From NCBI RefSeq assembly GCF_000223215.1, contig NC_017243.1, positions 2,914,001-2,978,000 on the forward strand: a stretch of DNA of 64,000 nt, in the 5' to 3' direction. Numbering within the stretch: position 1 is the first letter of the stretch; every line of letters begins with the position of its first letter. A program made the translations under genes and the position numbers. Below the pieces are notes generated by a model. The model saw only the letters and a list, made by a program, of their open reading frames with translations. It was not told the DNA's origin and did not search any database. The DNA comes from Brachyspira intermedia PWS/A. Lineage in GTDB: Bacteria > Spirochaetota > Brachyspiria > Brachyspirales > Brachyspiraceae. Shown here one piece after another: positions 1-64,000 of this stretch.

Positions 1-1204
1 ATTTCCACATCTGCTGTATAGCTTCTGCAACTATTATATGAAGTCCAGGAGAAACTCTTATTTCTAATACAGGGAAACCATCTCCATTAGGATATCCAGC
101 TTCAGCCATTAAAGCCTTAGCTTTTTCAACATTTGCTGTATAATTATCAGTATCTATAAGTATTCCTGCTTCTTCTCTATAAGGACCATTAATACCGTCC
201 ATAGAAGGAGGAACAAAACCTTGAGCTGCTGCCTGTCCGCCCATAGTTACATTTGATACTAAATAATTTCTATCAATAGCTAAAGATAAAGCCTGTCTTA
301 CTCTTTTATCTTTCAAAGCATTGTTTGTAATGTTAAGAGATAAATAGAAAGTACCTACTCCGTCTTTAAGAGCAATATAATTTTCTGCTTTTAATTTTTC
401 TATTTCACTAGAAGGCGGTTCTAATGCTGAAAAATGTATAGTGCCTCCTCTAATTCCAGCAATAGCTGTATTAGGATCAGCCATAGAAATGAATTTTAAT
501 TTCTTAGCAACTGTTTCATCATTATAATAATTAGTTCTAGCTTCAAAAGTGATGTACTCATCCATTACTCTTTCAGTCATTTGATAAGGACCATTACATA
601 TATAAGTTTCAGGTGATAAAGTCCAATCATCGCCATACTGTTCTATAATATCCTTTCTTACAGGTGCAAAAACTGAAACTGTAGTCATAAACTCCAAGAA
701 ATAAGCAGCAGGATCAACAAGCTCAACTTGGAAAGTATGATCATCTATAGCTTTTACACCAAGTTCATTATAATCCATATTACCGGCATTAATCTCTTTA
801 GCATTTTTTATTATTTCTAATAAAGAAGCATACTGTGCAGCAACATCAGGATTAACAACTCTTTTCCAGCTGTATTCAAAATCATATGCTGTTACAGGTT
901 TACCGTCAGACCATAAAGCATTAGTTCTTATATGAAAAGTATATGTTTTTCCGTCCTCTGATATATCCCAGCTTTCTGCCATACCGCCTGTAAGTTTTCC
1001 GTCTGCTCCTATTTTTGTTAAACTTTCAAATGGATGATACAACATAGCAGAAACAACATTCAAACTATTTAAACTAGGGTCTATAGTTCTAGGTTCTGCC
1101 CCCATATTAATTACTATAGCATCATTATTATTTCCTCCACTGCCGCCGCATGAAAGAACAAATAATGAAGCAGCCATTAAAAATAAAGTCATTATTTTTT
1201 TCAT
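1..1204 (-). CDS. Oligopeptide ABC transporter substrate-binding lipoprotein (OppA-like), 3' end outside window
   Basis: This is a partial gene: about 401 codons are present and the C-terminus lies beyond the window edge. It belongs to the SBP_bac_5 (OppA/DppA) family, which delivers peptides to an Opp-type ABC permease. The start is the ATG at 1204. It opens a lipoprotein signal with a lysine n-region, a hydrophobic core and the lipobox VLSC, so the mature protein should be lipid-anchored. Family landmarks are EPRTIDPSLNS near the N-terminus, WSDGKPVTAYDFEYSWKR, the NGPY stretch and DKRVRQALSLAIDR. The next gene upstream is a close paralogue (1233-2839) with 28 bases between them, so the two are probably cotranscribed from the promoter near 2.88 kb. 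No permease or ATPase gene is visible here. The family call is secure; the peptide preference is unknown. Confidence 0.93.
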   Translation of the reverse strand, partial: MKKIMTLFLMAASLFVLSCGGSGGNNNDAIVINMGAEPRTIDPSLNSLNVVSAMLYHPFESLTKIGADGKLTGGMAESWDISEDGKTYTFHIRTNALWSDGKPVTAYDFEYSWKRVVNPDVAAQYASLLEIIKNAKEINAGNMDYNELGVKAIDDHTFQVELVDPAAYFLEFMTTVSVFAPVRKDIIEQYGDDWTLSPETYICNGPYQMTERVMDEYITFEARTNYYNDETVAKKLKFISMADPNTAIAGIRGGTIHFSALEPPSSEIEKLKAENYIALKDGVGTFYLSLNITNNALKDKRVRQALSLAIDRNYLVSNVTMGGQAAAQGFVPPSMDGINGPYREEAGILIDTDNYTANVEKAKALMAEAGYPNGDGFPVLEIRVSPGLHIIVAEAIQQMWK

Positions 1205-1232
1205 ATTTTTTCTCCTAACATTTTATTTTTTA

Positions 1233-2839
1233 TTATTTAATATATGAATAATTGAATTTATGTCTTCCCAAAGGATTTAATACCACACCCTGCAATTTAG
1301 GATTTTTCATAAAAGAATCTGCTCTATAATATAAAGGTATGATAGGCATTTCTTCCATAAGTATATTTTCAGCTTTAGCCATAGCAGCCATTCTTATTTT
1401 ATTATCTTCAGTTTGTTTTGCTGTTAATAGATTATCATCATATTCTTTATTAGCAAATCCTGTATGATTTACTCCGCCGCCGCTTGTCATAACATCAAGC
1501 ATAGTCATAGGGTCATTATAATCTCCAGTCCAACCCATTCTAGCCATTTGATAATCTTTTTCTACCAAAGTTTGAAGTGTTATAGGAAACTCTTCCTGTA
1601 CTAAAGATACATTAACATTTAAATTCTCTTTCCACATCTGCTGCAAAGCCTCTCCAACTAATACATAAATACCCGGAGAAACTTTTAATTCTATTACAGG
1701 ATAATTTGCACCATCAGGATAACCAGCCTCAGCCATTAATGCTTTTGCTTTTTTTACATTATTCTCATAATCATTAACATCTATATATTCTTTATTTTCT
1801 TTTCTAAATGTACTGTTTAATCCTCTTACTTCAGTAGGAACAAAAGCTCCTGCAGGAACTTGTCCGCCTTTAGTAACATTCTTTACCAAATAGTTTCTGT
1901 CTATTGCAAGAGATAAAGCCTGTCTTACTCTTTTATCTGCAAAAGCCTTATTAGTGATATTTAATTCTATATAATAAGTACCTATAGCATTATTTGCCAC
2001 TATATAACCCTCATTATTCAATTTTTCTATTTCAGCAGAAGGAGGCTCTAATGCAGAAAAATCTATTGTACCACCTCTTATACCGGCAATAGCAGTATTA
2101 GGATCGCTCATAAGTACAAAATTAATCTGTTTAGCAACCTGTTTATCAGCATCATAATAATTAGTATTGATATCAAAAACTATTTTCTCATCTATTACCC
2201 TTTCTTTCATTTTATAAGGGCCGTTTCCTATATATGTTTCAGGAGTTAAAGTCCATTTATCTCCATATTGCTCTATAATATCTTTTCTAACAGGCATAAA
2301 TACTACCGTAGAAGCTATGAAATCTATAAAATAAATAGCAGGATTTTCAAGCTGTACTTCAAATGTATAATCATCAATAGCTCTTACTCCTAAACTATTA
2401 TAATCCATATTGCCTGCATTAATATCTTTAGCATTTTTAACTATTTCCATCATATATGAATATTCAGCTGCAGTATTAGGATCAACTGCCCTTTTCCAAG
2501 AATACTCGAAATCATGAGCTGTTACAGGTTTACCATCAGACCATTTTGCATTCTTTCTTATATGGAATGTATATACCAAACCATCATCTGATATATCCCA
2601 AGTTTCTGCCATACCGGGTCTTACATTATTATTTGAATCTATCTTTGTTAAACCTTCAAAAGCATGAAGTATATAAGATGATACAACATTGATAGAATTT
2701 AATGTAGGATCCATAGTCTTAGGTTCAGGTCCCAAATTTATAGATATAGATGGAACTGACTCATTATTTGTTTCTGATTTTTTACCGCATGATATTATAA
2801 CCAAAAACATCATTAAAAAACAATCAATATTCTTTTCAT
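1233..2839 (-). CDS. Oligopeptide-binding lipoprotein OppA paralogue, frameshifted within its signal peptide
   Basis: A second SBP_bac_5 peptide-binding protein, clearly a tandem paralogue of the one at 1-1204 (EPKTMDPTLNS, WSDGKPVTAHDFEYSWKRA, NGPYKMKERV, DKRVRQALSLAIDR). An uninterrupted frame begins only at 2813, giving a signal with no charged n-region. An ATG at 2837-2839, preceded by GAGG at 2847-2850, starts MKRILIVF and then hits a stop. Adding one base to the six-base A run at 2815-2820 joins it in frame to LMMFLVIISC and gives a perfect lipoprotein signal with lipobox VIISC. I therefore give the gene as 2839 to 1233, about 535 residues, with a one-base deletion. This may be a sequencing error or slipped-strand variation. 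It is likely the first gene of an operon with the partial paralogue. Confidence 0.9.
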
Positions 2840-2877
2840 AATATAGCCTCTAAATATATTATATAAATTTTATTCAT

Positions 2878-2904
2878 ATTATATCATAAACTTCATAATG
2901 TCAA
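2878..2904 (-). promoter_or_regulatory. Promoter for the oppA paralogue pair
   Basis: On the minus strand there is TTGACA (2899-2904) and TATAAT (2878-2883), 15 bases apart. They lie about 40 bases before the ATG at 2839. The spacer is slightly short, but both boxes match the consensus exactly. Confidence 0.55.
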
Positions 2905-2938
2905 TAAAAATTTCTCTATACAGTAACTATATTTTATA

Positions 2939-2967
2939 TTGACAAAAACAACAATATAAAATATTAT
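2939..2967 (+). promoter_or_regulatory. Promoter for the DUF3298-type lipoprotein gene
   Basis: TTGACA at 2939-2944 is followed after 17 bases by TATTAT at 2962-2967. This is about 35 bases before the ATG at 3003. It sits back to back with the oppA promoter in a 160-base divergent intergenic region. Confidence 0.5.
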
Positions 2968-3002
2968 GTTTACTAACTTTTTTAATTTTCAGGAAAACAA
3001 TT

Positions 3003-4238
3003 ATGATTAGAAATATTATTACATTATCTTTCATACTTTTAATAATATCATGTTCAAATAATAAAAATAATAACATTAATAATAATCAAACCAATACCAA
3101 TGCAATAGAAACTCAAACCAATGAAACAAAAACAAATGAATTAAAACAAGCCGAAGAATCAAACAATAATAATACAAAAAATATAGAATGGATATCTCAT
3201 CACTATTATATGAAAAATGATGAAGGAGATTTCTTTTCAGTTTATTTAAATGACAGATGGCCTGATTATATAAATAGCGATTCTGAATTAATGCCTAATT
3301 ATGAAAAAATAAAGGCAGCTTTTAATTATAAAAATTTAAATGATATATACCAATTCTATGATAAAAACAGCATTCTTGATATAACAAATAATAGAATATA
3401 TGCAGAAGCTGAAAACGGAGACAGTATAGAAAGTACATATTCAAATATTACATCATTTAAAATGACTTCCAAATCATTAAATAGTTCATCAAAAAATATA
3501 AATACAACTTCATCATTAAAAGCAGCAGTATATAACTATGCATATTCAGATGTTTCTGATACTAATGAATATGGAAGTGCATCGACATTCTCATATAAAG
3601 ATTCTATATTTTTGCTTATACCAGATGATACTAACAAATTAGAAGTATATGATAAAATTTCTTTTGATATAAATGAAGGTTTCAATCTAAATAATCTAAA
3701 AAGAAATGAAAATTTAGAATTTGAGGATAAAAAGGGAAGCATATCAAAATTATTTGAAAACGATATGAGTGATCCTTATGATGAATGGTTAACAAATTCA
3801 GCTGACAGCTATGAATCAAGTAAATCTATCAACATAACTTATTTTAATGATAAAACTATATCTATAACAAGAACTTCAACATTATATTTAGGCGGAGCAC
3901 ATGGAGTGTACAATAATTATAATTTAGTATATTCATTAGAAACAGGTGAAAAAATAGAAGTTACTAATTTAATAAAAGATTTTGATGATGATGAATTAAG
4001 AAGCATTATGAGAGATAAACTTTTATCAATAGAAGATAGAGATGAAGAAAGTTACTTAGTACCTTTAGATGAAATAACTTTAGCTGATACATCTTTTTAC
4101 ATCTATGCTGATGGCGTGCATTTTGTATGGCCTATATATACTATAACTGCCTATGTTTTGGGTGAAACAGAAATAATTTTTGACTTTGATGAAATTAGAC
4201 CTTTCATAAAAGATGAATATTTATACATAATGGAATAA
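3003..4238 (+). CDS. Lipoprotein with RsiV/PdaC-like (DUF4163/DUF3298) C-terminal region
   Basis: The product has 411 residues. It starts with a lipoprotein signal ending in the lipobox IISC, followed by a low-complexity Asn/Thr/Glu linker to about residue 60, so it should be anchored outside the cytoplasmic membrane. The last 140 residues carry the features of the DUF4163/DUF3298 module of RsiV anti-sigma factors and PdaC deacetylases: GGAHGVYNNYNLVYSLETGE, then FYIYADGVHFVWPIY and a final EIIFDFDEIRPFIK. In Bacillus RsiV this module binds lysozyme. Neither an anti-sigma N-terminus nor a deacetylase domain is present, so the function is unknown. AGGA about 10 bases before the ATG fits a ribosome binding site. 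It is transcribed alone. Confidence 0.75.
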   Translation: MIRNIITLSFILLIISCSNNKNNNINNNQTNTNAIETQTNETKTNELKQAEESNNNNTKNIEWISHHYYMKNDEGDFFSVYLNDRWPDYINSDSELMPNYEKIKAAFNYKNLNDIYQFYDKNSILDITNNRIYAEAENGDSIESTYSNITSFKMTSKSLNSSSKNINTTSSLKAAVYNYAYSDVSDTNEYGSASTFSYKDSIFLLIPDDTNKLEVYDKISFDINEGFNLNNLKRNENLEFEDKKGSISKLFENDMSDPYDEWLTNSADSYESSKSINITYFNDKTISITRTSTLYLGGAHGVYNNYNLVYSLETGEKIEVTNLIKDFDDDELRSIMRDKLLSIEDRDEESYLVPLDEITLADTSFYIYADGVHFVWPIYTITAYVLGETEIIFDFDEIRPFIKDEYLYIME

Positions 4239-4723
4239 TTTTTTATTATTACTAGCGATAAACTTATTATTACCAATCAAAATTGTTCGCTCACAAAGCG
4301 TGACTGTGGCAAAGGCTCTGTAAATAAACTTCCAGAGGCTCACAATTTTTATTTTAAACATTGTTAGAGAACAACTTCCTTCGTCAGTTATCAGCTGCTC
4401 CTTTATCGCTTTAAAACTTGTAACATTACTAATATTTAATTTTTTATTATTACTAATAAAAATATTATATAATATAAAATAAATAAAATACAAAAAGCAA
4501 GTAGTAGCCGCCAAGTAGGTTATTGTAGGCGATACCTGCCTAGGTGTACTTCGTCGACGAGCATAACAACAACTTGTATAAAAAACAGTAAAGAAAAAAG
4601 GCAGGCAAGTGTAAATATTATAAAATGTATAAAATTAATTGACTGTTAACATTAAAAATTAAGGCTAATATTTCCGAAGATATATAATAAGAAATATAAA
4701 AATACATATAACAGAAGAAGACT
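4239..4723. repeat. Intergenic region with a locally less AT-rich repeat block
   Basis: No convincing gene is present. The stretch 4255-4420 holds short segments richer in G and C than their surroundings. At 4504-4575 there is a block containing GCCGCCAAGTAGGT and CGACGAGCATAACAA. This resembles the block immediately before the aminotransferase homologue (61470-61585, GCGACCAAGTAGGT and GGCGAGCATAGCAA). I take it as a member of a dispersed Brachyspira-type intergenic repeat family. The bases just before 4724 (AGAAGAAG) could serve as a weak ribosome binding site for the next gene. Confidence 0.4.
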
Positions 4724-5875
4724 ATGGCTATAATAGAATTTAATATACCAACAAAAATAACATTCGGAGTTGATTCTCTTGACTGCTTACCAGATACAAT
4801 AAAGAAATACGGCGGAAGAACTGTATTAGTTACAGATGGAGCATCATTCAATCAAACCGGATTAATAGATCAAATAGTAAATAAACTTAATGATAGTTTT
4901 ATCAATGTAATGGTTTATTCTGATATAAATTCTACAAGCACAAGCGATGCTGCAGATATCATTGCCAATTTGGTAAGATACAGCAGAGCAGAATCCATAG
5001 TAGCAGTAGGAGGATTCAAAATACAAAATACTGCTAAAGGAGCTGCAATTGTAGTAACAAACAGCGGTGAAGCTTCAGATTATATCAATGGACAGCCTGT
5101 ATACCATAAACCTTTGCCTATTATAGCAGTGCCTACAATATTAGGTTCTTTATCTGAAATATCTACTGGAATGTGTCTTTATGATAAATATGAAGAAGTA
5201 AATAAACAGAATAATGAATCTAATGTATATTCTTCAAATTGTATCATAGACCCTACTTTATATGCAACTGTACCGGTTAAATATACTATAAGCAGTGCTC
5301 TATCAGTATTTGCATTATCATTCGACATATATATGAGCAACACTCTTACAAGCATAACAGAGCCTTTAATAGTTCATGCTATGAAGATAAGTATGCAGGG
5401 ATTAAAAAAACTTATAGCTGATAGTAATAATATAGATAATATAACAACTTTAGCAACTGCAAATATGTTATGTGCTACTTCAGCATGTCATAGCTCTTTA
5501 GGTGCTATAAGAGCTTTATCTATTGCTATAAACAGTGTATATGCCGTTAATAAATCTATGGTATGTTCTATATTGCTTCCTCATATTATGGAATATTATA
5601 TCACTGTTGCCCCTAATAAATATGTTGTACTTTCAAATGTTATAGACGGAATAGATCCTGAAATGACACCTTTTGAAATTGCTAACCAATCTGCACAGCA
5701 TATAAAGCAATTCCTACATAATATAAATTTACCTACAAGACTTAATGAAATAAATATAGACAGAAGTAAATTTGATAAAGTTGCAGAATTAGCATTAAAA
5801 TATCCAGGAATGGATCAGCTTCCTAGAACTATGAATTTTGATTCAATAATGACAATATTGGATCAGGCTTATTAA
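4724..5875 (+). CDS. Iron-containing alcohol dehydrogenase homologue lacking all metal ligands
   Basis: The product has 383 residues and the full length and fold markers of the Fe-ADH family: FNIPTKITFGVDSLDCLP at the start, VAVGGFKIQNTAKG where the nucleotide loop GGGSxxDxAK belongs, AVPTILGSLSEIS for PTTAGTGSE, and SILLPHIMEYY for AILLPxVMxxN. The four metal ligands of the family (Asp and His in GMDALTHAIEAY, His in GLGxxHAxAH, His in pHG) align with Ser, Leu, Arg and Lys here. The glycine loop is also altered. It is therefore probably not a classical metal-dependent dehydrogenase, although the frame is intact and conserved. The role is unknown. It converges on the YprB-like gene with a 4-base overlap of the two ends. 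Confidence 0.8.
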   Translation: MAIIEFNIPTKITFGVDSLDCLPDTIKKYGGRTVLVTDGASFNQTGLIDQIVNKLNDSFINVMVYSDINSTSTSDAADIIANLVRYSRAESIVAVGGFKIQNTAKGAAIVVTNSGEASDYINGQPVYHKPLPIIAVPTILGSLSEISTGMCLYDKYEEVNKQNNESNVYSSNCIIDPTLYATVPVKYTISSALSVFALSFDIYMSNTLTSITEPLIVHAMKISMQGLKKLIADSNNIDNITTLATANMLCATSACHSSLGAIRALSIAINSVYAVNKSMVCSILLPHIMEYYITVAPNKYVVLSNVIDGIDPEMTPFEIANQSAQHIKQFLHNINLPTRLNEINIDRSKFDKVAELALKYPGMDQLPRTMNFDSIMTILDQAY

Positions 5876-6735
5876 TCTTCGCTTTTAGGAGCGTATTTAT
5901 AAGGCTTTTTGTGTAAAGCATCAATTAATTTCTTGTTAGGTTTATAATGATCTACAGAAGGTAAAGTCTTATATTCTAAAAGCTGACAATTATAGCTTTC
6001 TGCATATTTATTATATGCTAAACGAAGCAAATGCTCCAAGTTAATAGTATCTAATAAATTATAATGTATCAATGAATCTATAGCTGTTTCATCTTTAGTA
6101 TCTTGATAATAATTCCAAAGTAAAACAGCTGTATATCCATTAACGCCTTCCATATCGTCACCTCTGGAAATACCTACATCCTGCTCTATTTTTTTAAGTC
6201 CGCCTGTATATCCTAAATCTTTAAGTACAAAACGCAAATCTATTTGAGCAGATTTTATAGTCGTAGCAAAATATCTCTCCAAAAATGGTATATCAAAACA
6301 AGAACCATTGAAAGTTACAATTATAGAATAATTCTTTATATAATCTAAAAATTCATGCTCATTTCTGCCATGAACAAAAACTTTCATCTCTTTGCCGTCA
6401 TAACATCCTATAACTGTAACATGTGCTTTGGACGGTTTTATGCCTGTAGTTTCTATATCCAAAAATACAGTTTTATCCATAAGGAGAGGATAAAGTCTAT
6501 ATATTATTGAATCGGGGAACCTCTTTAAAAAATAACTATAATTTTTTGAATTATAATTATAAATAGATTTAGGAAGCTCATTTTTCAAAGCCTCCCTCAT
6601 ACTGCTAGGCATAGCATAATAATTTATATTATTTAAAGCATCTTCCCAATCAACAGCACCTTCTTGCCATAAAAGACTCTCTTTTTTAGGTCCTATACCT
6701 TCTATATGCTGAAATGTTTTCTTTATTAAATCCAC
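5872..6735 (-). CDS. YprB-like RNase H-fold 3'-5' exonuclease family protein
   Basis: The product has 287 residues. The first 85 or so include HIEGIGPKKESLLWQEG, which looks like a helix-hairpin-helix-type motif common at the front of this family. The RNase H-like domain follows with the acidic motifs VFLDIETTG (DxE), then IVTFNGSCFDIPFLERYF (N-x-x-x-FD) and a late YNLLDTINLEHL (D). These are the metal-binding positions of DEDD-type exonucleases, so catalysis on nucleic acid is plausible. The Bacillus homologue YprB has no well-defined role. The gene lies just downstream of cysS in the same direction (22 bases), so they may share a transcript. Confidence 0.82.
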   Translation of the reverse strand: MDLIKKTFQHIEGIGPKKESLLWQEGAVDWEDALNNINYYAMPSSMREALKNELPKSIYNYNSKNYSYFLKRFPDSIIYRLYPLLMDKTVFLDIETTGIKPSKAHVTVIGCYDGKEMKVFVHGRNEHEFLDYIKNYSIIVTFNGSCFDIPFLERYFATTIKSAQIDLRFVLKDLGYTGGLKKIEQDVGISRGDDMEGVNGYTAVLLWNYYQDTKDETAIDSLIHYNLLDTINLEHLLRLAYNKYAESYNCQLLEYKTLPSVDHYKPNKKLIDALHKKPYKYAPKSED

Positions 6736-6757
6736 ACAATTCCTTTATTTTTTCTAT

Positions 6758-8176
6758 TTATTTTCTTTTCCATTTAACACCCTGAGGTGTATCCATTATC
6801 TCTATTCCCATAGACAATAACTGATTTCTTATCTCATCTGCTTTTTGATAATTTTTCTCTTTCTTAGCAAGAGTTCTTTCCTCTATTAATTTATTTATCT
6901 CATCTTCATTATCTGCTTTTTTATCAGTATCGCCTATATTAAAACAATTTATAATATTGTTTACTCTCTCTATAAATTTTAATATAGCATCTCTTGTACT
7001 AACATTAATAGAGTCAAAAGATGTATTAACAGTTTTCACCAAAGTAAATAATACGCCAAGTGCCTCTGATATATTTAAATCATTATAAATAGAGTCTGAA
7101 AACTTTTCATTAGAAAGTTCTAACTCTTTTAATAAATTTTCATTAACTTCATTAGATTCGGTATTATTTATATCTTTGAGTCTAAATATTAAATCATTAA
7201 CTCTATCAATAGCACTTTGAGATTGTTTAATTCCTTCAATAGTGAAATTTAATTGCTTTCTATAATGAGAGTTAATTAGTGAGTATCTTATAGCTTCAGG
7301 AGAAAGCCCTTTATCAAGCAAATCTCTTAAAGTATAAAAGTTGCCTTTAGACTTTGACATTTTCTCACCATCAACTATCAAATGCTCACAATGAAGCCAA
7401 TAATTAACGAACTTTTCATTGAAAGCAGCTTCATTCTGTGCTATTTCATTTTCATGATGAGGAAATTTATTATCAACTCCTCCAGTATGTATATCAAAAT
7501 GCTTTCCTAAATATTTGCAGCTCATAGCAGAACATTCTATATGCCAGCCGGGTCTGCCCTTTCCAAAAGGAGAATCCCAATAAACTTCACCGTCATCTTC
7601 TGTATACGCTTTCCAAAGTACAAAGTCGCTTGCATTCTCTTTATCATATTCATCATTGAGAACGCGTCCTGAAGCTCCGTCCAATAATTCCTGCTTATCT
7701 AAATTAGCCAATTCTCCATATTGAGGGAATGTGCTTATCTTGAAATAAACAGAACCATCTGATTCATAAGTATGTCCGTTTTTCTTAAGAAGCTCTATAA
7801 TATCAATCATCTCTTTTATATGATCTGTTGCTGCAGGGTTTACTGTAGCTTTTTTTATTCCTAATGTTTTTATATCTTCAAAGAATGCTTCTTTATATTT
7901 CTTTGTATAATCATTCAAAGATATATGATTTTCTTTAGAATTTTTTATAGTCTTATCATCAACATCAGTTAAATTCATTACAAGTTTAACATTATATCCG
8001 TAATCCTCTAATACTCTTCTAAGTAAGTCGCTAAATATATAAGCTCTAAAATTACCTATATGAGCATAGTTATATACAGTAGGTCCGCAAGAATACATGC
8101 CAACTTCATTTGCATTGATAGGTTTGAATACCTCTTTTTCTCTAGTTAGTGAATTGTAAAATACTATATCTTTCAT
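6758..8176 (-). CDS. cysS: Cysteinyl-tRNA synthetase
   Basis: This class I aminoacyl-tRNA synthetase charges tRNA-Cys in the cytoplasm. The 472 residues match the family length. The zinc-binding Cys in YSCGPTVYN is followed by the HIGH-type motif HIGNFRAY, and the other zinc ligands are in WHIECSAM and DNKFPHHENE. The KMSKS loop is GEKMSKSKGNFYTL near residue 265. The C-terminal region ends with the anticodon-binding segment IMDTPQGVKWKRK. AAGG precedes the ATG at 8176, and a good promoter lies at 8208-8235. Identification is secure. Confidence 0.97.
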   Translation of the reverse strand: MKDIVFYNSLTREKEVFKPINANEVGMYSCGPTVYNYAHIGNFRAYIFSDLLRRVLEDYGYNVKLVMNLTDVDDKTIKNSKENHISLNDYTKKYKEAFFEDIKTLGIKKATVNPAATDHIKEMIDIIELLKKNGHTYESDGSVYFKISTFPQYGELANLDKQELLDGASGRVLNDEYDKENASDFVLWKAYTEDDGEVYWDSPFGKGRPGWHIECSAMSCKYLGKHFDIHTGGVDNKFPHHENEIAQNEAAFNEKFVNYWLHCEHLIVDGEKMSKSKGNFYTLRDLLDKGLSPEAIRYSLINSHYRKQLNFTIEGIKQSQSAIDRVNDLIFRLKDINNTESNEVNENLLKELELSNEKFSDSIYNDLNISEALGVLFTLVKTVNTSFDSINVSTRDAILKFIERVNNIINCFNIGDTDKKADNEDEINKLIEERTLAKKEKNYQKADEIRNQLLSMGIEIMDTPQGVKWKRK

Positions 8177-8207
8177 ATTAACTTTTATTCCTTAAAATAT
8201 AATTAAC

Positions 8208-8235
8208 ATTTTACTTAAAAGACTTTATTTGTCAA
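8208..8235 (-). promoter_or_regulatory. Promoter for cysS
   Basis: On the minus strand, TTGACA (8230-8235) and TAAAAT (8208-8213) are separated by 16 bases. They lie about 30 bases before the cysS start codon. Confidence 0.55.
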
Positions 8236-8386
8236 GGTATATTATTCATTTTTTACAAAATGATTTTTTATACAGTATTAATAATAAAAATTAAATTTAG
8301 TTATGTTATAAATTTTAAAGCGATTTAATTGATAAAGATTTTAAAATGAGATTTTTTTATTACATAAATAATAAATTTATTGATAA

Positions 8387-8418
8387 TAAAAAAATCCCCT
8401 CTAATTTTTTAGAAGGGA
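8387..8418 (-). terminator. Rho-independent terminator
   Basis: The arms TCCCCTCTAA (8395-8404) and TTAGAAGGGA (8409-8418) form a stem with one mismatch. On the minus strand it is followed by ATTTTTTTATT. It would end transcription of the small genes at 8485-9196. Confidence 0.7.
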
Positions 8419-8484
8419 CTATACAATTTTATTTATTATAAATAAATAAAATAATTTTCTAAATATAATACTTAAATAATAAAA

Positions 8485-8586
8485 TCAAACTGCCTTGCTT
8501 TTTCTTATTACTACAGTAGCCTGCTCCTTATATTTAGATATTAGGCTTTTAAGGTCTTTTTTTACCTTGTCTTCTGTTTGTGTCAT
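8485..8586 (-). CDS. Small protein of 33 residues, unknown
   Basis: A short frame encodes MTQTEDKVKKDLK... and ends ...IRKSKAV. It has an excellent ribosome binding site, GGAGG, 9 bases before the ATG at 8584-8586, and lies between the unknown gene at 8622-9196 and a terminator. The peptide is highly charged, mostly lysine-rich, with a short beta-prone ATVVI segment near the end and no signal or membrane helix. I know no family for it. The placement of the binding site and terminator is the main support for its reality. It probably shares a transcript with the gene upstream. Confidence 0.5.
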   Translation of the reverse strand: MTQTEDKVKKDLKSLISKYKEQATVVIRKSKAV

Positions 8587-8621
8587 TATTTAATTCCTCC
8601 TTGAATAATGAATAATGTTTT

Positions 8622-9196
8622 TTAGAAGCTGCCATCTCTCCAAACTTTAAAGTCTGGGTAGTCCAATTTCTTGGATTTATCTTCATACCATTTGCATACA
8701 GCTGCTGACATATTAATAACATAAAAATTAAATTCTGTCTTCCAACCGTCATTTTTAAATTCAGCAAATGATGGTATAAATTTATTATTAATAGAATTGT
8801 ATATATTATTCTGTGCTGATTCTGTAGGAATATTATTATCTTTTATAGCTATTCTTAATATTAAATGTATAGACATGCATGATAAAGTAGATGTAATTCT
8901 GCTGTATTCATTAAACATTTCATCTCTTGTATAATTTGCTGCTAAAGTGTCCATCCATAATTTAATTATACTTCCTAATGCCTCTAATTGGTCAGGTGTA
9001 GCATTTTTATTCATAATAATAGATGCATAATTTTCTGCCAATTCTTGAAATGTCATAGTAGAATTTTCATCGGATATTGATATATCTGCAACATCTTCTA
9101 TCTGCATAGATTTTACCATAGAAGCTGCACTATTCTGACTATAGGCATTAATAGATATAAAAATAAATAAAACTAATAATAAATAGATTTTTTCAT
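8622..9196 (-). CDS. Secreted protein of unknown function, frameshifted in its signal peptide
   Basis: The uninterrupted frame starts at 9119 (165 residues, MVKSMQIED...). In-frame sequence continues upstream and encodes IYLLLVLFIFISINAYSQ, a typical signal peptide. An ATG at 9194-9196 is one base out of frame. Adding one base to the run of six T at 9188-9193 gives MKKIYLLLVLFIF..., so the gene is probably 191 residues, exported and cleaved after AYS or nearby. The mature part is helical, with a single Cys pair (LSCMS and AVCKW) and no motif I recognise. The same kind of one-base loss occurs at several other places in the window. Function unknown. Confidence 0.65.
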
Positions 9197-9322
9197 AAAA
9201 TATATTCCATTATAATTTCGTTTTATTTATTATCGTCATCAATTGATTTGACAACACATTTATTTTTCTTGTTTATTTTTTAATACTAATCAATAAAATT
9301 TGATTACACAATACTCTAATAA

Positions 9323-9352
9323 AAAAGGCCTGCCATTATAAGCAAGCCTTTT
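9323..9352 (-). terminator. Rho-independent terminator for the DUF2723 gene
   Basis: AAAAGGCCTGC (9323-9333) pairs with GCAAGCCTTTT (9342-9352), one mismatch, loop of 8 bases. There is a T run on either strand, so it can act in both directions. It lies just past the stop of the large membrane protein gene. Confidence 0.75.
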
Positions 9353-9373
9353 AATTTTTTATATTATTAGAAA

Positions 9374-12300
9374 TTAATTATTGTTCATAGTACCTAAATA
9401 CTGCATTATCTGAAGTCTTCTGCTTTCAACATCTTTATCCAAATTAGCTATAACATCATTACTAGCAGCTAAAGGCGACATTATCCTTTTGAAGTCATTA
9501 TAAATATTTAATGCCTCTATAATTTTATTTTGTTCTATATATATATGACCTATAGCATATAAAGCAAATGCACCGTCTTGAGTAAGCTCATTAGTATATT
9601 TTGAATATGTGCTTATAGCTTCATCATACATTTTATTGTTTAGATAAATATTAGCTAAATCAAACTCTATGCCTCTTCTTTCATCTCTAGTCAAATCAGG
9701 CATTTTTAAAGTATCATTTAATATAGTTATAGAACTTGCTGTGTCGCCCAAATTAGCATAAAGTATTGATATATCTTTATTAACACCTATTATATGATCT
9801 TTGCTTCTTGCTCTTTTTTTAGCTTCCAATTTAGCCCATAAAGTTTCTTCTATATCTTGTCTGTTTTGATATATATAATTAGCATAAGAAGAATAGCTTT
9901 CAAAAGTATCTTCTTTCATAGCCTGAGCTTTAAGATTATCAGCCTGCTGTCTTGTAGTTTTTAGCTGAGCATCTATTCTAGCCATAAATTGTTTTATCTG
10001 CTGATAAGTTTGATTCTGTTCTCTTGCAGCATTTCCCATATCTTTTCCTCTATGGAAAGTTTTTTCTGCTCTTTCAAGAGTTTCTTTAGCTTTATTTAAA
10101 TATTCTGCCTCTTTATCATAAGGAGTGTCTTTAGAACGTGCTAAATATTCATAAGAAGCAGTCAAATTGAAATAAGCAGGATAAATAAGTTTTTCTAACT
10201 TTATAAGCTCTTCAAACATAGCGGCAGCTCTTTCATAATTGCCGTCCATAATAGCCTGATTTCCTATTGCAAAATATACATTAGACATATCAAAGCCTAT
10301 TGTAAGCATTCTGTCTTCTTCTTGTTTCTTTAAATCCTGAAATTCTGCTATTTTTTGATTAGCTTCTGCTCTTGTCATACCATTTTTAGCAACATCACCA
10401 TTACCCATAAAACCAAGTAATTTCTGATAAGTTTTTATTCTTCTATTATATAAATCTATTCTAGCTAAAGAATAAGAACTAACGAATATCTCTCTTGTTA
10501 GGAAGTCATAATGTGATATTTCTTCAGCAGTTCCCTGCATAGTATAGCTGTTCCAATAATCTTCTTCTGTTTTGAATTGAGGGAAAGGAAGTTCATACAT
10601 TTTTACGAAAGTTATCTCTTCATTTCCGTCATATATATTTTTTCTTGCAACCGAAATTAAACCTTCATCTAATAATGCATTTAAGTCAGCTGCTATCTTT
10701 TCATTCTCATAATCTCTTTTTAAATGCTCTTTAGCAATATCTTTATAATCATTAACAGTAAGAACTTTAAAGAACTCTAATTCATCAACTAAAGCATATT
10801 TAATAGGCTGAACTTTGAATACCAAACCATAAGCTTTGAAATAATAATCTCCAAGCCTGTAAAGTCCGTCCCTTCTCCAAGCCATATAATAAGGTCTGCC
10901 TGATTCTATAAAGTCTTTATCAACGGCATCACTAATATCTCCAAGCCATCTGCCGTCTGTTTTCATAAGGTTACCGTATATTCTTTCAAATACATTACCT
11001 TTCTGGTCATATATTTTCAAATCCGGTCTTCTTCTTTCTACCATAGTATAATATACGAGTCCGAATACTTGGTTATCTCCCCCCTCTGTGGCAAATATAG
11101 CATTGTCAGGAAGTGAGTTCATCATATTGTATGAATAGTCATGGTTACTGAAGTCTTTTGAGTTATTATTACGGCTTAAATTCATTATAAATATAGGTAT
11201 CATTATAACAAGTATTGCCGCAAGTGATATAGCATGATAAGGCTTTAATTTAGTATCCGCAGTTTCTTCAGAAGGTTTTTTCAATACATTTTTTATATTA
11301 GTATTGAAATATTCCATATACCATTGAATACCGAATCCTATTATTACAAGCATATATAAAGTTGCTGGCAAGAAGAAAACTTCAACAAATGATAAAGTTC
11401 TTACACTTGGAGGCGGATTAGTATATGCCATTAAAGATACGGCAAAACTCAAAAGTCCGAATACTGAGAATATACCTATAAACTTATTTTTCTTGAATAT
11501 CTGGAATAATCCGGGTATTAAGAATAATAAGCCTAATACTGTTAATTGAGTTTTGAATATATTTATTAAAGCAGATACCTGTTCTGGGTGAAGTATGAAG
11601 GCTGCAGCAATATCATTTCCTGAAGCTCCGTACTGTTTTCTATGTATCATACTAAATAAATAGCTTAAATTCTCCCAGCCTGAAGGTTCATTTAATTGTC
11701 CCCAGTTTAGCGGAGGCAATGCTCTGGCTCTTATAGGCATATAAGCATATATCATAACGCCTACTGCAAGCATTAAAAGCATTTTATAATATGATATTGA
11801 TATTCCTGTGATAAAGTCATTATCATTATTGAATTTATCTATTTTGCATAAGAAATATCTATATACTAAGCACCAAACAACTACTAAGAATAAAGGCCAA
11901 AATACTAAGAACATACCTTTATATAAAGTAGGATAGAATGGAGCTTTTAAATTCTGTATCATATCAGGTCTTAAATAAGAACCATTAGCAAGTGCTGTAA
12001 ATATATCGCTCATTATATTCATATCAGCGAAAGGCTTGAATATTATAGAGAATATGGAATCATTTGAAGCTACTCCAGGAGGGAAATATAAATAAGCCTC
12101 ATAATTCATAATAAATCTATAGTATCCGAAACCGCCTATAAATAATAACACTAAAAATACAAATATTGATATAAATGAAGTTTCTATATGATTGATATAT
12201 CTATCTTTATGTATCAAAAATAAAACAACGGCTATAAACAAAAGAGGGGCAAAAGCGAAAGGCAAAGTTACATGGTGATTTGCAAGTGCCACACCATACA

Positions 12301-13102
12301 AAAAGCCGAAAGCCATTAAATATTTATTTCCATAATAAGGTACTTCATCATTGGCATGCTTCCATACATTTTCAAACCAGTAAACAAGTATTAAAAGCAT
12401 AGAAGCTATTTGAAGTATATTCAAGCTGTAAACTTCTGCCATTGTAGCCTGTGCCCACATATTATCAGATATAGCAAAAGCAATGCTCGCAAAAAGTGCA
12501 GGTATCTGTACTATAGGAGAGAATCCTCTTTCAACTCTATTTTGTCCTAATACTTTTACCATAATAAGATAGAAGAAAATCATCGCTATTGCAGCACAAG
12601 TACCGGAAAATAAATTCGTTCTCCAAGCAATATTTCCAAAAGGTATATAAGTAAATAATTTGGACATCAAAGTATAGAAAGGATATCCAGGAGCATGCCC
12701 TACTCCCAAGAAGTAAGCAGCGGTTGTAAGCTCTCCATTATCACCTGCTGAAAGTGAAGGAGTTAATGTAAATAAATACAAAAAGAATGTGAAAAGAAAA
12801 GCTACAGCAGCAAATATTGCATCTATTTTTGAAAGATGATAAGGTTTAATTTCATATCTCTTATAAATAGGTTCCTGATTTGCTTTCTTAGAGAATAATT
12901 TAGAAAGTATATTTCCGCCATTTTCTTTATTTACTTTTTCTTTATTAGTTTTTGTATTATTTTTTTGACTATTTTGCAGATTATTAATATATTCTTCTAT
13001 TAACTCTCTGTCTTTTTCTAATTTTTTTGTAAGCTCATCAATGCTTTTATTTTTATAATTAGCTTTGATGTACTCTTTTTCCAGATGCGAAAGTTTTGCC
13101 AT
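9374..13102 (-). CDS. DUF2723 multi-membrane-span protein with C-terminal TPR region
   Basis: The product has 1242 residues. Residues 1-85 are a charged cytoplasmic segment with a predicted coil. From about 90 a DUF2723 domain begins (FLYLFTLTPSLSAGDNGELT, then GHAPGYPFYTLMSKLF), with about a dozen membrane helices up to residue 650. DUF2723 proteins resemble GT-C/protein-mannosyltransferase enzymes; the acidic residues of GDNGE sit where those have a catalytic Asp. A soluble extracytoplasmic region follows, and from about 890 to the end there are several TPR-like helical pairs (YERAAAMFEELIKLEK, YDEAISTYSKYTNEL, KIIEALNIYNDF). Glycosyl transfer to a protein or lipid outside the membrane is a reasonable inference but unproven. 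It is a single-gene transcript with its own terminator. Confidence 0.85.
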   Translation of the reverse strand: MAKLSHLEKEYIKANYKNKSIDELTKKLEKDRELIEEYINNLQNSQKNNTKTNKEKVNKENGGNILSKLFSKKANQEPIYKRYEIKPYHLSKIDAIFAAVAFLFTFFLYLFTLTPSLSAGDNGELTTAAYFLGVGHAPGYPFYTLMSKLFTYIPFGNIAWRTNLFSGTCAAIAMIFFYLIMVKVLGQNRVERGFSPIVQIPALFASIAFAISDNMWAQATMAEVYSLNILQIASMLLILVYWFENVWKHANDEVPYYGNKYLMAFGFLYGVALANHHVTLPFAFAPLLFIAVVLFLIHKDRYINHIETSFISIFVFLVLLFIGGFGYYRFIMNYEAYLYFPPGVASNDSIFSIIFKPFADMNIMSDIFTALANGSYLRPDMIQNLKAPFYPTLYKGMFLVFWPLFLVVVWCLVYRYFLCKIDKFNNDNDFITGISISYYKMLLMLAVGVMIYAYMPIRARALPPLNWGQLNEPSGWENLSYLFSMIHRKQYGASGNDIAAAFILHPEQVSALINIFKTQLTVLGLLFLIPGLFQIFKKNKFIGIFSVFGLLSFAVSLMAYTNPPPSVRTLSFVEVFFLPATLYMLVIIGFGIQWYMEYFNTNIKNVLKKPSEETADTKLKPYHAISLAAILVIMIPIFIMNLSRNNNSKDFSNHDYSYNMMNSLPDNAIFATEGGDNQVFGLVYYTMVERRRPDLKIYDQKGNVFERIYGNLMKTDGRWLGDISDAVDKDFIESGRPYYMAWRRDGLYRLGDYYFKAYGLVFKVQPIKYALVDELEFFKVLTVNDYKDIAKEHLKRDYENEKIAADLNALLDEGLISVARKNIYDGNEEITFVKMYELPFPQFKTEEDYWNSYTMQGTAEEISHYDFLTREIFVSSYSLARIDLYNRRIKTYQKLLGFMGNGDVAKNGMTRAEANQKIAEFQDLKKQEEDRMLTIGFDMSNVYFAIGNQAIMDGNYERAAAMFEELIKLEKLIYPAYFNLTASYEYLARSKDTPYDKEAEYLNKAKETLERAEKTFHRGKDMGNAAREQNQTYQQIKQFMARIDAQLKTTRQQADNLKAQAMKEDTFESYSSYANYIYQNRQDIEETLWAKLEAKKRARSKDHIIGVNKDISILYANLGDTASSITILNDTLKMPDLTRDERRGIEFDLANIYLNNKMYDEAISTYSKYTNELTQDGAFALYAIGHIYIEQNKIIEALNIYNDFKRIMSPLAASNDVIANLDKDVESRRLQIMQYLGTMNNN

Positions 13103-13164
13103 TTAGTTATCTACCTCTTTATTAAAATAAAAATTTTTATATCTTACTTAATTATAGTGACGTA

Positions 13165-13361
13165 TTTTAATAAATAATTTTAAGAATTAAAAGAAATATT
13201 TTTTAACAAGTAATATTTAGTTAAAAAATGCAGTCCTTTTGCTTCTTTGGGTCACCAAAAGAAGTGGGGTGCGGGGCAAAGCCCTGCAAAAATAAACTAT
13301 AGTAGATTATTATATAATAAAATCGCTTATTATTCAAGGATGTAAAAAAATATATTTTTAT
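13165..13361. repeat. Left flanking direct repeat of the radical SAM island
   Basis: About 200 bases that match 24744-24962 in the same orientation. Both start with TAAGAATTAAAA(G/T)AAATATTTTTT and end with a nearly identical block of about 50 bases (13310-13361 here, including AAAATCGCTTATTATTCAAG). This copy also contains a 60-base dispersed element (13231-13290: GCTTCTTTGGGTCACC, AAAAGAAGTGGGGTGCGGGG, CAAAGCCCTGCA) that recurs at 29830-29887 and 30090-30172. The remaining sequence up to 13466 is AT-rich with nothing else recognisable. Confidence 0.7.
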
Positions 13362-13466
13362 ACAAATAATTTCCAACCATAAAAAATATATATTAAAATA
13401 TTGATTTTAAATCTATTTTATAATTAAAAGTATGTAACATACAATATATTTAATGATTATTATATA

Positions 13467-13494
13467 TTGACTTATTTTTTTATTAGGTTATAAT
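13467..13494 (+). promoter_or_regulatory. Promoter of the precursor peptide / radical SAM operon
   Basis: TTGACT (13467-13472) and TATAAT (13489-13494) are 16 bases apart. A transcript would start near 13500 and leave a leader of about 30 bases, with GAAGG (13518-13522) 7 bases before the ATG of the precursor gene. Confidence 0.7.
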
Positions 13495-13529
13495 ATAAAT
13501 AAATATTATTAACTTGTGAAGGTATATTT

Positions 13530-13664
13530 ATGAATAATACATCATCTGAAATAGTTTTAAATGATCAGGAAGTTCAAGATTTTGTAACTTTTTTAAATGA
13601 AAAAAAAGAATTTCTTGATACAGGTTTAGGTGCATTTCATACAGATAATCATAGTAATTGGTAG
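13530..13664 (+). CDS. Putative RiPP precursor peptide, 44 residues
   Basis: A short frame that starts MNNTSSEIVLNDQEVQ, continues with an acidic helical stretch (DFVTFLNEKKEF) and ends in GAFHTDNHSNW. It is the first gene after a strong promoter and has a good ribosome binding site. It is followed at once by a radical SAM/SPASM gene whose possible TTG start overlaps its stop. A charged N-terminal part followed by a Gly/His/Asn/aromatic C-terminus is the usual leader-core layout of a ribosomally made, modified peptide. It has no Cys, so thioether (sactipeptide) or lanthionine chemistry is excluded. Likely targets are the aromatic, His or Asn residues of the last eleven (for example C-C or C-O cross-links, as in triceptides); this is inference. 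No protease site such as GG is present, although LGAF could be a cut point. Confidence 0.7.
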   Translation: MNNTSSEIVLNDQEVQDFVTFLNEKKEFLDTGLGAFHTDNHSNW

Positions 13665-14769
13665 AAATTATTGTGATTAAAAGAGATGTTATTTTTTTCG
13701 ATAAAAATAAAATAATTCATTTAATTTTAAAGCTTGCAGGTTCTTCTTGTAATATAAACTGTACTTATTGTTTTGAAAAAACTAAAAATTTGTTTTCATC
13801 TGAATCGATAAATAAAGATTTCTTAGTAGAATTTATAAATGGTATAAAAAATCAGATAGTTGTTACGCTTCATGGCGGTGAGCCTTTACTTATTGGTAAA
13901 AAAAAATTATAGAGATACTTGATTTATTATCAGAATTTTATCCAAATAAAATTATTAATATATATTTGCAAACTAATGGTATATTATTAGATGATGAATG
14001 GATATATATAATATTTGAGCAATATAAAAAATTAAATATAGAAATATCCATAAGTTTAGATGGTTCATTTGAAATGAATTCTCTAAGAATAAATTATAAT
14101 AATCAAAATACTTATAATGATGTACTTAATGCTTATAGATTATTATCTAAAAATAATATAAATGCTGGAATGCTTAGTGTAATTTCTAAACATTCATTAA
14201 ATTTATATGTTGAATATATTGAGTTGATAAAAAAAATTGATAATCTAAAATTTGTAAAAATCAATCCCCTATTTAATATGGAAAATAATAATCTAAGTAA
14301 AGATAGTATAACTCCAACTGAATTTGCACAATTTATAATAAATGTAGCAAACTTATATATAAAGGAAGAAATATATAAAAAAATAGCAATAGAACCAATA
14401 TTAAGTATGATTCAAAAAATTAATAATAAAGAATCTAAATATTGTAATTATAATAAAAATAAATGCTATCAATTTATATCTTTATATCCAAATGGATTAG
14501 TAGCACCATGTGATTGTTTTTCTAGCAGTGAATTTGAAATAAATATTGATAAAACAATATCTATTAGTGAAAATATTGTCAATGCTATTAATGAAAATAC
14601 AATTTTTAACAGCCTTATGAATGATTGTAAAAATTGTAATATATTTGATTTTTGTAATGCAGGATGCATATCACAAAGATATTACTTTAGAAATAATAAA
14701 GATTTATATGATGATTATTGTGAATCAAAAAAAATGTTATATTCATTTAGTAGTAAATTTAAGGTCTAA
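13658..14769 (+). CDS. Radical SAM/SPASM peptide maturase (one-base frameshift)
   Basis: The N-terminal part carries the [4Fe-4S] motif CNINCTYC in LAGSSCNINCTYCFEK, then LHGGEPLL; after the frameshift come LQTNGILLDD and SISLDGSFE. The C-terminus is a SPASM-type auxiliary cluster region: CYQFISLYPNGLVAPCDC, CKNCNIFDFCNAGC and a final YCESK. This pattern matches peptide-modifying enzymes of the GrrM/XyeB/FxsB type. Reading breaks at a run of nine A (13898-13906); one more A restores a frame of about 370 residues (first part ends at 13912, second resumes before 13966). The start may be TTG at 13658 or GTG at 13673. It directly follows the putative precursor and is 5 bases from the next gene. 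Substrate assignment is inference. Confidence 0.85.
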
Positions 14770-14774
14770 CTAAA

Positions 14775-16599
14775 ATGTTTATATCCGATATAATTGTTAA
14801 TGCTATATATATTAATATACCTTTTTGTCTAAGAAAATGTAGTTTTTGTCATTATGTTAATAATCTAAAATATTCATATTCAAAAGTTGAGGATTCTTAT
14901 TTTATTATATTATTAAAACAGTTAGAATATGTGTTAAAAAATATAAAAAATAATAAATTAAGTAGTATATATTTTGGAGGCGGTACTCCATCACTTTTAA
15001 ATGAACATCAAATAAACCAAATAAAAGAATTATTTGATAATTATAATATTTCATCAGAAGAAGTATCTATAGAAATATATCCGGATATATGCAACTTTGA
15101 TTATGATAATAATAATTTTTTTAATAGATTTTCAATAGGTGTACAAAGTTTTGATGACAAATTATTAAAACTTTATAACAGAAAAAATTATGATTATAAA
15201 ATCATAGAAGATATTATATATAAAATAAAAAAAATAATAATAACAATAAAGTTAATATTGATTTGATTTTCGATGAATATATTTTAGAAGATGATATAAC
15301 AAAAGCATTAAAACTATCTCCGGATTCTATAGTATTTTATCCAAACACAAAAAATAGAGGCTTAAAAAGATTGATAAATATTTATGATTCTTTAAATAAA
15401 TTATCATTTTCTGTTAAAAATTATAAACCTCTTGGAAAATCAAAATTCATATATTTAAAAGAGAATACAGAAGAATCAAATTATTCCAAAGTAGAATATC
15501 GCTATATTGGAAATATAATAGGTATAGGTCATAATAGTGTTTCTTATATAAATAATGAATCATATCTGTCTATTTTTGATGGTGAAAATTTTTATTTTAA
15601 TAAAAGAGATAGAATACCAAGATATCATAATACAATAATATCTTCGTCATTTACAGGAGTACTCAAAAATACAATTAATAAATATTTCAAATCTCTTTTA
15701 GATTGTAATTTATTTATAGAAGATGAAAATAATAATGAAGTTATATATATACCCGAATATAATTATATTTATTTCTACAAATATTTATTAGAAAATTATA
15801 ATAATAAATATGCTGAAGTTTTTATATCTAGTGTGTCATTTGGAGATTCAGATTATCATAACATAGAATATATTGTCAACAATTATATTGACGATGAAAC
15901 ACAAAATAATTTGAAAGATTTTTCAAAAGCTAATAATATATGCAATAATAACAAAGCATTTATTAGAAAAAAAGCTCCAAATAAATTCATATTAATTGAA
16001 GGTATAGATGGAAGCGGTAAAGATACATTTGCAAACTTTTTACAAAGTGAAATAAAAAAAGATTTAAATACACTAAAGATGCTCCTGTATCAATTATAGG
16101 TCAGCCATATTCCAATTTTAAATATGGCAAAGAATCAAAATCATTTATAGAAGATTTAAATAAAAAATATACCAAGCATCAAGTTATAGAATATTTAACT
16201 GAAAATAGAAAGGAATCTGAAAAATACATCAATAATCTTGGGGGCATTGTTATATGTATAAGGGGAATATTAACTGATATAGCAACATTTAATTATGCCT
16301 TTAATGAAAATACGGATAATCAATTTGGATTATGTTCAAGTTTAAAAAGAATAGATGAACTTATAATAATTGATGTAGATGAAAATGAAGCTGATATAAG
16401 AATAAAAAATAGAAATATACCAAGGACTTGGAGAGAATATTTACCTCAATTAAAATATTTTAGAGAGTTTTACATAAATCATAATTTAGATTGTATAAAT
16501 AATAAAACAATAATAATAAATGATGATTTCGAGTATTTACAAAAAATGGCAAAAATAATATCTAATAAACTCTATTTTGAGGATTCTTTTAATGGATAA
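14775..16599 (+). CDS. HemW-like radical SAM enzyme fused to a thymidylate-kinase-like domain (two frameshifts)
   Basis: Joined across two A runs (eight A at 15227-15234, seven A at 16054-16060, each apparently one base short), this is one frame of about 608 residues. Residues 1-375 resemble HemN/HemW: YINIPFCLRKCSFCHY with CxxxCxxC, YFGGGTPSLL, IGVQSFDDKLLKLYNR and NIDLIF. From about residue 410 there is a P-loop, LIEGIDGSGKDTF, typical of thymidylate kinases. Further on come GQPYSNFKYG, the region RIDELIIIDVDENEADIR and RNIPRTWREY. HemW-like proteins include class C radical SAM methyltransferases of peptide antibiotics, so methylation or another radical step is possible. I know of no described fusion of this kind. 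The third part runs past 16099 to the stop at 16597-16599. Confidence 0.78.
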
Positions 16600-17545
16600 A
16601 GGTATTACTTTAATACTTAATCTAGTTGGTAATGCATGTAATATGAATTGTTCATACTGTTATGAACATGATACAATTAAATATGATACTATAAATAATT
16701 TAAATATAGCTAAAATAAACGATGTTAAAGAGTTTTTATCTAGCTTTATTGATTATCATCATATACATATATTATTTCATGGTGGTGAACCATTATTATA
16801 TGGAAAAGATCTTATAAAAGATATTTTAAAATTTATAAAAACTAATTTTCTAAATAAATATACTATACAGATACAAACTAATGGTTTATTAATAGATGAT
16901 GATTTCATTAATATTTTTCTTGATTATAATGTACAATTATCAATATCACTTGACCCTATAGGAGATATGGACTTAAGAAAAGCTAATAATTTTGAATATA
17001 GGAAAGTAGTTATTTCAAATATTTCAAAATATATAAAAAAAATAGATACTATAGGAATAGTATCTGTTGCTCACAAATATAATATAAATTATTTTAAAGA
17101 ATTTATAGATGAACTAATAAATTATAAAATAAAATTTTTAACTATTAATAAGATAAGATATTCAACTCATAATACAGATTATTATATAACAGAAAAAGAA
17201 TATAATAAAATGCTAAAAGAGATTTTGATATATTGGATAAATAACAAAAAATACAAATCTATAGATATACAGCCATTTATATCTTTATTAACTGACAGTA
17301 AAATATGTATTTATTCGTCTGATAATAATAAATGTAAATATTTTAAAACTTTTTATAATAAAGAATATAACACTGAATATTGCAGCCATATTATTTCAAA
17401 TAAAATGCCAAATGTTGACAAGAAATGTTTGGAATGTTATATTTATGATTGGTGCGGTGGCGGATGTTTAGTCGATCAAAAAGATGAAACCTTTTGTGAA
17501 TCTAGAAAAGACTTTAAATTATTTTTGGATAAAATAAAACTATGA
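16592..17545 (+). CDS. Second radical SAM/SPASM peptide maturase
   Basis: The product has about 317 residues and an intact frame. I choose the ATG at 16592 because GAGG (16579-16582) lies 9 bases before it; an upstream TTG at 16577 would put the start inside that site. The iron-sulfur motif is GNACNMNCSYCYEH, followed by LFHGGEPLLYGKD, IQTNGLLIDDD and SISLDPIGD. A Cys-rich SPASM-like tail follows: CKYFKTF, CSHII, CLECYIYDWCGGGC and FCESRKDF. It is a paralogue of the genes at 13658 and 23414. Its start overlaps the end of the kinase fusion by 8 bases, and its stop overlaps the start of the UvrA-like gene (ATGA), so the genes are translationally coupled. Confidence 0.88.
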   Translation: MDKGITLILNLVGNACNMNCSYCYEHDTIKYDTINNLNIAKINDVKEFLSSFIDYHHIHILFHGGEPLLYGKDLIKDILKFIKTNFLNKYTIQIQTNGLLIDDDFINIFLDYNVQLSISLDPIGDMDLRKANNFEYRKVVISNISKYIKKIDTIGIVSVAHKYNINYFKEFIDELINYKIKFLTINKIRYSTHNTDYYITEKEYNKMLKEILIYWINNKKYKSIDIQPFISLLTDSKICIYSSDNNKCKYFKTFYNKEYNTEYCSHIISNKMPNVDKKCLECYIYDWCGGGCLVDQKDETFCESRKDFKLFLDKIKL

Positions 17546-20500
17546 AAATTAATAATCTAATAGCAAATAACATAATAAATTTAAATAAAAATATTGATTT
17601 TGATAAATCAATTTCTATATCAGGGCTTTCTGGTTCAGGAAAAACTACATTTTGTAAAGTAGTAAGTGATGAGTCTTTAAAACGTATAGTTACTCTTTTA
17701 CCAAAGGTAGAATATAGATTTTTATTTTCTGAATTTCTCAAAACAAACTTTTCTGCTCAAAATATTACTAATATACCATTAACTTTTTTTTTAGAAAAAA
17801 CTTCTACCTCTTCAAATGTTAGATCAACAGTTGGAACTTATACACCTATATTTAAAACTATAAGAAGTTTATTTGCTAAAAAATATAAATGCCCTTCTGA
17901 ATTTTTCTCATTTAATAATTCTAAATTTTGGTGTAAAAAATGCAAAGGAAGAGGCTATAATGCAATGGTGGAATGTAAAGAATGTAATTCTGAAAGATAT
18001 TCTGATGAAATAAAAAAATATACTATAACTTGTCATGATAAAGAATATAATATTATTGATTTTAATAAAATGAATATATTTAAATTGATAGAGTTATCTG
18101 ATGAATTGGGTTTTAATAAAAGTATTAAGAAAATGCTTGATAATATGATAAAATTGAATATTGGATATTTATCATTAGATAGAATAGTTAGTACATTATC
18201 AGGCGGTGAAACTACAAGATTATTATTATCAGAATTTATTACATACTCTGTCAATTCTCTTATAATAGCAGATGAATTATCTATAGGATTAGATGAAGAT
18301 AGTCTATATAATATGCTTGAACAGATTGGTGATCTATCAAACAATAATCAATTATGGCTTATAGATCATAATAATATAGTTATTAATTCAACACAAGAAA
18401 AAATTTATTTTGGACCAAAAAGCGGAAAATACGGAGGAAAAATAGTAGATGAATCTCCTAGACCAAAAGAAGAATTTTTTGAAATAAATGAGTCTGAAGC
18501 AAAAGATTATTATGTTTTCAGCGATTTAGAAAAACGTAATTTAAAAATAAAAGAATTAAAGATTCCTGAAAACAGACTAATATCAATAGTTGGAGAATCA
18601 GGATGCGGAAAATCTACTCTTGTAAATGATTGCATATCGTCTGTTTTTAATAAATTATACAAAAATGCAAAACTAATTTTAATAGGTCAAAATAGAAATC
18701 AATCTATAACTTCCAAGTCCACTATTGAAACATTTTTGGATATAAAAAATAATCTATCAAAAATTAAAGATTTGAATAAAAATGCCCCTATAGAAGACAT
18801 TATAAACATGATAGATACAAATGAGAAGGCATATAAATACCTATCTTCTTTAATAGATTTAGGTTTAGGTTATCTGAATTTAAACAGAAAAATACAAACT
18901 CTATCTACAGGTGAATTCCAGTGTGTGCATTTAATTTCAGAATTATTTATAGATTTGAATAAAAAAACTCTATTCATATTTGACGAACCTTCAAAAGGTC
19001 TTTCACAAAATATTTTAAATAAATTCATGAAATATATACATAATATATTGAACAATAAAAATATCACTGTAATTATGATAGAACATAATAGCTATATAAT
19101 AAAACTAAGTGATTTCATAATAGATTTTGGTAAAAGAACAGATAATATAATATCTCACTTAAATATACTTTCTAATTCAAAATACCATGATAATAAAAAG
19201 AAAAATAATAAAAATATTATGATAAAATCATCAATTTCTAATAAATCTGGAATAGAGTATTTAAAAGATGAAGAAGTTGAAGATTATTTTAAAAAATCAG
19301 AAAATATATTTAAAGGAGGAATATTAAAGAATATATCACAAACTGCTAGATGGATATATGGTGATTATTTTTCAGATGAAGTCATACCTGAAATAGCAAT
19401 AGATTTTGAAAGTCAGCTTTACAGTAAAAATACATTTTTATATGAAACATTAGGTATAGTAAACAGAATTATTTCTTTGGGGGATAATGTTCTTATAGAT
19501 GATATAGATATTTTTGATTATTATAATGAAGAAAATTTATGTAAATGCTGCCGCGGAAATTCAGTAATAGATTCTTTTAATATAAATAACATTATAAAAA
19601 ATAAAGATTCAAATCTTTGGAATGATCTATTTGAAGATGATATAATGAAAGCATTAAAAAATTATAATTTTCAAAAAATAAAATTTTTATTTAAAGAAAT
19701 AAAAAAAGATTCTAAATTGGATTTGAATAAAGATTTTTCAAAAATGAACCCTGATGAAATAAATACTTTTTTATACGGATATTGGAAAACAGATTTTTAT
19801 GATTCAGACAAAAAGACTAGAAGATATTGGAAAGGAATAATTTTCTTAATAAAAAAATATATGAAACAGTCTAAGAGCAAATTAAAGGAAATTATAAATA
19901 GTTCTAAAGAAGAAATAATATGTCCTATATGTAATGGCAGTATATTAGGTCATAATAATAAATTTTATATAAAGAATAAAGATATAAGAGATATTTTATC
20001 TTCTAGTATATCAGAAAATATGAACATATTATCTGATATAGAGCCTATAAATAGTGTAATAGATATACTAGGCAAAGATATAAAATTAAATTATGATGTA
20101 TCTAATTTGCCTCAGGATAAGCAGGCTAAATTAAAATTATTAGAAATATACTACTCTAGTTTTTACGGATTTTATATAGTACTAAAAAATATAAATCCAT
20201 TTAAAGATTATGCAAAGAAAATAATAGAAAATATAGCAATAAATAATAAAGTTATAATTTGTGATTATAAAAACATTAATGACACTAAAGAAAATATACT
20301 AAACAATGATTTTTCAAATTATAAAATTAATTCATTTGTTTATGAATTATTTGGATTTAAAAAAATATCAACTGAAATTAATAAAATAATAAAAAGCTAT
20401 CCATGTGAACATTGTAATGGAAAAAAATTAATTAGAGAAGAAGGAGTCTTCGAAGGTATAGATGCATATGAAGTACCTTGTGACATATGCGGTGAAACAG

Positions 20501-20694
20501 GTATATCGGAAAAGGGGTTAAAACAAATAATAGATGGATATTCTGTAGATACTTGGATTAATGGAACTATATCTGATGTTATAAAAAATAACATTAATAT
20601 AAAAGACATAAAAGATATAAAAATTTATTCTAAAATTAAAGATTTAAATAAAAAAGAATTAATGAATTTACTGAATTATTTAAAGGAAAAATAA
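17542..20694 (+). CDS. UvrA-like ATPase with a long unknown C-terminal domain
   Basis: The product has 1050 residues and an intact frame. The first 540 form a tandem ABC ATPase of the UvrA type. Walker A GLSGSGKTT is at 28-36, and RSTVGTYTPI is near 93-104. A zinc-finger block (CKKCKGRG, ECKEC, RYSDEI) sits around 131-160, and the signature LSGGE near 220 precedes Walker B SLIIADELS. The second Walker A, GESGCGKST, is near 351, followed by a degenerate signature LSTGEF near 455 and Walker B FIFDEPSKGL near 480. The last 500 residues have no UvrA counterpart and carry several Cys pairs (CKCC, CPIC, CEHC, CDICGETG), the last two resembling a DnaJ-type zinc finger. UvrA paralogues in antibiotic clusters, such as DrrC, give self-resistance to DNA-binding products. 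That role, or a mechanistic one, is possible here. It overlaps both neighbours by 1-4 bases. Confidence 0.85.
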   Translation: MKINNLIANNIINLNKNIDFDKSISISGLSGSGKTTFCKVVSDESLKRIVTLLPKVEYRFLFSEFLKTNFSAQNITNIPLTFFLEKTSTSSNVRSTVGTYTPIFKTIRSLFAKKYKCPSEFFSFNNSKFWCKKCKGRGYNAMVECKECNSERYSDEIKKYTITCHDKEYNIIDFNKMNIFKLIELSDELGFNKSIKKMLDNMIKLNIGYLSLDRIVSTLSGGETTRLLLSEFITYSVNSLIIADELSIGLDEDSLYNMLEQIGDLSNNNQLWLIDHNNIVINSTQEKIYFGPKSGKYGGKIVDESPRPKEEFFEINESEAKDYYVFSDLEKRNLKIKELKIPENRLISIVGESGCGKSTLVNDCISSVFNKLYKNAKLILIGQNRNQSITSKSTIETFLDIKNNLSKIKDLNKNAPIEDIINMIDTNEKAYKYLSSLIDLGLGYLNLNRKIQTLSTGEFQCVHLISELFIDLNKKTLFIFDEPSKGLSQNILNKFMKYIHNILNNKNITVIMIEHNSYIIKLSDFIIDFGKRTDNIISHLNILSNSKYHDNKKKNNKNIMIKSSISNKSGIEYLKDEEVEDYFKKSENIFKGGILKNISQTARWIYGDYFSDEVIPEIAIDFESQLYSKNTFLYETLGIVNRIISLGDNVLIDDIDIFDYYNEENLCKCCRGNSVIDSFNINNIIKNKDSNLWNDLFEDDIMKALKNYNFQKIKFLFKEIKKDSKLDLNKDFSKMNPDEINTFLYGYWKTDFYDSDKKTRRYWKGIIFLIKKYMKQSKSKLKEIINSSKEEIICPICNGSILGHNNKFYIKNKDIRDILSSSISENMNILSDIEPINSVIDILGKDIKLNYDVSNLPQDKQAKLKLLEIYYSSFYGFYIVLKNINPFKDYAKKIIENIAINNKVIICDYKNINDTKENILNNDFSNYKINSFVYELFGFKKISTEINKIIKSYPCEHCNGKKLIREEGVFEGIDAYEVPCDICGETGISEKGLKQIIDGYSVDTWINGTISDVIKNNINIKDIKDIKIYSKIKDLNKKELMNLLNYLKEK

Positions 20695-21659
20695 TGTTAA
20701 CATACGATTTAAAAGTTGGATATTCATGCAACAACAGATGTAAGCATTGTGTTATAGCTGACAGCAGTGATAAACTTGCAGATAATAATATAAATATAGA
20801 TTTAACTACAGAAGAATGTTTAAAACAAATAGATGATCAAGTAAAAAATGGAATCAATAAAATAGTTTTGACCGGCGGAGAAGTTACAATAAGAAAAGAT
20901 TTTGATACTTTGATAAATAAATGCGTTGAAAATAATTTATCTATAACAATACAAACAAATGGAAGAAGATTAAATAATGATTTTATTTTAAATTCAATAA
21001 AAGATGTAGATGATATAAAATTTGTTGTGGCATTGCATGGAGCAAAATCAAATACTCATGATACAATCACTTGTGTAAAAGGAAGTTTTGATGAAACTTG
21101 CAAAGGTATTTCAGCAATTATTGATTATAAAAAAATTCTTATATTGAAAGTAGTAATATCCAAAATAAATGCTGAGGAACTTCCAGATATTGTTACTCTT
21201 GCAAATAGTTTAGGAGTAAAATACATATGCTTTGCTTTCCCACATGGACAAGGAAATGCTAGGAAGAATTTTGAAGAGGTTATACCAAAATATTCTTATT
21301 TGCAGCCTATTTTAGATAAAGTCGTTTCCAATTCAATAAAATATAAAATTAATATAGAATTTGAAGCAATTCCTTTTTGTATACTTCATAAATACATGCA
21401 TTTAGTAGGAGAATTAAAATATTTAAAAAGTGAAGAAATATGTTCTCAAGTACATGAAGAAGTTTTTGATTGGAATGAAATAAGACATTCTATAAAAAGA
21501 AAAGGAGATAATTGCCAAAAATGTGCGTTATATTCCATATGCGAAGGACCTTGGTCTGAATATGTAGAAGCTTTTGGTAGTGATGAATTAAAACCTATAA
21601 TTGTTTCAGAAGAACAAAAAAATAAAATATTAGAAGCATTAAAACAATTTACATTTTAA
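20694..21659 (+). CDS. Radical SAM enzyme, MoaA/NifB-like subclass
   Basis: The product has 321 residues. The cluster motif is GYSCNNRCKHC (CxxxCxxC); then LTGGEVTIRKDFD, TIQTNGRRLNN and VALHGAKSNTHD follow. The C-terminus has a Cys-rich signature CQKCALYSICEGPWSEYVEAFG, with a preceding CILHKY and EEICSQ that could help bind an auxiliary cluster. It differs from the three SPASM paralogues of the island in its TGGE (not HGGE) motif and its C-terminal pattern. Its ATG overlaps the stop of the UvrA-like gene by one base, so it is part of the same operon. It ends convergently with the TPR gene, sharing 4 bases. Substrate unknown; action on the same precursor is inferred from position only. Confidence 0.85.
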   Translation: MLTYDLKVGYSCNNRCKHCVIADSSDKLADNNINIDLTTEECLKQIDDQVKNGINKIVLTGGEVTIRKDFDTLINKCVENNLSITIQTNGRRLNNDFILNSIKDVDDIKFVVALHGAKSNTHDTITCVKGSFDETCKGISAIIDYKKILILKVVISKINAEELPDIVTLANSLGVKYICFAFPHGQGNARKNFEEVIPKYSYLQPILDKVVSNSIKYKINIEFEAIPFCILHKYMHLVGELKYLKSEEICSQVHEEVFDWNEIRHSIKRKGDNCQKCALYSICEGPWSEYVEAFGSDELKPIIVSEEQKNKILEALKQFTF

Positions 21660-23404
21660 GCAAGAGGTGCTTTTGAAATAGTAAATTTTAATCCATAAGG
21701 AGTTCTAATATCATTTTCTAAATCTTTTTGAAATCCTTCAATTAATGAAACAGGATCTTTCACTTTTGGACCTATTATAACTTCTCTTAATGCATCTCTA
21801 TCAAATATATTTAAATAATCTTTGTATAGAGTTTTACTATCTTCATCATATTGAACATCATTATCTGACATTTCTGCCACTTGCAAAATTCTCATTTCCT
21901 GTTCTTCTACAAAAGCCGCATCTTTTATAAGATATTGTATATTAATTAATAATTTATATAAAATTTTTAATTTTTCTCTTTCTGTATTGTTTTTTATAAA
22001 AATTTCAAAAATTTTATTAAATATATACCCTATTCTATTTTTTAATTTTTCTTCTTCTTTAAGACTGTTATCATTATTCCACTTATAATTGTTTGTTTCA
22101 TTTAAACCTATTTCTATAGCCTGATAATTAGAAGGAGTTTGATTGAATATTAATTTATTTTCATAATGGTCATAATACATAATACTGTAAATAGGTAAAA
22201 CATTATTTTTTTTATCTGATATAGGTGTAGATGGATTTTTAAAAAACACATCAAAAAAATTTTTATTAAATACTAAACAAACACCTGTTCCCTCATTTTT
22301 ATCATCTTTGCTGTATTTAGTGTTTTTACCATATAATCTAAACATAGTTAGAGAATCTCTGACTCTTGTAAAAGAAGTTTGTAAAGCAGCAAATGATATA
22401 TTTTTCTTTTTTACACCAAAATTATTTTCCATTTCATCATAATTTATATTTATTTCTTTTTTATATAATATATCATTAATTATTTTACCTTCTCTATAAT
22501 CATTAACTCTTGATACGCTGAACATTTTTAATTTAGATTTATTTTCTTTATATAATTTCATAAATACATCTATGGATATATATGTACATAATTTATCTAT
22601 ATTTCCTTTTTTTCTTACAGATAATAAATCAAGCATAATATACTGCAATATCCATAATTTTTTATATTCATATATATTATTTACATCTGGTTTAACAATA
22701 TAATTAAAATATTCTTCTTTTTCCCATATAATGTCAAGATTACAAATTTTATCTATAATATTTGTAAAACTATTATCAAATTTATCATTTACTTTATCTA
22801 AATAAAATATTATATTATGAACAATGAAATTTATATTTATAATATTACTATACTTATCTAAAATTTTTGTATCTTCAAATATATCAAAAAAACTATTAAT
22901 CTCTTTTTCGCATATACATTTAGATATAATAACATTACAATATCCTATAAAAGCATTTGTATATATATCTTCGCTATCACTATTCATAGCTCTTTTATAA
23001 TCATAAATAATTTTATTTAGATCATCATTATTATTGTTATATTTATTATGTAATGCATTTGCTTTATATACATGATATTTATAATCTTTATCATTACCAT
23101 TATTTATTATCTCATTATATATTTCTATTGCCTTATCATATGATGACTCCTCATTATATACTAATGCTAGTAATTTTTTAGATTTATCATATGTATTATT
23201 TTGTAATAATTTTTCTATTTTATCAAAAAAAGATTTTTTTTCATTTTCATCTGAAAGTAAAGCTAATTGGTAATATACTTTAGATATATAATAGTTTATT
23301 TCATTTTGATCATTTTGATTATTTTTTTTCTCATCTTCTAGAAATTTTATACATTCATCATATTTTTTACTATAAAATAATTCATTAAATTTACATAATA
23401 GCAT
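21656..23404 (-). CDS. TPR protein with DUF2971-like C-terminal domain
   Basis: The product has 582 residues. Residues 1-150 contain TPR-like helical pairs (YSKKYDECIKFLEDEK, SSYDKAIEIYNEIINN, DLNKIIYDYKRAMN). From about residue 310 the pattern fits DUF2971: SFAALQTSFTRVRDSLTMFRLYG, GTGVCLVFN, the EEQEMRILQVAE segment and REVIIGPKV. This matches the usual order CFS..DN..MW.HYA, GVCLEF, YE.E.R and IILG. DUF2971 proteins are of unknown biochemistry and are often found near mobile or defence genes. AGGAGG at 23410-23415 precedes the ATG at 23404 by 5 bases and overlaps the likely stop of the radical SAM gene upstream, so the two are coupled. The DUF2971 assignment is from pattern memory and needs a profile search. 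Confidence 0.72.
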   Translation of the reverse strand: MLLCKFNELFYSKKYDECIKFLEDEKKNNQNDQNEINYYISKVYYQLALLSDENEKKSFFDKIEKLLQNNTYDKSKKLLALVYNEESSYDKAIEIYNEIINNGNDKDYKYHVYKANALHNKYNNNNDDLNKIIYDYKRAMNSDSEDIYTNAFIGYCNVIISKCICEKEINSFFDIFEDTKILDKYSNIININFIVHNIIFYLDKVNDKFDNSFTNIIDKICNLDIIWEKEEYFNYIVKPDVNNIYEYKKLWILQYIMLDLLSVRKKGNIDKLCTYISIDVFMKLYKENKSKLKMFSVSRVNDYREGKIINDILYKKEININYDEMENNFGVKKKNISFAALQTSFTRVRDSLTMFRLYGKNTKYSKDDKNEGTGVCLVFNKNFFDVFFKNPSTPISDKKNNVLPIYSIMYYDHYENKLIFNQTPSNYQAIEIGLNETNNYKWNNDNSLKEEEKLKNRIGYIFNKIFEIFIKNNTEREKLKILYKLLINIQYLIKDAAFVEEQEMRILQVAEMSDNDVQYDEDSKTLYKDYLNIFDRDALREVIIGPKVKDPVSLIEGFQKDLENDIRTPYGLKFTISKAPLA

Positions 23405-23413
23405 AAATACCTC

Positions 23414-24468
23414 CTAACAATTATTAATATAGGACAATATATATTTTTTATTTCTATTCTATACTGACAATATTCTTCTAATAATTTTTCATTATATTTT
23501 CTATACATATTTCTAACAGATGGGCATCCACCTGAACAAATTTCCAACATATTACATGATTTACAATATTCTATTTCTTTTTCTATATATTCTGGATATG
23601 AATTAAACAAAGATTTTGCATTTTCATCTGTATGCATGGCATCACAAAACATTATAGATTTATCAGGATAAACTGAATAAAATTTATTACATTTCAAATT
23701 AAATTCTTTATTATTATTATTGAAACTTTCTATTATATCTGTAATAGGATCTAATTTAAATTTCTTATAAGTTTTATATTTTATCATATAATTAAATGCA
23801 TCTTTTAGGGATTTTAAATATTGAAGCGGTGTAATTGAATATTCTTTTATTCCATTATTATCAATATCAAAACATGGATTTAACTTTAAAAATTTAATGT
23901 TGTTGAAGTTAGAGAAATATTCTATAATATCATACATTAAATTATATGATTTTGAATTAATAGTTGCAATACATCTAAATTCTATATTTCTCTTATCTAT
24001 TAAATTTAAAAATTCATTTATTTTATTAAAAGCTTTTTCTTTATTGAATAACCTAAATATACTTGCCTGATAATTACCATCTAAACTTATACTTAAACTT
24101 AAATTATCTTTATTTTCATAGAAAAAATCTACCCAACTTTCATCTAAATATCCATTTGTTTGTATAGCAGGCTTATATATAAATTCAGACTTTTTTATAA
24201 AATTTATTATACTAGAAATATTATCCTTACCAGATAAAGTAGGTTCGCCACCGTGAAATATTATATGTGTATCTCTTGGCAGACCATCAATAATTTCTAA
24301 TATATTATTAAGATTAAAAGTATTTTTTTCTTTATAAAAATCTTTTATTATCTCAGAACAATATAAACAGTTCATATTACATATATTACCATTTAATTTT
24401 AGTAAAATGGTTTTAGGATCAAAAATACTATGTGAACAAACTTCCATAAATACATTATAATATGTCAT
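23414..24468 (-). CDS. Third radical SAM/SPASM peptide maturase (frameshift at its end)
   Basis: The motifs are LNGNICNMNCLYC, IFHGGEPTLSGKD, AIQTNGYLDE and SISLDGNY. The SPASM-like tail is CNKFYSVYPDKSIMFCDA, CKSCNMLEICSGGC and YCQYR. It is a paralogue of the genes at 13658 and 16592 but on the opposite strand. The uninterrupted frame runs on to 23347, with a hydrophobic tail overlapping the next gene by 58 bases. Adding one base to the T6 run at 23444-23449 instead ends the protein in YILSYINNC at a TAG (23414-23416) just before the AGGAGG of the next gene. That is a much better fit, so I use it. The start may be ATG 24468 or ATG 24447; neither has a clear binding site, and the uninterrupted upstream codons to 24564 look non-coding. 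Confidence 0.8.
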
Positions 24469-24481
24469 AATGAATTTGCAA
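24454..24481 (-). promoter_or_regulatory. Possible promoter giving a leaderless start for the third SPASM gene
   Basis: On the minus strand, TTGCAA (24476-24481) and TATAAT (24454-24459) are 16 bases apart. TATAAT is followed by GTATTT and the ATG at 24447, so a transcript would begin almost at that ATG. In such AT-rich DNA this may be chance. Confidence 0.35.
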
Positions 24482-24743
24482 TAATTTTTATAAATCAATA
24501 TAAATATTTTAAAAAAATATGTATTAATTAATAGAAAAATGTAATATATATATAGTAAAATCAATTTTTTAATAAAAGGAATTAATTAAAAGTAATACAA
24601 CTTAGTTATACTAATATCTACCTATCACTTATAATAAATATAAAAATTAGAATTATTAAAATCCTTTATTTTACAGTTTTACTATCTGTACGTTAGACTT
24701 ATTCTAATAATATACTATTTATGTTTATAAATAAAGTAAAATA

Positions 24744-24962
24744 TTTTAAGAATTAAAATAAATATTTTTTGGCAAATAGTTTTAAGTTAAAAAACACAGT
24801 ATTTTTAATTCTATCAGTAGGTGGTCATCACTGATACCTATGGAACGCAATATGTTGGAAAAATAAGTTGTATACGGCACAAAGCCTAGCAAAATTAACT
24901 ATATTATATTGTTATATAATAAAATCGCTTATTATTCAAGGATGTAAAAAATATATTTTTAT
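24744..24962. repeat. Right flanking direct repeat of the radical SAM island
   Basis: Same orientation as 13165-13361. It begins TTTTAAGAATTAAAATAAATA and ends with the shared block at 24912-24962 (AAAATCGCTTATTATTCAAG and following), which differs from the left copy by one A. The middle part (24790-24890) is a diverged copy of the 60-base element seen on the left. The sequence from 24482 to 24743 is AT-rich and contains no second precursor-like frame that I can find. Confidence 0.65.
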
Positions 24963-25044
24963 CTCAATTATCTTTTAGTATTGAAATAATACTTGTTTTA
25001 AATTATAGTAAAACTATATTTATCAGTTATATTCAGGAAATAAA

Positions 25045-25527
25045 ATGAACTTCTTAAAAACGAATAGATTAACTATTATACTAATATTCATTATAATTTC
25101 TTATATATTTTATAATGAATTTATAAAAAATAATACCAATAAAGAAATTAACATTTATAATTTAAATTATATAGTAGAAGATAACTATATAATAGAATAT
25201 AATTATAATACAGACTCTGATATTGAATATCAAGACATAAGAAGATACAGAAGTGATGTTGATCTTGACCTTGAAGAAGACAGAGTGTTTATTATGTTCA
25301 CAGGTTCTCTGATCATAGGTTTTTTACTTAGTTTTATTTTATTATCAAAAAATAGATTACCTAAAAAAGAATTAATTGCTGCCAAAATAATACTCATTGT
25401 ATTTGTTATAATCATTGGAATAATTATTTTTATCAATTATGAGAATATAAAAAACATATTGGAGTATTTATCTTTACCTATAGGCTTTATAATAGGCTTT
25501 GTATTGGGAAGATTATTATTTAAATAA
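25045..25527 (+). CDS. Small membrane protein, unknown family (paralogue of 26034-26618)
   Basis: The product has 160 residues. There is a membrane helix at about 9-25 (LTIILIFIIISYIFYNEF), an extracytoplasmic Asn/Tyr/acidic segment with DIRRYRSDVDLDLEED near 70-85, then three helices to the end (FIMFTGSLIIGFLL, IILIVFVIIIGIIIF, LPIGFIIGFVLGRLLF). AGGA is 8 bases before the ATG. The gene at 26034 shares IIIS(Y/F)IFY(N/D)E near the start and an EIRR motif before the second helix, so they are diverged duplicates. I recognise no known family. It is a single-gene unit followed by repeats. Confidence 0.65.
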   Translation: MNFLKTNRLTIILIFIIISYIFYNEFIKNNTNKEINIYNLNYIVEDNYIIEYNYNTDSDIEYQDIRRYRSDVDLDLEEDRVFIMFTGSLIIGFLLSFILLSKNRLPKKELIAAKIILIVFVIIIGIIIFINYENIKNILEYLSLPIGFIIGFVLGRLLFK

Positions 25528-25555
25528 AAATAATATATTTGTTTAAATTTTATTC

Positions 25556-25900
25556 TAATTCCCCGCCCTTTAAGAATTGTTAATCTATTTTGCTATTAAA
25601 CTTTATTCAGATTTAAAAGTTTAGATTATATTTTTAGCACCCGCCCAAGCTTTATTTAAAATTAAAAATTTACCAACCGCACGGTGAACAAAATTTTTAA
25701 TATAATTAGATTTAAATTTTAAATATATCTATGTTTAAAACTTAGTTCTGCGTGCGGTGAAATGGCAACAAATTTAAAAAAATCTTGGGTGGGTAGCTAA
25801 AATAACAGATAGTATTAAAAATAAAGATAATACAAAAATGACAGTGATAATAAAAAGCCTAAAGGGTGGGCAAATGTAATTAAGTTTTAAAACTTATTTT
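25556..25900. repeat. Long nested inverted repeat between small membrane protein genes
   Basis: Three pairs of arms nest around the centre. CCCGCCCTTTA (near 25562) faces TAAAGGGTGGGC (near 25860). AGCACCCGCCCAAGC (near 25637) faces CTTGGGTGGGTAGCT (near 25785). CCGCACGGTGA (near 25677) faces GCGTGCGGTGA (near 25750). Related blocks occur at 32210-32650 and 57661-57890. The remainder up to 26033 is AT-rich, with a ribosome binding site AGAGG before the next gene. Confidence 0.55.
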
Positions 25901-26033
25901 AAGGATTTATTTACCATGCGTTAATTATTATTTTATTAATACATTATGTAGGTACTAACAAATAACTTGAAATAAAAACCAATTTATGATAAATATGTAT
26001 TAATTTGCTTAAGCGTTTTTTAAAGAGGTTTAT

Positions 26034-26618
26034 ATGAAGATTAGTATATTAGCGGTTGTATTAATTATTATTTCTTTTATATTTTATGATGAAATGACAA
26101 AACATAATTATAATGTATCTAATGTAAATGTAATAGAAAAAAATGAAGAAAGCAACATTTATAATGGAAACTATATAGCAAGTGATGATGATATTATTTT
26201 AGAAAATAGTTATGATTTCAATAATAGTGTAGAAACTAAAGAAATTCGCCGCAACTACCTCAGATGGAGAGATAGAGAGCATCCTAACGTAGATTTTGAA
26301 GAGGATTCAAAAGATTTATATGTGAGATTAATAATAATATTTATGGTAGGATGTGCTATTATAGGTGTTTTAATAGATATACTTTTTTTCAAAAACGCCT
26401 CTTATAAATTTAATATTATTGTACTTGCTGTAATTCTTGTAATAAGTTCAATTATTATTTATAAAATACATGAAAACTTGGCTATACTTAATATGCGGGG
26501 AAGTACAGAAAGCATATTAGAATTATTAGCCTTCTTTTTCGGTGGTATAATATCATTTATAACATTGTCAATTAGTAAATACCTTAGATCTAAAGATAAT
26601 AAAAAAAATAATGAATAA
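26034..26618 (+). CDS. Small membrane protein, unknown family (paralogue of 25045-25527)
   Basis: The product has 194 residues. There is an N-terminal helix (ILAVVLIIISFIFYDEM), an acidic, Asn-rich extracytoplasmic loop ending in ETKEIRRNYLRWRDREH, then three helices (LIIIFMVGCAIIGVLIDILFF, IIVLAVILVISSIIIY and LLAFFFGGIISFITL) and a basic tail SKDNKKNNE. The layout equals that of the 160-residue protein upstream. AGAGG precedes the ATG by 8 bases. Function unknown; the two genes are separated by a nested inverted repeat, and I see no shared promoter. Confidence 0.65.
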   Translation: MKISILAVVLIIISFIFYDEMTKHNYNVSNVNVIEKNEESNIYNGNYIASDDDIILENSYDFNNSVETKEIRRNYLRWRDREHPNVDFEEDSKDLYVRLIIIFMVGCAIIGVLIDILFFKNASYKFNIIVLAVILVISSIIIYKIHENLAILNMRGSTESILELLAFFFGGIISFITLSISKYLRSKDNKKNNE

Positions 26619-26763
26619 TTATAAAGATTTTATGCTTGTATGACTAATGCATAAACTTTTATAATATTCATTTTTCTGTGTGCATAAAAAATTATAAAAA
26701 TATAGAAGTTGATAAAATTAATTAGCTATACAAAATTAAGAAATTATATTTTTGTCATTATAT

Positions 26764-27396
26764 TTATTTTGATTTTCTTTTTCCAATCCTTTTAATTATA
26801 TAAATAATTACAATTGTAGATAAAATAAAAATGAATCCTATAATTATATAATCTTTTAATGTAATATCACCGAATAAAACTGAAGGAAAAAGATTGTTAT
26901 ATCCTAATAATAAGTCAGCAATATTTCTTTGAGTAGATAAAGTTGATTTCAAATCATTAGTATAATTATTTGTAATGTTTTGATTGTTTATAGATACATC
27001 ATTTATAGTTGGCGGAGCATTAAAAAATGCTGCATATAAAAGTATAAGAAAAAATATCAAAGCAACAATTAATGTCTTTTTTATATTGTCATCTTTTATA
27101 TTAAATAATGCCGTTATAATACCAATTGCTATAAATATATATTCATAAGTATTTTCAATGTATTTTATTATAAAAAATCCTGATACTCCAAAAAATGCTA
27201 TTACTAATATTATAATTATTCCCAAACCTATACCATTACTATCACCAATGAATTCATCAAAGCTAAAATCTCCTTTAATCAAAAGTAATATTAAAAACAC
27301 TATTATAAATGAGCATAAAAATAATGCCGACATTCTAAATAAATCATTTTCTGGTATATTGATTTTGTATATTAAATTAAAAATAATATCTTTCAT
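26764..27396 (-). CDS. Membrane protein of unknown function, about five spans
   Basis: The product has 210 residues. Hydrophobic segments are at about 23-41 (ALFLCSFIIVFLILLLI), 55-75 (GLGIIIILVIAFFGVSGFF), 84-97, 107-124 (TLIVALIFFLILLYAAFF) and 181-203 (IIGFIFILSTIVIIYII). Between the fourth and fifth lies an Asn/Thr-rich loop (INNQNITNNYTND), and the end is the basic RIGKRKSK. GGAG is present upstream but 17 bases from the ATG, so the start is uncertain. No family is recognised. It lies in a run of minus-strand membrane protein genes but does not clearly resemble the family at 27951-30822. Confidence 0.55.
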   Translation of the reverse strand: MKDIIFNLIYKINIPENDLFRMSALFLCSFIIVFLILLLIKGDFSFDEFIGDSNGIGLGIIIILVIAFFGVSGFFIIKYIENTYEYIFIAIGIITALFNIKDDNIKKTLIVALIFFLILLYAAFFNAPPTINDVSINNQNITNNYTNDLKSTLSTQRNIADLLLGYNNLFPSVLFGDITLKDYIIIGFIFILSTIVIIYIIKRIGKRKSK

Positions 27397-27562
27397 AAAT
27401 ATTTATAATATCTCCTTAATTCTTAAATATATTTGCGAGTAGTAATTCCTGCTGCTATACTCAAATATTCTTTGTAAGTTATAATATTTTAACATAAAGA
27501 AAGCAAATATAGTAATTGCAATCCATAAAAATGAAAAAAATTAATTATTGACTCCTTATTAT

Positions 27563-27923
27563 TTAATCCTTCTTTTTTATTTTATGAATTACTAAATTAC
27601 AAAACAAAGCCGATGCAAAGCTAAGAAAAAACATAATTGTAACTTTCAGTAATACATTCAAATTTGCTATAGTGAATACAGCTAGTAGTTATAAAATTTA
27701 TAATTGAATTAATTAAATTATATTTTTTATTTTCATTAACTAAATAACATTTTTTAGAATATTTATCCATTGTTTCTGATTTATTATTTACTGAATCATA
27801 CTTAGTTAATATCGTATGGGCATTAATAATAAAGAGTATCAACAATATCATTATTGCCATGGTAGGCATAATAAAAAGAATGGCTCTTATATAAATATTT
27901 TCTTCTTTATGTTTTATTATCAT
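27563..27923 (-). pseudogene. Degenerate copy of the small membrane protein family
   Basis: The uninterrupted frame 27923-27621 gives 100 residues. Its first segment, YIRAILFIMPTMAIMILLI, resembles IIIFAIFLFSPIIIPPALI of the next gene upstream (27951-28484). It then runs into unrelated sequence and stops. In another frame, ending at 27563, there is FFLSFASALFCNLVIHKIK, resembling the family's C-terminal EYLAFS...F helix. The gene appears to have lost its middle part by deletion or frameshift. It begins 27 bases after the stop of the upstream paralogue. I treat it as a remnant rather than a working gene. Confidence 0.4.
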
Positions 27924-27950
27924 AATTGCATTATATTTTACTCTATATAT

Positions 27951-28484
27951 TTATGAATATTTTTCTAAGAAAGTATCTAGTATTTTTCTAAAAAATATTG
28001 CACTAAATGCTAAATATTCTATTTTACTTTTAGCATTAATAACACATAAAACTGTTATAGTAATAACATTTGCAAATAAAAAAAGTGTGAATAGCAAACT
28101 TTTTTTATCCTCTTTCATTATTCTGTAGAATTTCTTAATTTCATTCTTTGTATTTGGTATAATACCTGTAAATATAGCCAATATAGCATATAGCAAAGAA
28201 ACTCTCATAAATATAGTATTAAAAAAAGCTTTTGCCGTATAATATTTTATAAAGAAACTATTTTTTATATATGTTGTCAAGTTCTCTTTCTTTTCTTCTT
28301 TTGATATATTTTTTAAATAAGTTGTTTCTAAATAATTTTTTATATTTATTTCTACTTCTTTTGCAAATCCTATATTTGTATCTCTGTAAGAAAATAATAT
28401 TATAAGAGCAGGAGGTATTATAATAGGTGAAAACAAAAATATTGCAAAAATTATTATAGATTTTGCAGATTCTTTTTTACTCAT
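27951..28484 (-). CDS. Small membrane protein of a local paralogous family
   Basis: The product has about 177 residues from the ATG at 28484 (MSKKESAKS), which has AAGG 7 bases upstream; the longer frame to 28529 lacks one. The first helix IIIFAIFLFSPIIIPPALIIL is followed by a soluble segment of about 70 residues (YLETTYLKNISKEEKKENL), then helices VSLLYAILAIFTGII and LLFTLFLFANVITITVLCV, and a final EYLAFSAIFFRKIL. The IPPA segment and EYLAFS end are shared with the genes at 28935 and 30247. A conserved upstream block with TTGACA and TAAAAT lies near 28650. Function unknown. Confidence 0.6.
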   Translation of the reverse strand: MSKKESAKSIIIFAIFLFSPIIIPPALIILFSYRDTNIGFAKEVEINIKNYLETTYLKNISKEEKKENLTTYIKNSFFIKYYTAKAFFNTIFMRVSLLYAILAIFTGIIPNTKNEIKKFYRIMKEDKKSLLFTLFLFANVITITVLCVINAKSKIEYLAFSAIFFRKILDTFLEKYS

Positions 28485-28639
28485 TTTTAAGCCTTTATAG
28501 ATATAATGATTAGAAAAATATAAAGACAATACTTTTTTATTATAAAAAAGATTTTTATATAGGCAATAAAACTGTATTGTGTAAATTAATAAATGTCTAA
28601 TTAAATAGACTTTTATTTTTCATAATCCTAAATATATTT

Positions 28640-28710
28640 TATTATATATGCTTTTTTTGTCAATACGGTATAGATGTTTATTGGAATTAGTTTATTGTAA
28701 GCGTAAAATT
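28640..28710. repeat. Conserved upstream block, copy 1 (promoter-bearing repeat)
   Basis: TTTTTTTGTCAATACGGTAT, then AGATGTTTATTGGAATTAG and TTTATTGTAAGCGTAAAAT. The same block occurs at 29537-29604, and partly at 30885-30922. Each copy is placed before a minus-strand gene of the membrane family. On the minus strand it supplies TTGACA, and here TAAAAT follows after 17 bases. The stretch 28711-28934 holds AT-rich sequence and a short GC-richer piece near 28825 (GAAGTCCGCAGAGCGTATG), with no gene. Confidence 0.55.
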
Positions 28711-28934
28711 AAACTATTAAGCAAAAAATTTTTAACTTTGTCAATTTTTTTATTATTATTTTATCACTGTACATTAAACGAAACTGTCAATATAATTATT
28801 TTATTAGTATTTTTGCAACTTTGACGAAGTCCGCAGAGCGTATGTGGCAAAAAAAGTTGATAATAATTATATAATATGCAGTAGTCGGGAAAATGAAATC
28901 GTTTCGGTAATATATTTTTAGAATACTAATAAAT

Positions 28935-29485
28935 TTATGATATTTTCCTAATGATAATACAGGCTATAAAACCGAAAATCACTCCGCTAAAAGCTAAATA
29001 TTCTCTATTACTTTCCATATATATTGCTATTACTATTAAAACGAATGCTATTAATGCCAGAGTAATAAACACTACTAATATTGTTGTTATAGTCTCTCTA
29101 ATATCTTCTTTTATTTTTATATCTTCATGATAATATTTTTGGGCTATAATTGCGGTAGTTGCAAGCGATAATACATAAGTCAGTGTATATACAATTAATA
29201 CTCTCACACTAGGAATTTTCAAATCCACTTTTGAGCTGCTATATTTAGATGATAAAGTTCCTTTTAATAATATTGTTATTATTTCTTGAAGTACTTCTTC
29301 TTTGTCAAAATTTGATGCATTAGTTTGTTTATTATTATCTATTATTTCTTTTTTTTCTTGTATATTTTTATCAGCCTTAGCAAAAAATGATATTGCAGTA
29401 GGAGGTATAGTACAAGATAAGAAGATATATATTATTAAAGCTATTACATTAACTTTGCTGTCATTTTTTTATTTTTAATTTTCAT
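28935..29485 (-). CDS. Small membrane protein, close paralogue of 30247-30822 (frameshift near its start)
   Basis: An uninterrupted frame with a start codon covers only 97 residues from GTG 29228. Upstream sequence, however, aligns throughout with the paralogue at 30247: IPPTAISFFAKADKNI, NNKQTNASNFDKEEVLQ and SSKYSSSKVDLKI. Adding one base to the T7 run at 29464-29470 connects this to an ATG at 29485 (MKIKNKK...), giving about 183 residues. The order is one N-terminal helix, an acidic linker of about 60 residues, two or three helices (VRVLIVYTLTYVLSLATTAII, IFVTLALIAFVLIVIAI-like) and the end EYLAFSGVIFGFIACIIIRK. The two copies are a recent tandem duplication. No known family. Confidence 0.6.
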
Positions 29486-29536
29486 TTTTATTTAACTACT
29501 CTTTAATTATCATATAAAGTTTTTCAATTCTAATGT

Positions 29537-29604
29537 ATATAGTTTTTTTGTCAATACGGTATAGATGTTTATTGGAATTAGTTTATTGTAAGCGTAAAAT
29601 AAAA
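29537..29604. repeat. Conserved upstream block, copy 2
   Basis: Matches 28640-28710 over TTTTTTTGTCAATACGGTAT through GTAAGCGTAAAAT. It lies about 50 bases before the start of the membrane protein gene at 28935-29485, with TTGACA on the minus strand. Confidence 0.55.
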
Positions 29605-29689
29605 GTATTAAAAAAAATTGCAGTAAATATAAAAAAGCAATAGAATTAATTTTATATATAAAAAACTATAATTGTTAAAATAAAAAATT

Positions 29690-30235
29690 TAGTATATACT
29701 GAAAATTTTAAAGTTTGTCATTTTTTAGTCAACTTTTTCCTGCCGCAAAAAGTGCAAATATAAAATTAGTATGAAATAATACTAATTTTGTTTTGTATGT
29801 AAGATAGATTATTAATTTAAGATAAAATATAGCCCTTTTGCTTCTTTGGGGCACCAAAAGAAGTGGGGTGCGGGGCAAAGCCCTGCATATATTTAAAATT
29901 TAAAAAAATTATTTTTGACAAAATATAGTTGTTTAGGTATATACTGAAAATTTTTAAGTTTGTCAATTTTTTTATTTAACTTTTTCCCGCCGCAAAAAGT
30001 TGCAAAAAGTGCAAGTATAAAATTAGTACTAAATAATACTAATTTTGTTTTACATGTAAGATAAAACATTAAATTCAATCTAAAATATAGCCTTTTTGCT
30101 TCTTTGTGGCAATACTTAACAGTACTTCCTTAGGTCGCAAAAGAAGTGGAGTGCGGGGCAAACCCCTGCATATATTTAAAATTTAAAAAAATTATTTTTG
30201 ACAAAATATAGTTGTTTAGGTATATATTTTTAGAA
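29690..30235. repeat. Tandemly repeated intergenic block with two copies of a 60-base palindromic element
   Basis: Two units, starting near 29690 and 29938, share TATACTGAAAATTTT, AGTTTGTCA, TTTTTCC(T/C)GCCGCAAAAAGT and TAAAATTAGTA. Each ends in the element GCTTCTTTG...AAAAGAAGTGG (29830-29887; 30090-30172), then CATATATTTAAAATTTAAAA and TTTTTGACAAAATATAG. The second element carries an insertion of about 28 bases in its loop. Short open frames here are inside the repeats and are not genes. Confidence 0.6.
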
Positions 30236-30246
30236 TGCTAATAAAT

Positions 30247-30822
30247 TTATGTTATTTTTCTAATGATAATACAGGCTATAAAACCAAAAATCACTCCGCT
30301 GAAAGCTAAATATTCTCTATTACTTTCCATATTTATTACTGTTACTATTAAAACGAATGCCATTAATGCCAGAGTAGCTAACCCTACTAATATTGTTCCT
30401 ATAGTCTCTCTAATATCTTCTTTTATTTTTATATCTTCATGATAATATTTTTGGGCTATAATTGCGGTAATTGCAAGCGATAATATATAAGTCAGTCCAT
30501 ATACAATTAATACTCTTATACCAAGAATTTTCAAATCCACTTTTGAGCCGCTATATTTAGATGATGAATTTCCTTTTAATAATAATGATGTTATTATTTT
30601 TTGAAGTACTTCTTCTTTGTCAAAATTTGATGCATTAGTTTGTTTATTATTATCTATTATTTCTTTATCATTATATATTATTTCTTTTTTTTCTTTTATA
30701 TTTTTATCAGCCATAGCAAAAAATGATATTGCAGTAGACGGTATAATTAAAGATAAGAAGAGATATAGTATAAAAACTATTACATTATCTTTGCTATCAT
30801 TTTTTTTCTTTTTAATTTTCAT
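30247..30822 (-). CDS. Small membrane protein, intact member of the local paralogous family
   Basis: The product has 191 residues: a basic start MKIKKKKNDSKDN, helix VIVFILYLFLSLIIPSTAISF, a charged linker (KNIKEKKEIIYNDKEIIDNN, NFDKEEVLQKIITSLLL), then helices IRVLIVYGLTYILSLAITAII and TLALMAFVLIVTVI, and the end EYLAFSGVIFGFIACIIIRK. It is nearly identical to the copy at 28935 from about residue 70 on, with a few substitutions and a short insertion in the linker, so the duplication is recent. It has its own copy of the conserved upstream block (30885-30922). Function unknown; no signal for secretion or toxin activity beyond being a membrane protein. Confidence 0.65.
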   Translation of the reverse strand: MKIKKKKNDSKDNVIVFILYLFLSLIIPSTAISFFAMADKNIKEKKEIIYNDKEIIDNNKQTNASNFDKEEVLQKIITSLLLKGNSSSKYSGSKVDLKILGIRVLIVYGLTYILSLAITAIIAQKYYHEDIKIKEDIRETIGTILVGLATLALMAFVLIVTVINMESNREYLAFSGVIFGFIACIIIRKIT

Positions 30823-30884
30823 TTAGCTACTCTTTAATTAAAATTATTTTTTATCATATGAAGTTTTTCAATTTTAATGTATAT

Positions 30885-30922
30885 AGTTTTTTTGTCAATA
30901 CGGTATATATGTTTATTGAATT
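30885..30922. repeat. Conserved upstream block, copy 3 (shortened)
   Basis: TTTTTTTGTCAATACGGTAT followed by ATATGTTTATTGAATTA matches the first half of copies 1 and 2. It precedes the gene at 30247-30822. From 30923 to 31193 the sequence is AT-rich with no gene I can support. Confidence 0.5.
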
Positions 30923-31193
30923 AACCACGGTGTGCAGATTTTTTTAATTTAATAAATATATAATAGCTTTAAAATAACATAGAAAAATAACTTTAATAAG
31001 AAATAAAACTTATTCATTGATTTTTTCTTAATTTCTAATACAGGCAATATATGTGTTGTATGTATCATTATTACATTTCTATATATAGAAATACTATCGT
31101 TATTACAACAAAATTTGTAAATGAGCAGCATTTTTATATTGATTTATATCTCACATAAATATATTTTTATAAAAAACAAAAAATGGAGATATT

Positions 31194-32195
31194 ATGAAAG
31201 CTATACAAATAAAAAAATATTCAAAAGAAATAGATATCAATATTGCTGATATTCCAATACCTGAAATCTCTGATAACGATGTATTAATTAAGGTAAAGGC
31301 TGCGGCAGTAAATCCTCTTGAAATGTTAATATTAACAGGTGCAGTAAGACTTATACAAGATTATAAAATGCCTTTAACATTAGGTAATGAATGTTCTGGA
31401 ATAGTTGAAAGTGTAGGCAAAAATGTAACCGGTTTTAAAACAGGAGATAAAGTTTATACTCGTTTGCCTATATCAAAAATAGGAGCTTTTGCTGAGTATG
31501 TAGCAGTGGACAGTAAGTTTATATCTCTTATGCCTAAAGATTATGATTTCGTTACATCTGCTGCAATACCTTTAACTGCCCTTACAGCATATCAAGCATT
31601 TACAGAAGAATTAGAAGCAAAATCAGGACAAACTATTTTAATAACTGGAGGTTCTGGAAGTTTTGGAGAGCTTGCCGTTCCAATTGCAAAATATTTAGGT
31701 TTAAATATTATAGTTTCTGGAAGTGAAAGATTAAAAGAACATTTTATCAATTTAGGTGCTGATAAATATATTAGTTATAATAAAGAAAATTACGCAGAAT
31801 TAGTTTCTAATGTTGATCATGTTATAGATACGCTTGGAGCAAGTGAATTTGACAAAGAATTATCTGTATTAAAAAAAGGAGGTAAACTTTTAAGTTTGAG
31901 AACTAGCCCTAATAAAAAGTTTGCTGAAGATAATAAACTTCCTTTCTTCAAAAAATTATTATTTTCTCTCGCCGGTTCCAAATATGATAAAAAAGCGATG
32001 AAGGAGCAAAAAGAATATCGTTTTATGTTTGTACGTGCTGATGGAGAACAGCTTCGTAAAATTACAAAAATTGTGGAAGATAAAAATATAAAACCTAAAA
32101 TATATTCTACTGTATTTAATATGGATAATGCATCAGAAGCTTTAAGAACAGTTCTAAAAAAACATACAGACGGAAAAATAATAATATCCATCTAA
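31194..32195 (+). CDS. NAD(P)-dependent medium-chain reductase, quinone oxidoreductase-like
   Basis: The product has 333 residues of the zinc-free quinone oxidoreductase/enoyl reductase branch of the MDR superfamily. Landmarks are VKAAAVNPLEMLILTGA, LGNECSGIVESVGKNVTGFK (the GHE-type motif with N in place of H), GDKVYTRLP and AAIPLTALTAYQAF. The Rossmann loop is TILITGGSGSFGELAVPIAKY. The catalytic zinc ligands of alcohol dehydrogenases are absent, as expected for this branch. GGAG lies 6 bases before the ATG. It is a single-gene unit. The likely reaction is reduction of a quinone, enone or aldehyde with NADPH in the cytoplasm; the substrate cannot be read from the sequence. Confidence 0.88.
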   Translation: MKAIQIKKYSKEIDINIADIPIPEISDNDVLIKVKAAAVNPLEMLILTGAVRLIQDYKMPLTLGNECSGIVESVGKNVTGFKTGDKVYTRLPISKIGAFAEYVAVDSKFISLMPKDYDFVTSAAIPLTALTAYQAFTEELEAKSGQTILITGGSGSFGELAVPIAKYLGLNIIVSGSERLKEHFINLGADKYISYNKENYAELVSNVDHVIDTLGASEFDKELSVLKKGGKLLSLRTSPNKKFAEDNKLPFFKKLLFSLAGSKYDKKAMKEQKEYRFMFVRADGEQLRKITKIVEDKNIKPKIYSTVFNMDNASEALRTVLKKHTDGKIIISI

Positions 32196-32204
32196 TTAGT
32201 TTTT

Positions 32205-32650
32205 ATTGCTTTACGCACGGTGTACAAATTTTCATAACATAATGAAAATTATAATTAAAAATAATCAAATATTTATAATTTCATTACTCGTGCGGTGAAT
32301 ATATTTTTTAACTTAAATAAATTCAGGGTGGGTGTTAAAATAACAGTGAAAAACTAAAAATAAATATGACACAAAAACATCTGTGAATTTAAAAAAACTA
32401 GAGGGTGGGCAAATGTAATTTAAGCTTTAAAACTTTATTTACATACCCCGCCCTTTATGCTTTATAATCTATTTTAGCATTTAAAATTTATTTAAACTTT
32501 TTGCTTGATTAGAAATTTCAGCACCCTCCCAAGATTTGATTAGATTAAAAAAATTATACAACGCACGTTTTGCTTAATTTAGTATATAATTTTAATTTGA
32601 TTGATAATTAGTTTATATTTATGATTTTTCTTAGCGTGCGTAAAAAGAAT
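32205..32650. repeat. Intergenic nested palindromic repeat block
   Basis: It contains CGCACGGTGTAC facing CTCGTGCGGTGAA, GGGTGGGTG and GAGGGTGGGCAAATG facing CCCCGCCCTTTA and GCACCCTCCCAAG, and CAACGCACG facing GCGTGCGT. The components are those of 25556-25900, in a different order. No gene is present. The rest, 32700-32868, is AT-rich. Confidence 0.55.
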
Positions 32651-32654
32651 AAAA

Positions 32655-32697
32655 TAAAAATGCAATCACCCAAAATTGAAGCGATTGCATTTTTTGT
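32655..32697. terminator. Bidirectional rho-independent terminator
   Basis: TGCAATC (32661-32667) pairs with GATTGCA (32683-32689), flanked by A and T runs on the two sides. It lies between the convergent reductase gene and the GmrSD pair. Confidence 0.7.
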
Positions 32698-32868
32698 TTA
32701 CTTTTTTTCATATATTCTCTTAGTTTTATTATTTTATTATATAACAGTTTTTTGTCAATACCCTACACCCCTTTATTTGATTTTTTCATAATAAATAATT
32801 TGTTTTATTACATTTAATAAAATATTAAAAATTTCAATTTGTCAAAATCAGCATCAAAAAATAACTGT

Positions 32869-35203
32869 CTAAAAATTATAATTTTGTAAATATTCTAATA
32901 CATCTGTATTTATTTTAAAACATTTTGTATCCATTGGTATTGTATTATTTTCTTTTTCATAAACTTCCACTTTATATCTATTTTCGGAAGATAATGGTTC
33001 ACCATAAATTTTAATGGTTTTATCATCTATACACATCTCTAAATACGTCTCTTCATAAGAGCACTGCTTTTTATATTCAATTTTTTTAATACCACTTAAA
33101 TTTTGTTTTAGCAAAAATAAATACAATAAATAAGAAAAGAATTCAACATGATGAGAAGACATTATGGCTTTCTCTATTAGATAAAATTTATCATACAATT
33201 TATAATTTTTATTATGTAAAATTCTTCTAAAATTATCCAATTTATAGTAATCATTTATTAATAACTCTCTCCAATCTTTTACTTCACTATTTTTTATTAT
33301 CATCAATAAAGAATTCTTTATATCATTTGAAGATATATTATCTACATTACAATATTTATATATTTCATCGAAGACATACTTTAATATAGGAATAAAATTA
33401 TCTTTTTTTAACATTCCTTTCCAATATCCCCTGCTCTTATTATAAAAATTATCTTTTCGTTCTAAAAAGAAGTAACATTCTTCTTTTTTTCCATATGTTA
33501 ATAATGCCCTTTCAAACAATCTATCTTCAATATCTTTATTAATACATTCATTACCACTCTCAGAATGAAAAATATATTCAGCTATCTTTCTGTATTTATC
33601 AAATAATTTAGTATCATATTCTTTGCTATCATTAACAGACATATCAAGCAAAAATTTTATCTGATACTTACAAAATTCATTATTTTCCATTTCTATTATT
33701 CTATTTTTCCATAATTCTTCATTTTCAGTAATAAGAGATGCCTTAATTTTTTCTTCTTCTCTCTGATAAACATCAAAACATTTTATATCTATATTCTTTA
33801 CAAAATCTAAAATATTTTCTGAATTTTTAATGAACTTATCAATAGCTTTTATATCTCTAATATAATTATCTTTACTATTATCTGTATTTTCTGTATAATT
33901 TACTATAACTCGAATTAACTCATTAAAGTTATATACAGTATTATCATCATCTAAAATTTTATCGCTATACTTTATTATATATCTATATAAAGCAGCAAAA
34001 TTAATTCTATCCATAAATGTAACATCATTATCTAATATCTTATTAATATTTTTAGAAATATCATATCGTTCATGTTTATTATACTTATCAAAACACTCTT
34101 TCATCTTTATTAAGCAATCTAAAAATATAGTTACTCCTTTTATACTTTCTTCGTTTATAACTTTTGAACAATAATAATCTTCAAAATATAGAACCTGTTT
34201 TTCTTTATTATTAAAATAGTTTTCTTCATTATCTTTATTATTTTCATTTGAATATATTCTCTCATAATATTCATTATAAAAAATGTTATGAAAGAAATTC
34301 ATTACTTTTTCATCAAATAGCTTCTCATCAAATTGATTTTTATCATCTTTACAATATGATAGAAAAAAATCAGACCAATCTGTATCTATTTTCCTTGAAA
34401 AATACTCACGTAAATTAAAACATTTATCAGCTATTTTATACTGTAATTGTGCCCCTATCTTTTCTTTATTTAAATACTGTTCCAATTTTGCTTTAAAATT
34501 TTCAAAAGCAGTTAATGGTATTCCTGTAGAATTCATTTTTATATAAATATCATCAGATAAACTCATACTCTTATCTTCTAAATCTAAAAATTGAAAAGAT
34601 ATAAGTTTATCTTTATTTTCAATTAAATTATCAAAAAATACCTTCAATATCATTAAAATCTTTAAATTGATTATTGATAACATTCATTGTATTAAGCATA
34701 GCATTTATAGTAGGATCATAATACCATAAATACATAAACCAATTTTTATTTTTTACAATATCAGAAATATCTTTATCATTATTAAAATCATTAAATAAAT
34801 CTTTATTTACTATAGTATTGCAAAAATCCAAAGAACTTGCTCTAACTTCATACTGTAGTTTAGACTTTAATATATCATTTTCTTTTAATGTAAATTTTTC
34901 TCTAAACTTTTCCATTTTATTACTTTTTTGTGCCAAATACCAATATAGTAAAAATAATGTAGTTATTCTCTGCTGTCCGTCTAATATAATATATTTATTA
35001 TCTTTTTTTACTCCGTATATAAAATCAAGCTCGCATTGTGTTTTATTTAATAATGCTTCTTTTAAATAACTAATAAAATTATTTATTACATTTTTTTCTT
35101 TATCTCCGCACATTCTTCCTTGAACATAATCTCTCTGCATTGCTGGTATTAAAATAATGGATTTATTTTCAATAATATCAATTAAACTTTTTAATTCAGT
35201 CAT
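32869..35203 (-). CDS. DUF262 (GmrS-like) restriction protein with long helical C-terminal part (frameshift)
   Basis: The N-terminal DUF262 domain has the motifs LIPAMQRDYVQGR and, near residue 75, YIILDGQQRITTLFLLYW; the family is ParB-like and acts with DUF1524 nucleases. The frame breaks near 34633-34638. It is restored by a T run one base shorter (or two longer), so GIF continues into DNLIENKDKLISFQFLDL and IYIKMNSTGIPLTAFENFK, the second DUF262 half. About 777 residues in all. I see no clear HNH motif in the remaining 500 residues. The start is ATG 35203 with GAGG 9 bases upstream, right after the stop of the DUF262/DUF1524 gene at 35205. The two genes therefore probably form one system, like the single-chain GmrSD family of type IV restriction enzymes that cut modified phage DNA. 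Confidence 0.78.
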
Positions 35204-35204
35204 A

Positions 35205-37032
35205 TTATATTTCCTCAAAATATTCTTTTATAGTTTCCTCTATTTCCTCTTGATATGCCTCTGCATCTTCATCACTCCAATGAAAAAGATTTGTTAAAGC
35301 AGAACTATAAACTTTAGTAAAAACATTTTTTGTAGCTATTGGTATAAAATAGCCTTTAGAATCTTTTTCCAAAATAGTTTTTCTTTTGAAAGGAAACCAA
35401 GCATTTTTATATGCTCTATTAGTTTCTGAATCTAATAAAGCTAAATTACCAATAGAATTTATATTACCAAAATTATCATCAAAATTAAAATAATCTTTTA
35501 CCAAGTTAAATAATTTATTAAAATCATCATTATTTTTTGACTGTTCATATTTTTTTATATATTCATCTATTTGCTTACATATTTCTTTATAATCATCATT
35601 TTCTTTATCATCTTCTTTACTTATATCAATATTAAAAAAATCTTTAATCATCTTACACCATTCATCTTTACATGTAATATCTTCTTCTGTAACTTGAGAA
35701 TGTATATGTTCTATATCCCAACTATGTTTTTTGAACTCATCAAATGGAAATTTTATTACTGACTTATTCTTAATAATGATTATTATATTAAATAAAAGCA
35801 ATATTTTTTTATAATATCTTTATCTTTATATTCTATCTTATTTAAAGTTAGTTTATTATTAGTAGTATTATTATCATATATTTTATTTTTTATATTTTTA
35901 TGTATAATATTTTTTATTGATTTTCTAAAATCATCTTTAGTTTCAGCACTATTATATTCATCTATAATATCTTTTATTGACTTTATATTAAAACACATAA
36001 TAAAACCTATTAAATGAAATAGTTCTAAATCATTATAAAAATAATTAAAAATATACATTATATTTTTTACTTCCTGCCATTTAATATCAATGATAGATTT
36101 AATATTATTTTTATTTTTATTTTTATTTTCACTATTTTCACTATTTTTAAAAAAATCATTATAATATTCATTGAATGTATATCTTATTTCTTTTTTATTA
36201 TCTAAATTATCTTTTATTATATCAAATATATATTCAATTCTATTTATATAATTTTTTTATTATCATTTATAAAATACCAAAAAGAATCATTTTGCAAAGT
36301 ATTTTCTATACTGTCCCATTCATTTGATATTTGTATTTGTTTTGCTTTAAGAAGTTCATGCTCACTTTCATCAGGCCAAGTCTTTAGAAATAAAGCTTTT
36401 ATTAATTCAGCATTAGTAAGCTCTATCTTTCCTATATTTAATCTTGAAAATATTTCATACTCTTTATCAGAATTTTTAGTATCATCATCTATTTCATACT
36501 CTTTATCAGAATTTTTAGTATCATCATCTATTTTATACCAAATGAACCCAACTTTTTTATTATTTTCATCTCTTTCTGCTTCAAGCAATTTTTTTATATT
36601 CTCTTTATCTTCTTCTTTTTTATTTTCAAAATATTCTTTTATAGTAATATATGCCTTTACCATATAATGGAAATCTATATTATCTATATTTTCAGAATTT
36701 GCATCTTTATCTATATTTTCCAAAAAATCCTTACTTTTTTCTCTGCTTTCATATGACAATTCATAAGATATAGAACTTTTTAAATATTTAAGTATCATAT
36801 AAATAGTAGTAAGTCTTTGCTGCCCATCTATAACTTTATAATAACCATTCTCTTCTTTTACTACTAAAGGCTGCAAACAGTAAAAAGTATTACTAGATTG
36901 ACAATGCTCATATAAATCTTTCAAAAGCTGTTCAACTTGTGCTTTTCTCCATTTATAGCCTCTTTGATAGCTTGGTATTTTAAATTTATATCCAGAAATA
37001 TCATTTATATAATTAATTGTTAAATCGCTCAT
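35205..37032 (-). CDS. GmrSD-like DUF262/DUF1524 restriction protein (two frameshifts)
   Basis: It starts at ATG 37032 (MSDLTINYI..., GGGG upstream). The DUF262 domain has KIPSYQRGYKWR and, near residue 85, YKVIDGQQRLTTIYMILKYL, plus EYEIFSRLNIGKIELTNAELIKA. The frame breaks at two runs of seven T (36252-36258 and 35804-35810). One added base at each joins all three parts into about 609 residues. The C-terminal part carries the DUF1524 HNH-type motif HSWDIEHIHSQ followed by GNLALLDSETNRAYKNAWFPFKR, the expected nuclease end. A directly repeated 16-residue segment (EIDDDTKNSDKEY) lies near residue 210. Single-chain GmrSD proteins restrict glucosylated or otherwise modified DNA. The frameshifts are probably sequence errors, but a real inactivation cannot be ruled out. 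Confidence 0.82.
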
Positions 37033-37216
37033 AGCATACCCCAAAAACACAAACAAAAATATATATTATTTTTTATAATATAAAGCATATAATAATGTAT
37101 TTTAATAATAATATCAATACAAATATTTTCTTAATTTATCAAAAATTTAAGGCTTAAAATGATAAAAAAATTTGTTTAACTATATGTATATAAAAATTAA
37201 TATAACGGAGTTTTAT

Positions 37217-38740
37217 ATGCATACAAAAATATATTCAGAAGCTCTTTATGGAATAGAAGGAATACCCATTGTAATAGAAGTTAATATATCAGAAGGTTTG
37301 CCTAAATTCGATGTTGTGGGCTTACCAGATCAGGCAGTAAATGAAGCAAAAGAGAGAGTAATTGCCGCCATAAATAATAGCGACAGATTTTTCCCTCCAA
37401 AAAGAATAACTATAAATTTAGCACCAGCTGATTTGAAAAAAACAGGAAGTATGTATGATTTGCCTTTCGCTTTGGGTATACTTTCATCAAGTGCACAAAT
37501 ATTCTTTTCTGACTTTATGGATAAAACTATTATACTTGGAGAATTAGCATTAGATGGAAGTGTAAGAGAGGTTAAAGGAATATTCTCAATGCTTTTAAAT
37601 GCTAAAGAATTAGGAATAACCAATGCTATAATACCATTTAATAATATGGAAGAAGCTAATATCATTGACGGACTTAATCTATACCCAGTAAAAACTTTAA
37701 AAGATGCCATAGATGCTATTGAAGGCAAAAAAGCCCCTATTGTATCAGAAGGTAAATTCAATTTTAGTAATGAAGAAAATGAAAATATAGACTTTTCAGA
37801 TGTTAAAGGTCAGGAATATGCTAAAAGAGCAGCTATGATAGCAGCAGCAGGCGGACATAACTTTATAATGATAGGATCTCCCGGATGCGGAAAAACTTTG
37901 ATAGCAAAAAGAATACCTACAATACTTCCTCCATTAACATTTGAAGAAGCTTTGGAAGTTACTAAAATTTACTCTTCTTATGGACTATTATCAAAAAACA
38001 TGCCTATAGTAAAAAAACGTCCTTTTAGAATACCTCATCATACTTCTTCTTATGTAAGTTTAGTAGGAGGCGGAAGAAATATAAAGGCTGGAGAAATCAC
38101 ATTAGCACATAATGGAGTTTTATTTCTTGATGAGTTTGTAGAGTTTCAAAGCTCAGCACTTCAAACTTTAAGAGAACCAATGGAAGAAAAAACTATAACT
38201 ATAAGCAGAGCAAATGGAAGTATTTCTTTTCCTGCTAATTTCACTTTGATTGCCGCTATGAATCCTTGCCCCTGCGGTTATTATGGAGATGAAAAACATA
38301 CTTGCAGATGCTCTGATATAGCTAGAAAAAAATACATTGCTAAACTTTCAGGCCCAATACTTGACAGGATAGATATATCAATAGAAGTACGTGCCGTTGA
38401 ATATGCAAAAATGACTTCAAAAGCTGATGGGGAGAGTTCTGCCTCTATGCGTAAAACAGTTATTGAAGCTAGAAAAAAACAAGAAAAAAGATTCAAAGAT
38501 AATGGACTTAAAATATTTTCAAACTCATCTATGGGGATAAAAGATACAGAAAAGTTTTGCATATTAGATGATAAAGCTAAAAATCTACTTAATATGGCTA
38601 TGGAAAGATTTTCAATGAGTGCAAGAAGCTATAATAAAATATTGAAAGTATCAAGAACTATAGCCGACTTAGATGACAAAGATATTATAGGAGTAGATCA
38701 TATTACAGAGGCTTTGCAGTACAGATTTAATTTAAATTAA
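37217..38740 (+). CDS. comM: ComM/YifB family AAA+ ATPase (Mg-chelatase-like)
   Basis: The product has 507 residues from the ATG at 37217, chosen because GGAG (37207-37210) lies 6 bases upstream. The N-terminal ChlI-like domain (LPKFDVVGLPDQAVNEAKERV, ITINLAPADLKKTG) is followed by the AAA+ module with Walker A GSPGCGKTLIAKR and Walker B VLFLDEF. Next come the motif NPCPCGYYGD and the sensor-type SGPILDRIDISIEV, then the C-terminal Mg-chelatase helical domain. ComM is a helicase-like branch-migration factor that helps integrate imported DNA in naturally competent bacteria; the family is common also where competence is unknown. It stands alone and shares a terminator with trxB. Confidence 0.93.
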   Translation: MHTKIYSEALYGIEGIPIVIEVNISEGLPKFDVVGLPDQAVNEAKERVIAAINNSDRFFPPKRITINLAPADLKKTGSMYDLPFALGILSSSAQIFFSDFMDKTIILGELALDGSVREVKGIFSMLLNAKELGITNAIIPFNNMEEANIIDGLNLYPVKTLKDAIDAIEGKKAPIVSEGKFNFSNEENENIDFSDVKGQEYAKRAAMIAAAGGHNFIMIGSPGCGKTLIAKRIPTILPPLTFEEALEVTKIYSSYGLLSKNMPIVKKRPFRIPHHTSSYVSLVGGGRNIKAGEITLAHNGVLFLDEFVEFQSSALQTLREPMEEKTITISRANGSISFPANFTLIAAMNPCPCGYYGDEKHTCRCSDIARKKYIAKLSGPILDRIDISIEVRAVEYAKMTSKADGESSASMRKTVIEARKKQEKRFKDNGLKIFSNSSMGIKDTEKFCILDDKAKNLLNMAMERFSMSARSYNKILKVSRTIADLDDKDIIGVDHITEALQYRFNLN

Positions 38741-38913
38741 TTTTAATAACTAAATTTAAAATAATACAAATAAAAATATATTAATCTTTTAAATTAAGGA
38801 TAAGATTATAGATTTTAATATTAAAAATAATTTATACTTGCACCTTTTTGAAGTGTATACAAGTTTATAAAGATATAATATTATTTGACTCTATTGCAGA
38901 AAAATAAAAAAAT

Positions 38914-38951
38914 AAAAAGAGTTTAACTTAATTAAAAGCTAAACTCTTTTT
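38914..38951. terminator. Bidirectional terminator between comM and trxB
   Basis: AAAAAGAGTTTA (38914-38925) pairs exactly with TAAACTCTTTTT (38940-38951), with A/T runs on either side. It serves the two convergent genes. Confidence 0.8.
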
Positions 38952-38974
38952 TATTAAAAATTATAAAATTAAAA

Positions 38975-39907
38975 TCAAGCTTTGTTCAAATAATGAGTTA
39001 CGCTCATAGCAGCAACTGCACCTTCTCCAACAGCATTTGCAACCTGACGAACTGGTTTTAATATAGAATCTCCGCATGCAAATACACCAGGAATATTAGT
39101 TTCCATTGTAGACATATCTGTAACTATGTGTCCAGTATCTTTTAATTCTAATCCAGTATCTTTTAAGAAATGTGTTGAAGGCTCCTGACCTACGAATACA
39201 AATACACCGTCTACTGCCTGATCATGCATAGAACCATCTACAACATTTTTTATTTTTATGCTGTTAACTTTGCCATCTCCGCAAATCTCATCTATTACAG
39301 AATCAAGTACATATTCTACTTTTCCAGTATCTGTTAAATGTTTTACGTTTATAGGCTCAGCTCTAAACTCTTTTCTTCTATGAACTAAATATATTTTATT
39401 AACGAATCTTGTAAGGAAATAAGCCTCATCAAAAGCACTGTTTCCGCCTCCAACTACAGCAACAGTTTTGTTTCTGTAAAAAGCTCCGTCACAAGTAGCA
39501 CAGTATGAAACGCCTTTTCCAGCAAATGTGTCTTCTCCCTTAGTACCTAATTTTTTAGATGATCCGCCCATAGCAAGTATTATTGTTTTTGTTTCATAAG
39601 TATTGCCGTCAGCAGTGATAACTTTTTTTACTTCATCTTTTATATTTTCTACTTTTATAACTTCATCATAAACTATTTCATTTTTAGAGAATTTTTCAGC
39701 ATGCTGCTGCATTCTAGCTACTAATTCAAAAGCACTCATCTCTTCTGGAAAACCTAAATAGTTCTCAACAGCATCAGTACTCATCATCTGACCACCAATA
39801 CCTTTCTTTTCTATCAAAATAGAATTTGTTAAAGCTCTTCCTAAATAAAGCATAGCAGAAAGTCCAGCAGGACCGCCGCCTATTATAACACTATCATATA
39901 CAGACAT
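38975..39907 (-). CDS. trxB: Thioredoxin reductase
   Basis: The product has 310 residues, the normal length of low-molecular-weight thioredoxin reductase. FAD binding is shown by IIGGGPAGLSAMLYLGRA at the start and by GVFACGDSILKPVRQVANAVGEGA near the end. The redox-active pair is CATCDG, in YCATCDGAFYRN near residue 135. NADPH binding is shown by VAVVGGGNSAFDEAYFL and HRRKEFRAE. It transfers electrons from NADPH to thioredoxin in the cytoplasm. In an oxygen-tolerant anaerobe this supports peroxide defence and ribonucleotide reduction. GGAG precedes the ATG by 9 bases. Secure identification. Confidence 0.96.
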   Translation of the reverse strand: MSVYDSVIIGGGPAGLSAMLYLGRALTNSILIEKKGIGGQMMSTDAVENYLGFPEEMSAFELVARMQQHAEKFSKNEIVYDEVIKVENIKDEVKKVITADGNTYETKTIILAMGGSSKKLGTKGEDTFAGKGVSYCATCDGAFYRNKTVAVVGGGNSAFDEAYFLTRFVNKIYLVHRRKEFRAEPINVKHLTDTGKVEYVLDSVIDEICGDGKVNSIKIKNVVDGSMHDQAVDGVFVFVGQEPSTHFLKDTGLELKDTGHIVTDMSTMETNIPGVFACGDSILKPVRQVANAVGEGAVAAMSVTHYLNKA

Positions 39908-40001
39908 ATATAAACACTCCTTTTTTATTATTAGTAACCATTATTATATAATATATATTTTAATAGTCAAGTTAGATACATCAAACATTTAAATATTTTA
40001 A

Positions 40002-41465
40002 TCATTTAAAATGTTTTTTTACATATGCTATTATCTCGCTAGCATTTGCAATTTCCCTAGAAGAATTTCCTACTCTTATATAGAATTTTTCTTCTTTAGC
40101 ACCTTGTTTATTTGTAATCTTAGTATATACTGGCTCTCTTCCCTTCCTTATATAAACAATACATATATCTTTACCTTCATGAGTTACAAAATCAATCCTT
40201 ATACCCTCAGCAGAAAAAGCATTACCATAATAAGTTTCTATAAGCGTTCTCAAATGAAGCTCAAAGAAATCTCTATTAGGCTGTCTCAATGTAGAATAAT
40301 CATGCTCAAGCCCTATTATTTCACCATCATTAGTAATACCTATAAATAATCTTCCACCTTCAGTATTGCTGAATGCTGCAATGGACTTCATAATAACTTC
40401 TTCTAAAGCCTTATTTATTTTTTCTGTATTACTATCATATCTTAATGTGGATTTAAACTCTACATTAGTATTTTCACCGTTTTCTATAATCTTAGTTATA
40501 TTCATATGATTTCTTTTTAATTCTTCAATCATTCTAATATAATGTATAGCAAGCATTACTATTATCACTATAGTAACAATTATAAATACAACTAAGAATA
40601 ATATTATAGGTATTTGTATTTTATTGATTAAATCCTTTTCAGGAATGATTATACCTATTTGTATATTATTATTAGCTACTGCAAAAGTACCTTTATATCC
40701 CCAATAATTATTATCTTTATATGAAACTTTTATCATATCTTCATTAGTTCCATCAAATTCTTCTGTCATAATATCAGCTATAACATTATAATCTAAATTA
40801 TCTTTTACAGCATTTGTGTCAGAATATGATATAGGGAAAGTAATTTTACTGTTTCCTGTGATAAGGTATGCATGCATATTATCAATATCTCTAAGCTCTA
40901 CATCATTAAAATTCACATTAAATTGAGAAATATATTCAAAAGCAACATTTTCATTAGCTATATATATTAAATGTATATAAGGTTTTCCATCTTTTATATA
41001 AAAAGAATCAATACTAAGCTGTTCAAATGGTACAGATGAATATAGATTACTGCTACTGTTCGTTACAATATGCCCGACGACTTTATACCCATTGCCTTCT
41101 TTAGTAATAGACATATAGTTATTACCAACCTGCATAGCTGCCTTTTCTATAAAGGTATGCTTTGGAAAGAAATTAGTTATTAAAATTTTATAAGCTTCCG
41201 GAGCCTGATTAACTATATCGAATATAGGAGTCATCTGCATAGAAAAATAGTAGGTAGGATAAAATATTTTAGAATATTCCTCTACTATTGAAGTTTTAAC
41301 ATCTTGAAAAAGAGATTTAAAAATAAATTTTATAGGTATAGGGTTTCTAATTTGCATATAAACCAAAACGATTATAAATAAGAACAAAATAGCAATAACA
41401 ACGTCTCTCAATATTCTATTTCTTAGTTCAGATTTAGAAAAAAATCTGCCAGATATAATCTTCAT
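40002..41465 (-). CDS. Membrane sensor-like protein with C-terminal AlbA_2 (Schlafen-type) domain
   Basis: The product has 487 residues. A first helix lies at 21-40 (VVIAILFLFIIVLVYM), followed by an extracytoplasmic domain of about 240 residues, then a second helix near 285-310 (IPIILFLVVFIIVTIVIIVML). After a short coil comes an AlbA_2 domain (PF04326 type): NTNVEFKSTLRYD, IAAFSNTEGGRLFIGITNDGEIIGLEHDY, and HEGKDICIVYIRKGREPVY followed by FYIRVGNSSREI. AlbA_2 is a nucleic-acid-binding or nuclease-like fold usually found in soluble transcription regulators. Here it is placed like the output domain of a one-component membrane receptor. The ligand and target are unknown. It is a single-gene unit. 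Confidence 0.8.
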   Translation of the reverse strand: MKIISGRFFSKSELRNRILRDVVIAILFLFIIVLVYMQIRNPIPIKFIFKSLFQDVKTSIVEEYSKIFYPTYYFSMQMTPIFDIVNQAPEAYKILITNFFPKHTFIEKAAMQVGNNYMSITKEGNGYKVVGHIVTNSSSNLYSSVPFEQLSIDSFYIKDGKPYIHLIYIANENVAFEYISQFNVNFNDVELRDIDNMHAYLITGNSKITFPISYSDTNAVKDNLDYNVIADIMTEEFDGTNEDMIKVSYKDNNYWGYKGTFAVANNNIQIGIIIPEKDLINKIQIPIILFLVVFIIVTIVIIVMLAIHYIRMIEELKRNHMNITKIIENGENTNVEFKSTLRYDSNTEKINKALEEVIMKSIAAFSNTEGGRLFIGITNDGEIIGLEHDYSTLRQPNRDFFELHLRTLIETYYGNAFSAEGIRIDFVTHEGKDICIVYIRKGREPVYTKITNKQGAKEEKFYIRVGNSSREIANASEIIAYVKKHFK

Positions 41466-41596
41466 ACCATATCCATTAATACCTATTATTGTATATAATA
41501 ATATAACATATATACAAATATTATCAACCTATTTTATTTACATAAATAATAGCAGATAATATATGTATAATATGTAGAACACCATATATTTTAAAA

Positions 41597-42577
41597 CTAT
41601 AAATTTAAATAATTCAAAAATTCCAATTTTCTTTCACTCTGCTCATTATCTCCGCCCTCATGTCCATTAAAAGTATAAACATTAATAGACTTTTCGCCGG
41701 CATAATTATTATAAGCAGCAAAAACTGTAGAAGGAGGACATAAAATATCCATAAGCCCCACAGAAAATAAAGCCTTAACTTTAGACCTTTTAGCAAAGAA
41801 AGCTCCATCAAAATATGATAAAGTTTCAAATGCTCTATTTTCATACATTCTATTAGTTTTACAAAATCTAGCTATTTCATTATAAGGCAAAGTATCTGTA
41901 ATAGTGCATGCTCTTTTATAATCACATAAGAAAGGCACATCTATCATAGCAGCCTCAATTTTTTCATTTTTAAGTGCTGAAAGTCCTAGAAGTGCAAGTG
42001 CTATGCCTCCGCCTTGACTAGTACCATTTATAGCAATTTTTCCTGTAAGCGGATGCTCCTTTGCAGCTTCAATCGATTTAAATGCATCTACAAAAACTCT
42101 TTTATAGAAATAATCTTTTTTATCCAAAATTCCCATAGTAAGAAAACCATCAGCATGAGGAGTTGAACCGACAGGATCAGGGGTTGTTGCTCCGTTTCCG
42201 CCTTCTGCCCCTTGTCCCCTTACCTCCATAACGAATATGCTGTATCCTGCTGAAGGAAAAAGTAAATGGCTATTAGGATAATCTCTTCCGCCGCCATATC
42301 CCGGATAATGCATTATACAAGTTAATTTTTCATTATTTTCCCTTGCATATTTAGGTGCTATATACCAGCCGTTTATAACATGCTTTGAATATCCTTTAAA
42401 TGATACATTCCATACATCAAATAATTTTAAATATGTATCTATTAAAGTATATTCAGACTCTGTTTTATGATTATTTTCATTTAAAGTATTAAGCCAAAAT
42501 TCATCAAAATCCTTAGGCTCTTCGCCGCTTCCTTTATATTTATAAAGTTCTTCTAAACTTAAATCAAAAAAAGCCAT
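41597..42577 (-). CDS. CE7 family acetyl esterase (cephalosporin-C deacetylase/acetyl xylan esterase)
   Basis: The product has 326 residues and begins with the typical FFDLSLEELYKYKGSGEEPKD segment of the family. The alpha/beta hydrolase triad is visible: Ser in NGTSQGGGIALAL, Asp in SVGLMDILCPPSTVFAAYN, and His in FNGHEGG near the end. The oxyanion/lid region includes MEVRGQGAEGG. These enzymes remove acetyl groups from xylo-oligosaccharides and small esters in the cytoplasm; no signal peptide is present. No neighbouring sugar-use genes are visible, so the substrate in this organism is not indicated. High confidence in family. Confidence 0.93.
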   Translation of the reverse strand: MAFFDLSLEELYKYKGSGEEPKDFDEFWLNTLNENNHKTESEYTLIDTYLKLFDVWNVSFKGYSKHVINGWYIAPKYARENNEKLTCIMHYPGYGGGRDYPNSHLLFPSAGYSIFVMEVRGQGAEGGNGATTPDPVGSTPHADGFLTMGILDKKDYFYKRVFVDAFKSIEAAKEHPLTGKIAINGTSQGGGIALALLGLSALKNEKIEAAMIDVPFLCDYKRACTITDTLPYNEIARFCKTNRMYENRAFETLSYFDGAFFAKRSKVKALFSVGLMDILCPPSTVFAAYNNYAGEKSINVYTFNGHEGGDNEQSERKLEFLNYLNL

Positions 42578-42670
42578 ATAAAACCTCTATAATAAAAAAT
42601 CAAATTAAACATAATTCATTTATTATGCTCTATAGTATATATATATTTTTTGCAATTTAAAGTATATATA

Positions 42671-43672
42671 TTAAAAATTATCATTAGTTACTATAAATAA
42701 TTCACCTTGAGGCGTTACAATATAAGCCTCTTTATATTTAAATGCCTCATTTGTAAAGAAATTAGTACCCATCAAAAATGCTGTTGTTGATAAAGCATCA
42801 GCCTCTTCGGCATTAGTATGAACTATAGTAGCAGATATACTATTATAAGTAGGATATCCTATTTCAGCATCTATTATATGATGATAATTAGTGCCGTCCT
42901 GAGTAAAATATCTTTCATAATCACCGCTTGTTACTATAGTATAATTTGTAGATTCTAAAAGTCCCAAATATCCGTCAGCATCATTTCTTGGATTTCTTAT
43001 AGCTATTATCCAAGGTTTACCCTTACTATTAACCCCATTAGCATAAGTGTCTCCGCCATAATCTATTAAATAATTTTTTATGCCATACTCTGCAAATACA
43101 TTCTTTAATTTCTCTATTATATAACCTTTACCATAAGAACCAAAATCAAATGTTAATGGCTTTGATAATTTCAGTATCTTTTTATTATCCTCATTAGTAA
43201 TTATACTTGCAGCAGAATAATCTATATTAGCCAAAGCATTATCTATATCCTGTTTTAAAGGTACAGTTTGATTTTCTTTTACACCGAATCCCCATAACTC
43301 TATCAAAGGTCTTACACTTATATCAAAAGAAGGATTTAATTTTGAATATTTTAATCCTGTAGTAAATATATGTGCCATTTCATCTGAAATTTCTATTTCA
43401 GTTTTTCCGGATAAACTTTCGCTATTTATTCTTCCTATTTCGCTTGAAGTATTATACGGGTTTACTATATTATCCATTCTGTTTATTTCGTTTGTAATGC
43501 TGCTTATAAGCTTATCCATATTTTTATCAGAAGTTTCTGCAGTTATATTAAGTATAGTATCGCTTATTACTACTGTAGCTGTTACATATTTATCTCTTGC
43601 CCTATAAAATGAAATAGCTATTATTAATGCCACAGCTATTATTGGTATAGAAAAATAAATCTTCTTTTTCAT
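42671..43672 (-). CDS. ApbE family FAD:protein FMN transferase
   Basis: The product has 333 residues with one N-terminal helix (IYFSIPIIAVALIIAISFY) anchoring it to the outside of the membrane. ApbE motifs are MDNIVNPYNTSSEIGRIN, FDISVRPLIELWGFG, FDFGSYGKGYIIEKL, LIDYGGDTYANG and SGDYERYF, then HHIIDAEIGYPT. The last carries the metal-binding Asp region and the AEEADALSTTAF segment follows it. ApbE links FMN through phosphodiester bonds to Thr residues of exported flavoproteins such as RnfG or NqrC, which are common in anaerobes. The substrate gene is not in this window. The start has a lysine-rich n-region and no lipobox. Confidence 0.93.
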   Translation of the reverse strand: MKKKIYFSIPIIAVALIIAISFYRARDKYVTATVVISDTILNITAETSDKNMDKLISSITNEINRMDNIVNPYNTSSEIGRINSESLSGKTEIEISDEMAHIFTTGLKYSKLNPSFDISVRPLIELWGFGVKENQTVPLKQDIDNALANIDYSAASIITNEDNKKILKLSKPLTFDFGSYGKGYIIEKLKNVFAEYGIKNYLIDYGGDTYANGVNSKGKPWIIAIRNPRNDADGYLGLLESTNYTIVTSGDYERYFTQDGTNYHHIIDAEIGYPTYNSISATIVHTNAEEADALSTTAFLMGTNFFTNEAFKYKEAYIVTPQGELFIVTNDNF

Positions 43673-43865
43673 GATCTAATCTCTCATCATTCAAGTTAAA
43701 TGTATTTAATTATAAACCATTCATAAAAAATAATCGTAAAAGTAAACAATATTTACTATAATGAGATTTAATTTTATATAAACAACCCTAAAGTAGAATA
43801 TGTTTTACAATACTCTTAATTTAATAATATTTTGTAAAAAAACTGTAAAATAATAGTAAATTCTA

Positions 43866-43893
43866 TTGACATAAAGTGTTTTTCTGCTATACT
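43866..43893 (+). promoter_or_regulatory. Promoter for the PepSY-like gene
   Basis: TTGACA (43866-43871) and TATACT (43888-43893) are 16 bases apart and about 65 bases before the ATG. A second TATAAT begins at 43894. The leader contains GGAG near 43917 and AAGGAG just before the gene. Confidence 0.6.
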
Positions 43894-43957
43894 TATAATT
43901 GTAAAGATAATTTACAGGAGATTATTAAAAAATACAATTAAATTAAGGAGATTCATT

Positions 43958-44389
43958 ATGACAAAAAAATTATTAGCTTTATTAATATCATTGACTATTC
44001 TTTCTACATCAAGCCTTTTTGCTGATTGGGTAGTACCAGCTTCATCATTGCCTCAAAAAGCAAGAACTTTTATAAGAAGAGTTTATCCTAATGCTAAGAT
44101 ATGGAAAGTTGAAAGAGATGACGGCAAATTTGAAGTTAAATTGTCTAATGGAGCTTCTATAGATTTTATGCCTAATGGTAATTGGCTTAATATAGATGGA
44201 GAATATAACGGAGTACCTATGAGCGTTTTACCTCAGGCTGTAGCTAATACTGTTAGAAGAACTTATCCTCAGGCTAGAATGATAGATGTTGAAAAAGAAT
44301 GGGGCAATTACAAAATAAAACTCAACAATATGATGGAAATATATGTAGCTGCTAATGGTCAGTTAATGGGGCAGCAATGGGACGATTAA
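43958..44389 (+). CDS. Periplasmic PepSY-like (DUF2874) protein
   Basis: The product has 143 residues with a clear signal peptide (MTKKLLALLISLTILSTSS..., cleavage near LFA-D). Two copies of a PepSY-like motif follow: LPQKARTFIRRVYPNAKIWKV with VKLSNGASIDF, and LPQAVANTVRRTYPQARMIDV with IKLNNMMEIYV, each ending in a beta-strand with an acidic tail. Such proteins are abundant in gut anaerobes; their ligand is unknown. A strong promoter, the AAGGAG binding site and a strong terminator mark it as a well-expressed single gene. Confidence 0.88.
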   Translation: MTKKLLALLISLTILSTSSLFADWVVPASSLPQKARTFIRRVYPNAKIWKVERDDGKFEVKLSNGASIDFMPNGNWLNIDGEYNGVPMSVLPQAVANTVRRTYPQARMIDVEKEWGNYKIKLNNMMEIYVAANGQLMGQQWDD

Positions 44390-44446
44390 TGATAAATTAA
44401 GGTTTATGAAAATATTTTACGGCTAAATGGTTTATGAAAAACTATT

Positions 44447-44480
44447 AAGAGATGCTTTTTAATAAGCATCTCTTTTTTTA
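44447..44480. terminator. Strong bidirectional terminator
   Basis: AAGAGATGCTT (44447-44457) pairs exactly with AAGCATCTCTT (44464-44474), loop of 6, followed by seven T. It lies between the PepSY-like gene and the convergent rsmD. Confidence 0.85.
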
Positions 44481-45041
44481 TATATACTTAAATATTATCA
44501 AAACACTTTCACCATAAGTTTTTATATCATATTCCATAATACCGGATATTATATTTTTTAATTCTTCATTTTCTAAAAATTTCTTATAATAATCTGCCCC
44601 AAACTCTGCTGCTAAAACCCCATTATCATTTAATATATTTCTTTTTATTATATTATTTATAACATCAAAATATATCTTTGAATGGTATGGCGGATCTAAA
44701 TATATAACATCGAATTTATCATTAGTCTTTTTTACATAATCTTCAGCCGATACTCTTTTTATTTTATATATATTTTCATTATCACTGAATATAGCTTTAG
44801 CATTGGAAAATATAGTTTTTACAGCCTCTCTGTCTATTTCTATAAAAGCAGCAAATTTAGCATTTCTGCTTAAAGCCTCAAACCCCATAGCACCACTTCC
44901 GGAACATAAATCCAAAAAAGTTTTATTTTCTATATCTATTATATTAAAAAAAGCCTCTTTAACCTTACCTTGTGTAGGTCTGAAATCTCTTTTAGGGGTT
45001 ATTATTTTTCTTCCCTTTTTATTTCCGGATATTATATGCAT
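44478..45041 (-). CDS. rsmD: 16S rRNA (guanine966-N2)-methyltransferase
   Basis: The product has 187 residues, the normal length. It starts MHIISGNKKGRKI and has RPTQGKVKEAFFNII, SAM-binding LDLCSGSGAMGFEALSR, and the catalytic DPPY motif in FDVIYLDPPYHSK (N6-adenine/guanine methyltransferase fold). It modifies the 16S rRNA whose gene lies about 4 kb away. The gene upstream (45080-45754) has the same direction with 38 bases between. Secure. Confidence 0.95.
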   Translation of the reverse strand: MHIISGNKKGRKIITPKRDFRPTQGKVKEAFFNIIDIENKTFLDLCSGSGAMGFEALSRNAKFAAFIEIDREAVKTIFSNAKAIFSDNENIYKIKRVSAEDYVKKTNDKFDVIYLDPPYHSKIYFDVINNIIKRNILNDNGVLAAEFGADYYKKFLENEELKNIISGIMEYDIKTYGESVLIIFKYI

Positions 45042-45079
45042 AAATTAATTACTCTTTTACAATATTTCTAATAAAACAT

Positions 45080-45754
45080 TTATTTATAAAGAACCCTGAT
45101 TTGAGCAAATGCTGAACTTACATTTAAATAAAGTATTTTATCAGAGTTGCCAATAACAAAATTAGTTTCCCCAAAACTCACACTATCGCCTGTAGGAAGT
45201 GAAACAGATCCGAAAGCACTTGAAGCTTTTATATGAACCTGTACCTTATCGCTTATAAAAACCACTGTATCTGAAAAAATTGTATTAATATCTATAGCTC
45301 TGTTTCTGTCTATTTCCAATTCTGATAAATCTATACTATCAGTTTTGAAATAAACATTATATTTAGTTTTTTTATTTTTTGGTATGCTATCTCTTACATA
45401 ATGCATGCCAAATAGTATATAAACACCCAAAAATATTATTATCATACCTATAACCATTCTAAATATTGGTGTATATAATATAAAAGGCATATTGATATTA
45501 AAGCAGTATCTTATAAGTACATATATTCCTGTACCTATGACAAATAGTCCCAAAAGTATTTTAGATGCATAAAAACCTCTACCTACAACTATAGCACAGC
45601 CCCAAACCATTATCAAAATAGCAACTATTATGGTAAATACTGGAGTATATGCAAGTGCTGGAATATAAATATGAAAGACATATTGCAGTAGAATATAAGC
45701 ACCTATCAATATGACAATGCTTCCTATCAAAAATCTAGAAAAGATAAATTTCAT
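45080..45754 (-). CDS. LiaF/YvqF-like membrane protein
   Basis: The product has 224 residues. Four hydrophobic segments form two similar pairs (FLIGSIVILIGAYILLQYVF with FTIIVAILIMVWGCAIVV, and LLGLFVIGTGIYVLIRYCF with FRMVIGMIIIFLGVYILFG), the DUF5668-type repeat of LiaF-like proteins. A C-terminal beta-rich domain follows (DTVVFISDKVQVHIKASSAFGSVSLPTGDSV, YLNVSSAFAQIRVLY), as in the YvqF C-terminal domain. In Bacillus LiaF restrains an envelope-stress sensor kinase. No kinase or regulator gene is adjacent here, so the role is uncertain. Confidence 0.78.
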   Translation of the reverse strand: MKFIFSRFLIGSIVILIGAYILLQYVFHIYIPALAYTPVFTIIVAILIMVWGCAIVVGRGFYASKILLGLFVIGTGIYVLIRYCFNINMPFILYTPIFRMVIGMIIIFLGVYILFGMHYVRDSIPKNKKTKYNVYFKTDSIDLSELEIDRNRAIDINTIFSDTVVFISDKVQVHIKASSAFGSVSLPTGDSVSFGETNFVIGNSDKILYLNVSSAFAQIRVLYK

Positions 45755-45918
45755 AAATTAAAACCCAAAATAATTTTATTTATTATTTATATAGTAACTA
45801 ATATTAATAAAAAACAAGAGTTTTATAAAAATTATTAATATTATGTTAATATGCTTTCATAATATAAAATATATGTTATTATATAATTCTCTAATTTTTA
45901 AATTTTAAATTAATATAT

Positions 45919-48621
45919 ATGATATTAGCAGATATATTTTTTGATATTTTTATATTTCCTATAGAATTTATTATAGAAACTCTATTTTTTCTATTTAAGA
46001 ATATATTCAATTTATCTTATAGTACAAGTATATTCTTATTAAGTTTATCAGTAAATTTTTTATCTCTTCCTCTCTATAATGTAGCAGAAAAATGGCAGGA
46101 AAAAGAAAGAGACATTCAAAATAAAATGAAGCCTATGATAGATAATATAAAAGCTGTTTATAAAGGTGATCAAAGATATTTACTAATAAGAACCTGTCAT
46201 AGAATTAATGGATATAAGGTGATTTATGCATTCAGAGGAGTTTTAGGGCTTTTAATACAAATACCTTTCTTTATAGCAGCATATAATTTTATATACAGCC
46301 TATCCGATTTATCTCAAGGAAGTTTATTTTTCATAAAAGATTTTTCAAAGCCTGATAATTTAATAAACGGTATTAATTTACTTCCATTTACTATGACTAT
46401 ATTCAGTATACTTGCCGGAATGGTTTATAGTAAAAAATTGACTATAAAAGAAAGTATGCCTCTATATATAACTTCATTAATATTTCTAATCATATTATAT
46501 AATTCGCCTTCAGGATTATTATTTTATTGGAATATAAACTGTTTATTTTCCTTAATTAAAAATATTGTTTTGGAATACAAATTATATAAAGCATTAAATA
46601 AAGATAAAATATTAAAAATATGTAATATATCTGTTATATTGGCTTTTATAATATTGATTGTGATGTCTTTTAAAAATAAAACAGATATAAAAAATATTTT
46701 AACTCTTTTTATAGTAATAATATTAACGTTAAATTTTGATTATATAGAAAAATCATTAATTACAAACAATAATTTTATAAAATATAGATATAAACTGCTT
46801 ATATTATCATGTTTGATTATAACCGTACTTTCAGGGCTTTTTATACCTACATCATTAATAAATAATTCAGTGTCAGAATTTAATAATCATTTGAACCTAA
46901 TAATAAATAATTTTTCAATGAGTATTGGAATATTTTTATTTTATCCTCTGTTTATATATAATATATTTTCAGATAAAACAAAAAATTATATAACATTGGC
47001 ATTTATCTTTTTGTCTGTAATATTCATAATAGACACGTTCATTTTCGCAGGCAATTATCCTAATATGAACTCTGATTTTATGTTTGACAGTGCAATTAAA
47101 ATAATCAATAAAGATATAATAATAAATATTGTAATTATATTAATATCATCATTATTAATTTATTTTATAATAACAAAATCAAAATTTTCTATATTGATCA
47201 ACATTGATTATATAATCATATTTGTATTGATTGCTTCATCAATATTCTATACATATAAGGTATTAAGCTATGATGATACATATACAAAAACATCATATAA
47301 ATTAAAAAACGGAGAAAAAATATTTAATATCTCAAGAAATGGAGAAAATATATTCGTTATAATATTGGATAGAGCCATACCTTCATATTGGTTTGATGCT
47401 TTTAACAGATTTGAAGAATATAAAGATATGTTTGATGGCTTTACATTCTATCCTAATACTGTTTCATACAATTATAACACCATAACTATAGCTTCTATTT
47501 ATGGAGGTTATGATTATTTGCCTTATGAAACAAGCACTAATAAAAATAATAATCTTACAAATATTCATAATCAAGCTTTATTGACATTGCCTTTATCATT
47601 AGAAAAATACGGCTATAAATCCTATATACTTGAGCCCGTTTATGCTAATATGTCTTTTAATGGAGACTTAAGCATATTTAAAAGCTACAGCAATATTAAA
47701 GCCTACAATAAAGATTATATTTATGATTATAGTATAAATAAATATACAAATGAAAATAATATAATAACATCTAATTTGGATAATGATAAATTGATAAGAT
47801 TTTCATTTTTTAGAATAATACCTGTATGGCTAAGAAAAACATTATACAGCGGAGGAAAATGGCTTATAAATGAAAATAATATTATAAATACTAGTATAGA
47901 AAATTATGCTTTATTAGATTCTATTAAAGATTTAATAAATATAGATGAAAATGGCAATAATTATAATATAATGCATAACAATACCACACATGAACCTCAT
48001 TATTTTCTTCCTGATTTATTGCCTTCAGTATCTTTGAATTATATAGATACTAATGATTTAAAAATATATAAAGATACAAACAGCGTAAGACATTTTTATG
48101 CTAATGCTGCCTCAATGAAAAATATAGTTAAAATAATAGACTTTCTTAAAAAAAATAATGTTTATGATAATACAAAGATAATAATTATTTCAGATCATGG
48201 ATATAGAATAAACTCTAAATATTTTGAAAAGCCTAATACCAAATTCATAGCTTTATATAATTCTTTATTAATGTATAAGGATTTTAACTCGAAAGGCAGA
48301 TTAAATATTGATACCAATTTTATGACTGTAGCAGATATGCCCTATTTAGCAGTTAATCATATAAAAGATATAAAAAACATATTCAATAATAAAATAATAA
48401 CTAATGATTATAAAACTAATGGTGCTAATATAATAAGAATAAGAAGCTGGAAGCCTGAAAATCAATCATCAAACACTTATGATTTTAATAGTTATTATCA
48501 TGTAAATAATAATATATTTGATACTAATAATTGGAAATTTTACCGCTGGTATTATTCTAGTAATTACAGCAAGGAAAGAGATTTATCATTAGGCTTTATT
48601 GAAGAAACAACTAATGATTAA
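45919..48621 (+). CDS. YidC/Oxa1-like domain fused to a sulfatase-type (alkaline phosphatase superfamily) domain
   Basis: The product has 900 residues and an intact frame. Residues 15-225 resemble YidC/Oxa1/Alb3: a helix ending FLSLPLYNVAEKWQ, the cytoplasmic hairpin ERDIQNKMKPMIDNIKAVYKGDQ, then RGVLGLLIQIPFFIAAYNFI, INLLPFTMTIFSILAG and PSGLLFYWNINCLFSL. The conserved groove Arg of YidC appears as Asn (SVNFLSLPLY). Six or seven more helices follow to about 440. From 455 the order fits LTA-synthase/sulfatase enzymes: FVIILDRAIPSYW, a possible nucleophile in YNTITIASIYGG, NTTHEPHYF and IIIISDHGYRIN. The likely role is transfer or removal of a phosphate- or sulfate-type group on an envelope polymer. 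The YidC part could insert or position something in the membrane; that is inference. Confidence 0.8.
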   Translation: MILADIFFDIFIFPIEFIIETLFFLFKNIFNLSYSTSIFLLSLSVNFLSLPLYNVAEKWQEKERDIQNKMKPMIDNIKAVYKGDQRYLLIRTCHRINGYKVIYAFRGVLGLLIQIPFFIAAYNFIYSLSDLSQGSLFFIKDFSKPDNLINGINLLPFTMTIFSILAGMVYSKKLTIKESMPLYITSLIFLIILYNSPSGLLFYWNINCLFSLIKNIVLEYKLYKALNKDKILKICNISVILAFIILIVMSFKNKTDIKNILTLFIVIILTLNFDYIEKSLITNNNFIKYRYKLLILSCLIITVLSGLFIPTSLINNSVSEFNNHLNLIINNFSMSIGIFLFYPLFIYNIFSDKTKNYITLAFIFLSVIFIIDTFIFAGNYPNMNSDFMFDSAIKIINKDIIINIVIILISSLLIYFIITKSKFSILINIDYIIIFVLIASSIFYTYKVLSYDDTYTKTSYKLKNGEKIFNISRNGENIFVIILDRAIPSYWFDAFNRFEEYKDMFDGFTFYPNTVSYNYNTITIASIYGGYDYLPYETSTNKNNNLTNIHNQALLTLPLSLEKYGYKSYILEPVYANMSFNGDLSIFKSYSNIKAYNKDYIYDYSINKYTNENNIITSNLDNDKLIRFSFFRIIPVWLRKTLYSGGKWLINENNIINTSIENYALLDSIKDLINIDENGNNYNIMHNNTTHEPHYFLPDLLPSVSLNYIDTNDLKIYKDTNSVRHFYANAASMKNIVKIIDFLKKNNVYDNTKIIIISDHGYRINSKYFEKPNTKFIALYNSLLMYKDFNSKGRLNIDTNFMTVADMPYLAVNHIKDIKNIFNNKIITNDYKTNGANIIRIRSWKPENQSSNTYDFNSYYHVNNNIFDTNNWKFYRWYYSSNYSKERDLSLGFIEETTND

Positions 48622-48695
48622 AAATTAGAATATTCTATTTAATAAATCTATTCAAATTAATAAATCTATTCAAATAACAATATTTAAAAACAAAA

Positions 48696-48718
48696 AAACC
48701 AGCCAAATAGGCTAGTTT
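48696..48718 (-). terminator. Terminator of the 16S rRNA transcript
   Basis: AAACCAGCC (48696-48704) pairs with GGCTAGTTT (48710-48718) with one mismatch. On the minus strand it is followed by a T run (TTTTTTTG). It lies about 90 bases past the 16S 3' end and could also serve the YidC-sulfatase gene. Confidence 0.65.
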
Positions 48719-48803
48719 ATTTAACGAGGTATAAAAAATATAATATGGAAAAATTCTTTCAAATATGAATAGCAGTAAGATTTAAGTCGGACAATCTCCG
48801 AAT

Positions 48804-50318
<1,515 letters not shown>

Positions 50319-50559
50319 CACTTTTGTGAATCTGAAATGATTCTTTATTTTTCTATTCTACTGAATAGAGATTTACTTACTTAAAGAAATGTTACAAATT
50401 GTAACCGTTGGGTCATAGAACTTATTAAGTTCATTTACACCAGTTGTGTTTTGTTTTTCTTAAATTGCTTCTGCTATCCATATTTCAAAGAACTTTTATT
50501 TTTTGTTTGTGTCAGCTGATGTTTCGTTTTGTTTTTTGTTTCTCATCAACTGTTTTATT

Positions 50560-50587
50560 ATTATAGCATACACCTAGAAAAACACAA
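50560..50587 (-). promoter_or_regulatory. Likely promoter of the 16S rRNA gene
   Basis: On the minus strand, TTGTGT (50582-50587) and TATAAT (50560-50565) are 16 bases apart. They lie about 240 bases before the mature 5' end and would give a long leader. Confidence 0.5.
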
Positions 50588-51107
50588 TAGCTAAAAAGGG
50601 CGTTTTTTATAAAATTTCAGGCTTTTTTATTAAAATACAGTATTTATAAAACATATAATACATATTGAAGCTAGCTAAAAATATATTTTGCCATTTTTGC
50701 CAAAAATGAGCCCCAAAATAGCCTAAAAATCTTGAAATTTTGGGAATTTTTGGGTGATTTTTGGAAAATTTATTCTGAAAAATCCAAATTTTCTGGAATT
50801 TTTAGAATAATTTTCAAAAAAAGTGCGTAAAAAATTTAAAATTCAAGAAATCTAAGGAAATTTTAAGACTAAATTTCCAAAAAATACTCATAAAAAAATT
50901 AAAATTAATGAAATTCTGTGAAGTTTCTAAGAATATATTTTGAAAATTTCTTATAAAAAATTCAAAATAAAATTATTAAAAACAAATCCGATAAGAAAAG
51001 TCTGATTTATATAAAATAAAGTATCAAAATATACAATAATAAAATATTTTGTTAAAACTTGATTTTATATTAATTTAGATATATTATATACATACTGGAG
51101 TAGAATT
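50588..51107. other. AT-rich region upstream of the 16S gene with short T-run/A-run repeats
   Basis: No gene seen. From about 50690 to 50960 there are many near-repeats such as TTTTTGGGAATTTTTGGG, GAAATTTT and AAAATTTC, spaced irregularly. Phased A/T runs next to the rRNA promoter could form a bent upstream element, but this is inference. GGAG near 51095 belongs to the next gene. Confidence 0.3.
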
Positions 51108-51848
51108 TTGGAAAACATTATAGATATAATCAATAAAGCACAATTAAAAACAATAGATAAAGACACATTTTTGTCAATAGCATCGATGTGTTCGTTCATT
51201 CCAAAATCTATAACAGAAAATAATACTTGGAAGAAATTATCTTTATCTGCTAAAGAAGTATACAGAACTTTAGTAGCTAATTATGATTATGAGCTTGGAA
51301 TAGCTAAAACAACTCATTCTCAAATATTAAATGAAGCAGGTATAGGCGGAAATGCTACTATAGTAAAATCATTAGATACTTTAGAAGAGAAAGGTTTTAT
51401 TACTAGAGTAGAATCTAAGGCAAAAAGTCATCATTATCTTATGCCTTATCAAGAAAAGTTTTATGCTACTATATGTAATTTTGAAGCTAGAGACTTTTCT
51501 ATACTATATACTGTAAATAAAAAAGCTAAAAAAGATACCCAAATTAAACAAGTTACTAATAAACTTTTCTTTAAAGTTTGTTATAATTTAAGTTGTTTAG
51601 GTATAGATGAGCCTCAGAAATTGATAGATAAATATTCTTCTGATGGAAATCAGCTTAGAATAATTCTTTCTATGTGTAATTATGTTTATATAGCAAAAGA
51701 AAAAAATCTAAATAAAGATATAAATTTAAATAAATATCTTATAGATTCTTTAAAAAGAGGCAATATAACTGAAAACATATTTGATGAAAAGACAATGAAT
51801 ACTATAAAAAGTATATTAATAAACAGAAAACAAAATATAACAGAGTGA
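51108..51848 (+). CDS. Winged-helix DNA-binding protein, unknown role
   Basis: The product has 246 residues. I accept the TTG at 51108 because GGAG lies about 9 bases upstream and no ATG comes soon after. Residues 45-110 look like a winged helix-turn-helix: LSAKEVYRTLVANYDYELGIAKTTHSQILNEAG, IGGNATIVKSLDTLEEKGFITRVES. This resembles the helix-turn-helix of replication initiators and of MarR/GntR-like regulators. The rest (KKDTQIKQVTNKLFFKVCYNL) is helical and not recognised. It is 4 bases from the next gene, so the two are probably cotranscribed. Confidence 0.65.
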   Translation: MENIIDIINKAQLKTIDKDTFLSIASMCSFIPKSITENNTWKKLSLSAKEVYRTLVANYDYELGIAKTTHSQILNEAGIGGNATIVKSLDTLEEKGFITRVESKAKSHHYLMPYQEKFYATICNFEARDFSILYTVNKKAKKDTQIKQVTNKLFFKVCYNLSCLGIDEPQKLIDKYSSDGNQLRIILSMCNYVYIAKEKNLNKDINLNKYLIDSLKRGNITENIFDEKTMNTIKSILINRKQNITE

Positions 51849-51852
51849 AAAT

Positions 51853-54494
51853 ATGGCAACAAAAAAAACTACAACAAACAAAAAAGACGAAACTAAAGAA
51901 ACAAAGAAATCAGCAACCGAAAAAACTACTAGCAAAAAAGAAGAGCCTGTAAAGAAAACTACAGCTAAAAAAACTACTGAAAAAGCTGAAAAGAAAGAAG
52001 AGCCTGTAAAGAAAACTACAGCTAAAAAAACTGCTGAAAAGGCTGAAAAGAAAGAAGAACCTGTAAAGAAAACTACAGCTAAAAAAACTACTGAAAAAGC
52101 TGAAAGAAAGAAGAGCCTGTAAAGAAAACTACAGCTAAAAAAACTGCTGAAAAAGCTGAAAAAAAAGAAGAGCCTGTAAAGAAAACTACAGCTAAAAAAA
52201 CTACTGAAAAAGCTGAAAAAAAAGAAGAGCCTGTAAAAAAACTATAGAAAAAGTTGAAAAAAGGAAGAACCTGAAAAAAAGTTGCTGAAATTGCTACAGT
52301 AGAAGAAAAAACAGTAGAAACTAAAGAAATAAAAGAAACTAAAACTGAAACAAAGCCATTAACTTCCATTCTGAAAAAAAATGATGATGAAAAAAGAGAT
52401 TTAAAAGATATAATCAAAGAAGCTACATCTGAAATAAAAACCGCAGATAGAAAAATCGTTCTTAAAACTTCAACTCCAGTTAGAAAACTTGAGTCAATTA
52501 AGACGGAAAATACTGAAACTAAAACTGAAAGAGAGTCTATAACTCTTCTTAAAGAAGCTATAAAGGCAAAATCTAAGAATGTATCAAGACCTGTAAGCGT
52601 AAAAAAGCGTATAGCTATAGTAGATGTGGATGATGATGAGAATTTAGATAATACTAGAAATACTACTGATGAAATAAGTACTTCTAAACCTGTTATAAGT
52701 AGTGTATTTGCAGCACATAATATAAAAACAGAAGAAACTGAAAAAGTAGAAGAAAAAAATGAACAGATTGAAGATACTACTGCTACTGAAGAATCAAATA
52801 CAGAAACTATAGCATCATCAGCAATAGTTCATAATAATACTTCATCTCCTTATTCTTTCGAAACATTTGAATCTAATAGAGAAAAAGAAGAAAAAACTGA
52901 AGAAGTTGAAAAAACAGAAGAGAATAATTATACTCAAGATGAAAATACTGAAGATAAAGCTAGTGAAGAAATAGAAACTAAAGAAGATTTGATAGAGGAA
53001 AAAGAAACTGTAGTAGAAGAAACTAAAGAACTTGATGTAATCGCAGAAGAGAAAACTGAAGCAGATACTGATGAAGTTGAAAAAATTGAAGAAACTGTAA
53101 AAGAGGAAACCGTAAAAGTAGAAGAAAAAGCTACATACAGTAAAAGCGATATATTTAAAAGACCTGTTATTATACCTACTGATGATGAGCATATTCAGAA
53201 ATCTAAATTCAATCAGGAAGAAATTGATACCGCTATAAAATCTGCTCCTACAATAGATGAAAATGCTTCTGTAGAAAACTATAAAGATTATTCTTCTTCT
53301 TCAGCATCAGAAACAAAAATAGAAGAATTAAAAGAAACTATCAATGAAAAAATTCAGGAATTGAAAGATAAAGAAATAAAAATCATAGAAACAGAAGATG
53401 AATTGAAAACTTCTTCTTTACCTGAAATTGAGAAGAAACCAGCTGAACCTTATGTAGCTCCTGATCATTCTATAAGTGAGAATAAAAAATCTAATAAAAT
53501 TGTACCTATAGTGGGAATTATAATTATAATATTGGGATTATCATTCTTAGGCATACAATTCTTCTCTGGAAGAAATAATGAAATAGATGATAATTTCTAT
53601 GAGGAAGTTACAAATAATAATACATTAAATACTAATGATTTAACAACAAATAATGTTATATCTGTTACTAATAATATAAACACTAATATTACTAAACCGC
53701 AAACTAATAATGCAGTAAATACTAATACCACTAGACCACAGACTAACAATACGGTAAATACTCAAACTAATACTACTAGACCACAGACTAACAATGCATT
53801 AAACACTCAAACTAATACTACTAGACCGCAAACTAATAATGCAGTAAATACTCAAACTAATACTACTAGACCGCAAACTAACAATACAGTAAATACTCAG
53901 ACTAATACTACTAGACCACAGACTAACAATGCGGTAAACACTCAGACTAATACTGCTAGACCGCAAACTAACAATGCGGTAAACACTCAGACTAATACTG
54001 CTAGACCGCAAACTAACAATACAGTAAATACTCAGACTAATACTGCAACACCTCCTACTCCTCCGAAAGAGCCTGAGATAACACCTCCTACTCCTCCAAC
54101 ACCTCCGCCTAATCCTCCAACAGCAAATACAAATGCTGCTGCAAATAATACACAGGCGAATAATAATACATTAGCATACGATACAGATACTTATAAAACA
54201 AAGTGGACTGATACATTATCATCAATAGCCACTGCCGAGCTTGGAGACAGCAGAAGATGGCCTTCAATAGCAGTACTTAATGAAAATATAATAAAAAATA
54301 ATCCTGACAGTATAGTATTCAATATAGATATAAAAATCCCTAATGGGGGAAAAAAAAAATTAGAAGATATGAATGATTCAGAAAAGAGAGCTTTGTATAA
54401 TGATTATATAAAAGTATCAGAAATGTACTCAAAAATGGGGAAGCAAAATCTAGCAAATACAATAAAATCTCAAGCTAATTCTATACTTAAATAA
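51853..54494 (+). CDS. Long Lys/Glu/Thr-rich membrane protein with LysM-like C-terminus (four frameshifts)
   Basis: It is broken into two frames (51853-52122 and 52626-54494) and can be repaired as a single gene. In the intervening 500 bases the reading continues if one A is added at 52103-52105, 52235-52241, 52257-52262 and 52274-52280, giving about 881 residues. The N-terminal third is a tandem repeat of about 18-19 residues (KKEEPVKKTTAKKTTEKAE). An acidic Glu/Thr region follows, then one membrane helix (VPIVGIIIIILGLSFLGIQF). Next come at least eight copies of a 15-residue repeat (TNTTRPQTNNAVNTQ), a proline stretch (TPPTPPTPPPNPP), and a LysM-like domain (TDTLSSIATAELGDSRRWPS... to DIKIPNGGKK) that may bind peptidoglycan. 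The layout fits a TonB-like or envelope-spanning protein. Confidence 0.72.
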
Positions 54495-54506
54495 AAAATC
54501 AATAAA

Positions 54507-54887
54507 ATGAAAAAATCTAACAAATCAAATAACAAAAATTCTATACTAACATTTTCATGCACTGGATGTGGTATATGCTGCAAAGAAAAAGGATATGTAT
54601 TTTTTAATGATGATGATATAAAAAGAGCATCTAAATTATTAGAAATATCACCTTTGGTTTTTATAAATAAATATTTAGAATATGAAGAAGGATATGGTTA
54701 TTATATAAAAGTAACCGATGATAAAGCCTGTACATTCTTAGATGAAAATAATAGATGCACAATTAATAGTGCTAAACCTAATCAATGTGGTACTTTTCCA
54801 TATTGGAAGGAATATATGGATAAAAACGGCAATTTAATATCCGGAAAATTCAAAAGAGCCTGCCCAGGTGTCAAAATAAAAAAATAA
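54507..54887 (+). CDS. YkgJ-family cysteine-cluster protein
   Basis: The product has 126 residues. Cysteines follow the family pattern: FSCTGCGICCKEKGYVFF, then ACTFLDENNRCTINSAKPNQCGTFPYW and a final RACPG. Such proteins bind a metal, either zinc or an iron-sulfur cluster; in other bacteria the family is thought to form an Fe-S cofactor. It lies 12 bases after the LysM protein gene. Function unknown beyond metal binding. Confidence 0.85.
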   Translation: MKKSNKSNNKNSILTFSCTGCGICCKEKGYVFFNDDDIKRASKLLEISPLVFINKYLEYEEGYGYYIKVTDDKACTFLDENNRCTINSAKPNQCGTFPYWKEYMDKNGNLISGKFKRACPGVKIKK

Positions 54888-54973
54888 TTTTTTGATATTT
54901 ATTTTTTTTCAAATATATTATATAATACAATCCGAAAGTATTATGTAATTTTTATTTGAGGTAATTTTTTATA

Positions 54974-56425
54974 ATGAATGATTTGATTGAAAAATACGAA
55001 ATTCTAACAGTAAAAGAGCTGAAAACCATAAAAGATCAATTAATAGCTCACAATATACCATTATTTAGATTAGATAAAGAAAGAAAAGTTATAGTATTTC
55101 CAACAGAACAATTAGGCTTGATAATTGATAATGAAAAATACAGCAATCTAAAAATATATATACCTAAAAATTTTTCTATGTTTATAGAAGAATTCAAATC
55201 TATTACTCAAACAAATAATTCAGATAATACTTCAGATGAATCTACTCCTTATGTATTTAGAACACCTAAAGAGTCAGAAAAAGAGATGGGTAAAAGAATA
55301 TCCGAAATCTCTAAAATGACATATAAGGAAAAAGTTAATACAATAAAAAATTATGATGAAAAATTAAAAGAAATTGCTGTAGATAAAGAAACAGGAATCA
55401 ATAAGAATACAGCTCAACAAATTGTAAATGTAGGTAATGATGTAGGACTTATAGCCAAAGTTACTATGTTTGAAAGTATTCAAAAGATTAAAGGTGAAGA
55501 AATCACTCAAGAACAGGCTAAAGAAGAAAATCAGGAAATAACTGAAACTACTACAAATTTAGTTACTACTATAGTTGATATGCTTGCTGCTAATACCGAA
55601 ACACAGAAGGTATTTGATGAACTTAGAAATTATTCTGATGGTGGTGTAATGTCTCACTCTAACAGAGTATTTATATCTTATGTCAATTTCATGGTATTCT
55701 ATAATAATTTAATAAACAGAAGACATTTAGTACATAAAATAAGAACTTCATATACAAGTAAATATAAAAAATTCTATGAGCAAGTTGAAAATATGTTCAA
55801 CAAAGAAGGAATTCATAAAAATTTAGCTACTGTAGAAGATTGTATAGATAAAGGTATAAAAATCATAGAAGAAAGAGAAATGAATCTTTATTCCGTAGGA
55901 GCTTTACTTCATGATATAGGAAAAGTTAAAGACTTAGACTATTTTGAGGGAGCTAATGGAAGAGATTATGAAAGAATAAAAAAACACTTATTTAACAGCT
56001 ATGCTTTAGTAAGTCAAACTTCTGAATATCCTCTTGAAGTTATACTTACAGTGGCTTTACACCATGAATATTATGGATTAGGATACGGCCCTTATGAACA
56101 TTTACATGCTTTGAAATTAAAAAAATATCCTAATTTCCAAATACAGAGAATAATGACTTATGATGCTAAAGCTATAGATGAATGCGAGGCTTTTGCTTAT
56201 TTCCCTGCTAAAATGCTTGAAATTATAGATGTATACGATGCTTTAATAGACCCTGCTAGAAAATATAGAGGAGGAAAAACTTTCACTCCTGAAGAGGCTC
56301 TTAATATTATGAGAGAAGATTTTATAGAAAAGCATGTTAAATTAGACCCTATATTATACGATGTATTTGTAGAATTTTTAAGCAACTCTATAGAACAGGA
56401 TTTAATGTCTTGCAAATTAATATAA
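54974..56425 (+). CDS. HD domain phosphohydrolase, HD-GYP-like
   Basis: The product has 483 residues. The N-terminal half (to about 215) is a helical and charged sensory-type region of unknown fold with a possible four-helix segment. The HD domain starts about 250 with MSHSNRVF. The HD motif is GALLHDIGKVKD, followed by HHEYYGLGYGPYEH (the expected HHE...G.GYP region, with GPY for GYP) and IIDVYDALIDPARKYRGG. HD-GYP proteins hydrolyse cyclic di-GMP; the altered GYP motif makes activity uncertain. It ends at a strong terminator and has no nearby GGDEF gene. Regulation of motility or attachment is possible. Confidence 0.82.
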   Translation: MNDLIEKYEILTVKELKTIKDQLIAHNIPLFRLDKERKVIVFPTEQLGLIIDNEKYSNLKIYIPKNFSMFIEEFKSITQTNNSDNTSDESTPYVFRTPKESEKEMGKRISEISKMTYKEKVNTIKNYDEKLKEIAVDKETGINKNTAQQIVNVGNDVGLIAKVTMFESIQKIKGEEITQEQAKEENQEITETTTNLVTTIVDMLAANTETQKVFDELRNYSDGGVMSHSNRVFISYVNFMVFYNNLINRRHLVHKIRTSYTSKYKKFYEQVENMFNKEGIHKNLATVEDCIDKGIKIIEEREMNLYSVGALLHDIGKVKDLDYFEGANGRDYERIKKHLFNSYALVSQTSEYPLEVILTVALHHEYYGLGYGPYEHLHALKLKKYPNFQIQRIMTYDAKAIDECEAFAYFPAKMLEIIDVYDALIDPARKYRGGKTFTPEEALNIMREDFIEKHVKLDPILYDVFVEFLSNSIEQDLMSCKLI

Positions 56426-56449
56426 GAAATTTTTATTATAAATAATATA

Positions 56450-56490
56450 AAAGCCAATCAAAAGCATATTAAACTGCTATGATTGGCTTT
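56450..56490. terminator. Bidirectional terminator after the HD gene
   Basis: AAAGCCAATCA (56450-56460) pairs exactly with TGATTGGCTTT (56480-56490) with an internal loop of about 19 bases. It is shared with the convergent gene at 56509. Confidence 0.75.
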
Positions 56491-56508
56491 ATTATTTATT
56501 ACTTATCT

Positions 56509-57126
56509 TTAATAATTATTGTCATTTGTACCTTGTATTTCTTCTAAGGCATCAATACCATTTTTGAAAGCAGCAAATATTTCCTGCCAATTACTTGTAG
56601 ATAATATAGATATTCCTATATCCTCATAGTCTTCTTCACCAAATTGATTTATAAAGTTAAATCTTATATTTGATATAGATTTATTTGCAAAACTTTCAAA
56701 TTCACTGTCCTGATTGAATTTATATCTCACCTCAACATCATAATAGTTAATATCACCCATTAAATAAGGATTATATATAACTTTTTGTATATTAGTAAGT
56801 TCAAGTGTACTTCCATCATCAAATGTAAATATTATAGGCGTACCATTATTGACATATAATTGACTAGGATATTTATATCTAAATTCTAATGTAAGAGTTC
56901 TACCTGCTCTTTTATAAAATCTGAATCTATTATCCCTCAAATATTTATATGTTTCCTTCCAAGATGTATATATATTCATTTTGGAAGTGAGTTTGTCTCT
57001 CTCTGTAAAAAATAATCTGCTCTTTAATGCATTAGTTGGGTTATCATTTAAATTATCCTGAGAATAAAGAAAAGAGGAACTCAATGATATAATAAAAAAT
57101 GAAATTAATAATATATATCTAATCAT
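56509..57126 (-). CDS. Secreted protein of unknown function
   Basis: The product has 205 residues with a signal peptide (IRYILLISFFIISLSSSFLYS-Q). The mature part has segments FFTERDKLTSKMNIYTSW, YKRAGRTLTLEFRYKYP, IIFTFDDGSTLELTNIQKV and VEVRYKFNQDSEFESFAN, suggesting a beta-rich fold that binds a small ligand or a surface partner. I recognise no family. AAGG lies about 9 bases before the ATG. It is transcribed alone between a terminator and the HMA gene, which points the other way. Confidence 0.7.
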   Translation of the reverse strand: MIRYILLISFFIISLSSSFLYSQDNLNDNPTNALKSRLFFTERDKLTSKMNIYTSWKETYKYLRDNRFRFYKRAGRTLTLEFRYKYPSQLYVNNGTPIIFTFDDGSTLELTNIQKVIYNPYLMGDINYYDVEVRYKFNQDSEFESFANKSISNIRFNFINQFGEEDYEDIGISILSTSNWQEIFAAFKNGIDALEEIQGTNDNNY

Positions 57127-57285
57127 TTTAATTTCCTTAAATAGTTTATACTGTTAATAAATACGGAATTTAAAACTTAAAATTAAATATAAGAAATGTT
57201 TTTTTATAAAATTTTATTGACAAGTATATCATATTTGTTAGAATAACATAACATTTTTTATAGTAATAAAACTTTGGAGGCAATA

Positions 57286-57654
57286 ATGGAAAGCATAATA
57301 ATACTATCAATCATAATTATAATAGCAGTATTCGCTGTGATAAATTATATAAAAAAGATTAAATCAGGAAACTGCTGTTCATCAGAAGGAGCATTTCAAG
57401 CAATAGAAAAAGTTAAAGTAAAAGATAAAAACAAGAATAATTATCCATATAAACAAATAATTAAAATAGGAGGTATGACTTGTACGCATTGTGCTAAGAT
57501 AATAGAGAATAATTTTAATAAAATTGAAGATGTATATGCAAAAGTAAGTTTTGATAATGAAGAAGCCATCATATTAACTAAAAAGCAATTAGATAATAAA
57601 GTATTTGAAGATGCTATAAAAGAATCAGGATATAGATATTATATAAAAAATTAA
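57286..57654 (+). CDS. Membrane-anchored heavy-metal-associated (HMA) domain protein
   Basis: The product has about 122 residues from the ATG at 57286, which has GGAGG 5 bases upstream; a TTG at 57274 would put that site inside the gene. One membrane helix at about 3-22 (IIILSIIIIIAVFAVINYI) is followed by a basic segment and a Cys pair (SGNCCSSEG). The HMA domain contains the metal motif IGGMTCTHCAKIIE. HMA domains bind Cu(I) or similar metals. Membrane-anchored forms may act as a metal chaperone or sensor; no copper ATPase gene is adjacent. Confidence 0.85.
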   Translation: MESIIILSIIIIIAVFAVINYIKKIKSGNCCSSEGAFQAIEKVKVKDKNKNNYPYKQIIKIGGMTCTHCAKIIENNFNKIEDVYAKVSFDNEEAIILTKKQLDNKVFEDAIKESGYRYYIKN

Positions 57655-57660
57655 AAAACA

Positions 57661-57890
57661 AATTTAATGGGGCGGGTGGGCGGGCAGAATAAATCAAAAA
57701 GAAAAAATATAATGTTTTTTTTAAATAAGCAATAAAAATAATTTATGTTTAAAAATTCTACTTACATACCCCACCCTATAAATTTTCTGCTTTTATTTGC
57801 ATTATAATTTTATTTAAATTTTTAGTATTAAAAAGAAAAAGCATTGCCCACCCAAGTTTTTATTAGGTTAGCATGCATGATAAAAATATT
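57661..57890. repeat. Intergenic palindromic repeat block
   Basis: GGGGCGGGTGGGCGGGCAG near 57669 faces CCCCACCCTATAAATTTTCTG near 57768 and GCCCACCCAAG near 57848. The elements match the family at 25556-25900 and 32205-32650 (G-rich arm on one side, C-rich arm with TACATACCCC on the other). The nearby genes point away or converge, so it may also act as a terminator. Confidence 0.5.
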
Positions 57891-57898
57891 TTTTATAA

Positions 57899-64000: not shown

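Follow-up and report, generated by a model that had tools for sequence, protein, structure and literature searches.

What is made by a cluster in which five radical SAM genes, a 44-residue open-reading frame and a UvrA-like ATPase stand together, and what is the ATPase doing there? The cluster lies in the window (the whole stretch of DNA analysed, 64,000 nucleotides of the genome of the gut spirochaete Brachyspira intermedia PWS/A), where a sequence-only reading had proposed an undescribed system of five radical SAM enzymes acting on a single Cys-free peptide. We put at about even chances that this is a horizontally acquired RiPP cluster which yields an aromatic peptide with cross-links, and in which the UvrA-like protein shields DNA. 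The RiPP part of this is likely; DNA may be the target of the product and the UvrA-like protein may serve self-protection. In the libraries and papers searched, no description of this gene combination was found, and to that extent the system is undescribed.

Sequence, motifs and profiles agree on the presence here of the promoter, the 44-residue frame, the three SPASM enzymes and the UvrA-like, MoaA-like and TPR/DUF2971-like genes. The sigma-70-like promoter (TTGACT-16-TATAAT, 13467-13494, plus strand, 11/12 matches) ranks first of 156 promoter-like sites, a number hardly above that from shuffles, and three other sites have the same score. Behind it, a GAAGGT ribosome site (13518-13523) precedes the 44-aa precursor-like ORF (13530-13664, plus strand), which has no match among 25 other genomes of the genus and would arise by chance on that strand at about 2.6%, by itself weak evidence. 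Genes overlap or nearly touch across the block: on the plus strand follow SPASM enzyme A (13658-14769), a HemW/HemN-like radical SAM protein fused to a thymidylate-kinase-like domain (14775-16599), SPASM enzyme B (16592-17545, intact), the UvrA-like ATPase (17542-20694) and an HxsC4/MoaA-like radical SAM protein (20694-21659, assigned by profile similarity). The genes for a TPR-like N-terminal part (read from sequence) joined to DUF2971 (PF11185 above cut-off; 21656-23404) and for the intact SPASM enzyme C (23347-24447) stand apart from these as a convergent pair on the minus strand, upstream of which there is no convincing ORF for a small peptide. All five predicted radical SAM genes are present, each with CxxxCxxC, but two are not open frames: A is broken once, at an A9 run (13898-13906), and the HemW-like/kinase gene twice, at A8 (15227-15234) and A7 (16054-16060), its kinase domain passing the Pfam cut-off only with the frames read through. 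Each of the three breaks is one A missing from a poly-A run, and may be a sequencing error or real decay; no frameshifts were seen in homologous genes flanking the island. Accessory GmrSD restriction genes 8 kb from the island also appear broken.

The whole gene block is held in an 11.6 kb insertion (13350-24951) between direct repeats (13289-13349 and 24891-24951, 93% match), with a second, outer pair at 13171-13246 and 24737-24812 (80% match). Part of a genus-wide dispersed repeat also falls in the outer left copy. Three related species (G002, G006 and G008) have an empty insertion site which, together with the flanking repeats, indicates that the gene set moves as a unit; the block is accessory, horizontally acquired and was inserted as one piece.

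A related operon of the same layout, intact and diverged, is present in genome G014 of the same genus and encodes a 50-aa precursor-like ORF behind GGAGGAT, a SPASM enzyme, an HxsC-like radical SAM protein, a class-I methyltransferase and a UvrA-like ATPase. The two clusters share about 26-34% identity, from which we infer that the genes have been kept together for long. Joint action of five radical SAM enzymes on one peptide is unsupported: G014 encodes just two such enzymes, and of the five genes here two have broken frames in this assembly. On conservation of the precursor the outcome is divided: a short ORF does occupy the same place in G014, but it contains one Cys and the two ORFs are neither alignable nor significantly similar (shuffle p 0.05-0.16). 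Candidate aromatic-x-x motifs are HTD and HSN in the 44-aa ORF and WGN, YAK and YNK in the G014 ORF. Weak matches to the G014 precursor were seen in other genomes, and the one inspected was a frame arisen by chance that overlaps a longer gene.

Across the phylum, the enlarged C-terminal region of the UvrA-like protein is strong in only 2 of 345 genomes (that of the window, G000, 1e-239; G014, 1e-108), the others giving 1e-15 or weaker to UvrA frames of ordinary length. These two genomes also give the only strong matches to the HxsC-like profile (best elsewhere 3e-54), so the association of an enlarged UvrA-like gene with a close HxsC-like gene recurs; several of the next-best HxsC-like places in spirochaetes are Hxs-type clusters with real HSHG precursors. 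This profile gave nothing at 1e-30 in 398 Bacillota genomes (a search run without positive control), three profiles gave nothing in viral contigs, and no second cluster was found among the matches inspected in plasmid and phage records, where the best UvrA-like match was a lone gene in Niallia.

SPASM enzymes A, B and C combine CxxxCxxC with the SPASM motif CxxCx5CxxxC, that is, a radical SAM core with a SPASM domain, and TIGR04085 matches A and C. Their nearest curated families are the sulfatase maturase and peptide maturases of cyclophane type (YhhB, DynA, FxsB, XyeB, DarE), with every score under the family cut-off; indeed none of the radical SAM enzymes reaches the cut-off of a curated model, the best cyclophane-maturase score among the YhhB, FxsB, XyeB, GrrM and AmcB models being 156 bits for the G014 enzyme against YhhB (cut-off 445). 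The resemblance to peptide maturases and the diverged G014 operon with its own short ORF give the RiPP reading part of its support. The best solved-structure match, by sequence and by fold, is the anaerobic sulfatase maturase anSMEcpe (4k37), whose Cys-Asp motif is retained in A, C and the G014 enzyme. We nevertheless reject this identity: the TIGR03942 cut-off (349.45 bits) is far from reached (A 153.5, B 70.8, C 93.8, G014 enzyme 213.3 bits), neither the island nor the G014 operon has a sulfatase gene, and in the tree A, B, C and the G014 enzyme form one group (89/94), separate from the genus's own sulfatase maturases, some of which adjoin sulfatase genes (loci L154, L157 and L159). The second radical SAM protein is a relative of HxsC/HxsC4 (108 bits against HxsC4, cut-off 500), but a true Hxs system was rejected, as the block has no HSHG (His-Xaa-Ser) repeat precursor, no HxsB and no HxsD, and the SPASM partner is from another class.

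The UvrA-like protein is a twin ABC ATPase with Walker A, signature and Walker B motifs in both halves (GLSGSGKTT, LSGGE and IADE; GESGCGKST, LSTGE and IFDE) and a long C-terminal Zn-finger region. A PDB search at 1e-10 returned UvrA chains only, including Ecm16 (7sh1, 6e-44). No UvrB-binding domain is detectable: PF17760 does not appear in the 25 families listed for the window protein or for the G014 protein (weakest listed E 0.03-0.09), and as a control the UvrA of the genus itself matches this family at 6.8e-35. Similarity to the UvrA DNA-binding domain is kept, as PF17755 in the G014 protein and weakly at 714-780 in the window protein. UvrA-like proteins that lack the UvrB-binding domain occur in DNA-intercalator clusters, where they confer self-resistance and act at DNA (PMC10413001, PMC10192343). 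The present protein resembles DrrC, Ecm16 and class II UvrA in its two ABC ATPase domains with Zn modules, its lack of a detectable UvrB-binding domain and its biosynthetic-type neighbours, but differs in that its C-terminus is extended by a long region carrying more CxxC pairs, and in the closest kin found, which are stand-alone genes in Bacilli rather than actinobacterial resistance genes. The flanks of 80 Bacilli homologues (about 10 kb at most loci) contain no such radical SAM gene. At six loci inspected, an SRPBCC gene precedes the UvrA-like gene in most, and an ArsR-type regulator is also present in some. AlphaFold models of this protein and of enzyme C are of low confidence (pLDDT about 60) and do no more than repeat the sequence assignment.

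The proposed pathway would start from the 44-aa peptide, in which an acidic leader is followed by the aromatic/Asn-rich tail FHTDNHSNW. SPASM enzymes would link aromatic side chains to nearby residues through C-C bonds of the cyclophane type, with H-x-D and H-x-N in the 44-aa peptide and W-x-N in the G014 peptide as candidate sites, and the HxsC-like enzyme would add a second modification. The HemW-like/kinase fusion in the island and the methyltransferase in G014 may contribute optional tailoring, and the UvrA-like ATPase would strip the product off the producer's DNA or shield that DNA, as proposed for DrrC and Ecm16. The putative bond is suggested by the triceptide systems (XncB/XyeB, OscB, FxsB/MscB, YhhB, HaaB), whose enzymes form i to i+2 links at W-x-N, W-x-D, H-x-A and H-x-R (PMC11002830). 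The likeness to them is a SPASM enzyme beside a short putative precursor with candidate aromatic-x-(N/D) motifs near its C-terminus; here, however, no score passes a curated cut-off, the radical SAM genes number two to five and belong to different classes, a UvrA-like ATPase is present, and neither cluster has a transporter, a protease or a recognisable RRE domain. Counting against the preferred reading are these last absences, the dissimilarity of the two short ORFs, the radical SAM scores below every family cut-off, the stand-alone Bacilli relatives of the UvrA-like protein, and the two biosynthetic genes broken in this assembly.

If true, the DNA-intercalator clusters that are located via UvrA-like resistance genes would have a ribosomal counterpart; until now, such UvrA-type protection has been known from DNA binders of non-ribosomal and polyketide origin. 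The phylum has few known RiPPs, and in a survey of anaerobes the only clusters reported from this group were of the azol(in)e type, in Brachyspira strains (PMC4289311). A new class of spirochaete ribosomal peptides, cross-linked by radical SAM enzymes, DNA-binding and with dedicated UvrA-type self-protection, is conceivable, though the balance tips against it. The combination suggests what to search for (a short aromatic-tailed ORF together with a SPASM enzyme, an HxsC-like enzyme and an enlarged UvrA-like ATPase), and the G014 operon, small and intact, is suited to testing.

Of the alternatives, the one that survives best, although unlikely, is a RiPP cluster for a product with no action on DNA, either a signal or, like dynobactin and darobactin, a membrane-active peptide, with the ATPase serving for example in peptide handling or ATP-driven release. 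The DynA, DarE and DarW models are among the best matches of the SPASM enzymes and the core is likewise aromatic/Asn-rich, and the lone Bacilli homologues mean that the UvrA-like protein need not belong to peptide biology; set against this are the retained DNA-binding-domain similarity and the action at DNA of the UvrA-like proteins known from biosynthetic clusters. From dynobactin and darobactin clusters the set differs in its missing export and protease genes and in its additional HxsC-like and HemW-like radical SAM genes and UvrA-like ATPase. Rather improbable is an intracellular defence or stress island, in which the ATPase would sense DNA and the radical SAM set would make a retained effector, a modified peptide or nucleotide. 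Its accessory nature, the absence of an exporter, the thymidylate-kinase domain, the nearby GmrSD genes and partial viperin similarity (PADLOC, SPASM-B 3e-19, HxsC-like protein 2.5e-10) would suit such an island, but the better matches are peptide maturases, a short ORF is again found upstream in the second cluster, and none of the PADLOC matches extends over a complete system. Viperins are not known to carry SPASM cysteines, and viperin/pVip was rejected on the presence of these and on the score of B against viperin_w_prok (61 bits, cut-off 180, partial); MADS was rejected as its models match just single ABC or methyltransferase domains. Least probable are unrelated accessory genes side by side, with a chance 44-aa frame and stray sulfatase maturases, to which the chance estimate for that frame, the nearest single family and the loose constraint suggested by the broken frames would lend themselves, but neither cluster has a sulfatase gene, the genus's own maturases do include ones beside sulfatases, and the same set recurs in two long-diverged clusters.

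At 13350-24951 the genome of Brachyspira intermedia PWS/A (3.3 Mb, one of 26 genomes of the genus compared) carries an 11.6 kb insertion, in which a plus-strand promoter (TTGACT-16-TATAAT) precedes a 44-codon open-reading frame, followed on the same strand by a radical SAM gene of the SPASM type (SPASM gene A), a fusion of HemW-like and thymidylate-kinase parts, a second SPASM gene (B), a gene for a UvrA-like ATPase and a radical SAM gene of HxsC4/MoaA-like type, whilst a third SPASM gene (C) and one for a TPR-like/DUF2971 protein converge on these from the minus strand. All five radical SAM genes retain CxxxCxxC. The block is bounded by direct repeats (13289-13349 and 24891-24951, 93% match), and in three relatives the left flank up to 13347 runs straight into ~24973 with a single repeat copy. 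There is no integrase gene within the block, and homologous recombination between the direct repeats would be the simplest route for its movement. A dispersed repeat (CTTTTGCTTCTTTGGGTCACCAAAAGAAGTGGGGTGCGGGGCAAAGCCCTGC...) at 13224-13296 has matches in 25 of the 26 genomes, often with 20-35 copies each. The window also holds a complete 16S rRNA gene (48804-50318) and no tRNA gene.

A related operon occurs in a second genome of the genus, G014 (locus L030, minus strand), where all genes are intact: a 50-aa open-reading frame (10455-10303, GGAGGAT upstream), a SPASM enzyme (10294-9131), an HxsC-like enzyme (9156-8254), a class-I methyltransferase (8264-7527) and a 1268-aa UvrA-like ATPase (7509-3703). 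Proteins of the two clusters share about 26-34% identity, and the clusters are therefore old relatives. Of 345 genomes searched in the phylum, only these two gave a strong match to the HxsC-like profile, the next, weaker matches being in four other spirochaetes; among the surroundings read at these weaker places are His-Xaa-Ser systems whose precursors carry HSHGSHG. A strong match to the enlarged C-terminal region of the UvrA-like protein was likewise confined to the same two genomes, with 20 other matches (1e-10 to 1e-15) resembling ordinary UvrA frames. This co-occurrence of two rare genes in one cluster is the main evidence that they form one system. His-Xaa-Ser-type gene clusters were seen at L130, L131 and L133 in other spirochaetes, in the latter two with precursors ending in HGSHGSHG-like repeats beside several radical SAM genes.

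The frame of SPASM gene A breaks at an A9 run (13898) and that of the fusion twice, at A8 (15227) and A7 (16054) runs, each of the shift type expected from one lost A. We translated broken genes with X at every break before family matching; so read, SPASM A yields a SPASM enzyme of full length, and the fusion matches both HemN/HutW-type enzymes and thymidylate kinase (the latter with 33.3 bits vs. cut-off 27). The breaks may be sequencing error or decay. An assembly-wide fault is not obvious, as 48 A/T runs of at least 7 sit in open reading frames outside the island (27 inside), although accessory GmrSD genes at 32.9-37.1 kb also appear broken. No frameshift was found in homologous flanking genes compared with three relatives, apparent splits there being paralogue matches. 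The GmrSD-type (DUF262) restriction genes (32869-37056), several overlapping, frameshifted-looking pieces, lie in the same accessory chromosome stretch as the island.

RiPP-type peptide modification is the most likely function and, taken alone, probable. SPASM enzymes A, B, C and that of G014 form one branch (support 89/94), separate from the genus's other maturases, which at L154, L157 and L159 adjoin sulfatase genes. Their best curated models were anaerobic sulfatase maturase, then YhhB, DynA, FxsB, XyeB and DarE, all far under cut-off (YhhB was top for SPASM B alone), and the best solved relative was anSMEcpe. YhhB-, FxsB-, XyeB- and GrrM/OscB-type enzymes form three-residue cyclophanes, in which W-x-N, W-x-D, H-x-A and H-x-R are among the partners (PMC11002830). 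The tail of the 44-codon frame contains H-T-D and H-S-N; in other proteins, 1.5% of 12-residue windows hold two aromatic-x-(N/D) motifs, a figure that is suggestive only, the motif having been picked after inspection. The G014 tail contains W-G-N, Y-A-K and Y-N-K, with one such motif. The two putative precursor frames could not be aligned with each other and no exporter, protease or RRE was found among the cluster genes, which leaves the overall reading uncertain. The open-access literature yielded no description of the gene set.

Both ABC ATPase sites are complete in the UvrA-like protein, whose long C-terminal region carries CxxC pairs. PF17760, the UvrB-interaction domain, was not listed for this protein or its G014 relative; the genus's own UvrA has it at 6.8e-35. 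UvrA-like proteins lacking this domain confer self-resistance to DNA-intercalating and bisintercalating compounds and serve as markers for their clusters (PMC10413001, PMC10192343), hence the tentative proposal, which we rate somewhat below even, that DNA is the target and the UvrA-like protein self-protection. Against this, its closest kin, in Bacilli, which share the CxxC-bearing region (46-51% identity; the G014 protein is more distant), are lone genes with no radical SAM neighbours in the flanks covered (about 10 kb at most loci). Peptide modification, a DNA target with self-protection and cross-linking chemistry holding jointly is more doubtful still; as best explanation overall, in its main line rather than each step, we consider the proposal evenly balanced.

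In Bacilli this family, marked by a long Zn-finger region at the C-terminus, is found widely (L031-L110, at about 9.3-13.2 kb in most); an SRPBCC gene precedes it in most of six loci inspected, and some of these have an ArsR-type regulator gene as well. The genus's own UvrA (L006, L011 and other loci) is a ~1940-aa open frame, roughly twice the usual length, resembling the long form of NCBIfam PRK00635 (1809 positions). On a 9.4 kb Cetobacterium somerae plasmid (L112, 5736-8312), a 29-aa open-reading frame, a SPASM-type radical SAM gene and an MFS transporter gene are consecutive, possibly a minimal peptide-modification cluster. Similarly, on an Agathobacter rectalis plasmid (L111, 7992-10423) an MFS transporter gene comes after a radical SAM gene, a layout like that of the Cetobacterium pair.

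What the first reader, a model, noticed from the sequence alone, without database searches (positions are those of the whole stretch)
13530..13664. Cys-free precursor peptide ending in GAFHTDNHSNW
The short frame has its own promoter, a good ribosome binding site, a charged N-terminal half and a C-terminal tail rich in His, Asn and aromatic residues. Cys-dependent chemistry is excluded. Tails of aromatic or His plus Asn/Ser/Asp are substrates for cyclophane-forming (triceptide) SPASM enzymes; HSN could be such a three-residue unit. The specific cross-link is speculation.
Basis: partly seen in the sequence, partly recalled or inferred. Interest (0 to 1): 0.8.

Follow-up and report, generated by a model that had tools for sequence, protein, structure and literature searches.

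The report
Radical-SAM peptide island in Brachyspira
A gut spirochaete carries a foreign 11.6-kb gene island that starts with a 44-residue peptide ending in HTDNHSNW and continues with five radical-enzyme genes and a DNA-repair-like ATPase; it most likely encodes an undescribed ring-stapled peptide that may act on DNA, although two of the enzyme genes look interrupted in this genome.

Summary
A Cys-free 44-codon frame lies at 13530-13664 with an 11/12 promoter match and GAAGG 7 nt before ATG. It opens an 11.6-kb, 20% GC island (about 13310-24912). The island is bounded by a 51-52 bp direct repeat and is absent from the same site in two close relatives. Behind the peptide lie rSAM/SPASM1, a HemN-like rSAM fused to a nucleotide-kinase-like domain, rSAM/SPASM2, a UvrA-like ABC ATPase and an HxsC-like rSAM, with rSAM/SPASM3 on the other strand. 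One other Brachyspira species (of 26) has a related cluster at another locus. There a 50-aa frame in the same place ends CWGNYAKYNKGY, i.e. WGN/YAK/YNK units. The leaders are only weakly alike (shuffle p about 0.03) and the cores differ. SPASM rSAMs and HxsC-like enzymes related to the island's also flank phage tail-like proteins packed with HxN/YxN units; more distant ones flank HxD arrays. I read the peptide as a RiPP precursor with three-residue aromatic/His-x-Asp/Asn cross-linking units (HTD, HSN). The cross-link is unproven. The UvrA-like gene suggests self-protection against a DNA-acting product (inference). rSAM1 and the HemN-kinase gene are interrupted at poly-A runs in this 454-sequenced genome, so production here is uncertain.

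The parts
13310..13361 (.). Left copy of the 51-52 bp direct repeat bounding the island (TTATATAATAAAATCGCTTATTATTCAAGGATGTAAA...)
   Evidence: One copy in the empty site of G009 (L240), two in the window
13467..13494 (+). Promoter-like site TTGACT-16-TATAAT
   Evidence: 11/12 consensus match
13518..13522 (+). Ribosome binding site GAAGG, 7 nt before ATG
   Evidence: read directly from sequence
13530..13664 (+). Precursor peptide, 44 aa, acidic leader, core GAFHTDNHSNW with units HTD and HSN
   Evidence: no family match in Pfam, NCBIfam, PHROGs
13658..14769 (+). rSAM/SPASM1, anSME/DynA/YhhB-like; reading frame interrupted at the A-run near 13900
   Evidence: 36% identical to the intact G011 enzyme
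14775..16599 (+). HemN/HutW-like rSAM with a C-terminal thymidylate-kinase-like domain; frame interrupted near 15210 and 16060
16592..17545 (+). rSAM/SPASM2, YhhB/DynA-like
   Evidence: NCBIfam YhhB 82.9 bits (cut-off 445), best solved folds anSME and the leader-bound maturase ChlB
17542..20694 (+). UvrA-like ABC ATPase, two intact Walker A/signature/Walker B sets
   Evidence: 32% to the G011 counterpart
20694..21659 (+). HxsC-like rSAM (nearest model HxsC4, 108 bits)
21656..23404 (-). DUF2971 protein, island cargo of unknown relation to the peptide
23347..24468 (-). rSAM/SPASM3, 34% identical to rSAM1 and 32% to rSAM2; no precursor found in front of it
24912..24962 (.). Right copy of the direct repeat; end of the island

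Best explanation
The 44-aa frame is a RiPP precursor carried by a horizontally acquired island. An acidic N-terminal leader (about residues 1-33) recruits the island's SPASM radical SAM enzymes. They join the side chains of His37-Thr38-Asp39 and His41-Ser42-Asn43 as i,i+2 three-residue rings (His ring carbon to beta-carbon of Asp/Asn, as in His-triceptides), possibly with Phe36 or Trp44 also modified. The HxsC-like and HemN-like/kinase enzymes add further changes, and the UvrA-like ATPase protects the host from the product. Shown here: the frame, its signals, the gene order, the island and its empty site, homology of the enzymes, and a related cluster with its own short frame. Inferred: leader/core division, the cross-link and its positions, the role of each enzyme, immunity. 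Unknown: whether this genome still makes the product, because rSAM1 and the HemN-kinase gene are frame-interrupted.
For: Frame, promoter and RBS. rSAM/SPASM genes nearest to anSME, DynA and YhhB models, with the SPASM Cys pattern. Island with direct repeats and empty site in G009 and G004; GC 0.20-0.26 against 0.30-0.32 in flanking genes. G011 cluster L022: 50-aa frame with GGAGG, 9 bp before the rSAM/SPASM gene (36%), then HxsC-like (30%), methyltransferase and UvrA-like (32%), at another chromosomal place; its tail CWGNYAKYNKGY holds three [WY]x[NK] units, the only one of 145 frames there with three. Phage contigs with HxsC-like enzymes 32-38% identical to the window's flank proteins with 17 and 21 [HYFW]xN units against 2.6 and 7.1 in shuffles. 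Thermus phage phiMa_29 holds 53 HxD against 10.4 and lies next to an rSAM gene. Known i,i+2 His and Trp cyclophanes (PMC11002830).
Against: No rSAM here reaches any NCBIfam equivalog cut-off (for example YhhB 82.9 against 445). The two precursors share only 20% identity. rSAM1 and the HemN-kinase gene are interrupted. No exporter or protease was recognised in the island. A link between HxN/HxD-rich phage proteins and cross-linking is itself inference. Only two clusters were found.
Confidence: 0.5

Rival explanations
1. It is a RiPP precursor, but the SPASM enzymes do other chemistry on it (dehydrogenation, epimerisation, C-C or C-N links with other spacing as in darobactin and dynobactin), and the H-x-D/H-x-N units are not closed i,i+2 rings.
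For: DynA and DarE models score close to YhhB for rSAM1 and rSAM2; the anSME fold is the nearest solved one; five rSAM genes suggest several steps.
Against: The i,i+2 spacing of [HYW] to [NDK] recurs in G011 and in the phage arrays.
Confidence: 0.25
2. The island is decaying: enzymes interrupted, peptide frame a relic, no product made.
For: Three frame breaks in 2.2 kb, all in rSAM1 and HemN-kinase; only 2 of 26 Brachyspira genomes have such a cluster.
Against: rSAM2, UvrA-like, HxsC-like and the peptide are open although the three enzyme genes hold A-runs of 7-8; the breaks sit at A-runs of 7-9 and the genome was read by 454 FLX at 14x with an estimated 1.5 errors per 10 kb (PMC3163572).
Confidence: 0.3
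3. Defence island: rSAM plus nucleotide-kinase-like domain make modified nucleotides as prokaryotic viperins do; the short frame is incidental.
For: PADLOC pVip scores 67 bits for rSAM2 and 38 for the HxsC-like enzyme; viperins can be paired with kinases; DUF2971 cargo.
Against: NCBIfam viperin model 61 bits against a cut-off of 180, below YhhB and DynA; rSAM2 has a SPASM C-terminus with CX2CX5CX3C; peptide maturases precede viperin in the fold search.
Confidence: 0.08
4. The frame is a chance or regulatory upstream frame, not a precursor.
For: A frame of this length with an SD-like triplet arises in about 1% of shuffles, without it in 6%; no homologue of the peptide found by sequence.
Against: A second species has a similar-sized frame with its own RBS in the same position.
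Confidence: 0.1

Closest known systems
Triceptides / three-residue cyclophane RiPPs (XncB, OscB, YhhB, HaaB)
   Same: Short precursor before an rSAM/SPASM gene; aromatic or His at i and Asn, Asp or Lys at i+2 in the core; YhhB and DynA are among the nearest models
   Different: No model reached its cut-off; five rSAM genes, a UvrA-like and a kinase-like gene; cross-link not shown
His-Xaa-Ser (Hxs) systems, HxsB/HxsC
   Same: HxsC-like rSAM with a SPASM rSAM; His-x-polar units in the substrate
   Different: Single short peptide instead of an HxsA repeat protein; TIGR03977 90 bits against 268; HxsC4 108 against 500
Dynobactin/darobactin
   Same: Maturases score next to YhhB; Cys-free aromatic/His core
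   Different: No core match, no recognised transporter or protease genes
UvrA-like self-resistance proteins (Ecm16, DrrC)
   Same: UvrA-like ATPase in a biosynthetic cluster; the window copy lacks the UvrB-binding segment
   Different: Third UvrA-like module; the G011 copy keeps the UvrB-binding segment; resistance untested

Membership tests
Triceptide RiPP | rSAM/SPASM enzyme next to a short precursor | tested here: met
Triceptide RiPP | Core with aromatic/His(i)-x-(i+2) units | tested here: met
   HTD and HSN; WGN, YAK and YNK in G011
Triceptide RiPP | Maturase recognised as a characterised 3-CyFE family by curated model | tested here: not met
   YhhB 82.9 against 445 for rSAM2; all such models below cut-off
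Triceptide RiPP | C-C link between ring carbon of residue i and beta-carbon of i+2 | not testable with these tools
   needs MS/NMR
His-Xaa-Ser system | HxsC at equivalog cut-off and HxsA repeat protein | tested here: not met
   TIGR03977 90 bits against 267.9; no repeat protein in the island
Sactipeptide/ranthipeptide | Cys donor in the core | tested here: not met
   no Cys in the peptide
UvrA-like self-resistance protein | Two intact ABC ATPase sites | tested here: met
UvrA-like self-resistance protein | UvrB-binding domain and its zinc module absent | tested here: inconclusive
   missing in the window copy, present in the G011 copy
UvrA-like self-resistance protein | Confers resistance to the cluster's DNA-binding product | not testable with these tools
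   needs assay
Prokaryotic viperin | Viperin model at cut-off, no SPASM domain | tested here: not met
   61 bits against 180; SPASM Cys motif present

The most novel reading that the evidence does not exclude
A His-based cyclophane RiPP that binds DNA and is paired with a UvrA-like self-protection ATPase, whose H-x-D/H-x-N substrate code is shared with a class of phage tail proteins carrying dozens of such units beside radical SAM genes. If so, rSAM stapling of His-x-Asp/Asn serves both peptide antibiotics and phage adhesins.
Probability: 0.2. Interest if true: 0.85.

Novelty: new variant of a known kind. Interest (0 to 1): 0.58.

Why it matters
A 2014 survey of anaerobes listed only azole-type RiPP clusters for Brachyspira and other spirochaetes (PMC4289311). 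Among the papers found here, UvrA-like genes appear in clusters for DNA-binding drugs (PMC10413001, PMC10192343); a search for UvrA-like, radical SAM and RiPP together returned one paper, on enterococcal proteomics, with single mentions of each. If the reading is right, the combination points to a peptide class with a new target, and the His-x-Asp/Asn unit becomes a searchable substrate code for rSAM enzymes, including those of phages, whose many rSAM genes were explained as metabolic boosters in Campylobacter phages (PMC2853527).

Tried and rejected
UvrA-like profile in 391 genomes of the class of a Lachnospiraceae genome: only scores in the canonical UvrA range, up to 426 bits, two candidates scored per genome. 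Plasmid search with the HxsC-like protein: the best-looking hit (Agathobacter) had an unrelated neighbourhood. Structure of rSAM2 was of low confidence (pLDDT 61), used only for fold class. Sactipeptide and viperin readings rejected on features.

Full report
Origin. The window is G000:C2:2914001-2978000 of a 3,308,048-base, two-contig genome. From memory this equals Brachyspira intermedia PWS/A (chromosome plus a 3.2-kb plasmid); the genome paper is PMC3163572. The identification is an inference; no tool named the genome.

The frame. At 13530-13664 there is a 44-codon frame without Cys, preceded by GAAGG (7 nt) and a TTGACT-16-TATAAT promoter match. In dinucleotide shuffles of the 563-bp intergenic stretch, 6% gave such a frame and 1.1% one with an SD-like triplet. 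No Pfam, NCBIfam or PHROG family matches it. Two Hx[ND] units in the last 15 residues occur in no other of 276 frames of the window.

The genes behind it. rSAM/SPASM1 (13658-14769) matches anaerobic sulfatase maturase, DynA, DarE and YhhB models. Next come a HemN/HutW-like rSAM running into a thymidylate-kinase-like domain (14775-16599), rSAM/SPASM2 (16592-17545; YhhB and DynA best), a UvrA-like ABC protein (17542-20694) and an HxsC-like rSAM (20694-21659). On the other strand lie a DUF2971 protein and rSAM/SPASM3. All equivalog scores are below NCBIfam's curated cut-offs, so none is a member of a named equivalog. Fold search puts rSAM2 nearest anSME and the leader-bound maturase ChlB (weak model), and the HxsC-like enzyme nearest SkfB and SuiB (pLDDT 74), both peptide maturases.

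The island. In G009 and G004, the flanking conserved genes (98% identical on the left, 94-95% on the right) are 5.5 and 4.5 kb apart instead of 18 kb. The DNA from about 13361 to 24912 is missing there, and the window carries two copies of a 51-52 bp repeat where the empty site has one. Island genes are 20-26% GC, flanking genes 30-32%. So the peptide and all these genes arrived, or were lost, as one unit.

The second cluster. G011 alone among the other Brachyspira genomes searched (26 in all) has a related cluster. It has a 50-aa frame with GGAGG, the SPASM enzyme 9 bp later (36%), an HxsC-like enzyme (30%), a methyltransferase and a UvrA-like protein of 1268 aa (32%), between unrelated neighbours. 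The frame ends ELACWGNYAKYNKGY. The leaders align slightly better than shuffles (143 of 5000 reach the score). The cores differ, but both consist of aromatic/His-x-polar units. The peptide is not conserved in sequence, the enzymes are moderately conserved, and the layout is conserved.

Independent support for the unit. Searching viral contigs with the SPASM enzymes and then the HxsC-like enzymes gave four contigs of 159-201 kb with dense rSAM arrays and HxsC-like enzymes 32-38% identical to the window's. Beside the rSAM genes lie tail-like proteins with 17 and 21 [HYFW]xN units against 2.6 and 7.1 in shuffles in two of them, 10 against 4.3 in the third, and 13 HxS against 5.0 in the fourth. 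A fifth contig (L103) has two proteins with 39 and 34 HxD units, including HSD/HTD/HSN strings, around two rSAM genes. Thermus phage phiMa has 53 HxD in 342 residues, next to an rSAM gene. His(i)-to-i+2 cyclophanes are established chemistry (YhhB: His-Arg; HaaB and ScaB: His-Ala; OscB: Trp-Asn/Asp; PMC11002830). I therefore regard HTD and HSN as the probable modified units. This is inference by association: phage substrates and the window peptide are not homologous, and no cross-link has been measured in either.

UvrA-like gene. Both clusters hold one. Two ATPase sites are intact in each. The canonical Brachyspira UvrA scores about 340 bits against the two-row profile and lies elsewhere. UvrA-like proteins in clusters for echinomycin, daunorubicin and mithramycin protect or are thought to protect the producer, and lack the UvrB-binding domain (PMC10192343, PMC10413001). 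The window copy lacks that segment, the G011 copy has it. A DNA-acting product with self-protection is the simplest reading, but not tested.

Interruptions. rSAM1 is broken once and the HemN-kinase gene twice, always at runs of 7-9 A. The published genome was read by 454 FLX at 14x with an estimated 1.5 errors per 10 kb, a method weak on homopolymers (own knowledge). Three breaks in 2.2 kb is more than that average predicts, while other genes of the window hold A-runs of 7-8 without a break. Read error, transcriptional slippage or true decay cannot be told apart here.

Verdict. A real RiPP-type precursor candidate (I give about 0.75 to precursor of an rSAM RiPP, 0.4 to three-residue rings at HTD/HSN, 0.3 to DNA as target) in a previously undescribed spirochaete island, as far as the searches here reach. 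It is a new variant of a known kind.

Noticed in passing
L050:6845-7768, L051:10062-10790, L065:6454-7188 (IMG/VR contigs of 178-201 kb): Phage tail-like proteins packed with YxN/HxN units inside arrays of rSAM genes, including HxsC-like and, in L050 and L051, HemN-like enzymes; probably cross-linked structural proteins.
   Followed up: partly
L103:5252-6448 and 11330-12616; L224 (Thermus phage phiMa) 5989-7017: Proteins with 34-53 HxD units next to rSAM genes; the rSAM proteins themselves end in HxD units (HGDYTDHGDAPHGDHWDG in phiMa_28).
   Followed up: partly
L209:1219-1959: HxS array protein (13 HxS) followed by six to seven rSAM genes in a 159-kb viral contig: a phage relative of the His-Xaa-Ser idea.
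   Followed up: partly
L223 and Campylobacter phages CP220, CPt10, CP21: Distant HxsC-like rSAM genes in phages with 11-12 rSAM genes, explained in 2010 as metabolic; tail proteins not checked here for HxN/YxN arrays.
   Followed up: no
G000:C2:1643228-1648225 and the same in other Brachyspira: The chromosomal UvrA of Brachyspira is a double-length frame of about 1940-1960 codons with two UvrA units.
   Followed up: no
window 32869-37056 (-): DUF262-like genes (named from memory) cut into several overlapping frames: further apparent frame breaks in accessory genes of this genome.
   Followed up: no
window 13161-13400, 24860-24962, 29810-29887, 30125-30170: Dispersed short repeat (85-88% identical copies) at the island ends and nearby.
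   Followed up: partly
window 25045-30822: Family of small predicted membrane proteins in tandem, with copy number differing in G009 and G004.
   Followed up: no
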